Assembly: GCF_036711975.1 (NCBI RefSeq)
Contig: NC_091968.1
Span: 25,157,001 to 25,221,000, forward strand
Length of the DNA: 64,000 nucleotides
Reading direction: 5' to 3'
Source: Onthophagus taurus
Lineage: Eukaryota; Arthropoda; Insecta; Coleoptera; Scarabaeidae
This document shows positions 1 to 64,000 of the stretch, piece by piece. Within the stretch, counting starts at the first letter, position 1; each line of letters starts with the position of its first letter. The notes under the pieces were generated by a model. That model was not told the DNA's origin, made no database searches, and saw only the letters and a list, made by a program, of their open reading frames with translations. The position numbers and the translations under genes are program-made.

Positions 1-227
1 ATTTTCGATTTGTTATATTTTGTTGTTAAGTTGTTCAATACATCATATTGATTTTTAAGTATTCTTTAACAGATAATTATTGTAAGTACGCTATTTGTAC
101 AATTGACCATTTTGTATTCCTTTTTTATTGATTTTTAGAACAACTTTGAGTCAAGATCATTCATCAAGATCATTGTTGTCATTTTTTGTTAGTGTAGTTG
201 TGTCTGAGGAAGACCACCATAGTATTT

Positions 228-345
228 GTGATTAAATTTATGCCACGACTTACAGAAACACCCTGTATAATCTTAAACGTACCAAGCGGTTTCTGTGCTT
301 GTGATAGCTGTCATCAGTGTTCTGTGATAAAAATAATGTCTATTC
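228..345 (-). repeat. Dispersed repeat, also at 16218-16335 in the opposite orientation
   Basis: The reverse complement of this stretch matches 16218-16335 closely; both contain ACAGGGTGTTTCTGTAAGTC. A 'TACAGGGTGT' motif is common at or in insect non-autonomous transposons. The open frame over 198-410 lies mostly within this repeat, so I do not treat it as a gene. The element class is not determined. Confidence 0.6.
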
Positions 346-652
346 TGAGAAGAATCTTTTATTACAATTATTCTTTTCTCCTTTCGATTTTCGAGATTGA
401 AAAGTTTTAGGATTGTTGGTCGACAAAGTTTTAAAGGGTTATTTTGTTTTCTTACTAACTAATTTTAAGTGATTAAAACTTGGAAATGTTCATTAAACGT
501 GATTTTAATTTTTTATATGGTAAAGGTGGCTTTATAAGCTTTTATGGTTTATTATAATTAATTTTAAAGTTTTTGTAGTTTATGGGAACGATAACTTTGG
601 TTGAAATTAGACCTTCTGGCTTTGTGGTGGGGGTTTGGATGTGGAATACTCT

Positions 653-904
653 ATGAGGGGGTCGGTTTGTGAGTTTCGGTTCTCTTTGGAATGCCGAACA
701 CGCCGCACGTCGCTACCCGGAGTATGGCAAATTTATCGATGCTCGGTTCACAATAAACGGGGGATGGACGCCCCAAAGAGGTGTCGACCACGAGATTTCC
801 AATGATCAATACCCCCAAGAGTGGATTGTAAATAATTCAGATGTTTCAACGTATCTTATTTTATTTATAACCCATATTTGTAAGAAAAAATTTTTACAAA
901 ACAG
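653..904 (+). other. Possible orphan exon or gene relic, unrecognised
   Basis: One open frame has markedly higher GC at silent positions than its surroundings. Its translation begins near SFGSLWNAEHAARRYPEYGK and contains INGGWTPQRGVDHEI. It has no in-frame ATG; an in-frame TGA lies at 654-656. It runs to a perfect splice donor, CAG|GTAAGT, at 904/905. No partner exon could be identified downstream. It could be an exon of a gene starting outside the window, a relic, or chance. I do not recognise the family. The flanks 411-652 and 905-1440 are AT-rich and I see nothing in them. Confidence 0.25.
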
Positions 905-1439
905 GTAAGTTGGTTTACTAAAAAGTCAATTCTGGGTGAAAAACGCGGTCAACAAGTTCTAACTGTTTCAAGATCAATGTTCCGACATCCATAAAACAAC
1001 CGAACAATTTATTTCAAGGTAATTTTCGAATGTAAACTCTCACAACACAATAATTTAACAAAAAGAAATATCTTTTTGTCTCATCTTATTAATGTAATAG
1101 GATTTATTTACAGATATAAACCCAAATCTTCTTATCATGTCTCAATAATAGAATGGGCAAAAAATTAAATATAATTTTACCTTAATAAATTTAATCCTGC
1201 CTTTAATAACTTAAACAATCACCACAAAATGCACCTAGTCTCAATAAACAAACATTTAAAAATTATTGAATGAAAGACCCCACCTTTAACAACGCAAACG
1301 CGAACTGCAACAAATTCAAACAACATATTTGTGTTTATTACCATTTGAAAATGTTATTGTATCCCCGGAAATATTTTCCATACATTTACATTATTTCTAA
1401 GTGTTTAAATGAACCGAAACTGAACTCAACTGCGATTTT

Positions 1440-3020
1440 AAGATGACGATTTTTCTAGTAAAGCAAAGAGAGGGAGAGTAAACGCTTCATTTTTGTCAAT
1501 TTATTTAAAAAAAAATACTAATTTTATCAGAATTATTTTATTATAATGTTTAAATTGTTATTAATTCAAAATTTTTAATTTAATTCAAAATTTTTATTAA
1601 TAATAAAAATCAGCGCCATCTATTGGTAAACACCGTAAATAATAATCTTTTTACAGGAATTAACTTCTAAATTAAATCAAATTAATAATTAAATACGAAA
1701 CTTAACGTTTAAGCATTAAAATGGTGAAGAATGAATCGTATTTGTATTAATAAAAATTTATAATAATTATTTATAATCAAAAAAAAGATAATTTAAGGAG
1801 TTATTCATAGAGGGCGCTATTATTGATACGTAAAAAAACACATTTTTAAGAAATTTTAAGATTGAATTGAACCCAACCCAATCCACGACACAAATCGGTA
1901 AGTCACTTTATCAATTTTATCATTTATCCATAACGATTTGTTTAAAAAAAGCGGTGAAAGTTGCAATTTAAACATGTCGATTTTTCTCGTAAAATAAAGA
2001 GAAGGAGAAATAAACGCTTCCTTTTAGCCGATTTATTTTAAAAAAATACTAATTTTATCAAAATTGAATTGATTTTTAATTCAAAATTTTTAATTTAATT
2101 ATATTATATTTATTAATAATAATCAGCGCCATCTATTGGTAAACACCCTAAACAATCATCTTTTTACAAGAATTTGCTTGAAACTTCTAAATTAAATCTA
2201 ATTAATAATTAAATACGAAACATAATGTTTAACCATTAAAACACTCAAAATGAATCGTATTTGTACCAATAAAAGTTTATAATAATTATTTAAAATTAAT
2301 AAAAGATAATTGAAGGAGTTGTTCATAGAGGGCGCTATTATTGATACGTAAATAAGACGCCAATTTTTTGTTGTTGAAGATTAACACACTTTTAAGAAAT
2401 TTTAGGATTCAATTGAACACGACACAAATCGGTAAGTCACTTTATCAATTTTATCATTTATCCATAACGATTTGTTTAAAAACAGCGGTGAAAGTTGCAA
2501 TTTAAAAATGTCGATTTTTCTAGTAAAATAACGAGAGGTAGAAATAAACACTTCCTTTTTGCCAATTTATTTAAAAGAAATACTAATTTTATCAGAATTG
2601 TTTTATTATAATTTTTAAATTGTTATTAATTCAAAATTTTTAATTAATTGTACAATTTTTATGAATAATAATAATAATCAGCGCCATCTATTGGTAAAAA
2701 CCATAAACAATCATCTTTTTACAAAAATTAACTTCTAAATTAAATCAAATTAATAACTAAATCCGAAACATAATGTTTAACAATTAAAACGCTCAAAAAT
2801 GAATCGTCTTTGTTTCAATTTTTATAATTAATAATAATTATTTAAAATCATCAAAAGATAATTTAAGGAGTTGTTCATAGAGGGCGCCATTATTGATACG
2901 TAAGAAGGACGCCAATTTTTTGTTGATGAAGATTAACACATTTTTAAGAAATTTTAAGATTGAATTGAACTCAACCCAATCCACAACACTAATCGGTAAG
3001 TCACTTTATCAATTTTATCA
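1440..3020. repeat. Three ~540-bp tandem repeat units
   Basis: Landmarks recur three times. 'GCGCCATCTATTGG' starts at 1613, 2126 and 2681. 'CATAGAGGGCGC' starts at 1806, 2324 and 2876. The block 'AATCGGTAAGTCACTT' recurs near 1893, 2428 and 2994. The period is about 515-560 bp, with small indels. No coding potential is seen. Each unit carries two motifs resembling CTCF sites, described separately. 3021-3440 is AT-rich with nothing identifiable. Confidence 0.85.
1613..2889. promoter_or_regulatory. Paired CTCF-like motifs in each tandem unit
   Basis: The vertebrate CTCF core is CCASYAGRKGGCRSY, and the Drosophila site shares the AGRTGGCGC core. CCAATAGATGGCGC (minus strand) lies at 1613-1626, 2126-2139 and 2681-2694. 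CATAGAGGGCGCTA-like sequence (plus strand) lies at 1806-1819, 2324-2337 and 2876-2889. Each pair is ~190-200 bp apart and divergent. Another plus-strand match, CATAGATGGCGC, is at 3438-3449. Binding is inferred from motif similarity only. Confidence 0.4.
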
Positions 3021-3539
3021 TTTATCCATAACAATTTGATTAAAAAAACGATAAAAATTGCAATTTAAACATGTTTCACAAATACAAGTTTAGTTGATAC
3101 ATATTTTCACCTTTATACTAAATATTATTAAAAACAAAATACATCGAATTAAGTTACATGTACTTCTGTACTAAATGATATATTTTTATTGTAAAATTAT
3201 TAGTTATAATTTGTTATAAAAAGTAAACTGCCTTGAGACTGACATGAACATCGCTAGTTTTTCTTAAACGATTAAACGAAATTGTAACTGTTTTTTTTTA
3301 TGCATGTACAATGTAAGAACAGATTATCTATTTGCGTGAATGCAAAGATTTTGTTGTTTTCGTATTAATGTGATTGTTGTGAAAATTTGTGTAAAATTAG
3401 TAATCCAAAATGACATTTTAAAGTTGGGTAATTAGCTCATAGATGGCGCACCAAAAATTAAATTTTTATTTTTTAAATGTTTATAAAATAGAGCCTTTTT
3501 CCATTTTCTTTATACCTAGCGGTAAAAAAACCAATCTGG

Positions 3540-4300
3540 TCCTTTACCTAACATTCCTTTTCGGGATAATTGACGGTTCAAAAGAAAACTCACCTATCTC
3601 AACATTCCTTTATGGTACAATTAACGTTTCAAAAGAAAACTGACCTACTTTAACATTCCTCCATGGTATAATTTACGTTTAAAAACTAAACTGACCCATC
3701 TTAACATTCACACATGGTATAATTGACGATATAAAAGAAAAGTGACCTTTCTTAACGTTCATACATGGTATAATTATGTTATAATTGACGTTTCAAAAGA
3801 AAACTGACCTATCTTAACATTCCTGCATGGTATGATTATGGTATAATTGACGTTTCAAAAGAAAATTGACTTATCTTAACATTCCTGCATGGTTGATTAT
3901 GGTATAATTGACGTTTCAAAAGAAAACTGGCATATTTTAACATTCATGCATGGTATAATTGACGGTATAAAAGAAAAGTGACCTTTCTGAACATGCATAC
4001 ATGGTATAATTATGGTATAATTGACGTTTCAAAAGAAAACTGACCTATCTTAACATTCCTGCATGGTTGATTATGGTATAATTGACGTTTAAAAAGAAAA
4101 CTGACCTATTTTAACATTCATGCATGGTTGATTATGGTATAATTGACGTTTCAAAAGAAAAGTGACCTATTTTAACATTTCTGCATGGTATAATTGACGT
4201 TTCAAAGGAAAATTGACCTTTTGTTAACATTCCTGCATGGTACTATTGACGTTTAAAAAGAAAACTGACCTTACTTAACGTTCTTTACCTGGTTGATTGC
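3540..4300. repeat. ~50-65-bp minisatellite
   Basis: Tandem units contain 'TAACATTCCTGCATGGTATA' followed by 'ATTGACGTTTCAAAAGAAAA' and 'CTGACCTATCT'. Some units carry an extra ~15-bp 'GATTATGGTATAATT' insertion, giving two length classes. It lies downstream (3') of the minus-strand malic enzyme paralogue. No coding potential is seen. Confidence 0.85.
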
Positions 4301-4432
4301 CATAAATGAAAAATTCAGTAATACAGAAAATATATATATTTATAATTTATTTAAAATTTAAAAAAAAAACAACTTTTGAAATTGATAAATTCGACGCGAA
4401 ACCATTTTCAAATTTTTTGAGCTTTCTCTCGT

Positions 4433-7400
4433 TTACGCGGTGGGCTCACTTTTGGTCTTAAATGATTCGGGAGGAAATCTTTCAACAATGTTTACATCAT
4501 CAAAACTTACTTTTCGGCTTTTCTCATTTTTCGTGTCAACAAAATCCTCAATTTTATCTGTTTCATCCTCCGAAACACTTTTTTCAAAATTTTCGTTAAG
4601 CTTCCCTGAATTTTTTCTAAAAAAAAACATTTAAATTGTTTTTTTGTGAATTAATTAAACTTAATATTTTTATTACCCCTTTTTAACTTCTTCAGTTGAA
4701 GTTTCGGCCATTTCAACCCACTCCAAATCCCGACTCAAAATATCTTCGTACTCATAATTATAAAGATGAGATTTGATGAAAAACTTTTTATCTTGCGGTT
4801 CCGGCCGAATTGTCGATAAACCTTCCTTAAACGAATACTCGCAAATTTTCGTGGCCAAATCGATGGAAAGATTTTTTAACAGTTCTAAGCGCGGAAAAAT
4901 CCTTCCTGCTTTTAAATCTTCGTAAGTTACTTGTTCGGCGATGCATCGAGCCGCCACACCGAAAAGTTCATCGGGAATATTTTTTAAACCGGATGCCATT
5001 ACTCCCAATGTTAAACCGGGATAAATTAAGCAAGATGATGCGTGACCGGGAACTGAAGTTTTATTCAAAATTTCGGGTTTGAAAATTGAAGATGTTGCTA
5101 AAATTGCTTTTCCCTAAAAAAAAATAATTAAAGTACAGTAAAACTTCGATATAACGGATTAATAAAGGCACTAGACCTAGAACTAGGAAGTTTCGGGTTA
5201 AAAAATAAAACAGTTTTGTTAGAAAGTGTCAAATGTCAAAATTAGATATAACGATTTTTTGATAAATATTATAATTATCTTAATAAGAATCAAAAATGCT
5301 TTAATTTGATACCAAACATGATACATTTGGGTTAAAAAATAAAAAGTTAGGTTAGAAACTGTTAAATGTCAAAGTTAAATATAACGATTTTTTGATAAAT
5401 ATTGAGACGATCTTAATAAGAATCAAAAATGGTTTAATTTGATACCAAACATGATACAATTGGGTTAAAAAATAAAAAGTTAAGTTAGAAATTGTCAAAT
5501 GTCAAAATTAAATATAACAATTTCTTTGATAAATATTGAAATTATCTTAATAAGAATCAAAAATGCTTTAATTTGATACCAAACATGACGTATTTGCGTT
5601 AAAAAATAAAAAAAAGTTAGGTTAGAAACTGTCAAATGTCAAAATTAAATGTAACGATTTTTTGATAAATATTGAAATGATTTTAATAAGAATCAAAAAT
5701 GTTTTAATTTGATGCCAAACATGATACATTTGGGTTAAAAAATAAAAAGTTAGGTTAGAAACTGTCAAATATCAAAATTAAATATAACAATTTTTTAATA
5801 AATATTGAAATGATCTTAATAAAAATCAAAAATGCTGTAATTTGATATCAAACATGACGTATTTGAGTTAAAAAATAAAAAAGTTAGGTTAGAAACTGTC
5901 AACTGTCAAAGTTAAATGTAACGATTTTTTGATAAATATTGAAATTAATTTAATAAGAATCAAAAATGCTATAATTTGATACCAAACATGATATATCTGT
6001 GTTAAAAAATAAAATAGGTTAGAAACTGTCAAATGTCAAAGTTAAATGTATCGATTTTTTGATAAATATTGAAATTATTTTAATAAGAATCAAAAATGCT
6101 TTTATTTGATACCAAACATGATAGATTTGGGTTAAAAAATAAAACAGTTAGGTTAGAAACTGTGAAATGTCAAAATTAAATATAACAATTTCTTTGATAA
6201 ATATTGAAATTATCTTAATAAGAATCATAAATGCTTTAATTTGATACCAAACATGATAGATTTGGGTTAAAAAATAAAAAAGTTAGGTTAGAAACTGTCA
6301 AATGTCAAAATTAAATATAACAATCTTTTAATAAATATTGAAATGATCTTAATAAGAATCAAAAATGCTATAATTTGATACCAAACATGATATATTGTGG
6401 TTACAAAATAAAAAAGTTAGGTTAGAAACTGTCAAATGTCAAAATTAAATGTAACGATTTTCTGATAAATATTGAAATGATCTTAATAAGAATCAAATAT
6501 GCTTTAATTTGATACCAAACACAATATGTTTACGTCAAAAAATAAGAAAGTTAGGTTATAAACTGTCAAATGTCAAATAACCGCCATTTTTTTTGCTAAA
6601 AATTAAGATATCTCGATAACGGTTGGAGATAAATAGGTCGAGTTTGGGTTCATTTTAAAGGATTTTTAATTTCCTATCCATTTATGTTAAAAAAAGAACA
6701 CCTTTATAACTAAAAAAATTTTCTGAATCGATCCTTATTAAGAAACAAATACAAAGTTTGGTTATGTCCGATTAATCGGCCGTGCTCAGCCGTGTTGGTC
6801 GTATGCAGTGTACGTTAGTAGACGCATGTTTATAACTTTGGATTGGTCTGGCACTGACCACTACTCGTGCATCTAGGTCTAGTGTTAGTTTTAGTTTTAG
6901 TTCGAAGGAAATATTTAACAACCTAGCGCAACCTAGCACTGTCATTAGAAGTAAAACTAGACCTAAAACTAGAAACATTCGGGCGTATACGAAGCGTACG
7001 GCTAAACCCAAATGATTCTAGTTCTAGGTATAGTGTTAGGTCTATATAGTAAGAGTGCGATAATTAATTAACACACTGTAGATATTATTAATAGTATGAC
7101 TTAAAAATATTTTGTCCGTTATATCGAGAATTTACTGCATTATAAAAACATACTTGAGTGTGATGATATATATCTTGATAAAACGAAGAATTTGAGTTTT
7201 CGTTTAAAGCGAAAATGACAGGTTTTTGATTAACTTCGGCCATTTGATATAAAACGTCGGGTTTAAAGAACGTTTTCGCCTCGGAATTGCCAATTAGCAC
7301 GTTTGGTTTGATTTTATTGATAACATCAACCGGATTTTGGGTTGGTTCGAAATCTTTGGCATAAATCACTTTGTCCCCTGTAAAAAGTTTGCCTTCTATT

Positions 7401-8554
7401 CTCGCCTGAGTCAATAAACCATCGTTATCGAACATCCAAATATTATTTTTTATCATTTCCGGTGATAAATTCGACCCGTTTTCTTCCATTATGTGTTTAA
7501 CTAAGGTGTTTGCGATTTCAAATGTTGTTTCGTCAATTCCAAGGAATAACATGGTGTAATCTTTGATGGGTTTATTTAAAATTGCCTCAGAAGCCATTAA
7601 ACCAGCTAAAACGACGGCTCCTTTGCATTGTAAGTCGTCGATTAAAAAGCAACATTTTTTTTGGTACTTTTTAAGAAACGTCAATGAATTTTCCCTGTTA
7701 AATCCTTCAAATTGAATGATTGTGTTTTGGCCAAATTGATTTATTATTGAGGTGATGACTTCGTCGATAAAATCTAAATAAGTTTGCCCCGTAATTCTTT
7801 TTTGGCGTAGTCCCAAATAAGAGGGGTCTTTTAAAAGCTTTTCGTTATTAGTTCCAACGTCTAAAGTTATTGGGAGACATTGATGAGGTTTTATTCCGCT
7901 TATTCCTGTATATAAAGTCGATTTTCCGACGGGAAATAACATGCTATTTACACCCATATCGCCCAAATTTGGTTGCAAATTTTCACCGTCGGTTGCAATA
8001 ACAATTTTGACATCACTTTCGGGCCAGTTTTTAAGCACCTCAGGGATTCGGCCGATATCTAAGTTGTTTAAGAACAACCCTTTTGGTTGGGTGAAAAGTA
8101 ATCCGTAGTTATTACACATTTTGTTTATTGTGGGGGTGTAAATAATCGGAAGTAAATCACTGAGATTTTCGTTTATAACTTTATAAAAAAGTTTTTCGTT
8201 TCTTTCTTGGAGATCGTATAAAAAAATTGATTTTTTAACGTCATCTCCTGAGAATGTTTTTAAACGTTCTTTGCATAATTGGAGTTGATCTTCTTGGGTT
8301 AATATGGTTGATGGTAAAAGACCGTGGATTCCGAGAGATCGCCGTTCTTCTAACGTAAAAGCTGCATCCTAAAACAATAAAAAAATCAAAATTAATTAAT
8401 TAATTGGGGTAATAATCACCTTGTTGATTTTTGAATTCTTTAAATATTCTATCCCTTTCAGCGAAGCTGATCGAACGAAATTAATCCGATTTTGTTTTAG
8501 AGCTGAACACAACGAACGTTGAATTAAAGATTTAACAAATTGAATCGATGCCAT
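4433..8554 (-). CDS. Malic enzyme paralogue, probably catalytically impaired
   Basis: Four exons: 8420-8554, 7154-8368, 4677-5113 and 4433-4616 (135+1215+437+184 nt), giving an open frame of 656 residues. All junctions are GT..AG and phases agree. Residues 1-45 are basic and hydroxylated, like a mitochondrial presequence. The family is clear: IHGLLPS, YTPT (122-125), CLPITLDVGTNNE and FALN are malic enzyme landmarks. Several active-site positions are changed relative to the neighbouring plus-strand copy. The malate-binding Arg of DGERILG is Asn175. The metal-ligand Asp of QFEDFG is Gly267. The NAD(P) loop GAGEA is GIDET (322-326). SNPT is NENS. The Lys in GK (194) and the DD pair (289-290) remain. 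A C-terminal extension rich in Ser, Lys and Glu follows. Intron 2 (7153-5114) is filled with satellite. A poly(A) signal lies at 4346-4351. Family assignment is secure; loss of activity is inferred. Confidence 0.85.
5150..6700 (+). repeat. ~134-bp satellite array in malic enzyme intron 2
   Basis: Tandem units contain 'GATACCAAACATGATA', 'GTTAGGTTAGAAACTGTCAA' and 'GATAAATATTGAAATGATC'. Spacing of the first landmark is 133-134 bp (5308, 5441, 5575). The array ends in a cap running from ~6585 to 6690, with 'TCTCGATAACGGTTGGAGAT' and 'CCTATCCATTTATGTT'. The same cap closes every other array of this family. Confidence 0.95.
6690..7100. repeat. Satellite-flanking block with ACTAGAACTA-rich terminal sequence
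   Basis: The block contains 'GCCGTGCTCAGCCGTGTTGG' (around 6779-6800), then 'CTAGGTCTAGTGTTAGTTTT', then further ctag-rich sequence. Related blocks lie at 24350-24650, 27215-27925 and, inverted, 61590-61700. An open frame over 6772-7011 falls entirely in this repeat and is not a gene. The ctag-rich ends match the terminal inverted repeats of the element at 48219-48779. Confidence 0.75.
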
Positions 8555-8780
8555 TCCCCATATGTTCAAAACTTTATCTTAAAAATTGTAAATCAAAAAA
8601 TTCTCCATGACGTAATTTCGATATTCCCAAAAAAAATGATGACATTTCGAGTCAGTTTTAATAAAAATCCATAACAACACTAAAACATTAATAATTTTTG
8701 TCAAATTTTTATTTTAAACAATTTACAAAAATGTTTTTTCAAAAATTAAAACCACCGCGAATCATAAAGTTTTTAAAAAA
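8256..8780. repeat. Promoter cassette copy 1 (attached to the minus malic enzyme)
   Basis: This copy holds the first ~110 nt of exon 2, intron 1 and exon 1 of the minus-strand malic enzyme, the 176-bp intergenic promoter, and the first ~16 codons of the plus-strand malic enzyme (ATG at 8731). At ~8781 the plus-strand coding sequence is interrupted by 134-bp satellite. Both cassette edges carry GTTTTTAAA, a 9-bp direct repeat that could have served as duplication breakpoints. Confidence 0.9.
8555..8730. promoter_or_regulatory. Bidirectional malic enzyme promoter, 176 bp
   Basis: This is the whole interval between the minus-strand ATG (8554) and the plus-strand ATG (8731). In all five cassettes the interval is exactly 176 bp (8555-8730, 10467-10642, 11990-12165, 13510-13685, 15263-15438). 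The copies are almost identical, with a few substitutions. Promoter function is inferred from position between divergent starts. No TATA box is assigned with confidence. Confidence 0.7.
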
Positions 8781-10168
8781 ATGCTGTAATTTGATACCAA
8801 ACATGACGTATTTGAGTTAAAAAATAAAAAAGTTAGGTTAGAAATTGTCAACTGTCAAAGTTAAATGTAACGATTTTTTGATAAATATTAAAATGATCTT
8901 AACAAGAATTAAAAATGCTTTAATTTGATACCAAACATGATATATCTGAGTTAAAAAATAAAATAGGTTAGAAACTGTTAAATGTCAAAGTTAAATGTAG
9001 CGATTTTTTGATAAATGTTGAAATTATTTTAATAAGAATCAAAAATGCTTTAATTTGATACCAAACATGATAGATTTGGGTTAAAAAATAAAAAAGTTAG
9101 GTTAGAAACTGTCAAATGTCAAAATTAAATATAACAATTTCTTTGATAAATATTGAAATTATCTTAATAAGAATCAAAAATGCTATAATTTGATACCAAA
9201 CATGATATATTGGGGTTAAAAAAATTAGGTTAGAAACTGTCAAATGTCAAAGTTAAATGTACCGATTTTTTTATAAATATTAAAATGATCTTAACAAGAA
9301 TTTAAAATGGTTTAATTTGATACCAAACATGATATATCTGGGTTAAAAAATAAAATAGGTTAGAAACTGTTAAATGTCAAAGTTAAATGTAGCGATTTTT
9401 TGATAAATATTGAAATTATTTTAATAAGAATTAAAAATGCTTTAATTTGATACCAAACATGATAGATTTGGGTTAAAAAATAAAAAAGTTAGGTTAGAAA
9501 CAGTCAAATGTCAAAATTAAATATAACAATTTCTTTGATAAATATTGAAATTATCTTAATAAGAATCAAAAATGCTTTAATTTGATACCAAACATGATAG
9601 ATTTGGGTTAAAAAATAAAAAAGTTAGGCTAGAAACTGTCAAATGTCAAAATTAAATATAACAATTTTTTAATAAATATTGAAATGATCTTAATAAGAAT
9701 CAAAAATGCTATAATTTGATACCAAACATGATATATTGTGGTTACAAAATAAAAAAGGTAGGTTAGAAACTGTCAAATGTCAAAATTAAATGTAACGATT
9801 TTCTGATAAATATTGAAATGATCTTAATAAGAATCAAATATGCTTTAATTTGATACCAAACATGATATATATAGGTTAAAAAATAAAGAAAATTAGGTTA
9901 GAAACTGTCAAATGTCAAAATTAAACATCGACTTTTTTGATAAATATTGAAATTATCATAATAAGAATCAAAAATACTTTAATTTGATACCAAACACAAT
10001 ATGTTGACGTCAAAAAATAAGAAATTTAGGTTATAAACTGTCAAATGTCAAATAATCGCCATTTTTTTTTGCTAAAAATTAAGATATCTCGATGACGGTT
10101 GGAGATAAATAGGTCGAGTTTGGGTTCATTTTAAAAGATTTTTAATTTCCTATCCATTTATGTTGAAA
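8781..10168 (+). repeat. 134-bp satellite array between cassettes 1 and 2
   Basis: About ten units of the 134-bp satellite. It begins at the truncated plus-strand malic enzyme exon and ends in the same cap as other arrays ('CCTATCCATTTATGTTGAAA'), then passes into 'GTTTTTAAACG' of cassette 2. Confidence 0.95.
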
Positions 10169-10691
10169 GTTTTTAAACGTTCTTTGCATAATTGGAGTTG
10201 ATCTTCTTGGGTTAATATGGTTGATGGTAAAAGACCGTGGATTCCGAGAGATCGCCGTTCTTCTAACGTAAAAGCTGCATCCTAAAACAATAAAAAAATT
10301 AAATTAATTAATTAATTGGGGTAATAATCACCTTGTTGATTTTTGAATTCTTTAAATATTCTATCCCTTTCAGCGAAGCTGATCGAACGAAATTAATCCG
10401 ATTTTGTTTTAGAGCTGAACACAACGAACGTTGAATTAAAGATTTAACAAATTGAATCGATGCCATTCCCCATATGTTCAAAACTTTATCTTAAAAATTG
10501 TAAATCAAAAAATTCTCCATGACGTAATTTCGATATTCCCAAAAAAAATGATGACATTTCGAGTCAGTTTTAATAAAAATCCATAACAACACTAAGACAT
10601 TAACAATTTTTGTCAAATTTTTATTTTAAACAATTTACAAAAATGTTTTTTCAAAAATTAAAACCACCGCGAATCATAAAGTTTTAAAAAA
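10169..10691. pseudogene. Orphan promoter cassette copy 2
   Basis: Copy of 8256-8780. The minus-strand start is at 10466 and the plus-strand start at 10643. Exon 1, its splice donor, intron 1 and the exon 2 acceptor are preserved, but exon 2 stops after ~100 nt where satellite begins. The plus side runs into satellite, and a one-base loss in the A-run region creates an early TAA after AAG TTT. Transcription would make truncated, satellite-tailed RNAs only. Confidence 0.9.
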
Positions 10692-11690
10692 AATGCTGTA
10701 ATTTGATACCAAACATGACGTATTTGAGTTAAAAAATAAAAAAGTTAGGTTAGAAACTGTCAACTGTCAAAGTTAAATGTAACGATTTTTTGATAAATAT
10801 TACAATGATTTTAACAAGAATTAATAATGCTTTAATTTGATACCAAACATGATATATCTGGGTTAAAAAATAAAATAGGTTAGAAACTGTTAAATGTCAA
10901 AGTTAAATGTAGCGATTTTTTGATAAATATTGAAATTATTTTAATAAGAATCAAAAATGCTTTAATTTGATACCAAACATGATAGATTTGGGTTAAAAAA
11001 TAAAAAAGTTAGGTTAGAAACTGTCAAATGTCAAAATTAAATATAACAATTTCTTTGATAAATATTGAAATTGTCTAAATAAGAATCAAAAATGCTTTAA
11101 TTTGATACCAAACATGATAGATTTGGGTTAAAAAATAAAAAAGGTAGGCTAGAAACTGTCAAATGTCAAAATTAAATATAACAATTTTTTTAATAAATAT
11201 TGAAATGATCTTAATAAGAATCAAAAATGCTATAATTTGATACCAAACATGATATATTGTGGTTACAAAATAAAAAAGTTAGGTTAGAAACTGTCAAATG
11301 TCAAAATTAAATATAACAATTTTTTTATAAATATTGAAATGATCTTAATAAGAATCAAAAATGCTATAATTTGATACCACACATGATATATTGTGGTTAC
11401 AAAATAAAAAAGTTAGTTTAGAAACTGTCAAATGTCAAAATTAAATGTAACGATTTTCTGATAAATATTGAAATGATCTTAATAAGAATCAAAAATACTT
11501 TAATTTGATACCAAACACAATATGTTGACGTCAAAAAATAAGAAAGTTAGGTTATAAACTGTCAAATGTCAAATAATCGCCATTTTCTTTTTTCTAAAAA
11601 TTAAGATATCTCGATAACGGTTGGAGATAAATAGGTCGAGTTTGGGTTCATTTTAAAAGATTTTTAATTTCCTATCCATTTATGTTGAAA
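10692..11690 (+). repeat. 134-bp satellite array between cassettes 2 and 3
   Basis: About seven units plus the standard terminal cap. Unit order resembles the other inter-cassette arrays, so satellite and cassette appear to have been amplified together as one higher-order unit. Confidence 0.95.
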
Positions 11691-12213
11691 GTTTTTAAAC
11701 GTTCTTTGCATAATTGGAGTTGATCTTCTTGGGTTAATATGGTTGATGGTAAAAGACCGTGGATTCCGAGAGATCGCCGTTCTTCTAACGTAAAAGCTGC
11801 ACCCTAAAACAATAAAAAAATCAAAATTAATTAATTAATTGGGGTAATAATCACCTTGTTGATTTTTGAATTCTTTAAATATTCTATCCCTTTCAGCGAA
11901 GCTGATCGAACGAAATTAATCCGATTTTGTTTTAGAGCTGAACACAACGAACGTTGAATTAAAGATTTAACAAATTGAATCGATGCCATTCCCCATATGT
12001 TCAAAACTTTATCTTAAAAATTGTAAATCAAAAAATTCTCCATGACGTAATTTCGATATTCCCAAAAAAAATGATGACATTTCGAGTCAATTTTAATAAA
12101 AATCCATAACAACACTAAAACATTAATAATTTTTGTCAAATTTTTATTTTAAACAATTTACAAAAATGTTTTTTCAAAAATTAAAACCACCGCGAATCAT
12201 AAAGTTTTTAAAA
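11691..12213. pseudogene. Orphan promoter cassette copy 3
   Basis: The minus-strand start is at 11989 and the plus-strand start at 12166. The exon 2 start reads GGTGCAGC in place of GATGCAGC (Asp to Gly). The plus side encodes about 29 residues: malic enzyme N terminus MFFQKLKPPR through FLKK, then satellite-encoded residues and a TAA. The same mini-ORF occurs in copies 1 and 4. Confidence 0.9.
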
Positions 12214-13210
12214 AAATGCTGTAATTTGATACCAAACATGACGTATTTGAGCTAAAAAATAAAAAAGTTAGGTTAGAAACTGTCAACTGTCAAAGTTAAA
12301 TGTAACGATTTTTTGATAAATATTAAAATGATCTTAACAAGAATTAAAAATGCTTTAATTTGATACCAAACATGATATATCTGGGTTAAAAAATAAAATA
12401 GGTTAGAAACTGTTAAATGTCAAAGTTAAATGTAGCGATTTTTTGATAAATGTTGAAATTATTTTAATAAGAATCAAAAATGCTTTAATTTGATACCAAA
12501 CATGATAGATTTGGGTTAAAAAATAAAAAAGTTAGGCTAGAAACTGTCAAATGTCAAAATTAAATATAACAATTTTTTTATAAATATTGAAATGATCTTA
12601 ATAAGAATCAAAAATGCTTTAATTTGATACCAAACATGATAGATTTGGGTTAAAAAATAAAAAAGTTAGGCTAGAAACTGTCAAATGTCAAAATTAAATA
12701 TAACAATTTTTTAATAAATATTGAAATGATTTTAATAAGAATCAAAAATGCTATAATTTGATACCAAACATGATATATTGTGGTTACAAAATAAAAAAGT
12801 TAGGTTAGAAACTGTCAAATGTCAAAATTAAATGTAACGATTTTCTGATAAATATTGAAATGGTCTTAATAAGAATCAAATATGCTTTAATTTGATACCA
12901 AACATGATATATATGGGTTAAAAAATAAAGAAAATTAGGTTAGAAACTGTCAAATGTCAAAATTAAACATCGATTTTTTTGATAAATATTGAAATTATCT
13001 TAATAAGAATCAAAAATACTTTAATTTGATACCAAACACAATATGTTGACGTCAAAAAATAAGAAAGTTAGGTTATAAACTGTCAAATGTCAAATAATCG
13101 CCATTTTTTTTTGCTAAAAATTAAGATATCTCGATAACGGTTGGAGATAAATAGGTCGAGTTTGGGTTCATTTTAAAAGATTTTTAATTTCCTATCCATT
13201 TATGTTGAAA
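12214..13210 (+). repeat. 134-bp satellite array between cassettes 3 and 4
   Basis: About seven satellite units and the standard cap. The length is within a few bases of the preceding inter-cassette array, giving repeat periods of 1523 and 1520 bp between cassette starts. Confidence 0.95.
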
Positions 13211-13735
13211 GTTTTTAAACGTTCTTTGCATAATTGGAGTTGATCTTTTTGGGTTAATATGGTTGATGGTAAAAGACCGTGGATTCCGAGAGATCGCCGT
13301 TCTTCTAACGTAAAAGCTGCATCCTAAAACAATAAAAAAATCAAAATTAATTAATTAATTGGGGTAATAATCACCTTGTTGATTTTTAAATTCTTTAAAT
13401 ATTCTATCCCTTTCAGCGAAGCTGATCGAACGAAATTAATCCGATTTTGTTTTAGAGCTGAACACAACGAACGTTGAATTAAAGATTTAACAAATTGAAT
13501 CGATGCCATTCCCCATATGTTCAAAACTTTATCTTAAAAATTGTAAATCAAAAAATTCTCCATGACGTAATTTCGATATTCCCAAAAAAATTGATGACAT
13601 TTCGAGTCAATTTTAATAAAAATCCATAACAACACTAAAACATTAATAATTTTTGTCAAATTTTTATTTTAAACAATTTACAAAAATGTTTTTTCAAAAA
13701 TTAAAACCATCGCGAATCATAAAGTTTTTAAAAAA
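13211..13735. pseudogene. Orphan promoter cassette copy 4
   Basis: The minus-strand start is at 13509 and the plus-strand start at 13686. It shares with copy 5 the base change that turns Pro9 of the plus enzyme into Ser (CCATCG versus CCACCG in copies 1-3), so copies 4 and 5 are closest relatives. Exon 1 has one further Ser-to-Leu change near its 3' end. Confidence 0.9.
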
Positions 13736-14998
13736 ATGCTGTAATTTGATACCAAACATGACGTATTTGAGTTAAAAAATAAAAAAGTTAGGTTAGAAAC
13801 TGTCAACTGTCAAAGTTAAATGTAACGATTTTTTGATAAATATTAAAATGATCTTAACAAGAATTAAAAATGCTTTAATTTGATACCAAACATGATATAT
13901 CTGGGTTAAAAAATAAAATAGGTTAGAAACTGTTAAATGTCAAAGTTAAATGTAGCGATTTTTTGATAAATGTTGAAATTATTTTAATAAGAATCAAAAA
14001 TGCTTTAATTTGATACCAAACATGATATATTTGGGTTAAAAAATAAAAAAGTTAGGTTAGAAACTGTCAAATGTCAAAATTAAATATAACAATTTCTTTG
14101 ATAAATATTGAAATTATCTTAATAAGAATCAAAAATGCTTTAATTTGATACCAAACATGATAGATTTGGGTTAAAAAATAAAAAAGGTAGGCTAGAAACT
14201 GTCAAATGTCAAAATTAAATATAACAATTTTTTAATAAATATTGAAATGATCTTAATAAGAATCAAAAATGCTATAATTTGATACCAAACATGATATATT
14301 GTGGTTACAAAATAAAAAAGTTAGGTTAGAAACTGTCAAATGTCAAAATTAAATGTAACGATTTTCTGATAAATATTGAAATGATCTTAATAAGAATCAA
14401 ATATGCGTTAATTTGATACCAAACATGATATATATGGGTTAAAAAATAAAGAAAATTAGGTTAGAAACTGTCAAATGTCAAAATTAAATAACAATTTTTT
14501 AATAAATATTGAAATGATCTTAATAAGAATCAAAAATGCTTTAATTTGATACCAAACATGATATATTGTGGTTACAAAATAAAAAAGTTAGGTTAGAAAC
14601 TGTCAAATGTCAAAATTAAATGTAACGACTTTCTGATAAATATTGAAATGGTCTTAATAAGAATCAAATATGCTTTAATTTGATACCAAACATGATATAT
14701 ATGTGTTAAAAAATAAAGAAAACTAGGTTAGAAACTGTCAAATGTCAAAATTAAACATCGACTTTTTTGATAAATATTGAAATTATCTTAATAAGAATCA
14801 AAAATACTTTAATTTGATACCAAACACAATATGTTGACGTCAAAAAATAAGAAAGTTAGGTTATAAACTGTCAAATGTCAAATAATCGCCATTTTTTTTT
14901 GCTAAAAATTAAGATATCTCGATAACGGTTGGAGATAAATAGGTCGAGTTTGGGTTCATTTTAAAAGATTTTTAATTTCCTATCCATTTATGCTGAAA
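13736..14998 (+). repeat. 134-bp satellite array between cassettes 4 and 5
   Basis: About nine satellite units, followed by the standard cap (here 'CATTTATGCTGAAAG'). Two extra units compared with the neighbouring arrays make this spacing 1753 bp. Confidence 0.95.
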
Positions 14999-15438
14999 GT
15001 TTTTAAACGTTCTTTGCATAATTGGAGTTGATCTTCTTGGGTTAATATGGTTGATGGTAAAAGACCATGGATTCCGAGAGATCGCCGTTATTCTAACGTA
15101 AAAGCTGCATCCTAAAACAATAAAAAAATCAAAATTAATTAATTAATTGTGGTAATAATCACCTTTCAGCGAAGCTGATCGAACGAAATTAATCCGATTT
15201 TGTTTTAGAGCTGAACACAACGAACGTTGAATTAAAGATTTAACAAATTGAATCGATGCCATTCCCCATATGTTCAAAACTTTATCTTAAAAATTGTAAA
15301 TCAAAAAATTCTCCATGACGTAATTTCGATATTCCCAAAAAAATTGATGACATTTCGAGTCAATTTTAATAAAAATCCATAACAACACTAAAACATTAAT
15401 AATTTTTGTCAAATTTTTATTTTAAACAATTTACAAAA
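14999..15438. pseudogene. Promoter cassette copy 5: intact plus promoter, broken minus exon 1
   Basis: The minus-strand start is at 15262, but ~40 bp at the 3' end of exon 1 are deleted (CACC joined directly to TTTCAGCGAAGC), removing its final codons. The 176-bp intergenic stretch is complete and leads into the intact plus-strand malic enzyme. This copy is therefore the likely working promoter of the plus-strand gene, and copy 1 that of the minus-strand gene. Confidence 0.85.
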
Positions 15439-18400
15439 ATGTTTTTTCAAAAATTAAAACCATCGCGAATCATAAAGTTTTTAAAAAATTTCCATCATAA
15501 CGATGCCGTTTGTCCATCGACTTTAAGCGGGATGGATTATTTAACGGATCCCCGGTTAAATAAAGGATTAGCTTTCACGTTGGAGGAGCGACAAATTTTG
15601 GGGATTCACGGTTTGCAACCGGCTAGGGTTAAAACTCAAGAGGAACAAATCGAACTTTGCAAAATATCTTTATCTAGATATACGGACTCGTTAAATAAAT
15701 ATCTTTATTTAAACAATTTACACGAACGAAACGAAAGGAATTTTTATCGATTGATTAGCGAGAATATCGAACAGATTTTACCTATTGTTTATACACCAAC
15801 GATTGGGTTGGTTTGCCAAAAATTTGGATTGGTATATAGAAGACCAAAAGGATTATTTATCACCATTCATGATAAAGGATATATTTATCAAGTTTTAAAA
15901 AATTGGTACGTTTATTTATTTACATTTTTTTTATAACAAACAGTATCTATCCAAAATTCTAACCCCACTTTTTATCATCTTATTTATCTGTCATTTTTTG
16001 ACATAACTAAGGTTCGGGTAAAACAGATTACTGTAAATGAAAATTACCTTTTTCAATGTTAAATTGTTGAATATTTTTATCCTTGAGTTTTGTCAACTTA
16101 AAATTGACAGATAAACAAGGCTACCAACATCTTCTTCTTTATCACTTCCCCTAGACAGATACTAAAAATGTAAGACTTCTCAAAATAGACAGGTTCAAAC
16201 TATTGAAAATTGTTTGGTGCCTGTCCATTTTTATCACAGAACACATGATGACAGCTATCACAAGCACAGAAGCCGCTTGATACGTTTTACAATTATACAG
16301 GGTGTTTCTGTAAGTCGTGGCATAAAATTAATCACTAAAATTAGAGACAAAATGATGACGATTCGTGTAAAAATTTTGGAAGAAAATAGTCTAGAGTTTG
16401 ATTTTGTTCTTTTAAACTGGTTTTTATTTTATATAGAATTTAAGTATCTTTTAGAGACTTTACAAATAGATTAACATCTCTCATCTTATCCATTTTACAA
16501 ACAAGTTTCTTAATATTTCTTTTTGTTTTGTTAAAAAAGTTCACATATCACAATTACGTTCAGGACGGATGTTCATAACTTGAATCTCCGGCACAGATTT
16601 TGTTTAAACATTCCTTAGGTCAATAGGTCTTTATTTTGCGCAATTTTATTTTTGTTGTGTTTAATTGGAATGTGTCTTTTTGTTTTATTTTGTTGTATTT
16701 TTTTTATTACAACAGTTTATATATTATTTACTTTAGTTATTTTTATAACGGTTATTACTGCGGCCTTTCGATATTTGCCAACCTCATAGGGTGCAAGTTA
16801 AATCAGCGGCACTTTTGCCTTTTCAGCTCTTGCACCCATTGAGCTTGAATAATGAATTGTATATTTCTTGATTGATTCTTATTTGTTATTTATTTGGCTC
16901 AATAAAGTATTATTATTATATCAAAGCCGATATCAGATCATTTACTAATTTATAAAATTAAAGCTTAAAAAGTTGTAAAATTACAGGTTAAAATTTAAGA
17001 ACGCTCTTTTTTAACAAAAGAAATATTAAGAAACTTGGGAAAAATTCAAGAATCACCATGTGGCTTAAAAATCGACGCCTTTTTTTAATAAATGTGAAAT
17101 TACCCAAAAAGATACGTCGTTGAAAATGAAAAGAAAGTACCGAAAAGTTATAAAACTTCTATTATATGATAATTAACTTCAGATTTAAAATCTCAACCTC
17201 AATTTTGACATATTTGTAATATTTGTTAAAAATGCTTTAAAATGAGTACAAACACGACATATTTATCTTCAATATTAATGAAGTTATGGTCAACTTCCGG
17301 TTAAAAATGTCAACGTCAATTTTGACATATTTGTAATCGTCATGAAAAGTCCTTTAATATGAGCCCAAACATGATACGTTTAATTTCAATATTACTCGAG
17401 GTATAAACAGCTTCCGGTTTAAAATGTCATTTTGACATATTCTTAATTTTTATAAAATGTCTTAATATTTGTCACAAAAACAAAAATATAATAAAAAAAA
17501 ATAAAAAATTAAGGTTGGTATTAATATTTAAAAATTAAATTGCTATCTTCATTGTTGCTAACTTCGGATTTAATGTTTTTTATTCTAACTTCTTTGTTTT
17601 TTGAGATAAGTGCATTTTATTTGGACACATTTGGTTTTTTTTTCATAAAGAATACATCATGAAAGAACACCACGAAGTTGTCCATTTGTCTATTATATGA
17701 TAACTAACTTCCGGTTTAAAATGTCGACCTCAATTTTGATATATTTGTAATCTTCATTAAAAATACTTTAAAATGAGTACAAACACGACATATTTATCTC
17801 CAATATTAATGAAGTTATGGTCAACTTCCGGTTAAGAATGTCAACGTCAATTTTGACATATTTATAATCGTCGTGAAAAATCCTTTAAAATGAGTCCAAA
17901 CATGATACGTTTAATTCCAATATTATTCGAGATATAAGCAATTTCCGGTTTAAAATGTCATAATAAAATGACATAAAATGTCTTAATGTTTGTCACAAAA
18001 ACATAAATATAATAAAAAAAAATAAAAAATTTAGGTTGGTATTAATATTTAAAGATTAAATTGCTATCTTCATTGTTGCTAACTTCAGGTTTAATGTTTT
18101 TTATTCTAATTTTTTTGTTTTTTGGGATAAGTGCGTCTTGTTTGGACTCATTTTAAAGGTTTTTTAATGAAGATGACAAATATGTCAAAATTGACGTTGA
18201 CGTTTCAAACCGGAAGTGATTGTATTTCTATTAATATTAAAGTTAAATAGGTCGAGTTTGGACTCATTTTAAAAGATTTTTTATGAAATTGACAAATATG
18301 TCAAAATTAAAAGATGACAGTTCGAACTTTTTTGTTTTTTGAGATAAATACGTCAAGTTTGGACTCATTTTAAAGGTTATTTTATGAAGATTACGAATAT

Positions 18401-21400
18401 AATAATAAAATTAAAGTTGACATTGACAACAGAAAGTTTTTTTTCACGACTAAACCCGAATGTTTTTAGTTCTCGTTCTAGTTTTAGTTCAATAAAAATA
18501 TACAACATATTAATATCTTATGCTACCTACCACTGCCACTAACAGAACACGAACTGATAACCTCCAAAACACGATCAGCTGTTTATATCAACTTCACAAA
18601 CTAAAGTCAATTATTCAAATTCGACCAATCACGTTTCATTTCCGTTTCTAATGTTAACACTCAGGGGCAGGGTTGCCAGGTTACACACATAGAATGTCGT
18701 GAGCTATGTCATAAAAAATCGTGAGATGTTGAAGTTTATTTAAAAATCACTCAATTTTAATAATATGTGTTACATATAAGCATAGGTTTCAAGTAAAATA
18801 GTTTAGACAACGTTTGTATATAAAAGTGATATAATTAAAAGGAAATAAAATGACAATTTAAGTAATTTCTTAGCGCCATCTAGTGGCGAATAGATGTAAC
18901 TAAAGAGAAATTTACAGTAACCTACAATTTTAGTTAAAAATGCTTTGATTTTACTTTGATTTTATTAACACTAATAAATTAATTAAAGGTAATATCATGA
19001 GATCTCACGATAAATCGTGAGACCTGGCAACCTTGCTCAGGGGTACCATCTATTTTCTATCTTGTAGGTTGCTGTATCTAACAGATTTAACTCGACATTG
19101 ATAAACCGGCCCTAAGTGTCCTATCTAAGTCGGTTCTTAGACGTATGATGCAAATCGGACTTGAAATCGTATAACGTGATTGGCGCTTAGCTTTATTCTT
19201 TAAAACAAATGGTACTTTAGGTCTTTCGGTACTCTGCATTTTTTCTAAGATAAGATACACCTTTACTTACCAGGCAGCATGAAAATCTCTAAAAACGATA
19301 AAATGTCGCTTAGTCAAGTGATGTATAACGCGGTCCAATTCACCAACCTACAACAAATTTAGTGTCTATCCAAAATTCTAACCTCACTTTTATCATCTTG
19401 TTTATCTGTCATTTTTTGACATAAGTGAGGTTCGATTAAAACAGATTACTGTAAATAACAATATAACCCTTTTCAATGTTAAATTGTTGAATATTTTTAG
19501 ATTCTTCTACTATCCTTGAGTTTTTTCATCTTAAAACTGACAGATAAAAAAGGCTACCAACATCTTCTTCTTTATAACTTCCCTTACACAGAGGCCACGT
19601 TACCTCGGGACAACTATTTAGGTTATACAACATAATAATTCATATTTACGAAAATTCGGAATTTATTTTACTTAATAATAATGCACCAACTTACAACAAA
19701 TAGTGTCTATTCAATATTCTAACCTCACTTTTATCATCTTGTTTATCTGTCATTTTTTGACATAAGTAAGGTTCGATTAAAACAGATTACTGTAAATAAA
19801 AATATAACCCTTTTCAATGTTAAATTATTGAATGTTTTTAGATTCTTCTACTATCCTTGAGTTTTTTCATCTTAAAATTGACAGATAAAAAAGGCTACCA
19901 ACATCTTCTTCTTTATAACTTCCCTTAGACAGAGGCCACGTTACCTCGGGACAACTATTTAGGTTATACAACATAATAATTCATATTTACGAAAATTCTG
20001 AATTTATTTTACTTAATAATAATTCACCAACCTACAACAAATAGTGTCTATTCAAAATTCTAACCCCACTTTTATCATTTTGTTTATCTTTATCTGTCAT
20101 TTTTTGACATAAGTAAGGTTCGGTTAAAACAGATTACTGTAAATAAAAATATAACCCTTTTCAATGTTAAATTGTTGAATATTTTTAGATTCTTCTACTA
20201 TCCTTGAGTTTTTTCATCTTAAAACTGACAGATAAAAAAGGCTACCAACATCTTCTTCTTTATAACTTCCCTTAGACAGAGGCCACGTTACCTCGGGACA
20301 ACTATTCAGGTTATACAACATAATAATTCATATTTACGAAAATTCTGAATTTATTTTACTTAATAATAATTCACCAACCTACAACAAATAGTGTCTATTC
20401 AAAATTCTAACCCCACTTTTATCATCTTGTTTATCTGTCATTTTTTGACGTAAGTAAGGTTCGATTAAAACAGATTACTGTAAATAAAAATATAATCGTT
20501 TTCAATGTTAAATTGTTGAATGTTTTTAGATTCTTCTACTATCCTTGAGTTTTTTCATCTTAAAACTGACAGATAAAAAAGGCTACCAACATCTTCTTTA
20601 TAACTTCCCTTAGACAGAGGCCACGTTACCTCGGGACAACTATTCAGGTTATACAACATAATAATTCATATTTACGAAAATTCTGAATTTATTTTACTTA
20701 ATAATAATTCACCAACCTACAACAAATAGTGTCTATTCAAAATTCTAACCTCACTTTTATCATCTTGTTTATCTGTCATTTTTTGACGTAAGTAAGGTTC
20801 GATTAAAACAGATTACTGTAAATAAAAATATAACCCTTTTCAATGTTAAATTGTTGAATGTTTTTAGATTCTTCTACTATCCTTGAGTTTTTCATCTTAA
20901 AATTGACAGATAAAAAAGGCTACCAACATCTTCTTCTTTATAACTTCATTTAGACAGAGGCCACGTTACCTCGGGACTACTATTCAGGTTATACAACGTT
21001 ATAATTCATATTTACGAAAATTCTGAATTTATTTTACTTAATAATAATTCACCAACCTACAACAAATAGTGTCTATTCAAAATTCTAACCTCATTTTTAT
21101 CATCTAGTTTATCTGTCATTTTTTGACGTAAGTAAGGTTCGATTAAAACAGATTACTGTAAATAAAAATATAACCCTTTTCAATGTTAAATTGTTGAATG
21201 TTTTTAGATTCTTCTACTATCCTTGAGTTTTTTCATCTTAAAACTGACAGATAAAAAAGGCTACCAACATCTTCTTCTTTATAACTTCCCTTAGACAGAG
21301 GCCACGTTACCTCGGGACAACTATTCAGGTTATACAGCATAATAAGTCATATTTACGAAAATTCTGAATTTATTTTACTTAATAATTATTCACCAACCTA

Positions 21401-23072
21401 CAACAAATAGTGTCTATTCAAAATTTTAACCTCACTTTTATCATCTTGTTTATCTGTCATTTTTTGACGTAAGTAAGGTTCGGTTAAAACAGATTACTGT
21501 AAATAAAAATAACCCTTTTCAATGTTAAAATTGAATATTTTTAGATTCTTCTACCGTCCTTGAGTTTTTTTAACTCAAAATTAACAAATAAAAAAGGCTA
21601 CCAACATCTTCTTCTTCTTAATCATTTCCCCTAGACAGAGGACAACTGGGGTCAAGTTATACAACATAATCATTCACATTTACCAAAAATTATGAATTTA
21701 TTCTACTTAATAATAATTCACCAACCTACAAAATAAACAACACAACCTCAATAAACATTAACAAATCAATATAATTTGTTGTAGGCCTGAAAATGATGTG
21801 AAATTAATTTGTGTAACGGATGGTGAAAGAATTCTAGGTTTAGGTGATTTAGGAGCTTCCGGAATGGGAATAGCTATAGGAAAATTGTCGGTTTGTACGG
21901 CTTTGGCTGGTGTGGATCCTTCGATTTGTCTCCCCATTGCTTTAGACGTTGGAACTAACAATGAGACTCAATTAAACGATCCTATTTATGTGGGTCTCCG
22001 TGAAAAACGCATTTCCGGTTCATTATACGACGAATTTCTCGATGAATTTATGGCGGCGGTTGTGAAAAAATACGGACAATACACTCTAGTACAATTTGAA
22101 GATTTCGGTAATAAAAACGCGTTTCGTCTTTTGGACAAATATAAAAAGAAATATTGCACTTTTAACGATGATATACAAGGAACTGGGGCTGTTGTTGTAA
22201 GTGGTTTTATGACATCGGAAAGAGTTACGAAAAAATCGATGAAAAATTGTAATTATCTTTTTTTCGGTGCTGGTGAAGCATCTATTGGAATTGCAAATTT
22301 AACCGTTAGGGCATTAGAAAAACAAGGATTAAATTACAAAGAAGCTTGCGATAAAATATTTCTTTTCGACATCGATGGTTTAATTACAATTAATCGAGAT
22401 TTGGATGAACACAAAAAGAAATTCGCTAAAAATTTACCGAAAACAAGAAACTTAATGGAATTAATTGAAACGATAAAGCCCGATTTTTTAATTGGAGCTT
22501 CGACAGTTTCGGGGGCTTTTACACCAGAAATTCTTCAAAAATTAGCTAGGATTCATAAACGACCTGTTATTTTTGCTTTAAGTAATCCTACGCATTTAAC
22601 GGAATGTACCCCCGAAGAAGCTTTAAAGCACACCAACGGCCAAGCTTTAATCGCAACTGGATCTCCTTTTCCTAAATTTTCTTTTAATGGTGCCACTTTT
22701 AAACCATCTCAATCAAATAATGCTTATATTTTTCCTGGAATGGCTTTGGGAATTATTGAAACTCAACTTAAACATATCGAAGATGATTTATTTTTAGTCG
22801 CCGCTGAAACTTTAAGTAATCACGTAACGGATGAAGATCTTCAATTTGGATCTCTTTATCCTCCTTTAACGAAAATTAAAGAGATTTCGCTTAGAATTGC
22901 TACGAATATAATGAAATATTCGTTTAAAAAGGGTTATTCAGGTTTGTATCCGGAACCAGATGATAAAGAAAGCTTTATTAGGAGCAAATTGTATGATTAT
23001 TTTTATAAACCTTCTTTGCCCAGTCAGTGGAGTTGGCCACAACAAAGCGGCAAACCAAAAGTTTTATTATAA
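15439..23072 (+). CDS. NAD(P)-dependent malic enzyme, probably mitochondrial
   Basis: Decarboxylates malate to pyruvate and CO2. Two exons, 15439-15905 and 21785-23072 (467+1288 nt), join a split Trp codon to give 584 residues, the usual family length. The start is the first ATG after the 176-bp promoter; an upstream TTG frame is not needed. Visible motifs include IVYTPTIG with the catalytic Tyr118, DGERILGLGDLG with Arg171, IGKL with Lys189, QFEDFG with metal ligands Glu261 and Asp262, FNDDIQGT (282-289), the dinucleotide loop GAGEA (317-321), FALSNPT and NNAYIFPG. All expected catalytic residues are present. The basic N terminus (KLKPSRIIKFLK) suggests mitochondrial import. The 5.9-kb intron is full of repeats. 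A poly(A) signal at 23078-23083 lies before the ARSB stop. NAD versus NADP preference is not decided. Confidence 0.95.
15941..16170 (+). repeat. Single diverged copy of the ~340-bp intron satellite
   Basis: Just after the exon 1 donor, 'TCTATCCAAAATTCTAACC', 'ATCTGTCATTTTTTGACATA' and 'AACAGATTACTGTAAAT' match the array at 19360-21780. The 3' part is shortened. Confidence 0.8.
16750..16922 (+). mobile_element. Possible LINE 3' end
   Basis: The stretch ends in 'GGCTCAATAAAGTATTATTA', a poly(A)-signal-like sequence with a short ATT microsatellite tail, preceded by a GC-richer hairpin-like stretch (GGGTGCAAG..CTCTTGCACCC). This arrangement is typical of insect non-LTR retrotransposon tails. No reverse transcriptase remains nearby. 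The open frame at 16636-16842 is low-complexity and not accepted as a gene. Confidence 0.35.
17055..18560 (+). mobile_element. ~1.5-kb non-autonomous repeat family, copy 1
   Basis: It starts near 'CATGTGGCTTAAAAATCGAC' and contains two tandem ~540-bp halves, each with 'CAACTTCCGGTTAAGAATG'-like and 'TTGACATATTTGTAATC' segments. It ends in 'AACCCGAATGTTTTTAGTTC' followed by ctag-rich sequence. Other copies are at 30235-31800 (inverted), 40268-41755 and 51238-52570. No coding capacity is seen. The ctag-rich end resembles the terminal repeats of 48219-48779. Confidence 0.8.
18668..19035. mobile_element. hAT-like MITE with 8-bp target duplication
   Basis: This 368-bp element has inverted ends CAGGGTTGCCAGGT and, on the other strand, CAAGGTTGCCAGGT. 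It is flanked on both sides by the 8-bp direct repeat CTCAGGGG (18660-18667 and 19036-19043). CAGGG-type ends with an 8-bp target duplication are typical of hAT elements. There is no ORF. A CTCF-like motif lies inside at 18871-18886. Confidence 0.9.
18871..18886 (-). promoter_or_regulatory. CTCF-consensus-like motif
   Basis: The reverse strand reads CCACTAGATGGCGCTA, which fits CCASYAGRKGGCRSY at every position. It lies within the hAT-like MITE in the first intron of the plus-strand malic enzyme. Binding is not shown. Confidence 0.45.
19360..21780 (+). repeat. ~340-bp satellite array, about seven units
   Basis: 'AGTGTCTATTCAAAATTCTA' recurs near 19702, 20043, 20388, 20727, 21067 and 21409, with an earlier unit at ~19370, so the period is about 340 bp. 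Each unit has 'TATCTGTCATTTTTTGAC' and a downstream inverted counterpart, 'TGACAGATAAAAAAGG', able to form a long stem. The last unit stops just before the exon 2 acceptor of the plus-strand malic enzyme. Confidence 0.95.
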
Positions 23073-23108
23073 ACCTTAATAAATAATTTTAATTCACTTT
23101 TTTGACGT

Positions 23109-26100
23109 TTAATTTAACCAATAACTCCAAGTTGAATTAAATAATTCTGGATTAGCTCTCGGGTCGATGCCTTTATTTTGTTGCGGGATTAATTGTCGGT
23201 TAAAAAAATCGATTCTTCCTTTTAATTCGTTAACTAAGTTTTTGTTGGTTTCGGATAAATTGATTCTTTCGCACGGATCTTTGTATAAATCGAACAGGCA
23301 TAAATCGCAGGTTATGTTGTAATTGGAGAATCCCCGGCAGTTTTTGGTCGAGGTGATTTTTCGTATTTGCAAAACATCTTCGGGTTTTAATGTGAATTCT
23401 TTTTTGTTTAAAACTAAGTTGGTCGGGCTGTTTAGGATCGATTCGACGTCGTAAAATCCGTCCTCTTTTAATCTACCCGAAACTCCGTGGTAATCGTCAA
23501 AATTTCCGTTCATCATAACGCCTAAAAGAAAATAATTTAATTAATTTTGATGAATTGAGGTGACCTTGAATTAGATATAAGGAAAAAGTGTTCAATGAAA
23601 TATACAATCTAATGTTGAATAACAGTTAAAACTAGAACTAACACTAAAAAAACTAAAAATGGGTTAAAAAATAGAAAGTTAGGTTAGAAACTGTCAAATG
23701 TCAAAGTTAAATGTAACGATTTTTTGATAAATATTGAAATGATCTTAATAAAAATCAAAAATGTTTTAATTTGATACCAAACATGATATATTTGGATTAA
23801 AAAATAAAAAAGTTAGGTTAGAAACTGTCAAATGTCAAAGTTAATGTAACGATTTTTTGATAAATATTGAAATTATTTTAATAAGAATCAAAACTGCTTT
23901 AATTTGATACCAAACATAACGTATTTGAGTAAAGAAATTAGGTTAGAAACTGTCAAATGTCAAAATTAAATATAACAATTTTTTAATAAATATTGAAATG
24001 ATCTTAATAAAAATTAAAAATGCTATAATTTGATACCAAACATGATATATATGGGTTAAAAAATAAAGAAAATTAGGTTAGAAACTGTCAAATCTCAAAA
24101 TTAAACATCGACTTTTTTGATAAATATTGAAATTATCTTAATAAGAATCAAAAATACTTTAATTTGATACCAAACACGATATGTTTACGTCAAAAAATAG
24201 GAAAGTTAGGTTATAAACTGTCAAATGTCAAATAATCGCCATTTTTTTTTGCTAAAAATTAAGATATCTCGATAACGGTTGGAGATAAATAGGTCGAGTT
24301 TGGCTTCATTTTAAAGGATTTTTAATTTCCTATCCATTTATGTTAAAAAAAGAACACCTTTATAACTAAAAAAAATTTCTGAATCGATCCTTATTAAGAA
24401 ACAAATACAAAGTTTGGTTATGTCCGATTAATCGGCCGTGCTCAGCCGTGTTGGTTCGCATGTTAATAACTTTCGATTGATCGGACGCTGACCACTACTC
24501 GTGTATCTAGGTCTAGTGTTAGTTCCACGTTTAGTTCAACAAAAATATACAATAATCTAGCGCTGATTAGCAGTTAAAACTAAAACTAACACTAGATCTA
24601 GAACTAGAAAGTTTCGGGTTTAGCCGTGCGTCTTCAGAGATGTTATATTTGGGTTAAAAAATAAAACAGTTTGGTTAGAAAGTGTCAAATGTCAAAATTA
24701 GATATAACGATTTTTTGATAAATATTATAATTATCTTAATAAGAATCAAAAATGCTTTAATTTGATACCAAACATGATACATTTGGGTTAAAAAATAAAA
24801 AGTTAGGTTAGAAACTGTTAAATGTCAAAGTTAAATATAACGATTTTTTGATAAATATTGAAATTAATTTAATAAGAATCAAAAATGCTATAATTTGATA
24901 CCAAACATGTTATATTGGGGTTAAAAAAAAGTTAGGTTCGAAACTGTCAAATGTCAAAATTAAATATATTGATTTTTTGATAAATACAATTAAAAATAAT
25001 AATACAACCAAAAAATCATGAATCAAAAATGTTATAATTTGATACCAAAAATGATATATTTGGGTTAAAAAGTAAAAAAGTTAGATTAGAAACTGTCAAA
25101 TGTCAAAATTAAATATAACGATTTTTTTGATTGATATTGAAATAATCTTAATAAGAAACAAAAATGCTTTAATTTGATACCAAACACAATATATTTGGGT
25201 TATAAAATAAAACAGTTTGATTAGAAACTGTCAAATGTCAAAATTAAATATAACGATTTTTTGATAAATATTGAAATTATCTGAATAAGAATCAAAAATG
25301 CTATAATTAGATACCAACCATGATATATTTGGGTTAAAAAGTAAAAAAGTTAGGTTAGAAACTGTCAAATGTCAAAATTAAATATAACGTTTTTTTGATA
25401 AATATTAAAATGATCTTAATAAGAATCAAAAATCCTTTAATTTGATACTAAACAAGATATGTTTGAGTTAAAAAATAAAGAGTTAGATTATAAACTGTCA
25501 AATGTCAAAATTAAATATAACGATTTTTTGATAAATATTGAAATTATCTGAATAAGAATTAAAAATGCTATAATTAGATACCAAACATGATATATTTGGG
25601 TTAAAAAGTAAAAAAGTTAGGTTAGAAACTGTCAAATGTCAAAATTAAATATAACGTTTTTTTGGTAAATATTAAAATGATCTTAATAAGAATCAAAAAT
25701 CCTTTAATTTGATACTAAACAAGATATATTTGAGTTAAAAAATAAAGAGTTAGATTATAAACTGTCAAATGTCAAATAACCGCCATTTTTATAAATTTTA
25801 TTGCTAAAAATTAAGATGTCTCGATAACCGTTAGAGATAAATAGGTCAAGTTTGGGTTCATCTTAAAGGATTTTTAGTTTTCTCTCCATTTATGTTAAAA
25901 AAAGAATACCTTTATAATTAAAAAAATTTCTGAATTGATCTTTATTAACCTTCGCGTTACCAACGATAGTATGAAAGGACCCTGGTATTATGAAAGGTCT
26001 TAATAATAAAATATTGAAAAACGCAAAATTTATTAATTTGACTTTACACAGGAAAAAATATAGAGTAAAAATCAACTCTAAAACATGGTTCAGATCGGTC

Positions 26101-29100
26101 CAATATATTTAAAGTTATTTTTTTGCACTATATAGTGTAGGTGAATAGATTAAAATTTTACACTAAATAGTGAGAAGATGGTGTTTATTAAATAGTGTAA
26201 AATCGTTACTCTACAACAGTGTATTATATGTAATCTAATTAGATGTTGTCGTGACTCTAATTAGATACATTTCTAATCTAATCAGTGTAAAATTAGCACT
26301 GTAAATTATTAAAGATTCGTTCTAATTTTACTCTATTAAGTGACAAAATATCACTAAATAGTGTGTATCTTTCACTTATTAGTGTTAATTTTTAATAGGA
26401 AGTATAGAATATTTTTAGGAAGGTTTTAGGTTTGTAATAAAAATCAAAATTATAAAATATTTGTTTTTATTTTTACTTGTAATATATTGTTATATCTTAA
26501 ATTTAAAAAAATTAAATTCTTTTTATATAACCATACTTAATCCATTTTAAAGTTTCCACCGAGTCACTATCAAAACTGCATCTCATGAGTCTTCTATAAG
26601 TTTTCTGTATGTATAGTTGTACATACTTACCAATCTTCGCAAGGAACTCGCACGTAAAATCTTCCGGAAGTTCCACTAATTTCACAACACGAATGTTTGG
26701 CAAACATAATTAAAATAAAAATAATCGTTCTTTCTCTTTATATCGCGTAAATCAGGTCTCGAGGCGTTGTCGAGTTCCGACTCGTTCAGTAGATGACCGT
26801 TAAATTTTAGCTGTATCACACCACATGTTGATACCCGAAGGAAAAGTACACGTCTAGTGTAAAATTTAATGTTTTATATATTACATAACTTCACTAACAT
26901 AAGTAAAAAAGAACTCTCCTTTAGAGAACTGTAAAAACTACTCTATTAAGTGAATAATATATGAACTCTATATTAATATTAAATATAGTGTACATTAGAG
27001 TTGTTTTTACCATGTGGTACTACAATTTTTACTCTAATTCTTTTTACCAACTACTCTAAAATTTTTACACGACACGATTTTTTCCTGTGTAATGTAATAG
27101 TAAAATAATGCTTCCTGAACGTGTTTCAACAAAAAAAAGTATAATAGACACATTTTAAAATAACAAATAATAAAATCATTAAGTTTTTTATCATGATAAC
27201 GCGAGGATTAAGAAACAAATACGGCTTCATCCGACTACTCGAGCGTGCTCAGCCGTGTTGGTCGGATGCAGTGTGATTACTTGATAAATATTGAAATGAT
27301 ATGATAACTTAATAAGAATAAAAAATGCTTTCATTTGATACCAAACACGATATGTTTATGTAAAAAAATAAAAAAGTTAGGTTATAAACTGTCAAATGTC
27401 AAATAATCGCCATTTTTTTTTGCTCAAAATTGAGATATCTCGATAACGGTTGGAGATAAATAGGTAGTGTTTGGGTTCATTTTAAACGATTTTTAATTTC
27501 CTATCCATTCATGTTAAAAAAAACACCGTTATAACTAAAAACAAATACAAAATTTGATTATGTCATACTACTGGGGCGTGCTCAACCGTGTTGGTGGGAT
27601 ACAGTGTACGTTATTTAGACGCATGCTCATAACTTTGAATTGGTCGGACGCTAACCACTATTCGGGTATCTAATTCTAGGTCTAGTATTAGTTCCACTTT
27701 TAGTTCAACAAAAATATACAACAATCTAGCGCTGAAACTAGAACTAACACTAGACCTAGAACTAATTTTAGTTCCAGGGAAATATATAGCAACCTAACGC
27801 TATTAATACTAGTTAGCGCTACTTAGCACTGTCACTAAAAGTAACACTAGTTCTAGTGATAGTACTGCTGTAAAACTAGAACTAACACTAGACCTAGAAA
27901 GTAAGTCTTGAGAGACGTGCGGCTCACCTTTTTCAAAGCAAAACTTTTTCTTTGCAAAACTACCCAATGTCTACACTATTAAGCTATGTTGCATTTTATG
28001 TGGGACAGTGCAAGTGCATAGTAGCTTCGTAACTATGGTTACAGCATTCTTATATTGCGAGTTATATGAAATTCCGTACAAAATCTTTGATAACCATATA
28101 TATCTGGCGGATAACTGTCGTATATCCGCTAAGTACCCGATAAGTTATCCTGCCGATAATCTCGCCAACAAAAATATCCATACATTGTAATACAATACAA
28201 ATTAACTTATCTGTCAGATAACGCTATCGGGAAGTTTATTTATTTATTGCTCATCTTTACCTTGAACTAATTTGAATCTTCCTCCGTGCGAAATAATCCC
28301 CGAACCGTTTAAAACTTCATCTATATTGATTAAAACTTCTTTTCTTGTAGTTGGTTTGTTGAATAACAAGGTTAATAATTGATTTTTGCCATCAATTTCC
28401 CCCAAATCTTTTGTGTCACCCCCTAAAAGTGAAATTAATTATATTGGGGTGATTATTAATTAACTAATTAATTAAACCTCCAGCTGCATAAAACGTTGGT
28501 AATAAATCTGTGATGTGCATTAAGTTATAATTATTTTTTCTTTTATACGTTAGATGTTTGCTATAAAAAATTGCAGTTCCTTTAATTCCTCCTTGATAAT
28601 TTGAATTTTTTAACTAAAAAAATTTTTTTGTAATGATTTAATTAATTATTTCATTTTATATTTAATTAACTCCTTTTAATGGCCAATTTGAGGCAAAATT
28701 CGAATGAAGCCCGGTGGTAATTCCCCCATTATCACTCATAAAAAGGATAAAAGTGTCGTCTAAAACCCCCCTATTCGATAAAGCCTCCATAACCAATCCA
28801 ACGGAATCATCTAAAGACTTTACAACATCTAAATTAACGTAGAACATTTTCTTTTAATTAATTCTCTCACCAACATATTTCCTTCTATTAATGTCTTTGA
28901 TGTATCCGAAATTTTCGTTCATTTCCTCTGTGTTTTTTTCTTCTAAAATTGTAACACCTGGAGATAATGTTTTCCCGGTGTGTGGCGCTAAATGGGATAT
29001 CATTAAAAATAAAGGATTTTTTTCGTAATTATGATCGTTAATGATTTTAATTGATCGTTTAGTGAAAAGATCTGTTGCGTAAAAATCGTCGTCTTGATGA

Positions 29101-29802
29101 TTTACTTCAAAATCATCCCTAAAATCCAATCCATCCATTTCTTTTTCGCGTATTTTATGATTAAAATAGCCGATGTAACCGTTGTAATATCCATAGTGGG
29201 TGTTAAATCCTCGCGAAATTGGCGTAACATTTCTATAAGCATACCCCAAGTGCCATTTTCCAACTAAATTGGTATGATAACCCAGTTTTTGTAATTGCTC
29301 CGGTAAAGTTGGCATATTAAATGGTAAATGACGTTCTTCGCCCGCCATCATTGGAAAACCTTGAAAACCTTATTCAAAAAGATAATATTTTACGTAATAA
29401 CTATTTTGGTATTGACCCAAATTTTTTTTTTAAAATAAAAAAATAAACCTTGACGTTGCGTTTTATCAAGGTAAATAAAAAAATTATCTTTACCTGATTT
29501 TATCGGGTAATTCCCAGTCATTAAAGCAGCTCGTGATGGTGTACAAATTGGTAAAGTGTAAAAATTATCCAAAATCACCCCGTTATAAGCCAAAGCGTCG
29601 ATGTTCGGCGTTTTTACTTGGTTATTTCCACGAAATCCCACGTCGTTATAACCCTTTTATTAATTTATTATTAATAATTTCGTTATTATAATTAAATTTA
29701 ACATACCAAATCATCAGCTAAAATAAGAACTAAATTCGGCGGTTTAAAACATAGAATTTGATCAATTTTTAACACTAAAATTAAACATAAAAGTATATTC
29801 AT
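23109..29802 (-). CDS. ARSB: Arylsulfatase B-like sulfatase (secreted or lysosomal)
   Basis: Hydrolyses sulfate esters of glycosaminoglycans or related substrates. Seven exons: 29707-29802, 29494-29653, 28871-29368, 28671-28828, 28478-28613, 28261-28422 and 23109-23521. They total 1623 nt and 540 residues, the usual ARSB length. All phases agree. Residues 1-18 are a signal peptide ending in LC. Sulfatase landmarks: metal-binding ADD (29-31), CTPSR (69-73) with the Cys that becomes formylglycine, GKWHLG (122-127), [15 protein letters not shown], and NWPLKG with its Lys. Intron 3 is only 42 nt. Intron 6 is ~4.7 kb of satellite and transposon DNA. The exon 4 donor is the weaker GTTAAT. The 3' end lies 36 bp from the convergent malic enzyme stop, and its nearest poly(A) signal (23063-23068) lies inside that gene. 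Substrate specificity within sulfatases is not settled. Confidence 0.93.
23640..24345 (+). repeat. 134-bp satellite array in ARSB intron 6
   Basis: About five units ending in the standard cap (around 24235-24345). Confidence 0.9.
24350..24650. repeat. ctag-rich block between two satellite arrays
   Basis: Contains 'GCCGTGCTCAGCCGTGTTGG', then 'CTAGGTCTAGTGTTAGTTCC', then the inverted counterpart 'ACACTAGATCTAGAACTAG' and 'TCGGGTTTAGCCGTGCGTC'. It is probably the right end of one repeat-bearing element followed by the left end of the next. Confidence 0.7.
24650..25900 (+). repeat. 134-bp satellite array, more diverged
   Basis: About nine units with more substitutions than in the malic enzyme cluster, closing in the standard cap (about 25780-25895). 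Confidence 0.9.
25949..27207. mobile_element. piggyBac-like insertion with TTAA target sites
   Basis: This stretch interrupts the satellite-flanking block between 'GATCTTTATTAA' and 'TTAAGAAACAAATAC', which are contiguous at 24380-24410. TTAA flanks both ends (25945-25948, 27208-27211). The ends are imperfect inverted repeats sharing CGCGTTA (left CCTTCGCGTTA, right TCCTCGCGTTA on the other strand). TTAA targeting and CC-type ends fit piggyBac-related MITEs. No transposase is present. A second TIR-bounded element is nested inside. Confidence 0.75.
26044..27092. mobile_element. Nested TIR element inside the piggyBac-like insertion
   Basis: TTACACAGGAAAAAAT at 26044-26059 is perfectly inverted at 27077-27092. 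The interior is rich in short palindromes such as TCTAATTAGA and in repeated ACTCTA/TAGAGT. A 63-codon open frame at 26512-26703 (minus) is unrecognised and not accepted as a gene. I found no convincing target duplication. Confidence 0.55.
27212..27925. repeat. Satellite-flanking block with one satellite unit
   Basis: It resumes the block interrupted by the piggyBac-like insertion and contains about one 134-bp unit plus cap (27280-27520). A further block with 'GTGCTCAACCGTGTTGG' and several overlapping ctag palindromes follows. It lies in ARSB intron 6. Nothing recognisable is seen from 27926 to exon 6 at 28261. Confidence 0.65.
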
Positions 29803-30234
29803 CTTCAAACAAAAGTAAAAGAACAACTAAGGAATTGAGCAGTTTGCATTCTCGGTTTTATATGATTTGTGGCGAAATTTTTAGACGAAGGTGAACGATA
29901 AGGTTATTTAATTTATTGTTGTTAGTTTTCCAGGCACGTTTTTTTTTTGGGTTATTTGAGAATTTCTTCTTAACGCGAAGATAAAAAAAATAAATACAAT
30001 TATAACTTAAATAGTAATTAAAATAAACAATTAAGAAACGAAATTGGCCTTGTTATGTTCATTTTAATAGTTCAAAATACGATAGTTTGTTTATTGTAAG
30101 GTTCGTTGAATAGTATTGATGATAAGAGCTGCTTTTCACTACAACTAATTTATAATTTATTAATTTTAAAATCAAAAAAATGTAGGATTATACAACCAAA
30201 TGTACACATAACAAATAAAAAGATAGATCACTTG

Positions 30235-31800
30235 ACGAAGCGACTTTAGTTGTGAAAAAACCTTTCAGTTGTCAATGTCAACTTTAATTTTATTAATATA
30301 TTCGTAATCTTCATAAAATAACCTTTAAAATGAGTCCAAACTCGACATATTTAACTTTAATATTAATGGAGATACAACCACTTCCGGTTTGAAACGTCAA
30401 CGTCAATTTTGACATATTTGTCATCTTCATTAAAAAACCTTTAAAATGAGTCCAAACATGACGCACTTATCTCAAAAAACAAAAAAGTTAGAATAAAAAA
30501 CATTAAACCCGAAGTTAGCAACAATGAAGATTAGCAATTCAATTTTTAAATATTAATACCAACCTTAATTTTTTATTTTTTTTTATTATAGTTTTGTTTT
30601 TATGACAAATATTAAAACATTTTATAAAAATTAAGAATATATCAAAATGACGTTGACATTTCAAACCGGAAGTTGCTTATACCTCGAGAAATATTGGAAT
30701 TAAACGTATCATGTTTGGACTCATTTTAAAGGATTTTTCACGAGGATTACAAATATGTCAAAATTGACGTTGACATTCTTAACCGGAAGTTGACCATAAC
30801 TTCATTAAAATTGAAAATAAATATATCGTGTTTGTACTCATTTTAAAGGATTTTTAATGAAGGTTACAAATATGTCAAAATTGAGGTTGACATTTTAAAC
30901 CTGAAGTTAGTTATGATATAATAGACAAATGGACAACTTCATGGTGTTCTTTCATGATTTATTCTTTATTAAAAAAAAACCTTTAAAATGAGTCCAAACA
31001 AGACCCACTTATCTCAAAAAACAAAAAAGGTAGATAAAAAAACGTTCAGTAGTCAATGTCAACTTTAATTTTATTATTATATTCGTAATCTTCATAAAAT
31101 AACCTTTAAAATGAGTCCAAACTCGACATGTTTAACTTTAATATTAATGGAGATACAACCACTTCCGGTTTGAAACGTCAACGTCAATTTTGACATATTT
31201 GTCATCTTCATTAAAATACCTTTAAAGTGAGTCCAAACATGACGCACTTATCTCAAAAAACAAAAAAGTTAGAATAAAAAGCATTAAACCTGAAGTTAGC
31301 AACAATGAAGATAGTAATTTAATTTTTAAATATTAATACCAACCTTAATTTTTGATTTTTTTTATTACTCCTATATTTTTGTTTTTGTGACAAATATTAA
31401 GACATTTTATGAAAATTAAGAATATGTCAAAATGACGTTGACATTTCAAACCGGAAGTTGTTTATATCTCGAGTAATATTGGAATTTAACGTATCATGTT
31501 TGGACTCATTTTAAAGGATTTTTCACGACGATTACAAATATGTCAAAATTGACGTTAACATTCTTAACCGGAAGTTGACCATAACTTCATTAATATTGGA
31601 GGTAAATATGTCGTGTTTGTACTCATTTTAAAGGATTTTTAATGAAGATTACAAATATGTCAAAATTGAGGTTGATAATTTAAATCTGAAGTTAGTTATC
31701 ATATAATAGAAGTTTTATAACTGAAGTTAATCTAGTTTTAGTCACTTTTCCGCACTGTCTTTTTTTCTTGACGTGCTTTTTGGGTCATTTCACGTTGATT
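30235..31800 (-). mobile_element. ~1.5-kb non-autonomous repeat family, copy 2 (inverted)
   Basis: The reverse complement matches 17055-18560, including the two tandem halves and the 5' segment with 'CACTTTTCCGCACTGTC'. It lies upstream of ARSB. 29803-30234, the ARSB 5' flank, holds nothing else I can name. Confidence 0.8.
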
Positions 31801-32339
31801 AAAAAAAAAGTTACTTAATATTTTGTAAATTAGTAACTAATAATCTGATTTCGTCAAGTGATGCATAACGTAGTCCAATTTAGTTAAGTCATACTGTAGT
31901 CTATAATCGATTTGAGTTGCCTACAAAGAATCACCCCTTGAAGTTTGTTGCAGTCATTCAGATACACCCTGTATATTTATTAACTCAGTAGTTAAAAAAG
32001 AAATTGGCCATGAACAAATGTTATTTCCAAGTTATTTCCAACTAAAGATTATTGATCAATTTATAATACGTTTTATAACGTTTTATTAGCAATTAATTAT
32101 TTTTTATACTATTTTTTTATTTTTTTAAATTTTAAACCTAATGCCATCTACAAGGTAATTGCCAAAGGTTTACACACTTAAACCGTTTTGTTGATTTTAG
32201 GCAACCCATTTTACATCTTTTCGTAACGACTAAAAATTGTGACAAAATCACATACCTTCAGAAAAAACACATTCACGAAATAATAACAATTTTACGAAAA
32301 CGAAATCTCTTCCTAAGATACATGAGCATTAAATATTTT

Positions 32340-35300
32340 TAATTATAGAAAGTATTTCCCCATCGCTTTTAGTTTTTGAGTTATAATTGAGATAATTTTC
32401 GAAAATCAACAACTTTGATGTTTAATCGATTTAGAGCTTATAAATAAAAAATGGTAATAATTGGGTTCAATCATTTTATGGATCTAGTCTTTATGGTCCA
32501 TTACCAAGGTTTTATGTATAAAAAATATTTCCCCATCGCTTTTATTTTATGAGTTATGATTGAGTTAATTTTCTAAAATCAACAATTTTAATGTTTAATC
32601 GATTTAGAGGTTATAAATAAAAAATGGTAATAATTGGGTTCAATCTTTTTATGGATCTAGTCTTTATGGTCCATTACTAAGGTTTTATGTATAAAAAGTT
32701 TTTCTCCATCGCTTTTAGTTTTTGAGTTATAATTGAGATAATTTTCGAAAATCAACAATTTTGATGTTTAATCGATTTAGAGCTTATAAATAAAAAATGG
32801 TAATAATTGGGTTCAATCTTTTTATGGATCTAGTCTTTATGGTCCATTATCAAGGTTTTATGTATAAAAAATATTTCCCCATCGCTTTTATTTTATGAGT
32901 TATGTTTGAGTTAATTTTCGAAAATCAACAATTTTGATGTTTAATCGATTTAGAGCTTATAAATAAAAAATGGTAATAATTGGGTTCAATCTTTTTATGG
33001 ATCTAGTCTTTATGGCCCATTACTAAGGTTTTATGTATAAAAAGTGTTTCTCCATCGCTTTTAGTTTTTGAGTTATGATTGAATTAATTTTCGAAAATCA
33101 ACAATTTTGATGTTTAATCGATTTAGAGGTTATAAATAAAAAATGGTAATAATTGGGTTCAATCTTTTTATGGATCTAGTCTTTATGGTCCATTACCAAG
33201 GTTCTATGTATAAAAAATATTTCCCCATCGCTTTTATTTTATGAGTTATGAGTTATGATTGAGTTAATTTTCGAAAATCAACAATTTTGATGTTTAATCG
33301 ATTTAGAGCTTATAAATAAAAAATGGTAATAATTGGGATCAATCTTGTTATGGATCTAGTCTTTATGGCCCATTACTAAGGTTTTATGTATAAAAAGTTT
33401 TTCTCGATCGCTTTTAGTTTTTGAGTTATGATTGAGTTAATTTTCGAAAATCAACAATTTTGATGTTTAATCGATTTAGAGGTTATAAATAAAAAATGGT
33501 AATAGTTGGGTTCAATCTTATTATGGATTTAGTCTTTATGGCCTATTACTAAGGTTTTATGTATAAAAAGTATTTCCCCATCGCTTTTAGTTTTTGAGTT
33601 ATGAGTGAGTTAATTTTCGAAAATCAACAATTTTGATGATTAATCGATTTAGAGCCTATAAATAAAAAGTGGTAATAATTAGGTTCAATCTTTTTATGGA
33701 TCTGGTCTTTATGGTCCATTACTAAGGTTTTATGTATAAAAAGTTTTTCCCCATCGCTTTTATTTTATGAGTTATGATTGAGTTAATTTTCGAAAATTTT
33801 GATGTTTAATCGGTTTAGAGCTTATAAATAAAAAATGGTAATAATTGGGTTCAATCTTGTTATGGATCTAGTCTTTATGGTCCATTACTAAAGTTTTATG
33901 TATAAAAAGTTTTTCCCCATCGCTTTTATTTTATGAATTATGATTGAGTTAATTTTCGAAAATCAACAATTTTGATGTTTAATCGATTTAGAGCTTATAA
34001 ATAAAAAATAGTAATAATTGGGTTCAATCTTTTTATGGATTTAGTGTTTATGGTTCATTACCAAGGTTTTATGTATAAAAAGTTTTTCTCCATCGCTTTT
34101 AATTTTTGAGTTATGATTGAGTTAATTTTCGAAAATCAACAATTTTGATGTTTTATCGATTTAGAACTTATAAATAAAAAATGGTAATAATTGGGTTCAA
34201 TCTTGTTATGGATCTAGTCTTTATGGTCCATTACTAAGGTTTTATGTATAAAAAGTTTTTCCCCATCGCTTTTATTTTATGAGTTATGATTGAGTTAATT
34301 TTCGAAAATCAACAATTTTGATGTTTAATCGATTTAGAGCTTATAAATAAAAAATGGTAATAATTAAGTTCAATCTTTTTATGGATCTAGTCTTTATGGT
34401 CCATTACTAACGTTTTATGTATAAAAAGTTTTTCTCCATCGCTTTTAGTTTTTGAGTTATAATTGAGACAATTTTCGAAAATCAACAATTTTGATGTTTA
34501 ATCGATTTAGAGCTTATAAATAAAAAATGGTAATAATTGGGTTCAATCTTTTTATGAATCTAGTCTTTATGGTCCATTACTAAGGTTTTATGTATAAAAA
34601 GTTTTTCCCCATCGCTTTTATTTTATGAGTTATGATTGAGTTAATTTTCGAAAATCAACAATTTTGATGTTTAATCGATTTAGAGCTTATAAATAAAAAA
34701 TAGTAATAATTGGGTTCAATCTTTTTATGGATTTAGTGTTTATGGTTCATTACCAAGGTTTTATGTATAAAAAGTTTTTCCCCATCGCTTTTAATTTTTG
34801 AGTTATGATTGAGTTAATTTTCGAAAATCAACAATTTTGATGTTTAATCGATTTAGAGCTTATAAATAAAAAATGGTAATAATTGGGTTCAATCTTTTTA
34901 TGGATCTAGTCTTTATGGTCCATTATTAAGGTTTTATGTATAAAAAGTTTTTCCCCATCGCTTTTATTTTATGAGTTATGATTGAGTTAATTTTCGAAAA
35001 TCAACAATTTTGATGTTTAATCGATTTAGAGCTTATAAATAAAAAATAGTAATAATTGGGTTCAATCTTTTTATGGATTTAGTGTTTATGGTTCATTACC
35101 AAGGTTTTATGTATAAAAAGTTTTTCCCCATCGCTTTTAATTTTTGAGTTATGATTGAGTTAATTTTCGAAAATCAACAATTTTGATGTTTTATCGATTT
35201 AGAACTTATAAATAAAAAATGGTAATAATTGGGTTCAATCTTTTTATGGATCTAGTCTTTATGGTCCATTACTAAGGTTTTATGTTTAAAAAATATTTCC

Positions 35301-37430
35301 CCATCGCTTTTATTTTATGAGTTATGATTGAGTTAATTTTCGAAAATTTTGATGTTTAATCGATTTAGAGGTTATAAATAAAAAATGGTAATAATTGGGT
35401 TCAATCTTGTTATGGATCTAGTCTTTATGGTCCATTACTAAGGTTTTATGTATAAAAAGTTTTTCCCCATCGCTTTTATTTTATGAGTTATGATTGAGTT
35501 AATTTTCGAAAATCAACAATTTTGATGTTTAATCGATTTAGAGCTCATAAATAAAAAATGGTAATAATTAAGTTCAATCTTTTTATGGATCTAGTCTTTA
35601 TGGTCCATTACTAACGTTTTATGTATAAAAAGTTTTTCTCCATCGCTTTTAGTTTTTGAGTTATAATTGAGACAATTTTCGAAAATCAACAATTTTGATG
35701 TTTAATCGATTTAGAGCTTATAAATAAAAAATGGTAATAATTGGGTTCAATCTTTTTATGGATCTAGTCTTTATGGTCCATTATTAAGGTTTTATGTATA
35801 AAAAGTTTTTCCCCATCGCTTTTATTTTATGAGTTATGATTGAGTTAATTTTCGAAAATCAACAATTTTGATGTTTAATCGATTTAGAGCTTATAAATAA
35901 AAAATAGTAATAATTGGGTTCAATCTTTTTATGGATTTAGTGTTTATGGTTCATTACCAAGGTTTTATGTATAAAAAGTTTTTCCCCATCGCTTTTAATT
36001 TTTGAGTTATGATTGAGTTAATTTTCGAAAATCAACAATTTTGATGTTTTATCGATTTAGAACTTATAAATAAAAAATGGTAATAATTGGGTTCAATCTT
36101 TTTATGGATCTAGTCTTTATGGTCCATTACTAAGGTTTTATGTTTAAAAAATATTTCCCCATCGCTTTTATTTTATGAGTTATGATTGAGTTAATTTTCG
36201 AAAATTTTGATGTTTAATCGATTTAGAGGTTATAAATAAAAAATGGTAATAATTGGGTTCAATCTTGTTATGGATCTAGTCTTTATGGTCCATTACTAAG
36301 GTTTTATGTATAAAAAGTTTTTCCCCATCGCTTTTATTTTATGAGTTATGATTGAGTTAATTTTCGAAAATCAACAATTTTGATGTTTAATCGATTTAGA
36401 GCTCATAAATAAAAAATGGTAATAATTAAGTTCAATCTTTTTATGGATCTAGTCTTTATGGTCCATTACTAACGTTTTATGTATAAAAAGTTTTTCTCCA
36501 TCGCTTTTAGTTTTTGAGTTATAATTGAGACAATTTTCGAAAATCAACAATTTTGATGTTTAATCGATTTAGAGCTTATAAATAAAAAATGGTAATAATT
36601 GGGTTCAATCTTTTTATGAATCTAGTCTTTATGGTCCATTACTAAGGTTTTATGTATAAAAAGTTTTTCCCCATCGCTTTTATTTTATGAGTTATGATTG
36701 AGTTAATTTTCGAAAATCAACAATTTTGATGTTTAATCGATTTAGAGCTTATAAATAAAAAATAGTAATAATTGGGTTCAATCTTTTTATGGATTTAGTG
36801 TTTATGGTTCATTACCAAGGTTTTATGTATAAAAAGTTTTTCCCCATCGCTTTTAATTTTTGAGTTATGATTGAGTTAATTTTCGAAAATCAACAATTTT
36901 GATGTTTTATCGATTTAGAACTTATAAATAAAAAATGGTAATAATTGGGTTCAATCTTTTTATGGATTTAGTCTTTATGGTTCATTACTAAGGTTTTATG
37001 TTTAAAAAATATTTCCCCATCGCTTTTATTTTATGAGTTATGATTGAGTAAATTTTCGAAAATCAACAATTTTGATGTTTTATCGATTTAGAACTTATAA
37101 ATAAATAAAGGTAATAATTGGGTTCAATCTTTTTATGGATTGTCTTTATGGTTCATTACCAAGGTTTTATGTATAAAAAATATTTCCCCATCGATTTTAT
37201 TTTATGAGTTATGATTGAGTTAATTTTCGAAAATCAACAATTTTGATGTTTAATCGATTTAGAGCTTATAAATAAAAAATGGTAATAATTGGGTTCAATC
37301 TTTTTATGAATCTAGTCTTTATGGTCCATTATTAAGGTTTTATGTATAAAAAGTATTTCCCCATCGCTTTTAGTTTTTGAGTTATGATTGAGTTAATTTT
37401 CGAAAATCAACAATTTTGATGTTTATCATT
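32340..37430 (+). repeat. ~173-bp satellite array, about 29 units
   Basis: Every unit carries 'TTTTATGGATCTAGTCTTTA', 'CCCATCGCTTTTATTTTATG' and 'ATTTTGATGTTTAATCGATT'. The landmark ATGGATCTAG recurs every 173-174 bp (32477, 32651, 32824). A variant with ACTAACG appears at ~34411, 35615 and 36473, spacings of about seven and five units, so higher-order repetition exists. A few units lack the 9-bp 'CAACAATTT'. The array is intergenic, between ARSB and Rab27. There is no coding potential. Confidence 0.97.
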
Positions 37431-37770
37431 TTTATCTTCTTAAAATCTGCCTACAATTTCGCTATTTGTTCTTCTTCCTTCACTCACTTTATTATTAATT
37501 ATATTAACACATATAATTAATAATAAACTGTTTATAATCTTGAAAACCGTTCAAAAATCAACAAAATAAATCAAAATAAAAAGAAATTAAAGTTTGACAT
37601 TTGGCAACTAACTCAAAATTGTGATCTCAGTGCTACCAACCTATGAATTATATAACTGTAAACTAACTAAGGAAGTAACCAACTAAGAAATTTTTTTAAC
37701 ATTCAAAGATATTACTTTATTTTTAATAACATTAATAAATTAAATATTTGATTTCGAAACATATATCTAT

Positions 37771-38605
37771 TTATCGACATGCGCATTGTTGGGAATGTTG
37801 AGAAAGATTTAAATCGGGATCATTTGGATCTCGAGGTCTTCCTCGCCGACCTGGAAGCATTGCCATATCCACAGCCGATTCCATTCTTATCATAACTCGT
37901 TCTAAAAGGGTTTCAACGGCTCTCGAAACGTTTTGACCTGTAGCTGCGCTAGTTTCTAAATAAATTAAACTATAAAAGCAAAATTAGCGTTATAAAGAAG
38001 CTTTTTATATAAACAAACTTGTGTTTTTCGGCAACTTCTCTCGCTTTCCATTCTGGGATTACCCTCCTATCCTCTAAATCGGCTTTATTTCCGCATAAAA
38101 TCACATCAGGGGCGTCACAATATGCGTGTAACTAAAAAAATTAATCAAAAAAATTTTTTTTTAATCTAAAATGGTTTTACTTTGAGTTGTTCGACCCAAT
38201 TTCTTATTTCTAAAAAGCTTTGTTCGCTGGTTAAATCAAAGATTAATATAAAACCCATTGCGTCTCTATAAAAAGCTGTTGTTAAGCTTCGAAATCTAAA
38301 AAAATAATATTAAATTTAAAAATTATTTATTGAGCTATTACCTTTCTTGTCCTGCTGTGTCCCAAAGTTGTAAATGAACCCTATGGGTTCGTCCTTTCGA
38401 TTGATAAAGCTTAATGGAAAAGATTTAAAAATTATTTCAAAATAAAATTTAAATTTCTCACCATTCTTTTCTCTTTAAAATCAATTCCGACCGTTGAAAT
38501 AAATCTTGCATTAAAAACACCATCGGTGTATTGATACAAAAAGCTCGTTTTTCCAACTCCCGAATCGCCGAGCGCTAAAAATTTGATTAAATAATCGTAA
38601 TCCAT
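37771..38605 (-). CDS. Rab27: Rab27-like small GTPase
   Basis: A vesicle-docking GTPase of secretory granules. Five exons: 38462-38605, 38342-38409, 38181-38295, 38019-38131 and 37771-37969. They total 639 nt and 212 residues. Visible motifs: P-loop GDSGVGKT (13-20), switch I with STVGIDF, WDTAGQE (switch II), GNKADL in the NKxD motif and ETSAA. The N terminus [16 protein letters not shown] and the order of the motifs fit Rab27. The last residues read CACR; mammalian Rab27 ends in CxC, so a terminal Arg after the double Cys is unusual and may affect prenylation. Introns are short, 53-79 nt except at the edges. A poly(A) signal lies at 37716-37721. Confidence 0.92.
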
Positions 38606-39101
38606 GGCGATTTAGTCGAAATTAGCTTTAACTGGTAATGGATAAGGTGTTATACTAAAAATGGAAGCTTATCGCGACTCAGATATCAAACTCATGACAT
38701 TGGCACCATTGTTTTAATTCGCGTCCGGGACCTGAAACGCCCGTCCAGCTTTCAGGAGCTTTTCAAGGACTTCCCAGTTAGATTATTATTGACAACTTGT
38801 TGCTTTTGAGACCACCTGTCTGTATCAAAAAAAAAATTTAAAGGAAACTGTAATACCGATAAATTTTATTTCACCCAATAGGTGGCACTAAATTAAAACT
38901 AAATAATTTTTTGATTAAATTTATTTTTAATTGTTATAATAATATAGTGCCGATAAAATTTGTTATTGAAATGTTCGATGTAAAAATTTCTTGTATTTCA
39001 AGTCAGTCATTTATTAAATAATCACTTTTATTGCTGCAAGGAAACGTTTAGATTTATAGAAAAGTCCAAAAGTTGTTATCATTAAGTGCGTTTTGATTCT
39101 T
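38606..39101. promoter_or_regulatory. Rab27 upstream / SLC35F 3' flank with a CTCF-like motif
   Basis: About 500 bp separate the Rab27 start from the SLC35F stop, so this interval must hold the Rab27 promoter and the SLC35F 3' end. An AATAAA on the minus strand lies at 39010-39015. CCAATAGGTGGCACT at 38875-38889 fits the CTCF consensus at all but one position. Confidence 0.45.
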
Positions 39102-42100
39102 TTATGTGGTCGTGGTTATGTAACTATTATTGAGAACATCGTGGCTCCCATAAAACGACGTAAAAGTTGTATTTGTGCTTAAACTTAACGGAAATGTATC
39201 GCCGCTATTCATCGTGCTAAACGTCGAGACCATTTCGCTCGTATTTTCAGGACTTGTCGATATTATATGCTCTCTAATTTGACATTCAGAACTGAAACGA
39301 TAAAATTAATTGGTTAAATTTTGATACGAAGCGAACTTACCGATTATTTTGGGTGTATCTCCTCGAATGAGATCCGATGGGTGTTTGTCTTATCGAATAA
39401 ATAAAAACTCCAGTCATTGTTAGAACGAACGATAAGAAATATAATGCGTGTAACTAAAAGAAAAGATTACTTAGTGAGAATTAACACTTTTTATTCCTAC
39501 CAAGACTAGTCAATTGAACGGTTTTGATATTGCGATTACAATTTTCTTTGAACAAATGTTTATAGTTCTCTCTGTGGTTATTGGCTAATCATTTACTATA
39601 TAAATAAATAAAATCACACCTCGAAAAAATGCTGGAACAAAAAGTGGGTGAAAAAAATGCTGAGCAGAAATAACTTTACGGAAATTATGAGGTTTATTCG
39701 ATTCAACAACAGAAATCAACGAATACAACTTTTACAAATCGATAAATTTGCTTTAAATACGAAAGTTTGGGACTTTAATGCATTTATAGATAAACAATGG
39801 CGCCTGGCGTTCTAAAGCAATAATTCAAGATCAGAATTAATTCGAAATTCGGATATACCTAAGTCTCTCCCATCAAAACCGAGGTATATTTGAGTATCAT
39901 CAGCATACATGTGGGTTTTGCAATGCTTTAGATTGGAACAGAAAAAAGCTTCCGAGTTGAAATCCTTAAAATCTGTATAAGTAATACTCTTAACAGGATT
40001 TGGACGTATTTCAAATGATAATGTGAAAACTAAACTGCTCAAAGATAGGAATAAATCGATTACCATAAAAGCCATCAACATCTAAGCCATTGATGTTGAA
40101 ATCACCTAAGCAGACAAGTTCCTCAGAATATGGAGCAAGATAGGATAGGACATCTTCAAAACGCGAGAGAAATTCACCCAAACCTCCATGAAGTCGATAA
40201 GCAACACCATGGAAACAAGAAAGTCAATAAGTTCAATCCAAAGATGCTCTATAGCGAAAGATATATTCATCATGTGACTTAAAAATCGACGATTTTTTTT
40301 TAATGACCCAAAAAACACGTTAAAAATAAGAAGAAAGTGCGGAAAAGTGACTAACACTAGATTGACTTCAGCTACAAAACTTCTGTTATATGATAACTAA
40401 CTTCAGGTTTAAAATGTCAACCTCAGTTTTGACATATTTATAATCTTCATTAAAAATCCTTTAAAATGAGTACAAACATGATATATTTATCTCCAATATT
40501 AATGAAATTATGGTCAACTTCCGGTTAAGAATGTCAACGTCAATTTTGACATATTTGTAATCGTCATGAAAAGTCCTTTAAAATGAGTCCAAACATGATA
40601 CGTTTAATTCCAATATTACTAGAGATATAAGCAACTTCCGGTTTGAAATGTCAATGTCATTTTGACGTATTCTTAATTTTTATAAAATGTCTTAATATTT
40701 TCCACAAAATAATGAAAAAAAAATAAAAAATTAAGGTTGGTATTAATATATAAAAATTAAATTGCTATCTTCATTGTTGCTAACTTCGGGTTTAATGTTT
40801 CTTTTGTTTCTTGAGATAAGCGCGTCTTGTTTGGACTCATTTTAAAGGTTTTTTTAATAAAAAATGCATCATGAAAGAACACCATGAAGTTGTCCATTAT
40901 ATGATAACTAACTTCAGGTTTAAAATGTCAACCTCAATTTTGACATATTTCTAATCTTCATTAAAAATTCTTTAAAATGAGTACAAACACGACATATTTA
41001 TCTTCAATATTAATGAAGTTATGGTCAACTTCCGGTTAAGAATGTCAACGTCAATTTTGACATATTTGTAATTGTCGTGAAAAATCCTTTAAAATGAGTC
41101 CAAACATGATACGTTTAATTCCAATATTACTCCAGATATAAGCAACTTCCGGTTTGAAATGTCAACGTTATTTTGACATATTCTTAATTTTTATAAAATG
41201 TCTTAATATTTGCCACAAAAACAGAAATATAATGAAAAAAAATAAAAAATTAAGGTTGGTAGTAATATTTAAAAATTAAATTGTTATCTTCATTGTTGCT
41301 AACTTCGGGTTTAATGTTTTTTATTCTAACTTTTTTGTTTTTTAAGATAAGTACGTCTTGTTTGGACTCATTTTAAAGGTTTTTTAATGAAGATGACTAA
41401 TATGTCAAAATTGACGTTGACGTTTCAAACCGGAAGTGATTGTATCTCCATTAATATTAAAGTTAAATATGTCGAGTTTGGTCTCATTTTAAAGGATTTT
41501 TTATGTAGTTGACAAATATGTCAAAATTAAAAGTTGAAAGTTCGAACTTTTTGGTTTTATGAGATAAATGCGTCAAGTTTGGACTCACTTTAAAGGTTAT
41601 TTTATGAAGATTACGAATATAATAATAAAATTAAAGTTGATATTGACAACTGAAAGTTTTTTTCACGCATAAACACGAATGTTTCTAATTCTCGTTCTAG
41701 TTTTAGTTCAAAAGAATATACAACACAGAATCCACCTATCACTGCCACTAGAATTTAAAAATTATTTTAAATAAAAGAACAGAAAGTTAAACCTTTTTTT
41801 AATTATTAAAATATATCTAAATATATTTTAAACGGCTTTTAAAGTTAATGAATTATCACCATCGTTTTTAGGAACTTTCGTCGCGATGCAACACCAATCT
41901 GTGATATTGGTTGCATACTTTAACGGGTACGATAATTAATTAACACACTGTACAGAATGGTTCAAATTCGATGTCCGAATCTTGGTTATTATTATAGGTG
42001 GAGTATTATAACTAAGACATTATATTTGTTATTTTTTTCTGATTACAAAAATATGGGGTTAAATTATTTCTTATTGTTTTAGAATAAAGCTAAAAATAAA

Positions 42101-43859
42101 TTTTTTTTTGGGTCATCAAAGAAATTAAATTTACAGTTTTCTGTAAATTATAACTAAAATTTAAGATATCATATTTTTGATATTTAGAATAAATACATTT
42201 GTTGAACTGTTTAATTTATATTTGTTTTACACAAAAGTTGGAATAGATTGCATTATTTCACATTTTTTATTAATATTTAATATTATTATTAAATGACTTA
42301 ACAAATTATAGCAACATTTGTTTGTATTCAAAAATTTTCTGAAGTGTCAAATTAAAAATCCTGTTTTTAAGATGGATTACGAAAAGTTTAATATGTTACA
42401 TATTAGAAAATAAAGTAAATTTTATATAAATTTTTAGCAGAATAATTTATCGTAATTTACAGGAAACTGTAAATTTAATTTCTTTTATGACACAAGAAAA
42501 GTTTATTTTTAGCTTTATTCTAAAACAATAAGAAATAAACCTATATAACCGCATATTTTTGTAATCAGAAAAAAATAACAAATTTAATAAGCGAATAATC
42601 AGTGGTTGTTTCTGTTTAAAAAAACGAAAATTGTCATAATAACCAAAATTGGCGAAACTGAAAAGTGACAACATGACATTACATAAAATTGATTATTATT
42701 TACTTATAGTTTAGAATATAGTGGTTGTGTTAAAAGCCGGTAATTTGACCAGTCGCGGTAGGAATAAGTATTTCGTGAAGTGTCAATAGAAATAGTATTA
42801 AGCAGTAAAAATCAAAAATTACTTTATAATTAAATAACAACATTCCTATCATGAGTGTGTAATAATTTCCGGTTAATAACGATAGATGCAGCGCTGTGTT
42901 ACCCATGTAAAGTAAAAATATGGACGAAAGAGTGCAATAAATAAATTGACACAACGTTAAGGTCCCTAATAAGACACTCGCGTCAGACCAAGATGTGTTT
43001 AAGATGGTTTGTTTTTCTAATAACAACCTAAAAAAATCAAATTAATCAAAAATAATTTAAATTTGTTAAACTTACATTTGTATTCCACTCACAACACTCC
43101 CAAATAACCCCAACAAACCCAAATACTCAACAACATCCGTATTTTTAACCGATAATTCTTGAAGAACAGTTACTATGGCGAATAAAACCGCTCCACCTAA
43201 ACACAACATATCCCCGACTAATTGGTTCTTTCCATCCATTTTTTTATCATCGATATTAGCCAAAACTAAACCTCCAACACCAATAAGACAAATCGAAACT
43301 GCGATTATATGTACCATTCGGAATCTTACTCCAAGTACCAAACAACTTAGTGCTAAAGCTACAGGAATTGCAACGCAGCCCAATAACTATAAAAAAATTA
43401 ACGATGTTTATTTAGGATTATTTTTTTTACAAACTTACTTGAACGCAAGTTAATGTTGTAAATTGATGAGCTGTACTTAATAAAGTGTTTGCTTGGACGT
43501 CAATTAAACATAAAAGTAAATATCTCCATCCACGAGCTTTTATAATTGAGATTAATCCGTGATCGCCTCTACGAAATGCCAACCAACTTGTATAAACCGA
43601 ACATAAAAACATGTAATGTGGGAAATTTTGACCTGTTGGTAAAACATTAATCGGGGGGGTGTTAACGTGATGAAGAATTGTGTTGGAAATGACCAATAAA
43701 AGTGATAGAATTTGACCCAAAATGATATTTTGCCACACTTTCCTACAAAAAAAAATTTTTGAGTTAAAATCATGAAAAAATTATAACGATTTTTTACCAT
43801 TTTCCTAATTCCGCTAATTGGTTACCTATTTTATTACAAAAATCATTTCCATTTTCCAT
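39102..43859 (-). CDS. SLC35F-family transporter (EamA/DMT fold)
   Basis: A multi-spanning membrane protein like SLC35F1/F2. Six exons: 43798-43859, 43439-43742, 43076-43386, 42823-43027, 39341-39453 and 39102-39291. They total 1185 nt and 394 residues, matching the usual ~370-410. Landmarks include the conserved run ILGQILSLLLVISNTI, DVQANTLL, QFTTLTCVQLLGC, LHLSLLTGNYYTLMIG and, in exon 5, YFLSFVLTMTGVFIYSIRQT, a typical last membrane helix. The last exon is Ser/Thr-rich and cytosolic-like, ending ITTTT. Reading exon 4 past its GTAATT donor reaches a stop at 42730 after an uncharacteristic tail; that could be an intron-retained form. Intron 4 (3.4 kb) carries a LINE relic, a 1.5-kb repeat and a foldback MITE. 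Substrate is unknown. Confidence 0.88.
39812..40262 (-). mobile_element. Internally deleted LINE fragment (endonuclease + RT)
   Basis: On the minus strand the sequence encodes, across frameshifts, CLGDFNINGLDVDG, the endonuclease GDFN motif of non-LTR retrotransposons. Only ~170 nt later comes HMYADDTQIYLGF, the reverse transcriptase active-site motif. In intact elements these are many hundred codons apart, so there is a large internal deletion. It lies in intron 4 of the SLC35F gene. Copy 3 of the 1.5-kb repeat abuts it at 40268. Confidence 0.75.
40268..41755 (+). mobile_element. ~1.5-kb non-autonomous repeat family, copy 3
   Basis: Matches 17055-18560 end to end, from 'CATGTGACTTAAAAATCGAC' to 'GTTCTAGTTTTAGTTCAAAA'. 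It has the same double internal repeat. It is inside SLC35F intron 4. Confidence 0.8.
42024..42583. mobile_element. Foldback MITE with ~130-bp inverted repeats
   Basis: 42024-42158 pairs with the reverse complement of 42450-42583. Shared segments include 'TCTTATTGTTTTAGAATAAA' and 'GAAATTAAATTTACAG'. The spacer is AT-rich. The element ends ~240 bp from the donor of SLC35F exon 4, in intron 4. An open frame at 42447-42674 lies partly in it and is not a gene. Confidence 0.85.
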
Positions 43860-43946
43860 AGTTTTTTCTTGCATTTCGTCACATTTCGCGTGTTATTGAA
43901 AAAAGGCGAAGGGGTGGGGCACAACCCCTATTTTAAGGTTATCAGC

Positions 43947-45460
43947 GCATGTCTCGTTTCCATAGTAACGGGGAAAATGATACAGATTTAGAATTTTTTA
44001 TTAGGAAAATTTTAAAACGAAAAGTTATAAAATGTAAATAATGAAATAATAAATTAAAAATCATCAAATTAAATTAAAAAATAATTGTTATATAAATTAA
44101 AATTAAATTAAAGGTTGGTAGTTCTGAATTAAGATGCAATTTCAAGTTGGTTGTCAAATGTCAAATTTATAATGTCAAAGTCCGTATTCACACCGAAAAA
44201 TTAGAAAATCACGAATTATACAAAAATGATATTATAAAATATAAATAATGAAATAAAATGAATAATAAAATAAAATGAATAAATTAAAAATCATCAAATT
44301 AAATTAAAAAATTAATTGTAATTTAAAAATCCGTTGGTGTTATTTAAATTAAAATTAAATTAAAGGTTGGTAGTTCTGAATTAAGATGCAATTTCAAGTT
44401 AGTTGTCAAATGTCAAATTTAAAATGTCAAAATCCGTATTTACACCGAAAAATTAGAAAATCACGAATTACACAAGAATGATAATAGAAATTTCAAATAT
44501 TTTTGATGATTTATTCCACTTAAGAAGAGTAAAAGGAAAAGTGGATGTCTTGGTTACATAAACAGTTCGATAATTGTGCGAAAAAAAGCATTTTATTAAC
44601 AGTTGACAGCAAAAATCGTATTCGAACAGGTCGCAAGATTGTATTTTTGTGTAAATAACTGCTGTTATAAAAGATTTTTAATTGTGTTTTGTTCCCATTT
44701 TGATTGTTAAGGAATGGTTTTTTCAAAAAACTTCAAAATCTAATAAAGTTAACAAAGCACCTCGAAATTTAAGTCGATTAAAGCTGTCTCGTTCCCATAG
44801 TAACGGGGAAAATGATAGATTTAGATTTTTTTTTTTAAAAATTTTAAAACGAAAAGTTATAAAATATAAATAATGAAATAATAAGATAAAAATCATCAAA
44901 TTAAATTAAAAAATTATTTGTAATTTAGAAATCCGTCGGTGTTATTTAAATTAAATTAAAATTAAAGGTTGGTAGTTCTGAATTAAGATGCAATTTCAAG
45001 TTGGTTGTCAAATGTCAAATTTATAATGTCAAAATCCGTATTTACACCGAAAAATTAGAAAATCACGAATTACACAAGAATGATAATAGAAATTTCAAAT
45101 ATTTTTGATGATTTATTTCACTTAAGAAGAGTAAAAGGAAAAGTGGATGTTTTGGTTATATATACAGTTCGATAATTGTGCGAGAAAAAGCATTTTATTA
45201 ACAGTTGACAGCAAAAATCGTATTCGAACAGGTCGCAAGATTGTATTTTTGTGTAGATAATTGCAGTTATACAAGATTTTAAGCATTGGTTGTTTCAAAA
45301 AATAAGAAAATTCGAAGTGGGTAGAAAGTGATATTTCATATAAAATGAAAATCTTTACTTAAAATCATAAAAATAATGAAGCGCAGCACCTCTACTACAC
45401 AATACGTAGTGCGGAATTAAAAGAAGATAGGTAAAGTTAACAAAGCACTACGAAATGTAA
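43947..45460 (+). repeat. Tandemly duplicated AT-rich blocks upstream of SLC35F
   Basis: 'CCATAGTAACGGGGAAAATG' appears near 43960 and 44797. 'AGGTTGGTAGTTCTGAATTA' appears near 44113, 44364 and 44967. 'AAGAAGAGTAAAAGGAAAAG' appears near 44522 and 45125, a ~603-bp period. The first block starts ~90 bp upstream of the SLC35F start, so part of that promoter region may itself be repeated. Open frames at 44520-44726 and 44682-44873 fall in the repeat. Confidence 0.75.
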
Positions 45461-45679
45461 ATCGATCGAAACTAACAAGAAGAAATCATTCATTCCTACG
45501 TCGTCAAATCCCTAAGGATCTTACCGTAAGTGGTTTGGGGCGAAATTATATTAAAAACTTGGTTTTAAAAGTCAGTTTGCTGTTAGAAAATCATTCATAA
45601 GTATGATTAATTTAGAACTTTGGAGTTTTACACATCCTTGTGGATTTGTCGTAGTCTTTGTACTAGCTCTATGTGACCA

Positions 45680-46640
45680 ATGATCACATGCGGAGCAGCA
45701 GCCTGGTATAGGAAAATCCGACAGACTTCAGTTATCAGGAAATCTCTAGTGCGATAAGCACAAAGCCAACCCCTGCAATGAATGTTCTGCTTCTCCTATC
45801 TCATTTGCATTTGCATATAGAGAAAGTGGCTAGAACTACCATCTATATGTTTAAGCAATATGCTCAAAACTGCTCCGACATGTCCTACCGCGGAAGACAC
45901 TATAAGCACTGATATTGTGCTATCAATGCCATCAGATTTAGCGGGATCACTATCAATGATTAATGCTCGATGTCAGATTGTACGACCTGAACGGCAGTCC
46001 TGGATCGAAAATGAAAACTCTTTGATTCAGGCAGATATTTGCATATTCACAGATGAATCAAAAACGCCAGAATGGGTCGGGGCAGGAGCCAGACACTTCG
46101 GATTATTCACGCTTACAGCCTCGTATTTGCTATTGACATAGGTATTAAAATCCTTGATCTCTTGAGAGAAATGACAGTACGATTTTTCTCAGACAGTCAA
46201 GCCGCTCTCCAGGTGGCTCTGGTTAATGATCTGGTAAAAGAACTTTAAACACACTGAGTTGTGATAATAAAGTTTCTCTTATCTGGGTCCCAGGTCATTC
46301 TGGGGTTGCTAGCAATGAAGCAGATGAGCTAGCACGAGAGGGCAGAGCTAAAGAGTTTGTAGGGTCAGAGCCAGCAATTGATATATCATTTGTGATGGCC
46401 AAACATAGGATTGGACTGTGGGCTGAAGGGTTCTTCTGGAATGAGACAAGTTAAGTTATTTATACCACCACTATGAAACCCGGGAATATTTTAGGACTTA
46501 CTCGTAGCAGCATTAAAGTTCAGTTTTATTGGACACTGCCGATTAAAGACATACATCAATTTGTTGGGTCTAGCCGACGATGTTGAATTCTGACTATGTG
46601 CGGAGAACGAGGAGACAATTGAACATGTTTTATGCATTTT
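45680..46640 (+). mobile_element. LINE relic: RT C-terminus, RNase H, zinc-knuckle-like end
   Basis: The broken plus-strand frames contain ITCGAAAWYRKIRQTS (RT C-terminal region), KVARTTIYMFKQY, then IFTDESKTPEWVGAGA, SDSQAALQVAL and WVPGHSGVASNEADELAREG. The last three are the catalytic landmarks of a retrotransposon RNase H domain. CGERxxTIEHVLC follows near 46600. Several frameshifts and stops disrupt it. The intact 93-codon frame at 45860-46141 is just part of this relic. Confidence 0.85.
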
Positions 46641-47129
46641 ATTTGGTTTTTATTAATCAGGACAGCAACTCCTTTTGCGGCTCTTTTTGATTTATGGACA
46701 TCTGACCAAATACAAAAATAGTGTTCTAGTTCCTCAGTGCCTTTCGGTCAGTCTATCATCTCTATTTGTTTTTGTGTTATACTCTGTGTATTCCATATTA
46801 CCAATCTAAAAGTCCGTCTTCGTACCAATTTCGATTACCATTTATCCATCAAATTGCAAGGATTGTTGAAAATATTGGAAGCTTTAAATAATTTTTCTTT
46901 TACAAGTATTGGGTTGCTGGTGCTGTGCCTTAACTCCCAAGCTGGAGGACCAGAATTGTATAGGATTGACCTAGGATTGAATAAAAATTAAAAATAGTAC
47001 TGGTTCCGGATATTGAAAGATGGTTATATACTTAGTTTTTAAATGAAAGAATTAAGAATAACACTATTACTGACGATAATTTAGGAATGAAAGTTATCAA
47101 ATTTCATAAAACTTTTAATTGAAGCATAA

Positions 47130-48040
47130 AATTTCAAGCCAATCTAGGTTGGATAAAAAAATTTAAAAGACGTCATAAGATTATTAATAATTAGCGAAGA
47201 AAAACTTTCCGCAAACCATTCAGCTGTTCCTGGGTTCATTGAAAGTTTTCGTGAAAAAAATAAATCTTCTAAATTTACATCTTCAACAAACTTATAATAC
47301 CGATGAGACAGGATTAGTTTATAAGAATTTAAACTATTAAACATTGGTGATGAAAGATGAAGAAAGGACTCCAGGTAGAAAAAATTCAAAAGAAAGGATA
47401 ACAATTATACCAAGTCTTAATGCAACTGGTAACCATAAACTTCCACTATTAATTATTGGAAAAGCCAAAAATTCCTGTTAAAAATGCCGATGTTTACTAT
47501 AAATTTTCGAAAAACGCATTAAAGAATGGCCACGAAACTGTAGAAGAGCTGACATTGGTGGATGGAAACTTTACAGTTCTCTTCTTTCCACCAAATACTA
47601 CAACAATCTTACAGCCTTTATATCAAGGAATAATTAGATCAATGAAATCGACATACAGAAGAAAGCTACTGTGTACTTTGTTGGCGATGAATGGAGACAT
47701 TGGCAGTAAATTCAAAAAATTGTTACTGAAAGATGTTGTGTTTTTAATATCGGCATCATGGACTGATACTAAACAATCCGTTATCCTGAGTGGTTGAAAA
47801 CATCTACGGCTGATTCGATGGACGATGATTTTCATGATCAGGACAACATGAGACAGTGTTGGACGATAATGAAATATATGATTGGGCTATAGGAGCAAAT
47901 AAACGTTCCGATAAGTTAATTACTGACGAAGATGTTCTTCTAGACAATAATAACAGCCAAGACAGCACTAGTAGAGAGGATCCAATACCGCTCAATATTG
48001 ATGATATATTAAATAGTGCAAACACTTTAATAGATTAGGC
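47130..48040 (+). pseudogene. Tigger/pogo-type (Jerky-like) DDE transposase relic
   Basis: The best frame contains FFPPNTTTILQPL and QGIIRSMKSTYRRKLL (47456-47797), the signature C-terminal part of the DDE domain of pogo/Tigger transposases. Upstream, other frames encode LKKFKRRHxI, AVPGFIESFREK and TDETGLVYK pieces, so several frameshifts separate the parts. A downstream acidic tail (47856-48038) lies in another frame. No terminal repeats were found. Non-functional. Confidence 0.85.
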
Positions 48041-48218
48041 AGCGAATGGAAACTTGTTCGTGGCAGAACATTGAGAAACATAAGAGAAAAAGTAGTCTTA
48101 TGTAAAATTAGAAAATGTTGAATTTTTAGCATGTTGCTTTTAACTAATAACTATGTATAACTATGTACTGTTATACATAGTATGCAGTTTAAATCTATGT
48201 TGTATATTTTTATTGAAC

Positions 48219-48779
48219 TAAAACTAGAACTAACACTAGACCTAGAACTAGAAACTTTCGGGTTTAGCCGTGCGTCTTCAGTACATTAAGAATATCAACG
48301 TCAATTTTGACATATTTGTAATCGTCGCGAAAAATTCTTTAAAATGAGTCCAAACATGATAAGTTTAATTCCAATATTACTCGAGATATAAGCAACTTCC
48401 GGTTTGAAATGTCAACGTCATTTTGACATATTCTTAATTTTAATTAAGAAATTATTAAATTGCTATCTTCATTGTTGCTAACTTCAGGTTTAATGTTTAT
48501 TATTCTAACTGTTTTATTTTTTGAGATAAGTGCGTCATCTTTGGACTCATTTTAAAGGTTTTTTAATGAATATGACAAAAATGTCAAAATTGACGTTGAC
48601 GTTTCAAACTGGAAGTGATTGTAATTCCATTAATATTAAAGTTAAATATGTCGAGTTTGGACTCATTTTAAAGAATTTTTTATGAAGTTGATAAGTTGAC
48701 TTTTCTAAGTTCTTGTCTAAGACGCCCGGCTAAACCTAAAACTTTCTAGTTCTAGGTCTAGTGTTAGTTCTAGTTTTAA
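48219..48779. mobile_element. Complete ~560-bp TIR element with ACTAGAACTA-rich ends
   Basis: Left end AAAACTAGAACTAACACTAG continues through CTAGAACTAGAAACTTTCGG to TTTAGCCGTGCGTCTT. The right end is its inverted counterpart over ~60 bp, with few mismatches. The interior is a short version of the 1.5-kb repeat family (CAACTTCCGGTTTGAAATG, TTGACATATTTGTAATC). This copy shows both ends clearly and defines the terminal repeats seen beside the 134-bp satellite arrays. Confidence 0.85.
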
Positions 48780-48827
48780 TTATTATTTAACCCTAAATTC
48801 TTGTACATTTTAGTTGATGTAATGATT

Positions 48828-49325
48828 TAATCCACTTACCTTGCTTATAATTTCATCCATTTACTCATTTTGAATTAAACACAACCTTTAAATCCAAATA
48901 ATTATGTATTTTTTATTAAATTCAACGTCAATTTTGACAAGCAACTGCAATATTTGGATCTTAATCACCATGGTAACCAAGTCATGTTGGATAACCTTAA
49001 AATAATAAAATTTTATTCCGATTTTTTATCAATTAACAATTCGAATTCTTTACGATTATTTCGCATTCATAACAAATTCGTTAATTGTAATTAATTTAAG
49101 TCGATTCTAATTAAGAGAAATTAATTAAATTTTCTTTTTTTATTTAATCCACTTACCTTGTTTATAATACCCTAGATGTACCAATTTTGAGTTAAATACA
49201 GCCTTTTAAACCAATTAAATAAGACTTTTTCCTTATAAAAAAAGTTAAATTCAATTTCAATTTTGACAAGCACCTGCAATATTTTGATCTTAATCACCAT
49301 GGTAACCGAGTCATGATAACCTAAC
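48828..49325 (+). repeat. Tandem ~310-bp duplication upstream of Rab39
   Basis: 'TTTAATCCACTTACCTTG' and 'CTTAATCACCATGGTAACC' occur at ~48828 and 48960, and again at ~49143 and 49290. The two halves have diverged by substitutions and indels. Confidence 0.8.
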
Positions 49326-49442
49326 AATAATATAATTATAACTTAATATTTCGCTTTATATTTTAATATTTATTAATTTTAATTTTTTTATATTTTTGTA
49401 TATTGCTTTTTAAGTGATGTTTACTTAATGGACTTTATCGAC

Positions 49443-49562
49443 ATAAAATAAAGATAGGTTATAATCTAACGAAACAGTGGTTTTCTTTTTTACCGACCTA
49501 TAATAAAAATAAAATTATGATTTAACGAACCTTATCGAAGTATGCGCACCAATTGCGCAGTA
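49443..49562 (+). repeat. ~105-120-bp repeat, inverted partner at 53291-53389
   Basis: The reverse complement of 53291-53389 matches this stretch, including AAAATAAAGATAGGTT, TTTCTTTTTTACCGACC and GAACCTTATCGAA, and ends in TGCGCACCAxTTGCGCA. This copy has an extra ~17-bp AT insertion. The pair encloses Rab39 and its flanks. Confidence 0.85.
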
Positions 49563-49785
49563 ATTATTCAAAACTTGAAATACGCGAAACTCAAATAGTT
49601 AAGGCGTAGGTGAAAGTTGCAATAAAAGACCTCGATCGTAATCTAAAGTTTCGTTCTAAACAACAGCTGATTGTTGAACGCGCCCTCTGTACCCAAACAA
49701 TGAGTCAACTTGTCAGTTGAGATGTCAATAAGAAACATTTTTCTAAAAAATCATTTTTTCTCTGATATGTAAAGCTGATTGCAAA

Positions 49786-50596
49786 ATGGTTGAACCAATT
49801 TTCGATTATCAATTTCGTCTGATTTTAATTGGAGATAGCACAGTCGGAAAAAGTTCTTTGTTGAAGTATTTTACTGATGGCAAATTTGCGGAGGTGAGTT
49901 CGCGTTATTCAATAAACAATTAAGTTTTTGTTGCTACGATTAACTTTATAAATAAAATATTAATTTAAAATTCCAAAATACATAAACAACACAAACATCA
50001 TTAAATTAATTATTACAATTTTGATTACATAAAACATTTATTTTTAGCTATCAGACCCGACTGTTGGAGTAGACTTTTTCGCACGTTTAATCGAAGTAAA
50101 AGATGGTACTCGTATTAAATTACAATTATGGGACACTGCCGGACAAGAAAGATTTCGTTCAATCACAAAATCGTATTATCGCAACTCGGTGGGTGCCCTT
50201 TTAGTTTATGATGTTTGTAATCGTGCTAGTTTCGAACACATCCCAGTGTGGATGTCCGAAGCAAGACGTCACATTGAACCACATCGACCCGTTTTTGCAC
50301 TTATCGGGTGTAAATTAGATCTAGTCAGTAACGGTGGTCAAAGAGCCGTATCTAAAGAGGAAGCAAAAAATTTCGCGGATGCAAATGGGATGTTTCACGT
50401 GGAGACGTCCGCTAAAAACGGATCAAATGTGGAAGAAGCTTTTAGATCTGTTACACAAGAGGTTTATAATAGGATTTTAAGTGGAGAATATAAAGTAGAG
50501 GATGGTTGGGAAGGGATTAAAACGGGTTTTGCAAGACCTAATGGAATGGATTTTAATCTTGTTGAAGCAGAACCAGCTAAAACATCATGTTGTTAG
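49786..50596 (+). CDS. Rab39: Rab39-like small GTPase
   Basis: A Golgi/endolysosomal vesicle-traffic GTPase. Two exons, 49786-49893 and 50048-50596 (108+549 nt), give 218 residues; Rab39 proteins are ~210-220. Visible motifs: N-terminal DYQFRLILIGDSTVGKS (P-loop 16-23), PTVGVDFFARLIEV (switch I and Rab-family residues), [20 protein letters not shown] (NKxD variant with Cys-Lys), ETSAKNG, and C-terminal CC for double geranylgeranylation. The characteristic FFARLIE segment and the terminal SCC point to Rab39 rather than Rab2 or Rab4. A poly(A) signal lies at 50807-50812. 50597-51237 is 3' flank with AT-rich sequence and no gene. Confidence 0.94.
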
Positions 50597-51237
50597 TAGT
50601 TTTTTAGTATTTTTTTTCTAGGCGGTAAGGATAAAGTGTGTGAAAAAATTAATTTAGGAGTTAAATGCTACAAAAGAATTTGTACAATTCATTTTTATTG
50701 TTTTATTTGATTGAAACTTGTAAATAATATTTATTGTGCGTTGTCTAAAAATGATATGTATCTTTAATTAAGTGACTTTTAATTCAATTTATTAAGTTAC
50801 GTTAGAAATAAAACCAAAATTAGATACTTCCATTGAGACACATAACTCAGAAGTTTCTAATTTCAATTATTATTAACACTGACGAATTTATAAGTTACAA
50901 ATCATTTTTAGTATTTTATTGTTTATATTTTATGAATTTTCGTTTTAAAATGTTCCTAAGAAACAACCAAATTTTTATAATACCCAAATTTTCACTGGTA
51001 AATGTGTATAAAATTATTACAAATTAGTCTTCTTTATAAAAAGTGTGCAATTAAGAAAGGATGCATAATATTTCCTTTTTAGAATTTTTATAAAAATAAA
51101 AATTTCAAAATAATCTTTAAAATTATTTGACATTTCACCTGTTACTATATACTCCATTCTTTAATTCGGAAATGTTTTCAAATTGAAGCGGAAAAAAGAA
51201 TTCGGTCAGTTTTAAGTAAAATTACACTTGGAAAATT

Positions 51238-52570
51238 CAGTTATAAAACTTCTATTATATGATAACCAACTTCAGGTTTAAAATGTCAACCTCAATTTTG
51301 ACATATTTATAATCTTCATTAAAAATCCTTTAAAATGAGTACAAACACGACATATTTATCTTCAATATTAATGAAGTTATGGTCAACTTCCGGTTAAGAA
51401 TGTCAACGTCAATTTTGACATATTTGTAATCGTAGTGAAAAATCCTTTAAAATGAGTCCAAACATGATACGTTTAATTCCAATATTACTCGAGATATAAG
51501 CAACTTCCGGTTTGAAATGTCAATGTCATTTTGACGTATTCTTAATTTTTATAAAATGTCTTAATATTTGTCACAAAAATATAATTAAAAAAAATAAAAA
51601 ATCAAGGTTGTATTAATATTTAAAAATTAAATTGTTATCTTTATTGTTGCTAACTTCGGGTTTAATATTTTTTATTCTAACTTTTTTGTTTTTTGAGATA
51701 AGTACGTCTTGTTTGGATTCATTTTAAAGGTTTTCTTTAATAGAGAATACATCATGAAAGAATGCCATGAAGTTGTCCATTTGTCTATTATATGATAACC
51801 AACTTCAGATTTAAAATGTCAACCTCAATTTTGACATATTTATATTCTTCATTAAATATCCTTTAAAATGAGTACAAACACGACATATTTATCTCGAATA
51901 TTAATGAAGTTATGGTCAACTTCCGGTTAAGAATGTCAACGTCAATTTTGACATATTTGTAATCGCCATGAAACGTCCTTTAAAATGAGTCCAAACATGA
52001 TACGTTTAATTCCAATATTACTCGAGATATATGCAACTTCCGGTTTGAAATGTCAACGTCATTTTGACATATTCTCAATTTTTATAAAAAAAAAAAATAA
52101 AAAATTAAGGTTGGTATTAATATTTAAAAATTAAATTGCTATCTTCATTGTTGCTAACTTCGGATTTAACGTTTTTTATTCTAACTTTTTTGTTTTTTGA
52201 GATAAGTGCGTCTTGTTTGGACTCATTTTAAAGGTTTTTTAATGAAGATGACAAATATGTCAAAATTGACGTTTCAAACCGGAAGTGATTGTATCTCCAT
52301 TAATATTAAAGTTAAATATGTCGAGTTTGGACTCATTTTAAAGGATTTTTTATGAAGTTGACAAATATGTCAAAATTAAAAGTTGAAAGTTCGAACTTTG
52401 GACTCACTTTAAAGGTTATTTTATGAAGATTACCAATATAATAATAAAATTAAATCTTTTTCTCTTTCTAGTTTCTCTTTCTAGTTTTAGTTCAATAAAA
52501 ATATACAACATAGTAATATCTTATACTAACTAGCGCTATCTATAACTGCCACTAGAACTAGCACTAGACA
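51238..52570 (+). mobile_element. ~1.5-kb non-autonomous repeat family, copy 4 (5'-truncated)
   Basis: Matches 17055-18560 from the 'AAAACTTCTATTATATGATA' segment onward, ending in ctag-rich sequence and 'CACTAGAACTAGCACTAGAC'. It is intergenic between Rab39 and CTR9. Confidence 0.8.
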
Positions 52571-52589
52571 TGAAAGAGTTCATAGAAAA

Positions 52590-53290
52590 TTCTGCTCATA
52601 TTGAAACTTGCAAAAATTGAAGGAAAGTGAATTTATAAAAAAGTAGGAACTGACAAAAGTAGTTGTCTTTCTATATTTGTTGCTATAGATAACGAGATAT
52701 ATGATGGAGATTAAATAAAATTGATTAGAAATTCAGCCCATTATTTGCAAAAATTGAAGAAAATCTGGGTTTCCAAAGAAATAGGAAATGACGAACATAG
52801 TTATCTTTGGACTCTTGCTGCTATAAGCAAAGAGGAATGCAATGCAGCTCAAATTAATAGACTCGGAACTTCTACTCAAATCAAAATTTGCAAAAACTTA
52901 TGGAAAACTAATTTTCTCATGAAGTAAGAAATGCCAGAAAGATTTTTTGCAATATTTCAATTTAAACATCAATTTAAACTGATCAATGATTTTGCTGAAC
53001 CTGAAGTTAGCAAAAACTCGTGGAAAATTAGTATTGTAATGAAATAAGAAATGGCAGAAGTAATTTTTTGCAAAATTTGCTTCTTTAGACATGGCGAGAA
53101 GTTTGCTGCAGTTTTAATTGCATTGATTAAAGATTTTGCTCAACCCAAAATTTGCAGAAATCAAGGAAAACTAGGTATGCAATGAAACAGGAAATGCCAA
53201 GATTTTTTGCATTTTAAACATGATGAGGAATTTGCTACAGCTCAATTTAAATTGATCAATGATTTCGCTGAACCCGAAATTTGCAAAACC
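52590..53290 (+). repeat. Degenerate tandem repeat, ~130-180-bp units
   Basis: Segments like 'TTGCAAAAATTGAAG', 'AGAAATGCCAGAAAGATTTT' and 'AAATTGATCAATGATTT' recur several times with heavy divergence. Short open frames at 52721-52927 and 53207-53410 lie in it. I do not recognise a family. Confidence 0.55.
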
Positions 53291-53389
53291 TGCGCAACTG
53301 GTGCGCATAATTCGATAAGGTTCTTTAAATCATGGTCGGTAAAAAAGAAATCTACTGTTTTGTTAGATTACAACCTATCTTTATTTTAT
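53291..53389 (-). repeat. Inverted partner of 49443-49562
   Basis: Same element as at 49443-49562 in the opposite orientation, with the palindromic end TGCGCAACTGGTGCGCA. It is close to the CTR9 3' end. Confidence 0.85.
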
Positions 53390-53498
53390 ATATTTAAAAA
53401 AATTCTTTAAAGAACTTTATTTGTTATTACAAACTATATTTAACAATACCTAATCTTTATTAAACTTTATGATACAAACCCAAAAGTAAATATTAACA

Positions 53499-56400
53499 TT
53501 AATTACTTTCATTCCCACTTCTATTCGGACTTGGGCTCCTAGAATGTTCCGATCCACTTCTAGATCTACTCCTCGATTTACTTTTCGATTTTCTCGATCC
53601 CGATTCACTTCTAGATCTTGATCTAGATTTCGAACGTGATCTACTTCTTGAACCACTTTTCGAAGATCGACTTCTCGATCTACTTTTAGATCTCGATCTA
53701 CTTTTTGATCTCGACCTACTTTTTGATCTTGATCTACTTTTCGATCTTGAATGACTTCTTGAATGCGATCTAGATCTAGACCTACTTTTCGATCGACTTT
53801 GAGATCTTGATCCACTTCTCCTAGATCCAGATCTTGACCTTGAACCGCTTTGTGATCTAGATCGACTTCTTGAACCAGATTTTGATCGACTACGAGATCT
53901 CCTCGCACTTTTAGATCGACTTCTGCTTCGACTTCTCGAACTGGACGAAGAAATTCTTCGTTTCCTACCTTTTGAGGTTCCCCCGCGATCATCTCCACTT
54001 TCGGCACCGGAAGCAATTTTAAGTTTGTCATCGTCGCTGTCATCTTCGCTCGTTGAAATTGTTGCTTTTGAAACGATTCTACTTTTTTGTTTTGCCGTGA
54101 GTCCATCTTCGCCGTCCTCTTTCCTCTTTGTCTTATCGCGTCTTTTGCTTCGTTTTGATTTCGGACGATCAGAATCGGAATCTGATCGACCTCCGCGTCC
54201 ACCTCTTTTCGTTCTACCCCCGCTTTTTCTTTTATAATCTTTTCGGTCTCCCGATCGTTTTCGTTTTTTGGGCATTTTTTCTCTTTCTACGCGGTTAACA
54301 TCACCTGCATCACTTCCGGAATCGCTGACGTATTGATCTTTTCTACTTCTTCCACCTTTTTTGGCAGAACGATCTGGTGGCATCTCTAAAAACATCATGG
54401 CGTTTTTAGTTTTTTCTTTGTATTCTTGACGGACTAGTAACATTTTTTCCTTATTAGCTTTCTTTTCTTCCTCTAAACGTTTTTGTTCTTCAAGTTGTTT
54501 CATTTTAAAAGCTGTTCTTTCTTCGTCTTGTTTACGACGAAGTTGTCGCTCTTCTTCGTCGACTCTTCGTGCTCTTGCTACGTGGTATTGAGCTTGAGAT
54601 AGTAAATCTTGACATTGTCTTGCTTCTAATCCGGCTAAATTTACATCGTAACGCATTCGTTCACCGTCAACTGCTAAATAACTGAAATATCTAAAAACAA
54701 ACTTTATTTTTAAAATACACCCTGTATATATTACAGGCTGTTTCACGTAACTGGTTCGTTAGAACATTTTTAAGTTCCACTATTCGTACAGTTTCATTCG
54801 GAACATTTGATCTAAAATATTTTCAAGATGGCTGCCACTTCCGGGCTACCGGAAGTAGACCATAACCTCGTATATTTTAAATGGAATGCTACAGTAAAAA
54901 ATTTATACACTATTTTAATAGTCAACATATTTTCTTATGTACAATTAAAAAATGTAGCATTTCATTTAAAGCAACGAAGTTATGGTCTACTTCCGGTGGA
55001 CCGGAAGTGGCAGCCATCTTGAAAATGTTTTAGATCGAAAGTTCCGAATGAGCAACGTACACTACCAAAATTTCAAACCTCTATGAATAGTGGAACATTA
55101 AAAAGTTTTAACGAACCAGTTACGTGAGACACCTGTATATATTACTTATTGTTAGGGTAAATGAAATAAATGTACCATGTTTTCGGAGTTCGTTTGAAAA
55201 TCCTAAATTTTGTTTATAGATGAAATAAATTTCAACTTCATTTAGTTGTAATTAGATTTTTGGCCAGATATTCATAGATATTTAATTGGTGAGAAATAAG
55301 TGAACTAAGTTTACCTACTGCTTTCGCAGAAATTTAGGGAAGATTTATGATTAGTTTATAACCTCAAAAAGTTTCGTTTCTTAATTTCCAACCGTTTTGG
55401 AAAAATTATTTTTTTTGCAAAACAAACGGCAAATCGATATGCGATTCTTAAAAATGTATATAAAATGAATTATTCACTTTGGAACCTTAAAATTTGGTAT
55501 AACATAACCTTAAAGGTTCCTTTATAACCTCAAAAAGTTTCATTTCTTAATCTCCAACCGTTTTGGAGAAAATAATTTTTTTCCTTAACTCCACTTTTAA
55601 GAAACGTCAAATCGATATGCGATTTTTAAAAATTTATATAAAATGAATTGTTCACTGTGGAAGCTTATGATTTAGAACAACCTAACCTTAAACGTTCTTT
55701 TATAACCTCAAAAAGTTTTATTTCTTAATCTCCAACCGTTTCGGAGAAAATAATTTTTGCTTTAACCCCACTTTTAAGAAACGTCAAATCGATATGCGAT
55801 TTTTAAAACTTTATATAAAATAAATTTTTGACACGGGAAACTTATAATTTGGTATAACATAACCTTAAAGGTTCCTTTATAACCTCAAAAAGTTTCATTT
55901 CTTCATTCGTATCCGTTTTGGAGAAAATAATTTTTTTCTTTAACCCCACTTTTAACAAATGTCAAATCGATATGCGATTTTTAAAAATTAATATAAAATG
56001 AATTTTTGACACGAGAAGCTTATAATTTGGTATAACCTAACCTTAGATGTTCCTTTATAACCTCAAAAAATTTCATTTCTTAATCTCCAACCGTTTTGGA
56101 GAAAATAATTTTTTTCTTTAACCCTACTTTTAAGAAACGTCAAATCGATATGCGATTTTTAAAAATTTATATAAAATGAATTTTTGACACGGGAAGCTTA
56201 TAATTTGGTATAACCTAACCTCATATGTGCCTTTATAACCTCAAAAAGTTTCATTTCTTCATTCGTATCCGTTTTGGAGAAAATAATTTTTTTCTTTAAC
56301 CCCACTTTTAAGAAACGTCAAATCGATATGCGATTTTTAAAAATTTATATAAAATGAATTTTTGACACGGGAAGCTTATAATTTGGTACAACCTAACCTT

Positions 56401-59400
56401 AAACGTTCTTTTATAACCTCAAAAAGTTTCATTTCTTAATCACCAACCGTTTTGGAGAAAATATTTTTTTTCTTTAACCCCACTTTTAAGAAACGTCAAA
56501 TCGATATGCGATTTTTTAAAATTTATATAAAATGAATTGTTCACTCTGGAAGCTTATAATTTGGAATAACCTAACCTTAAACGTTCTTTTATAACCTCAA
56601 AAAGTTTCATTTCTTAATCTCCAACCGATTGGGAGAAAATAATTTTTTTCTTTAACCCCACTTTTAAGAAACGTCAAATCGATATGCGATTTTTAAAAAT
56701 TTATATAAAATGAATTTTTGACACGGGAAGCTTATAATTTGGTATAACCTAACCTTAAAGGTTCTTTTATAACCTCAAAAAGTTTCATTTCTTCATTCGT
56801 ATCCGTTTTGGAGAAAATAATTTTTTTCTTTAACCCCACTTTTAAGAAACGTCAAATCGATATGCGATTTTTAAAAATTTATATAAAATGAATTTTTGAC
56901 ACGGGAAGCTTATAATTTGGTATAACCTAACCTTAGATGTTCCTTTATAACCTCAAAAAGTTTCATTTCTTCATTCGTATCCGTTTTGGAGAAAATAATT
57001 TTTTTCTTTAACCCCACTTTCAAGAAACGTTAAATCGATATGCGATTTTTAAAAATTTATATAAAATGAATTTTTGACACGGGAAGCTTATAATTTGGTA
57101 TAACCTAACCTTATATGTTCCTTTATAACCTCAAAAAGTTTCATTTCTTAATCTCCAACCGTTTCGGAGAAAATAATTTTTTTCTTTAACCCCACTTTTA
57201 AGAAACGTCAAATCGATATGCGATTTTTAAAAATTTATATAAAATGAATTTTTGACACGGGAAGCTTATAATTTGGTATAACCTAACCTTAAAGGTTCTT
57301 TTATAACCTCAAAAAGTTTCATTTCTTCATTCGTATCCGTTTTGGAGAAAATAATTTTTTTCTTTAACCACACTTTTAAGAAACGTCAAATCGATATGCG
57401 ATTTTTAAAAATTTATATAAAATGAATTTTTGACACGGGAAGCTTATAATTTGGTATAACCTAACCTTAGATGTTCTTTTATAACCTCAAAAAGTTTCAT
57501 TTCTTAATCTCCAACCGTTTCGGAGAAAATAATTTTTTTCTTTAACCCCACTTTTAAGAAACGTCAAATCGCTATGCGATTTTTAAAAATTTAAATAAAA
57601 TGAATTTTTGACACGGGAAGCTTATAATTTGGTATAACCTAACCTTATATGTTCCTTTATAACCTCAAAAAGTTTCATTTCTTCATTCGTATCCGTTTTG
57701 GAGAAAATAATTTTTTTCTTTAACCCCACTTTTAAGAAACGTCAAATTGATATGTGATATTTAAAAATTTATATAAAATGAATTTTTGACACGGGAAGCT
57801 TATAATTTGGTATAACCTAACCTTATAGGTTCCTTTATAACCTCAAAAAGTTTGATTTCTTAATCTCCAACAGTTTTGGAGAAAATAATTTTTTTCTTTA
57901 ATCACATTTTCAAGAGACGTCAAATCGATATGAGATTTTTAAAAATTTATATAAAATGAATTATTCGCTCTGGAAGCTTATAGTTGGGTATAACCTAACC
58001 TTGAAGGTTCCTTTATAACCTCAAAAAGTTTGATTTCTTAATCTCCAACCGTTTTGGAGAAAATAATTTTTTTTGTTTAACCCCACTTTTAAAAAACGTC
58101 AAATCGATATGCGATTTTTAAAAACTTATATTAAACGAAAGGTTCACCCCAAAAACTTAGAATTTGGTATAATACAACCTTAAAGGTTCCTTTATAACCT
58201 CAAAAAGTTTCATTTCTTCATTATTAACGATTTTAGAGAAACAAATTTTTTTCTTTAACCTCACTTTTAAGAAACGTCAAATCGATATGCGAATTTTAAA
58301 AATTTATATAAAATGAATTGTTAACTCTGGAAGCTTATAATTTGGTATAATCTAACCTTACATGTTCCTTTATAACCTCAAAAAGTTTCATTTCTTCATT
58401 CATATCCGTTTTGGAGAAAATAATTTTTTTCTTTAACCCCACTTTTAAAAAACGTCAAATCGATATGCGATTTTTAAAAACTTATATTAAACGAAAGGTT
58501 CACCCTAAAAACTTAGAATTTGGTATAAGACAACCTTGAAGGTTCCTTTATAACCTCAAAAAGTTTCATTTCTTCATTCTTAACCATTTTAGTGGAACTA
58601 ATTTTTTTCTTTAACCCCACTTTTAAGAAACGTCAAATCGATATGCGATTTTTAAAAATTTATATTAAACGAAAGGTTCACCCTAAAAACATAGAATTTC
58701 GTATAACCTAACCTTCAACGTTCCTTTATAACTTCAAAAAGTTTTATTTCTTAATCTCCAACAGTTTTGGAGAAAATAATTTTTATCTTTTATCACACTT
58801 TAAAGAAACGTGATTTTTCAAAACGGCTTTTTACATTAAAAAGAGGATACTTTAATTAATATATGGTGATATTTCCACAAGGATCCTTCACGAAATTAAT
58901 TTTATAAACTCCTTTTTTACTTACTTTAATGATAATCCCAATTCATGAACAGCTTGTAGCACAGTTTGAAGAGTCGATTTCTCATCTTTAAGTATTTGAG
59001 TGGCTAATCTTTGTAAAACCAACGCAATGTTATATAAAAGGACAGTATCTTGAGGTGCAACCCTTCTCGCTTTTAAGAAAACCATTTTGGCCTCTTTTAA
59101 TTTCCCCGCTCGGAAATAAGCTCTCGCTAAATATTGGAGTCCCTCGACGTGATTATATTTATAAAACTTCCTCAAACAATTCTCGTACATTTGAATCGCG
59201 CTAACAAACTGTTTCTGCTCGACGTAAATATGCGCAATATTCAACCAAACGTCGCAAAAATCGGCGGTCGCTTCTCGAACTTGCGCGAAAATGTCGCGAG
59301 CTTCATTAACACATCCTTTATGCGCCAAAACCGACCCAACTCCGTTAGCGGCCCAAATATTTTTCGGATCAATCTTTAAAACTTGTTTGTACATGGCTAA

Positions 59401-62400
59401 AGCGCGATCTTGATGTCGTTTTTCGCGATCTTTGTCTTTAGTGGGTAGATGTAAAGTTTGGAGCCAAACATTTCCCAACGCAATTAACGAATACGAATCT
59501 TGAGAAGTGGCCGGGTTTTTTAAAACTCGTTCATATTTTTTTTGACCCGGTCCCCATTCGCTTTTAGCTAAATGTAAGTTACCTAAAAGTGACCAAGCAT
59601 CCGGATGTTCCGTGTTAATTCGAAGAGCCTCTTTAAACCAATCGGAAGCTTCGTAAATTTGACCTTTATCCCTCGCCATGCAACCTAATCGCAAATAACA
59701 ATCAACATAATTAGGATGTTCTTTGAGTATATCTTTGTATAATTTCTCAGATTTATCGAATAAACATAAAGCTTCGTTTAATCGCGCTAAATTATAAGTC
59801 GTTGTGACGGAAATTGAGTTATAATATTGGGGATCATGTTCAGCTTCAGATTTAGCCCGAATTAAAGCTTCCTCCAAATTCTTTTTAGCCTCATCCAAAT
59901 TATTTAAGCGATAATGTAACGCTCCAACGTTATTCAAAATCTCAGTCGGTATCTCAGCTTGGACATCTTTTTTTAGTATCTTAATCGCAGTTCCATACGC
60001 GTTTAAACTCCCTTGTAAATCGGATTGCTCCAAAATTTGAGCCAACTCAATCCACGCTTCGATATCATCCGGAAATTGTTCGGTAACTTTTTTTAAATGA
60101 TTCTTTGCGATATCCCTTTTCGATTGCGAGGTTGAATTCGCGTACAAAGATCCTAATATTTTCATGGTTTCGTAATTTCCAGGTTGGGCTTTTAGAACTT
60201 TTTCGAAACATTGCGCCGCGTTTTCGGAATCGCCCCGATAAATATACATTTGCCCCAAACCAAAATGGGGTAAAACAAAGGGGGCTGGAGCAAATTGAGT
60301 TGCTTGATAATAATATTGAAACGCTTGATCATAATCGCCCTGTACGTGAAAAGCCCTTGCTAATTGATAACAACTTTCAGCTCGCATCGCTTCATTTTCG
60401 GTGTTATGGAATGCGTGTAAAGCAAGATGTTGCACTTTATTGTAATCCTTTTTAAAGAAAAAATGATTTGCTAAATGATTTAAAACCATCGGGTTCGAAG
60501 AATCGATCGTGTAAGCTTTTGAAAGCATTCGAACCCCGTTTCTTATCGATTCGGGTTGTTGTTGGTTCAATTTTAAAATCGCTAATCCCACTAAAGCTCC
60601 AACGCATTGCGGATCAAGCGATAATGATCGCTCGAAAGCTAAACGAGCTTTATCTTGATTGTTTAATTTCATGAAGCAATGTCCCATTCCTAATCGAACA
60701 GCGGCGGGACAACTCGGATTCGTTCTTAAAGCTTTTTTATAGAAAGCTAAAGCCCCGCGGAAATCTTTTTTGTTATATGCAATACAAGCTTTTCCTAATA
60801 ACGAAGGAATATTATTCGGGGATTGATTCAAAACGAAATTAAATTGGGCATCTGCTTGTTCCATTTTATCGCCTTCCAGTAAACAGAAATAAGCTCTTCC
60901 CAATAAATGATTCTAAAAAACAACAAAAAAGAATTAATTAAACGATCAATAAATTACTTAATTCAATAAAAGTTGAAAAAGATGTTCTTTTTTTAACATA
61001 AATCGATAGGAAATTAAAAATCCTTTAAAATGAACCCAAACACGACCTATTTATCTCCAACCGTTATCGAGATATCTTAATTTTTGAAAAAAAAAAAAAT
61101 GCCGATTTTTTGACATTTGACAGGTTATAACCTAACTTTCTTATTTTTTTGACGTAAACATATCGTGTTTGGTATCAAATCAAAGCATTTTTGATTCTTA
61201 TTAAGATAATTTCAATATTTATCCAAAAAAATCGTTGTTTAATTTTGACATTTGACAGGTTAACCTAACTTTTTTATTTTTTAACTCAAATACGTCATGT
61301 TTGGTATCAAATTAAAGCATTTTTGATTCTTATTAAGATCATTTCAATATTTATCAAAAAATCGTTATATTTAATTTTGACATTTGACAGTGTTTAACGT
61401 AACTTTTTTATTTTTGACCCCAATATATCATGTTTGGTATCAAATTAAAGCATTTTTGATTCTTATTAAAATAATTTTAATATTTATCAGAAAATCGTTG
61501 TAATTAATTTTGACACTTTCTAACCTAACTTTTTTATTTTTTAACCCAAATATATCATCTTTGGTATCAATATTTATTAAAAAAATCATCCTGCATCCGA
61601 CCAACACGGCTGAGCATGCCCGAGGAGTCAGACATAACCAAATTTTTTGGATTACTCGGGTAAAGTACTATTTGTTTCTTAATAAGGATCAATTAAAAAA
61701 ATATTTTAATTATAAAGGTGTTTTTTTTTAACATAAATGGATAGAAAATTAAAAATCCTTTAAAATGAACCCAAACTTAACCTATTTATCTCTAACCGTT
61801 ACCGAGATATCTTCATTTTTAGCAAAAAAAAATGGTGGTTATTTGACATTTGACAGTTTCTAACCTAACTTTTTTATTTTTTAACCTAAGTGTATCATGT
61901 TTGGTATCAAATTAAAGCATTTTTGATCGTTATTAAGATAATTGTAATATTTATCAAAAAAACGTTATATTTAATTTTGACATTTGACAGTTTCTAAGCA
62001 AACTGTTTTATTTTTTAACCCATATATCTTGTTTGGTATCAAATTAAAACATTTTTGATTCTTATTAAGATCATTTCAATATTTTTCAAAAAATCGTTAC
62101 ATTTAATTTTGACATTTGACAGTTTCTAACCTTTTTTTTATTTTTTAACCCAAATATATCATGTTTGGTATCAAATTACAGCAATTTTGATTCTTATTAA
62201 GATCATTTCAGTATTTCTCAAAATCGTTACATTTAATTTTGACATTTGACAGTTTTTAACGTAACTTTCTTATTTTTTTGACGTAAACATATCGTGTTTG
62301 GTATCAAATCAAAGTATTTTTGATTCTTATTAAGAAAATTTCAATACTTATCAAAAAAATCGTTGTTTAATTTTGACATTTGACAGTTTTTAACCTAACT

Positions 62401-63896
62401 TTTTTTATTTTTTAACTCAAATACGTCATGTTTGGTATCAAATTAATGCATTTTTGATTCATATTAAGATCATTTCAATGTTTATCAAAATTGTTCTATT
62501 TAATTTTGATATTTAACAGTTTCTAACCTAACTTTTTTATGTTTTAACCCAAATATATGATGTTTGGTATCAAATTAAAGCATTTTTGATCCTTATTAAG
62601 ATAATTGTAATATTTATCAAAAAATCGTTATATTTAATTTTGACATTTGACAGTTTCTAACCAAACTGTTGTATTTTTTAACCCAAATATATCATGTTTG
62701 GTATCAAATTAAAACATTTTTGATTCTTATTAAGATCATTTCAATATTTATCAAAATCGTTACATTTAATTTTGACTTTTGACAGTTTCTAACCTAACTT
62801 TTTTATTTTTTAACCCAAATATATCATGTTTGGTATCAAATTACAACATTTTTGATTCTTATTAAGATCATTTCAGTATTTCTCAAAATCGTTACATTTA
62901 ATTTTGACATTTGACAGTTTTTAACCTAACTTTTTTATTTTTTAACTCAAATACGTCATGTTTGGTATCAAATTAATGCATTTTTGATTCATATTAAGAT
63001 CATTTCAATATTTATCAAAAAATCGTTCTATTTAATTTTGATATTTAACAGATTCTAACCTAACTTTTTTATGTTTTAACCCAAACACATGATGTTTGGT
63101 ATCAAATTAAAGCATTTTTGATTCTTATTAAGATCATTTTAATATTTATCAAAAAATCATTACATTTAATTTTGACATTTGAGAGTTTCTAAACAAACTT
63201 TTTTATTGTTTGAACCGAAACTAAAATTTAAACTAGGTATCTCGAGTTATCTACTTTTTGTAAAGAAGAAACCTGTAGTTAAACAGATACCTAGTATTTA
63301 TAAAAGCCAATAGATGGCGCAAAACTCGATTCTATTAATTACCTATTTTTTGAGTTATAATATTATAAAATAATATTTACCTGATCATACATAATAATTT
63401 TATCCGCAGTTGTATATAATAAAGTAGCTTTTGTAAACAACTCCCGTTTTTTATCTTTATTTTTTTCTCGATTAGCTTCTTGCACATAATATGCAGCGAG
63501 CATATCGAGTGCTCGCATTTGATCCTTTTCATAATCACGATATGTAACATTCGCGTCGGTTCTTGAAGCATCCAAAATCTTAATGAAATCATTTATCTTC
63601 CCTTGCTTGTAATATTCCAACTAAAAATTGTTATGATATTATACAGCATTAAATAAACAAAATTAACTAAATTACCGCCAAATTAACCCAAATGTTTAAG
63701 TGGGTGTGTTCTTGTCGTAAAATACCTAAAACCTCGTCCCCATCCGGTAATTGATCCAAACACAACTCAATCACCTAAAAAAAAAGGAAGCGAAACGAAA
63801 AGTGAGGTTAGATTCGACGTATATACGAAATTATTAGTTTTTAAGGGTTATTACCTCATCGGTGTCCCTTAAAGGGATTTCTATAGATCCTGCCAT
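53499..63896 (-). CDS. Ctr9: CTR9, PAF1 complex subunit
   Basis: A scaffold of the PAF1 complex, which travels with RNA polymerase II and supports histone H2B ubiquitination and H3K4 methylation. Five exons: 63855-63896, 63676-63774, 63381-63620, 58925-60912 and 53499-54690. They total 3561 nt and 1186 residues, close to human CTR9. All junctions are GT..AG and in phase. Start [14 protein letters not shown] matches the family. The bulk is TPR repeats, with runs such as NQSPNNIP, [20 protein letters not shown] and GQMYIYRGD. Exon 5 begins at the conserved YFSYL, then a charged coiled coil (about 820-900), a basic/acidic stretch and an arginine-serine dipeptide tail at ~1037-1171. Human CTR9 instead has a Ser/Asp/Glu-rich tail. 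Introns 3 and 4 are full of satellite. A poly(A) signal lies at 53456-53461. Confidence 0.96.
54734..55135. mobile_element. 402-bp palindromic MITE in CTR9 intron 4
   Basis: The two halves are long inverted repeats. Ends CAGGCTGTTTCACGTAACTG and its inverse are followed by CCACTTCCGG..CCGGAAGT and GATGGCTGCCACTTCC / GGAAGTGGCAGCCATC arms. Both ends are flanked by TATATATTA (54725-54733 and 55136-55144), a probable 9-bp target duplication. CAGG-type ends with an 8-9-bp duplication fit hAT or Mutator-like elements. It sits 43 bp from the exon 5 acceptor. An open frame at 54828-55022 lies inside the MITE. Confidence 0.88.
55300..58830 (-). repeat. ~178-bp satellite array in CTR9 intron 4, about 19 units
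   Basis: 'CCTTTATAACCTCAAAAAGT', 'AACGTCAAATCGATATGCG' and 'ATAACCTAACCTTAAAGGTT' recur about every 178 bp. Two subtypes are interspersed, one with CTCCAACCGTTTTGGAG (a 6-bp hairpin stem) and one with CATTCGTATCCGTTTTGGAG, which breaks the stem. The last units near 58000-58800 are more diverged. No coding frame is seen. Confidence 0.97.
60960..63225 (-). repeat. 134-bp satellite array in CTR9 intron 3, inverted
   Basis: Reverse-complement copies of the malic-enzyme-region satellite ('GTTTGGTATCAAATTAAAGC', 'TTGACATTTGACAGTTTCTA'). Two caps, ~60990-61100 and ~61735-61830, plus a flanking block with CCAACACGGCTGAGCATGCC at ~61600 show two adjacent repeat-bearing elements. Confidence 0.95.
63307..63320 (+). 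promoter_or_regulatory. CTCF-like motif in CTR9 intron 3
   Basis: CCAATAGATGGCGC matches the CTCF core, with one deviation in the 5' half. It is the same sequence as the minus-strand motif in the tandem array at 1440-3020. It lies ~60 bp from the exon 3 donor. Confidence 0.4.
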
Positions 63897-64000
63897 CGTT
63901 TTCTTGGTTAGATTTGATTACATTACTGGGTTTTTAACGAAATTGAAACGTAAACTAACCTATTTATGTTTGACAGATCAATGAACGCTTGTATTTCCGG
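63897..64000 (-). promoter_or_regulatory. CTR9 5' flank
   Basis: Only 104 bp upstream of the CTR9 ATG are in the window. This stretch should hold 5' UTR and perhaps the core promoter. No TATA-like element is evident. Confidence 0.4.

Follow-up and report, generated by a model that had tools for sequence, protein, structure and literature searches.

What turned the promoter region between two neighbouring genes into five copies separated by satellite arrays, and do the extra copies serve either gene? The question is raised by a locus in Onthophagus taurus, where two genes, here called gene L and gene R, lie on opposite strands on either side of five cassettes, each containing their presumed bidirectional promoter. 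We analysed it within a stretch of 64,000 nucleotides (the window). The locus is an unusual but real local rearrangement; any activity of the extra promoter copies is putative.

Five cassettes between two malic enzyme genes

Both genes have complete open frames, of 596 aa in three exons for gene L and 584 aa in two exons for gene R, and both contain malic enzyme domains (Table 1). Other malic enzyme matches in the source genome lie on contigs 3 and 7, and in the literature searched we found nothing on malic enzyme pseudoenzymes in insects. The five cassettes, 483–518 bp long, comprise exon 1, intron 1 and part of exon 2 of gene L, a 176-bp spacer and 16 codons of gene R. A previous sequence-only reading had placed minus-strand starts at 8554, 10466, 11989, 13509 and 15262, with a spacer of exactly 176 bp from start to start and intervening satellite arrays of 10, 7, 7 and 9 units. 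All five starts are confirmed, as is the spacer length in 5/5 cassettes, and Tandem Repeats Finder (TRF) with unit splitting reproduces the unit counts. The splice sites are also intact as described, with the donor AAG/GTGATT and an AG acceptor present in all five copies.

Two further claims of that reading hold in part. The cassette content given for all five copies applies to them generally, but in copy 5 exon 1 of gene L is missing 35 bp. The outer copies do serve genes with complete frames, but each is an orphan in one direction: cassette 1 serves gene L and is orphaned towards gene R, and cassette 5 is its mirror image. Whereas start codons are 176 bp apart in every cassette, those of the two intact genes now lie about 6.9 kb apart. 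The close head-to-head arrangement of L and R was presumably the ancestral state; the pair is now split, with each gene retaining one whole promoter copy.

Table 1. Features of the locus, in window positions. Exon borders of genes L and R were inferred from splice words and homology.
Feature	Position	Strand	Remarks
Gene L exon 3	4673-5113	-	malic enzyme paralogue; low end computed from the 596-aa frame and stop
Gene L intron 2	5114-7153	-	nearly filled by a nested insertion; inverted arms 5128-5158 / 7115-7145 (wider span 5128-5199 / 7005-7145)
Likely source of the inter-cassette satellite	5828-6690	+	I5-I10 with the end segment, within the intron 2 satellite of gene L
Gene L exon 2	7154-8368	-	splice words, homology
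Gene L exon 1 (coding)	8420-8554	-	splice words, homology
Cassette 1	8256-8773	.	part of gene L exon 2, intron 1, exon 1 (-); spacer 8555-8730; first gene R codons (+)
Satellite array A	8777-10168	+	10 units of about 134 bp and end segment
Cassette 2	10169-10685	.	orphan in both directions; early stop in gene R part
Satellite array B	10689-11690	+	7 units and end segment
Cassette 3	11691-12208	.	orphan in both directions
Satellite array C	12212-13210	+	7 units and end segment
Cassette 4	13211-13728	.	orphan in both directions
Satellite array D	13732-14998	+	9 units and end segment
Cassette 5	14999-15481	.	serves gene R; in the orphan gene L half, exon 1 has lost 35 bp and exon 2 carries a nonsense change
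Start-to-start spacer, presumed bidirectional promoter	8555-8730, 10467-10642, 11990-12165, 13510-13685, 15263-15438	.	176 bp each
Gene R exon 1 (coding)	15439-15905	+	splice words, homology
Gene R exon 2	21785-23072	+	splice words, homology

The satellite between the cassettes

Comparison of the array units with satellite units elsewhere in the window points to the element within intron 2 of gene L. In all four arrays the first units are closest to intron units I5 and I6, and the I7/I8 and I9 types follow in order; the final units are closest to E3 and E4 in arrays A, C and D (two units each) and to E4 in array B (one unit). There are exceptions to this order: A4 has no close partner (16 differences), the A2–A3 types recur as A5–A6, C3 is nearer I8 than I7, B5 and B6 are both I9-like, and D6–D7 are extra. 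Over 667 bp, D1–D5 match the intron element at 97%, the best match outside the array among the 40 scored of 229 candidates; the same stretch matches parts of the other arrays at 94–99% and places outside the locus at no more than 93% among the matches listed (again 40 scored of 229 candidates). The satellite between the cassettes would then be a nearly colinear copy of the gene L intron 2 satellite, a connection that is new relative to the earlier reading.

The ends of the arrays follow the intron element less well, the last units being matched better by an element at 24.0–24.3 kb. The intron unit I10 resembles the penultimate type in the first 2 of 38 informative columns and then the last type in 33 of the remaining 36; the other three comprise one column like the penultimate type and two like neither. 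We read this as the loss of one unit from the intron copy after the event, which would explain the mismatch of the last units. A second satellite donor for these units is possible.

Between arrays, 31 of the 33 units have a partner with 0–4 differences (the exceptions being A4 and D6, the latter with 7), and neighbouring monomers in arrays A and B match at 88–90% (TRF). Units are thus more alike between repeats than adjacent monomers are, as in a higher-order repeat. That term, used in the earlier reading, fits the locus as a local array but goes no further, there being four units at one locus rather than long many-unit arrays.

The satellite itself is widely dispersed. Its end segment gave 592 first-look candidates in the source genome, 40 of them scored; satellite copy counts are lower bounds throughout, as 40 were scored of each of 592, 229 and 2019 candidates. 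Helitrons carry gene pieces, and a Helitron-like mobile element might have captured the promoter and now carry it, an idea that accords both with this dispersal and with the position of the intron copy between inverted arms whose outer word occurs at 949 places. The cassette, by contrast, is confined to one locus: against the source genome alone (290,825,966 bases in 33 contigs), the spacer and the whole cassette each gave five matches, all of them here, so the spread of a gene piece with its element that marks Helitron-type capture is not seen in this genome. The copied stretch 5828–6690 also stops short of the inverted arms. Transposon capture was disfavoured on the single-locus result, and we consider it extremely improbable.

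Junctions, divergence and proposed origin

Each compound unit joins satellite like that at 5828–6690 to a cassette equivalent to 8256–8776, without the intervening 6691–8255, and each following unit begins in the same kind of satellite unit. At all four cassette-to-satellite junctions the gene R codons pass through a run of A into this same kind of unit, and at all four satellite-to-cassette junctions the same end segment is joined to gene L exon 2 at 8256. Because both junctions are common to 4/4 units, point changes aside, the compound unit was most simply formed once. The second junction carries a 12-bp word, AAAGTTTTTAAA, at the start of the exon piece; it recurs at the opposite end of the cassette, on the gene R side, and the satellite blocks are therefore bounded by a short direct repeat. 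Three of the four blocks have the full 12 bp; the remaining one, which involves a T-to-A change in copy 2, has 8 bp. The units measure 1913, 1522, 1520 and 1788 bp, and the differences of 391 and 268 bp correspond to about three and two satellite units.

Tandem duplication followed by unequal crossing over is characterized by shared junctions, whole-unit length changes and unit divergence of about 1%. The units here are arranged head to tail with identical junctions in 4/4 cases, again apart from point changes, and derive from flanking sequence, the cassette from the gene pair and the satellite nearest the intron element among the scored places, with the exception of the last units, which are nearer the element at 24.0–24.3 kb. 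What sets the locus apart from a generic tandem duplication is that a presumed divergent promoter lies within the unit and a head-to-head pair has been split.

Pairwise, the cassettes differ by 2–9 substitutions in 482–518 aligned bases (0.39–1.87%), and the five contain two indels in all: copy 2 has one of 1 bp and copy 5 one of 35 bp. This copy divergence of about 1%, together with the junctions common to four units, bears out the earlier proposal of recent amplification or homogenisation. The satellite gives a second measure: the first two array units differ at 1–6 of 264 positions between arrays and at 12–13 of 264 from the intron units, and I5–I9 differ from D1–D5 at 20 of 667 positions (3.0%). 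This last rate exceeds that between cassette 1 and each of the other cassettes, for which the substitution counts are 3, 2, 5 and 6 (Fisher p = 0.0024, 0.0007, 0.023 and 0.044, with 518 bases used for all four comparisons, whereas the aligned length is 517 for copy 2 and 483 for copy 5). Because intron–array divergence exceeds cassette divergence, either exchange among the cassettes or a differing donor allele must be assumed; a single duplication never followed by homogenisation would leave no such excess. The tandem copies are thus closer to one another than to their source, as would be expected if they exchanged among themselves; a donor allele already distinct from today's intron sequence would leave the same picture.

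Such repeats are difficult to assemble, and the five copies might in principle reflect an assembly error or merged haplotypes. We regard this as highly improbable: copies 2 to 5 carry private changes and copy 1 none, the four arrays differ in unit content, and the window contains no N. In this one assembly the copy number could be off by one or two.

We therefore think it likely that the locus arose by local, low-copy tandem amplification, in which a compound unit formed once and was multiplied by unequal exchange, splitting the promoter. The unit would have formed a single time through error-prone repair or template switching, by either of two routes. In one, 5828–8776 would have been duplicated and 6691–8255 lost; in the other, the cassette would have been duplicated through a shared GTTTTTAAA, and a satellite block then copied into the joint. 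Both routes fit, and we make no choice between them. One of the two junctions shares a run of A and the other carries AAAGTTTTTAAA. Unequal exchange would then have produced four units and kept the copies about 1% alike, while the arrays gained or lost whole 134-bp units. As a result, the distance between gene L and gene R would have grown from 176 bp to about 6.9 kb, and a once-shared promoter would have become two private whole copies with three spares between them. The sequence itself shows that copying took place, and from it we infer the repair mechanism and the exchange.

Decay and possible use of the extra copies

Some of the orphan exons are decaying. The orphan gene L half of copy 5 is frameshifted because 35 bp of exon 1 are missing, and it has a nonsense change in addition; the orphan gene R part of copy 2 has an early stop. 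The orphan gene L frames of copies 2–4 are open as far as the satellite. Substitutions affect 4 of the 176 spacer columns and 8 of the 342 columns elsewhere in the cassette (Fisher p = 1.0), and the probability that neither of the two indels would fall in the spacer is 0.44. With the spacer varying at the rate of its flanks and an indel chance of this size, the constant 176 bp, which had been taken to speak against neutral drift, is weak evidence; constraint inferred from the unchanging length was rejected on the spacer-versus-flank comparison. Because some orphan exons decay and spacer and flanks vary equally, nothing points to selection on the additional copies, in a set of changes too few to exclude it. 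All private changes of copy 5 fall in the orphan part, and copy 1 shows none, but the counts are too low to demonstrate constraint on the halves in use. The word TGACGTAA, at 8608 and four equivalent positions, is retained in 5/5 spacers, which is little informative because the copies are so alike. Initiator-like words in the spacer, inspected by eye, were dropped as too short to count.

Our best reading is accordingly one of mostly neutral local amplification, with the inner copies and the unused halves most likely being neutral passengers. The spare copies may weakly start transcription into the satellite.

The earlier reading had proposed promoter multiplication, decoy factor binding or satellite transcription as potential outcomes. 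Two other readings concern function. First, the copies could be kept as usable promoters, with exon 1 of copies 2–4 joined by splicing to exon 2 of gene L, in copy 1, yielding a near-normal or normal gene L protein; this would be compatible with a tandem origin. Exon 1 of copies 2 and 3 indeed encodes the same 45 residues as that of copy 1, with one residue different in copy 4, and the donors are kept. However, every orphan also carries an acceptor at a distance of only 51 nt (50 nt in copy 2), which makes local splicing and an end in the satellite more likely; copy 5 is frameshifted; and no constraint on the spacer is seen, with few changes to judge by. On balance we hold such use to be unlikely. 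Towards gene R, the orphans lack a donor because the copied stretch of that gene stops within exon 1.

Second, both promoter halves might fire, so that the arrays would be transcribed on both strands and the double-stranded RNA would silence the satellite family or gene L, with rightward transcripts running antisense into the next gene L fragment. All four arrays are flanked by a rightward and a leftward promoter half that face the array, and because of this geometry two-strand satellite transcription is the most testable of the functional ideas. A precedent comes from Tribolium castaneum, in which, according to the part of the published account considered here, TCAST1 siRNAs suppress neighbouring genes (PMC5844308). 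Firing of the orphans is, however, hypothetical, and we judge convergent silencing distinctly unlikely. We give very little credence to a broader scheme, in which facing host promoters would drive two-strand transcription of the dispersed satellite family, small RNAs would act on that family or on gene L, and the split paralogues would be regulated apart.

Elements of this locus have counterparts in known systems, each considered here from part of its published account. The Tetris foldback transposon gave the building blocks of a satellite DNA in Drosophila virilis (PMC4079207; PMC7492417). As with Tetris, tandem repeats in a dispersed element appear here to have seeded a longer tandem array; unlike the Tetris array of element repeats, as described there, the amplified unit also includes parts of two genes and what is presumed to be a host promoter (PMC4079207). 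Non-autonomous Helentrons with central satellite-like repeats in Crassostrea gigas similarly have short satellite arrays dispersed genome-wide within elements, but the cassette here was found at one locus only (PMC7492417). In Tribolium castaneum, dispersed TCAST satellites lie near genes, and the arrays, as here, are found in introns and near genes; a duplicated gene promoter is present here, and none is described for TCAST in the portion of that source considered (PMC5844308). Titles and abstract starts in the literature searched contained no case of a divergent promoter amplified with its own gene's intron satellite. The locus suggests how an intron satellite can seed a tandem unit containing the promoter of its own gene, and how a head-to-head pair can be uncoupled without promoter loss by either gene. 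It also offers a natural test of whether extra promoters beside a satellite are active, silenced or neutral.

Three other satellite clusters in the source genome (29 kb), a sample too small to give the frequency of such arrays, were checked for repeated non-satellite spacers. The two spacers of more than 100 bp in L066 do not match each other. Two spacers in L068 share one inverted 264-bp stretch at 80%. L067 has a single spacer of more than 100 bp, and its satellite blocks suggest a satellite-only pattern of roughly 700 bp. On contig 6, a 428-bp array consists to 99% of tandem repeats of a unit that includes the satellite end segment.

Protein sequence of gene L

Gene L keeps a complete reading frame despite the unusual malic enzyme sequence that it encodes on the minus strand. 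Where human ME2 has TDGER, FEDF and GAGEA, gene L has TDGEN, FEGF and GIDET, and comparison of the two paralogues pairs SNPT and SNNAYIFPG of gene R with NENS and ASSCLIYPG of gene L. The changed residues are presumably at positions with functional roles. Judged from these sequence comparisons, the gene L product may be a pseudoenzyme.

Insertion in gene L intron 2 and its satellite family

Gene L intron 2 is bounded by inverted arms, a word of which, CAGTAAAACTTCGATATAACGGA, has 949 places in the O. taurus genome at up to 2 mismatches (reversed control, 0). The content of the intron looks like a nested DNA transposon enclosing the satellite, with ends that we take to be pogo/Tigger-like.

The unit of a 428-bp tandem array on contig 6 (locus L020) contains the end segment of this satellite element. 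This array is another, apparently recent, local amplification involving the intron 2 satellite family.

Other tandem arrays

Tandem Repeats Finder lists eight 117-bp arrays in the window, of 2.2–2.5 copies each, forming four pairs with starts 0.5–0.8 kb apart. The arrays appear as if they were pieces of a single dispersed element. Two longer arrays lie elsewhere in the window, and the gene R intron has one of its own, the unit of which is similar by eye to the start of that intron near 15940.

Coordinates of features (window-based, except contig 6; TRF, Tandem Repeats Finder)
Feature	Position	Unit and copies	Source
Gene L parts compared (minus)	7154–8368, 4673–5113
Intron 2 inverted arms	5128–5158, 7115–7145
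Contig 6 array (L020)	~438954–445490	428 bp, 99%
Gene R intron array	19337–21731	341 bp × 7, 94%	TRF
Tandem array	32337–37425	173 bp × 29.5	TRF
Tandem array	55424–58811	178 bp × 19	TRF
Pair 1	17175–17429, 17706–17960	117 bp	TRF
Pair 2	30636–30908, 31405–31693	117 bp	TRF
Pair 3	40399–40671, 40910–41189	117 bp	TRF
Pair 4	51262–51540, 51800–52073	117 bp	TRF
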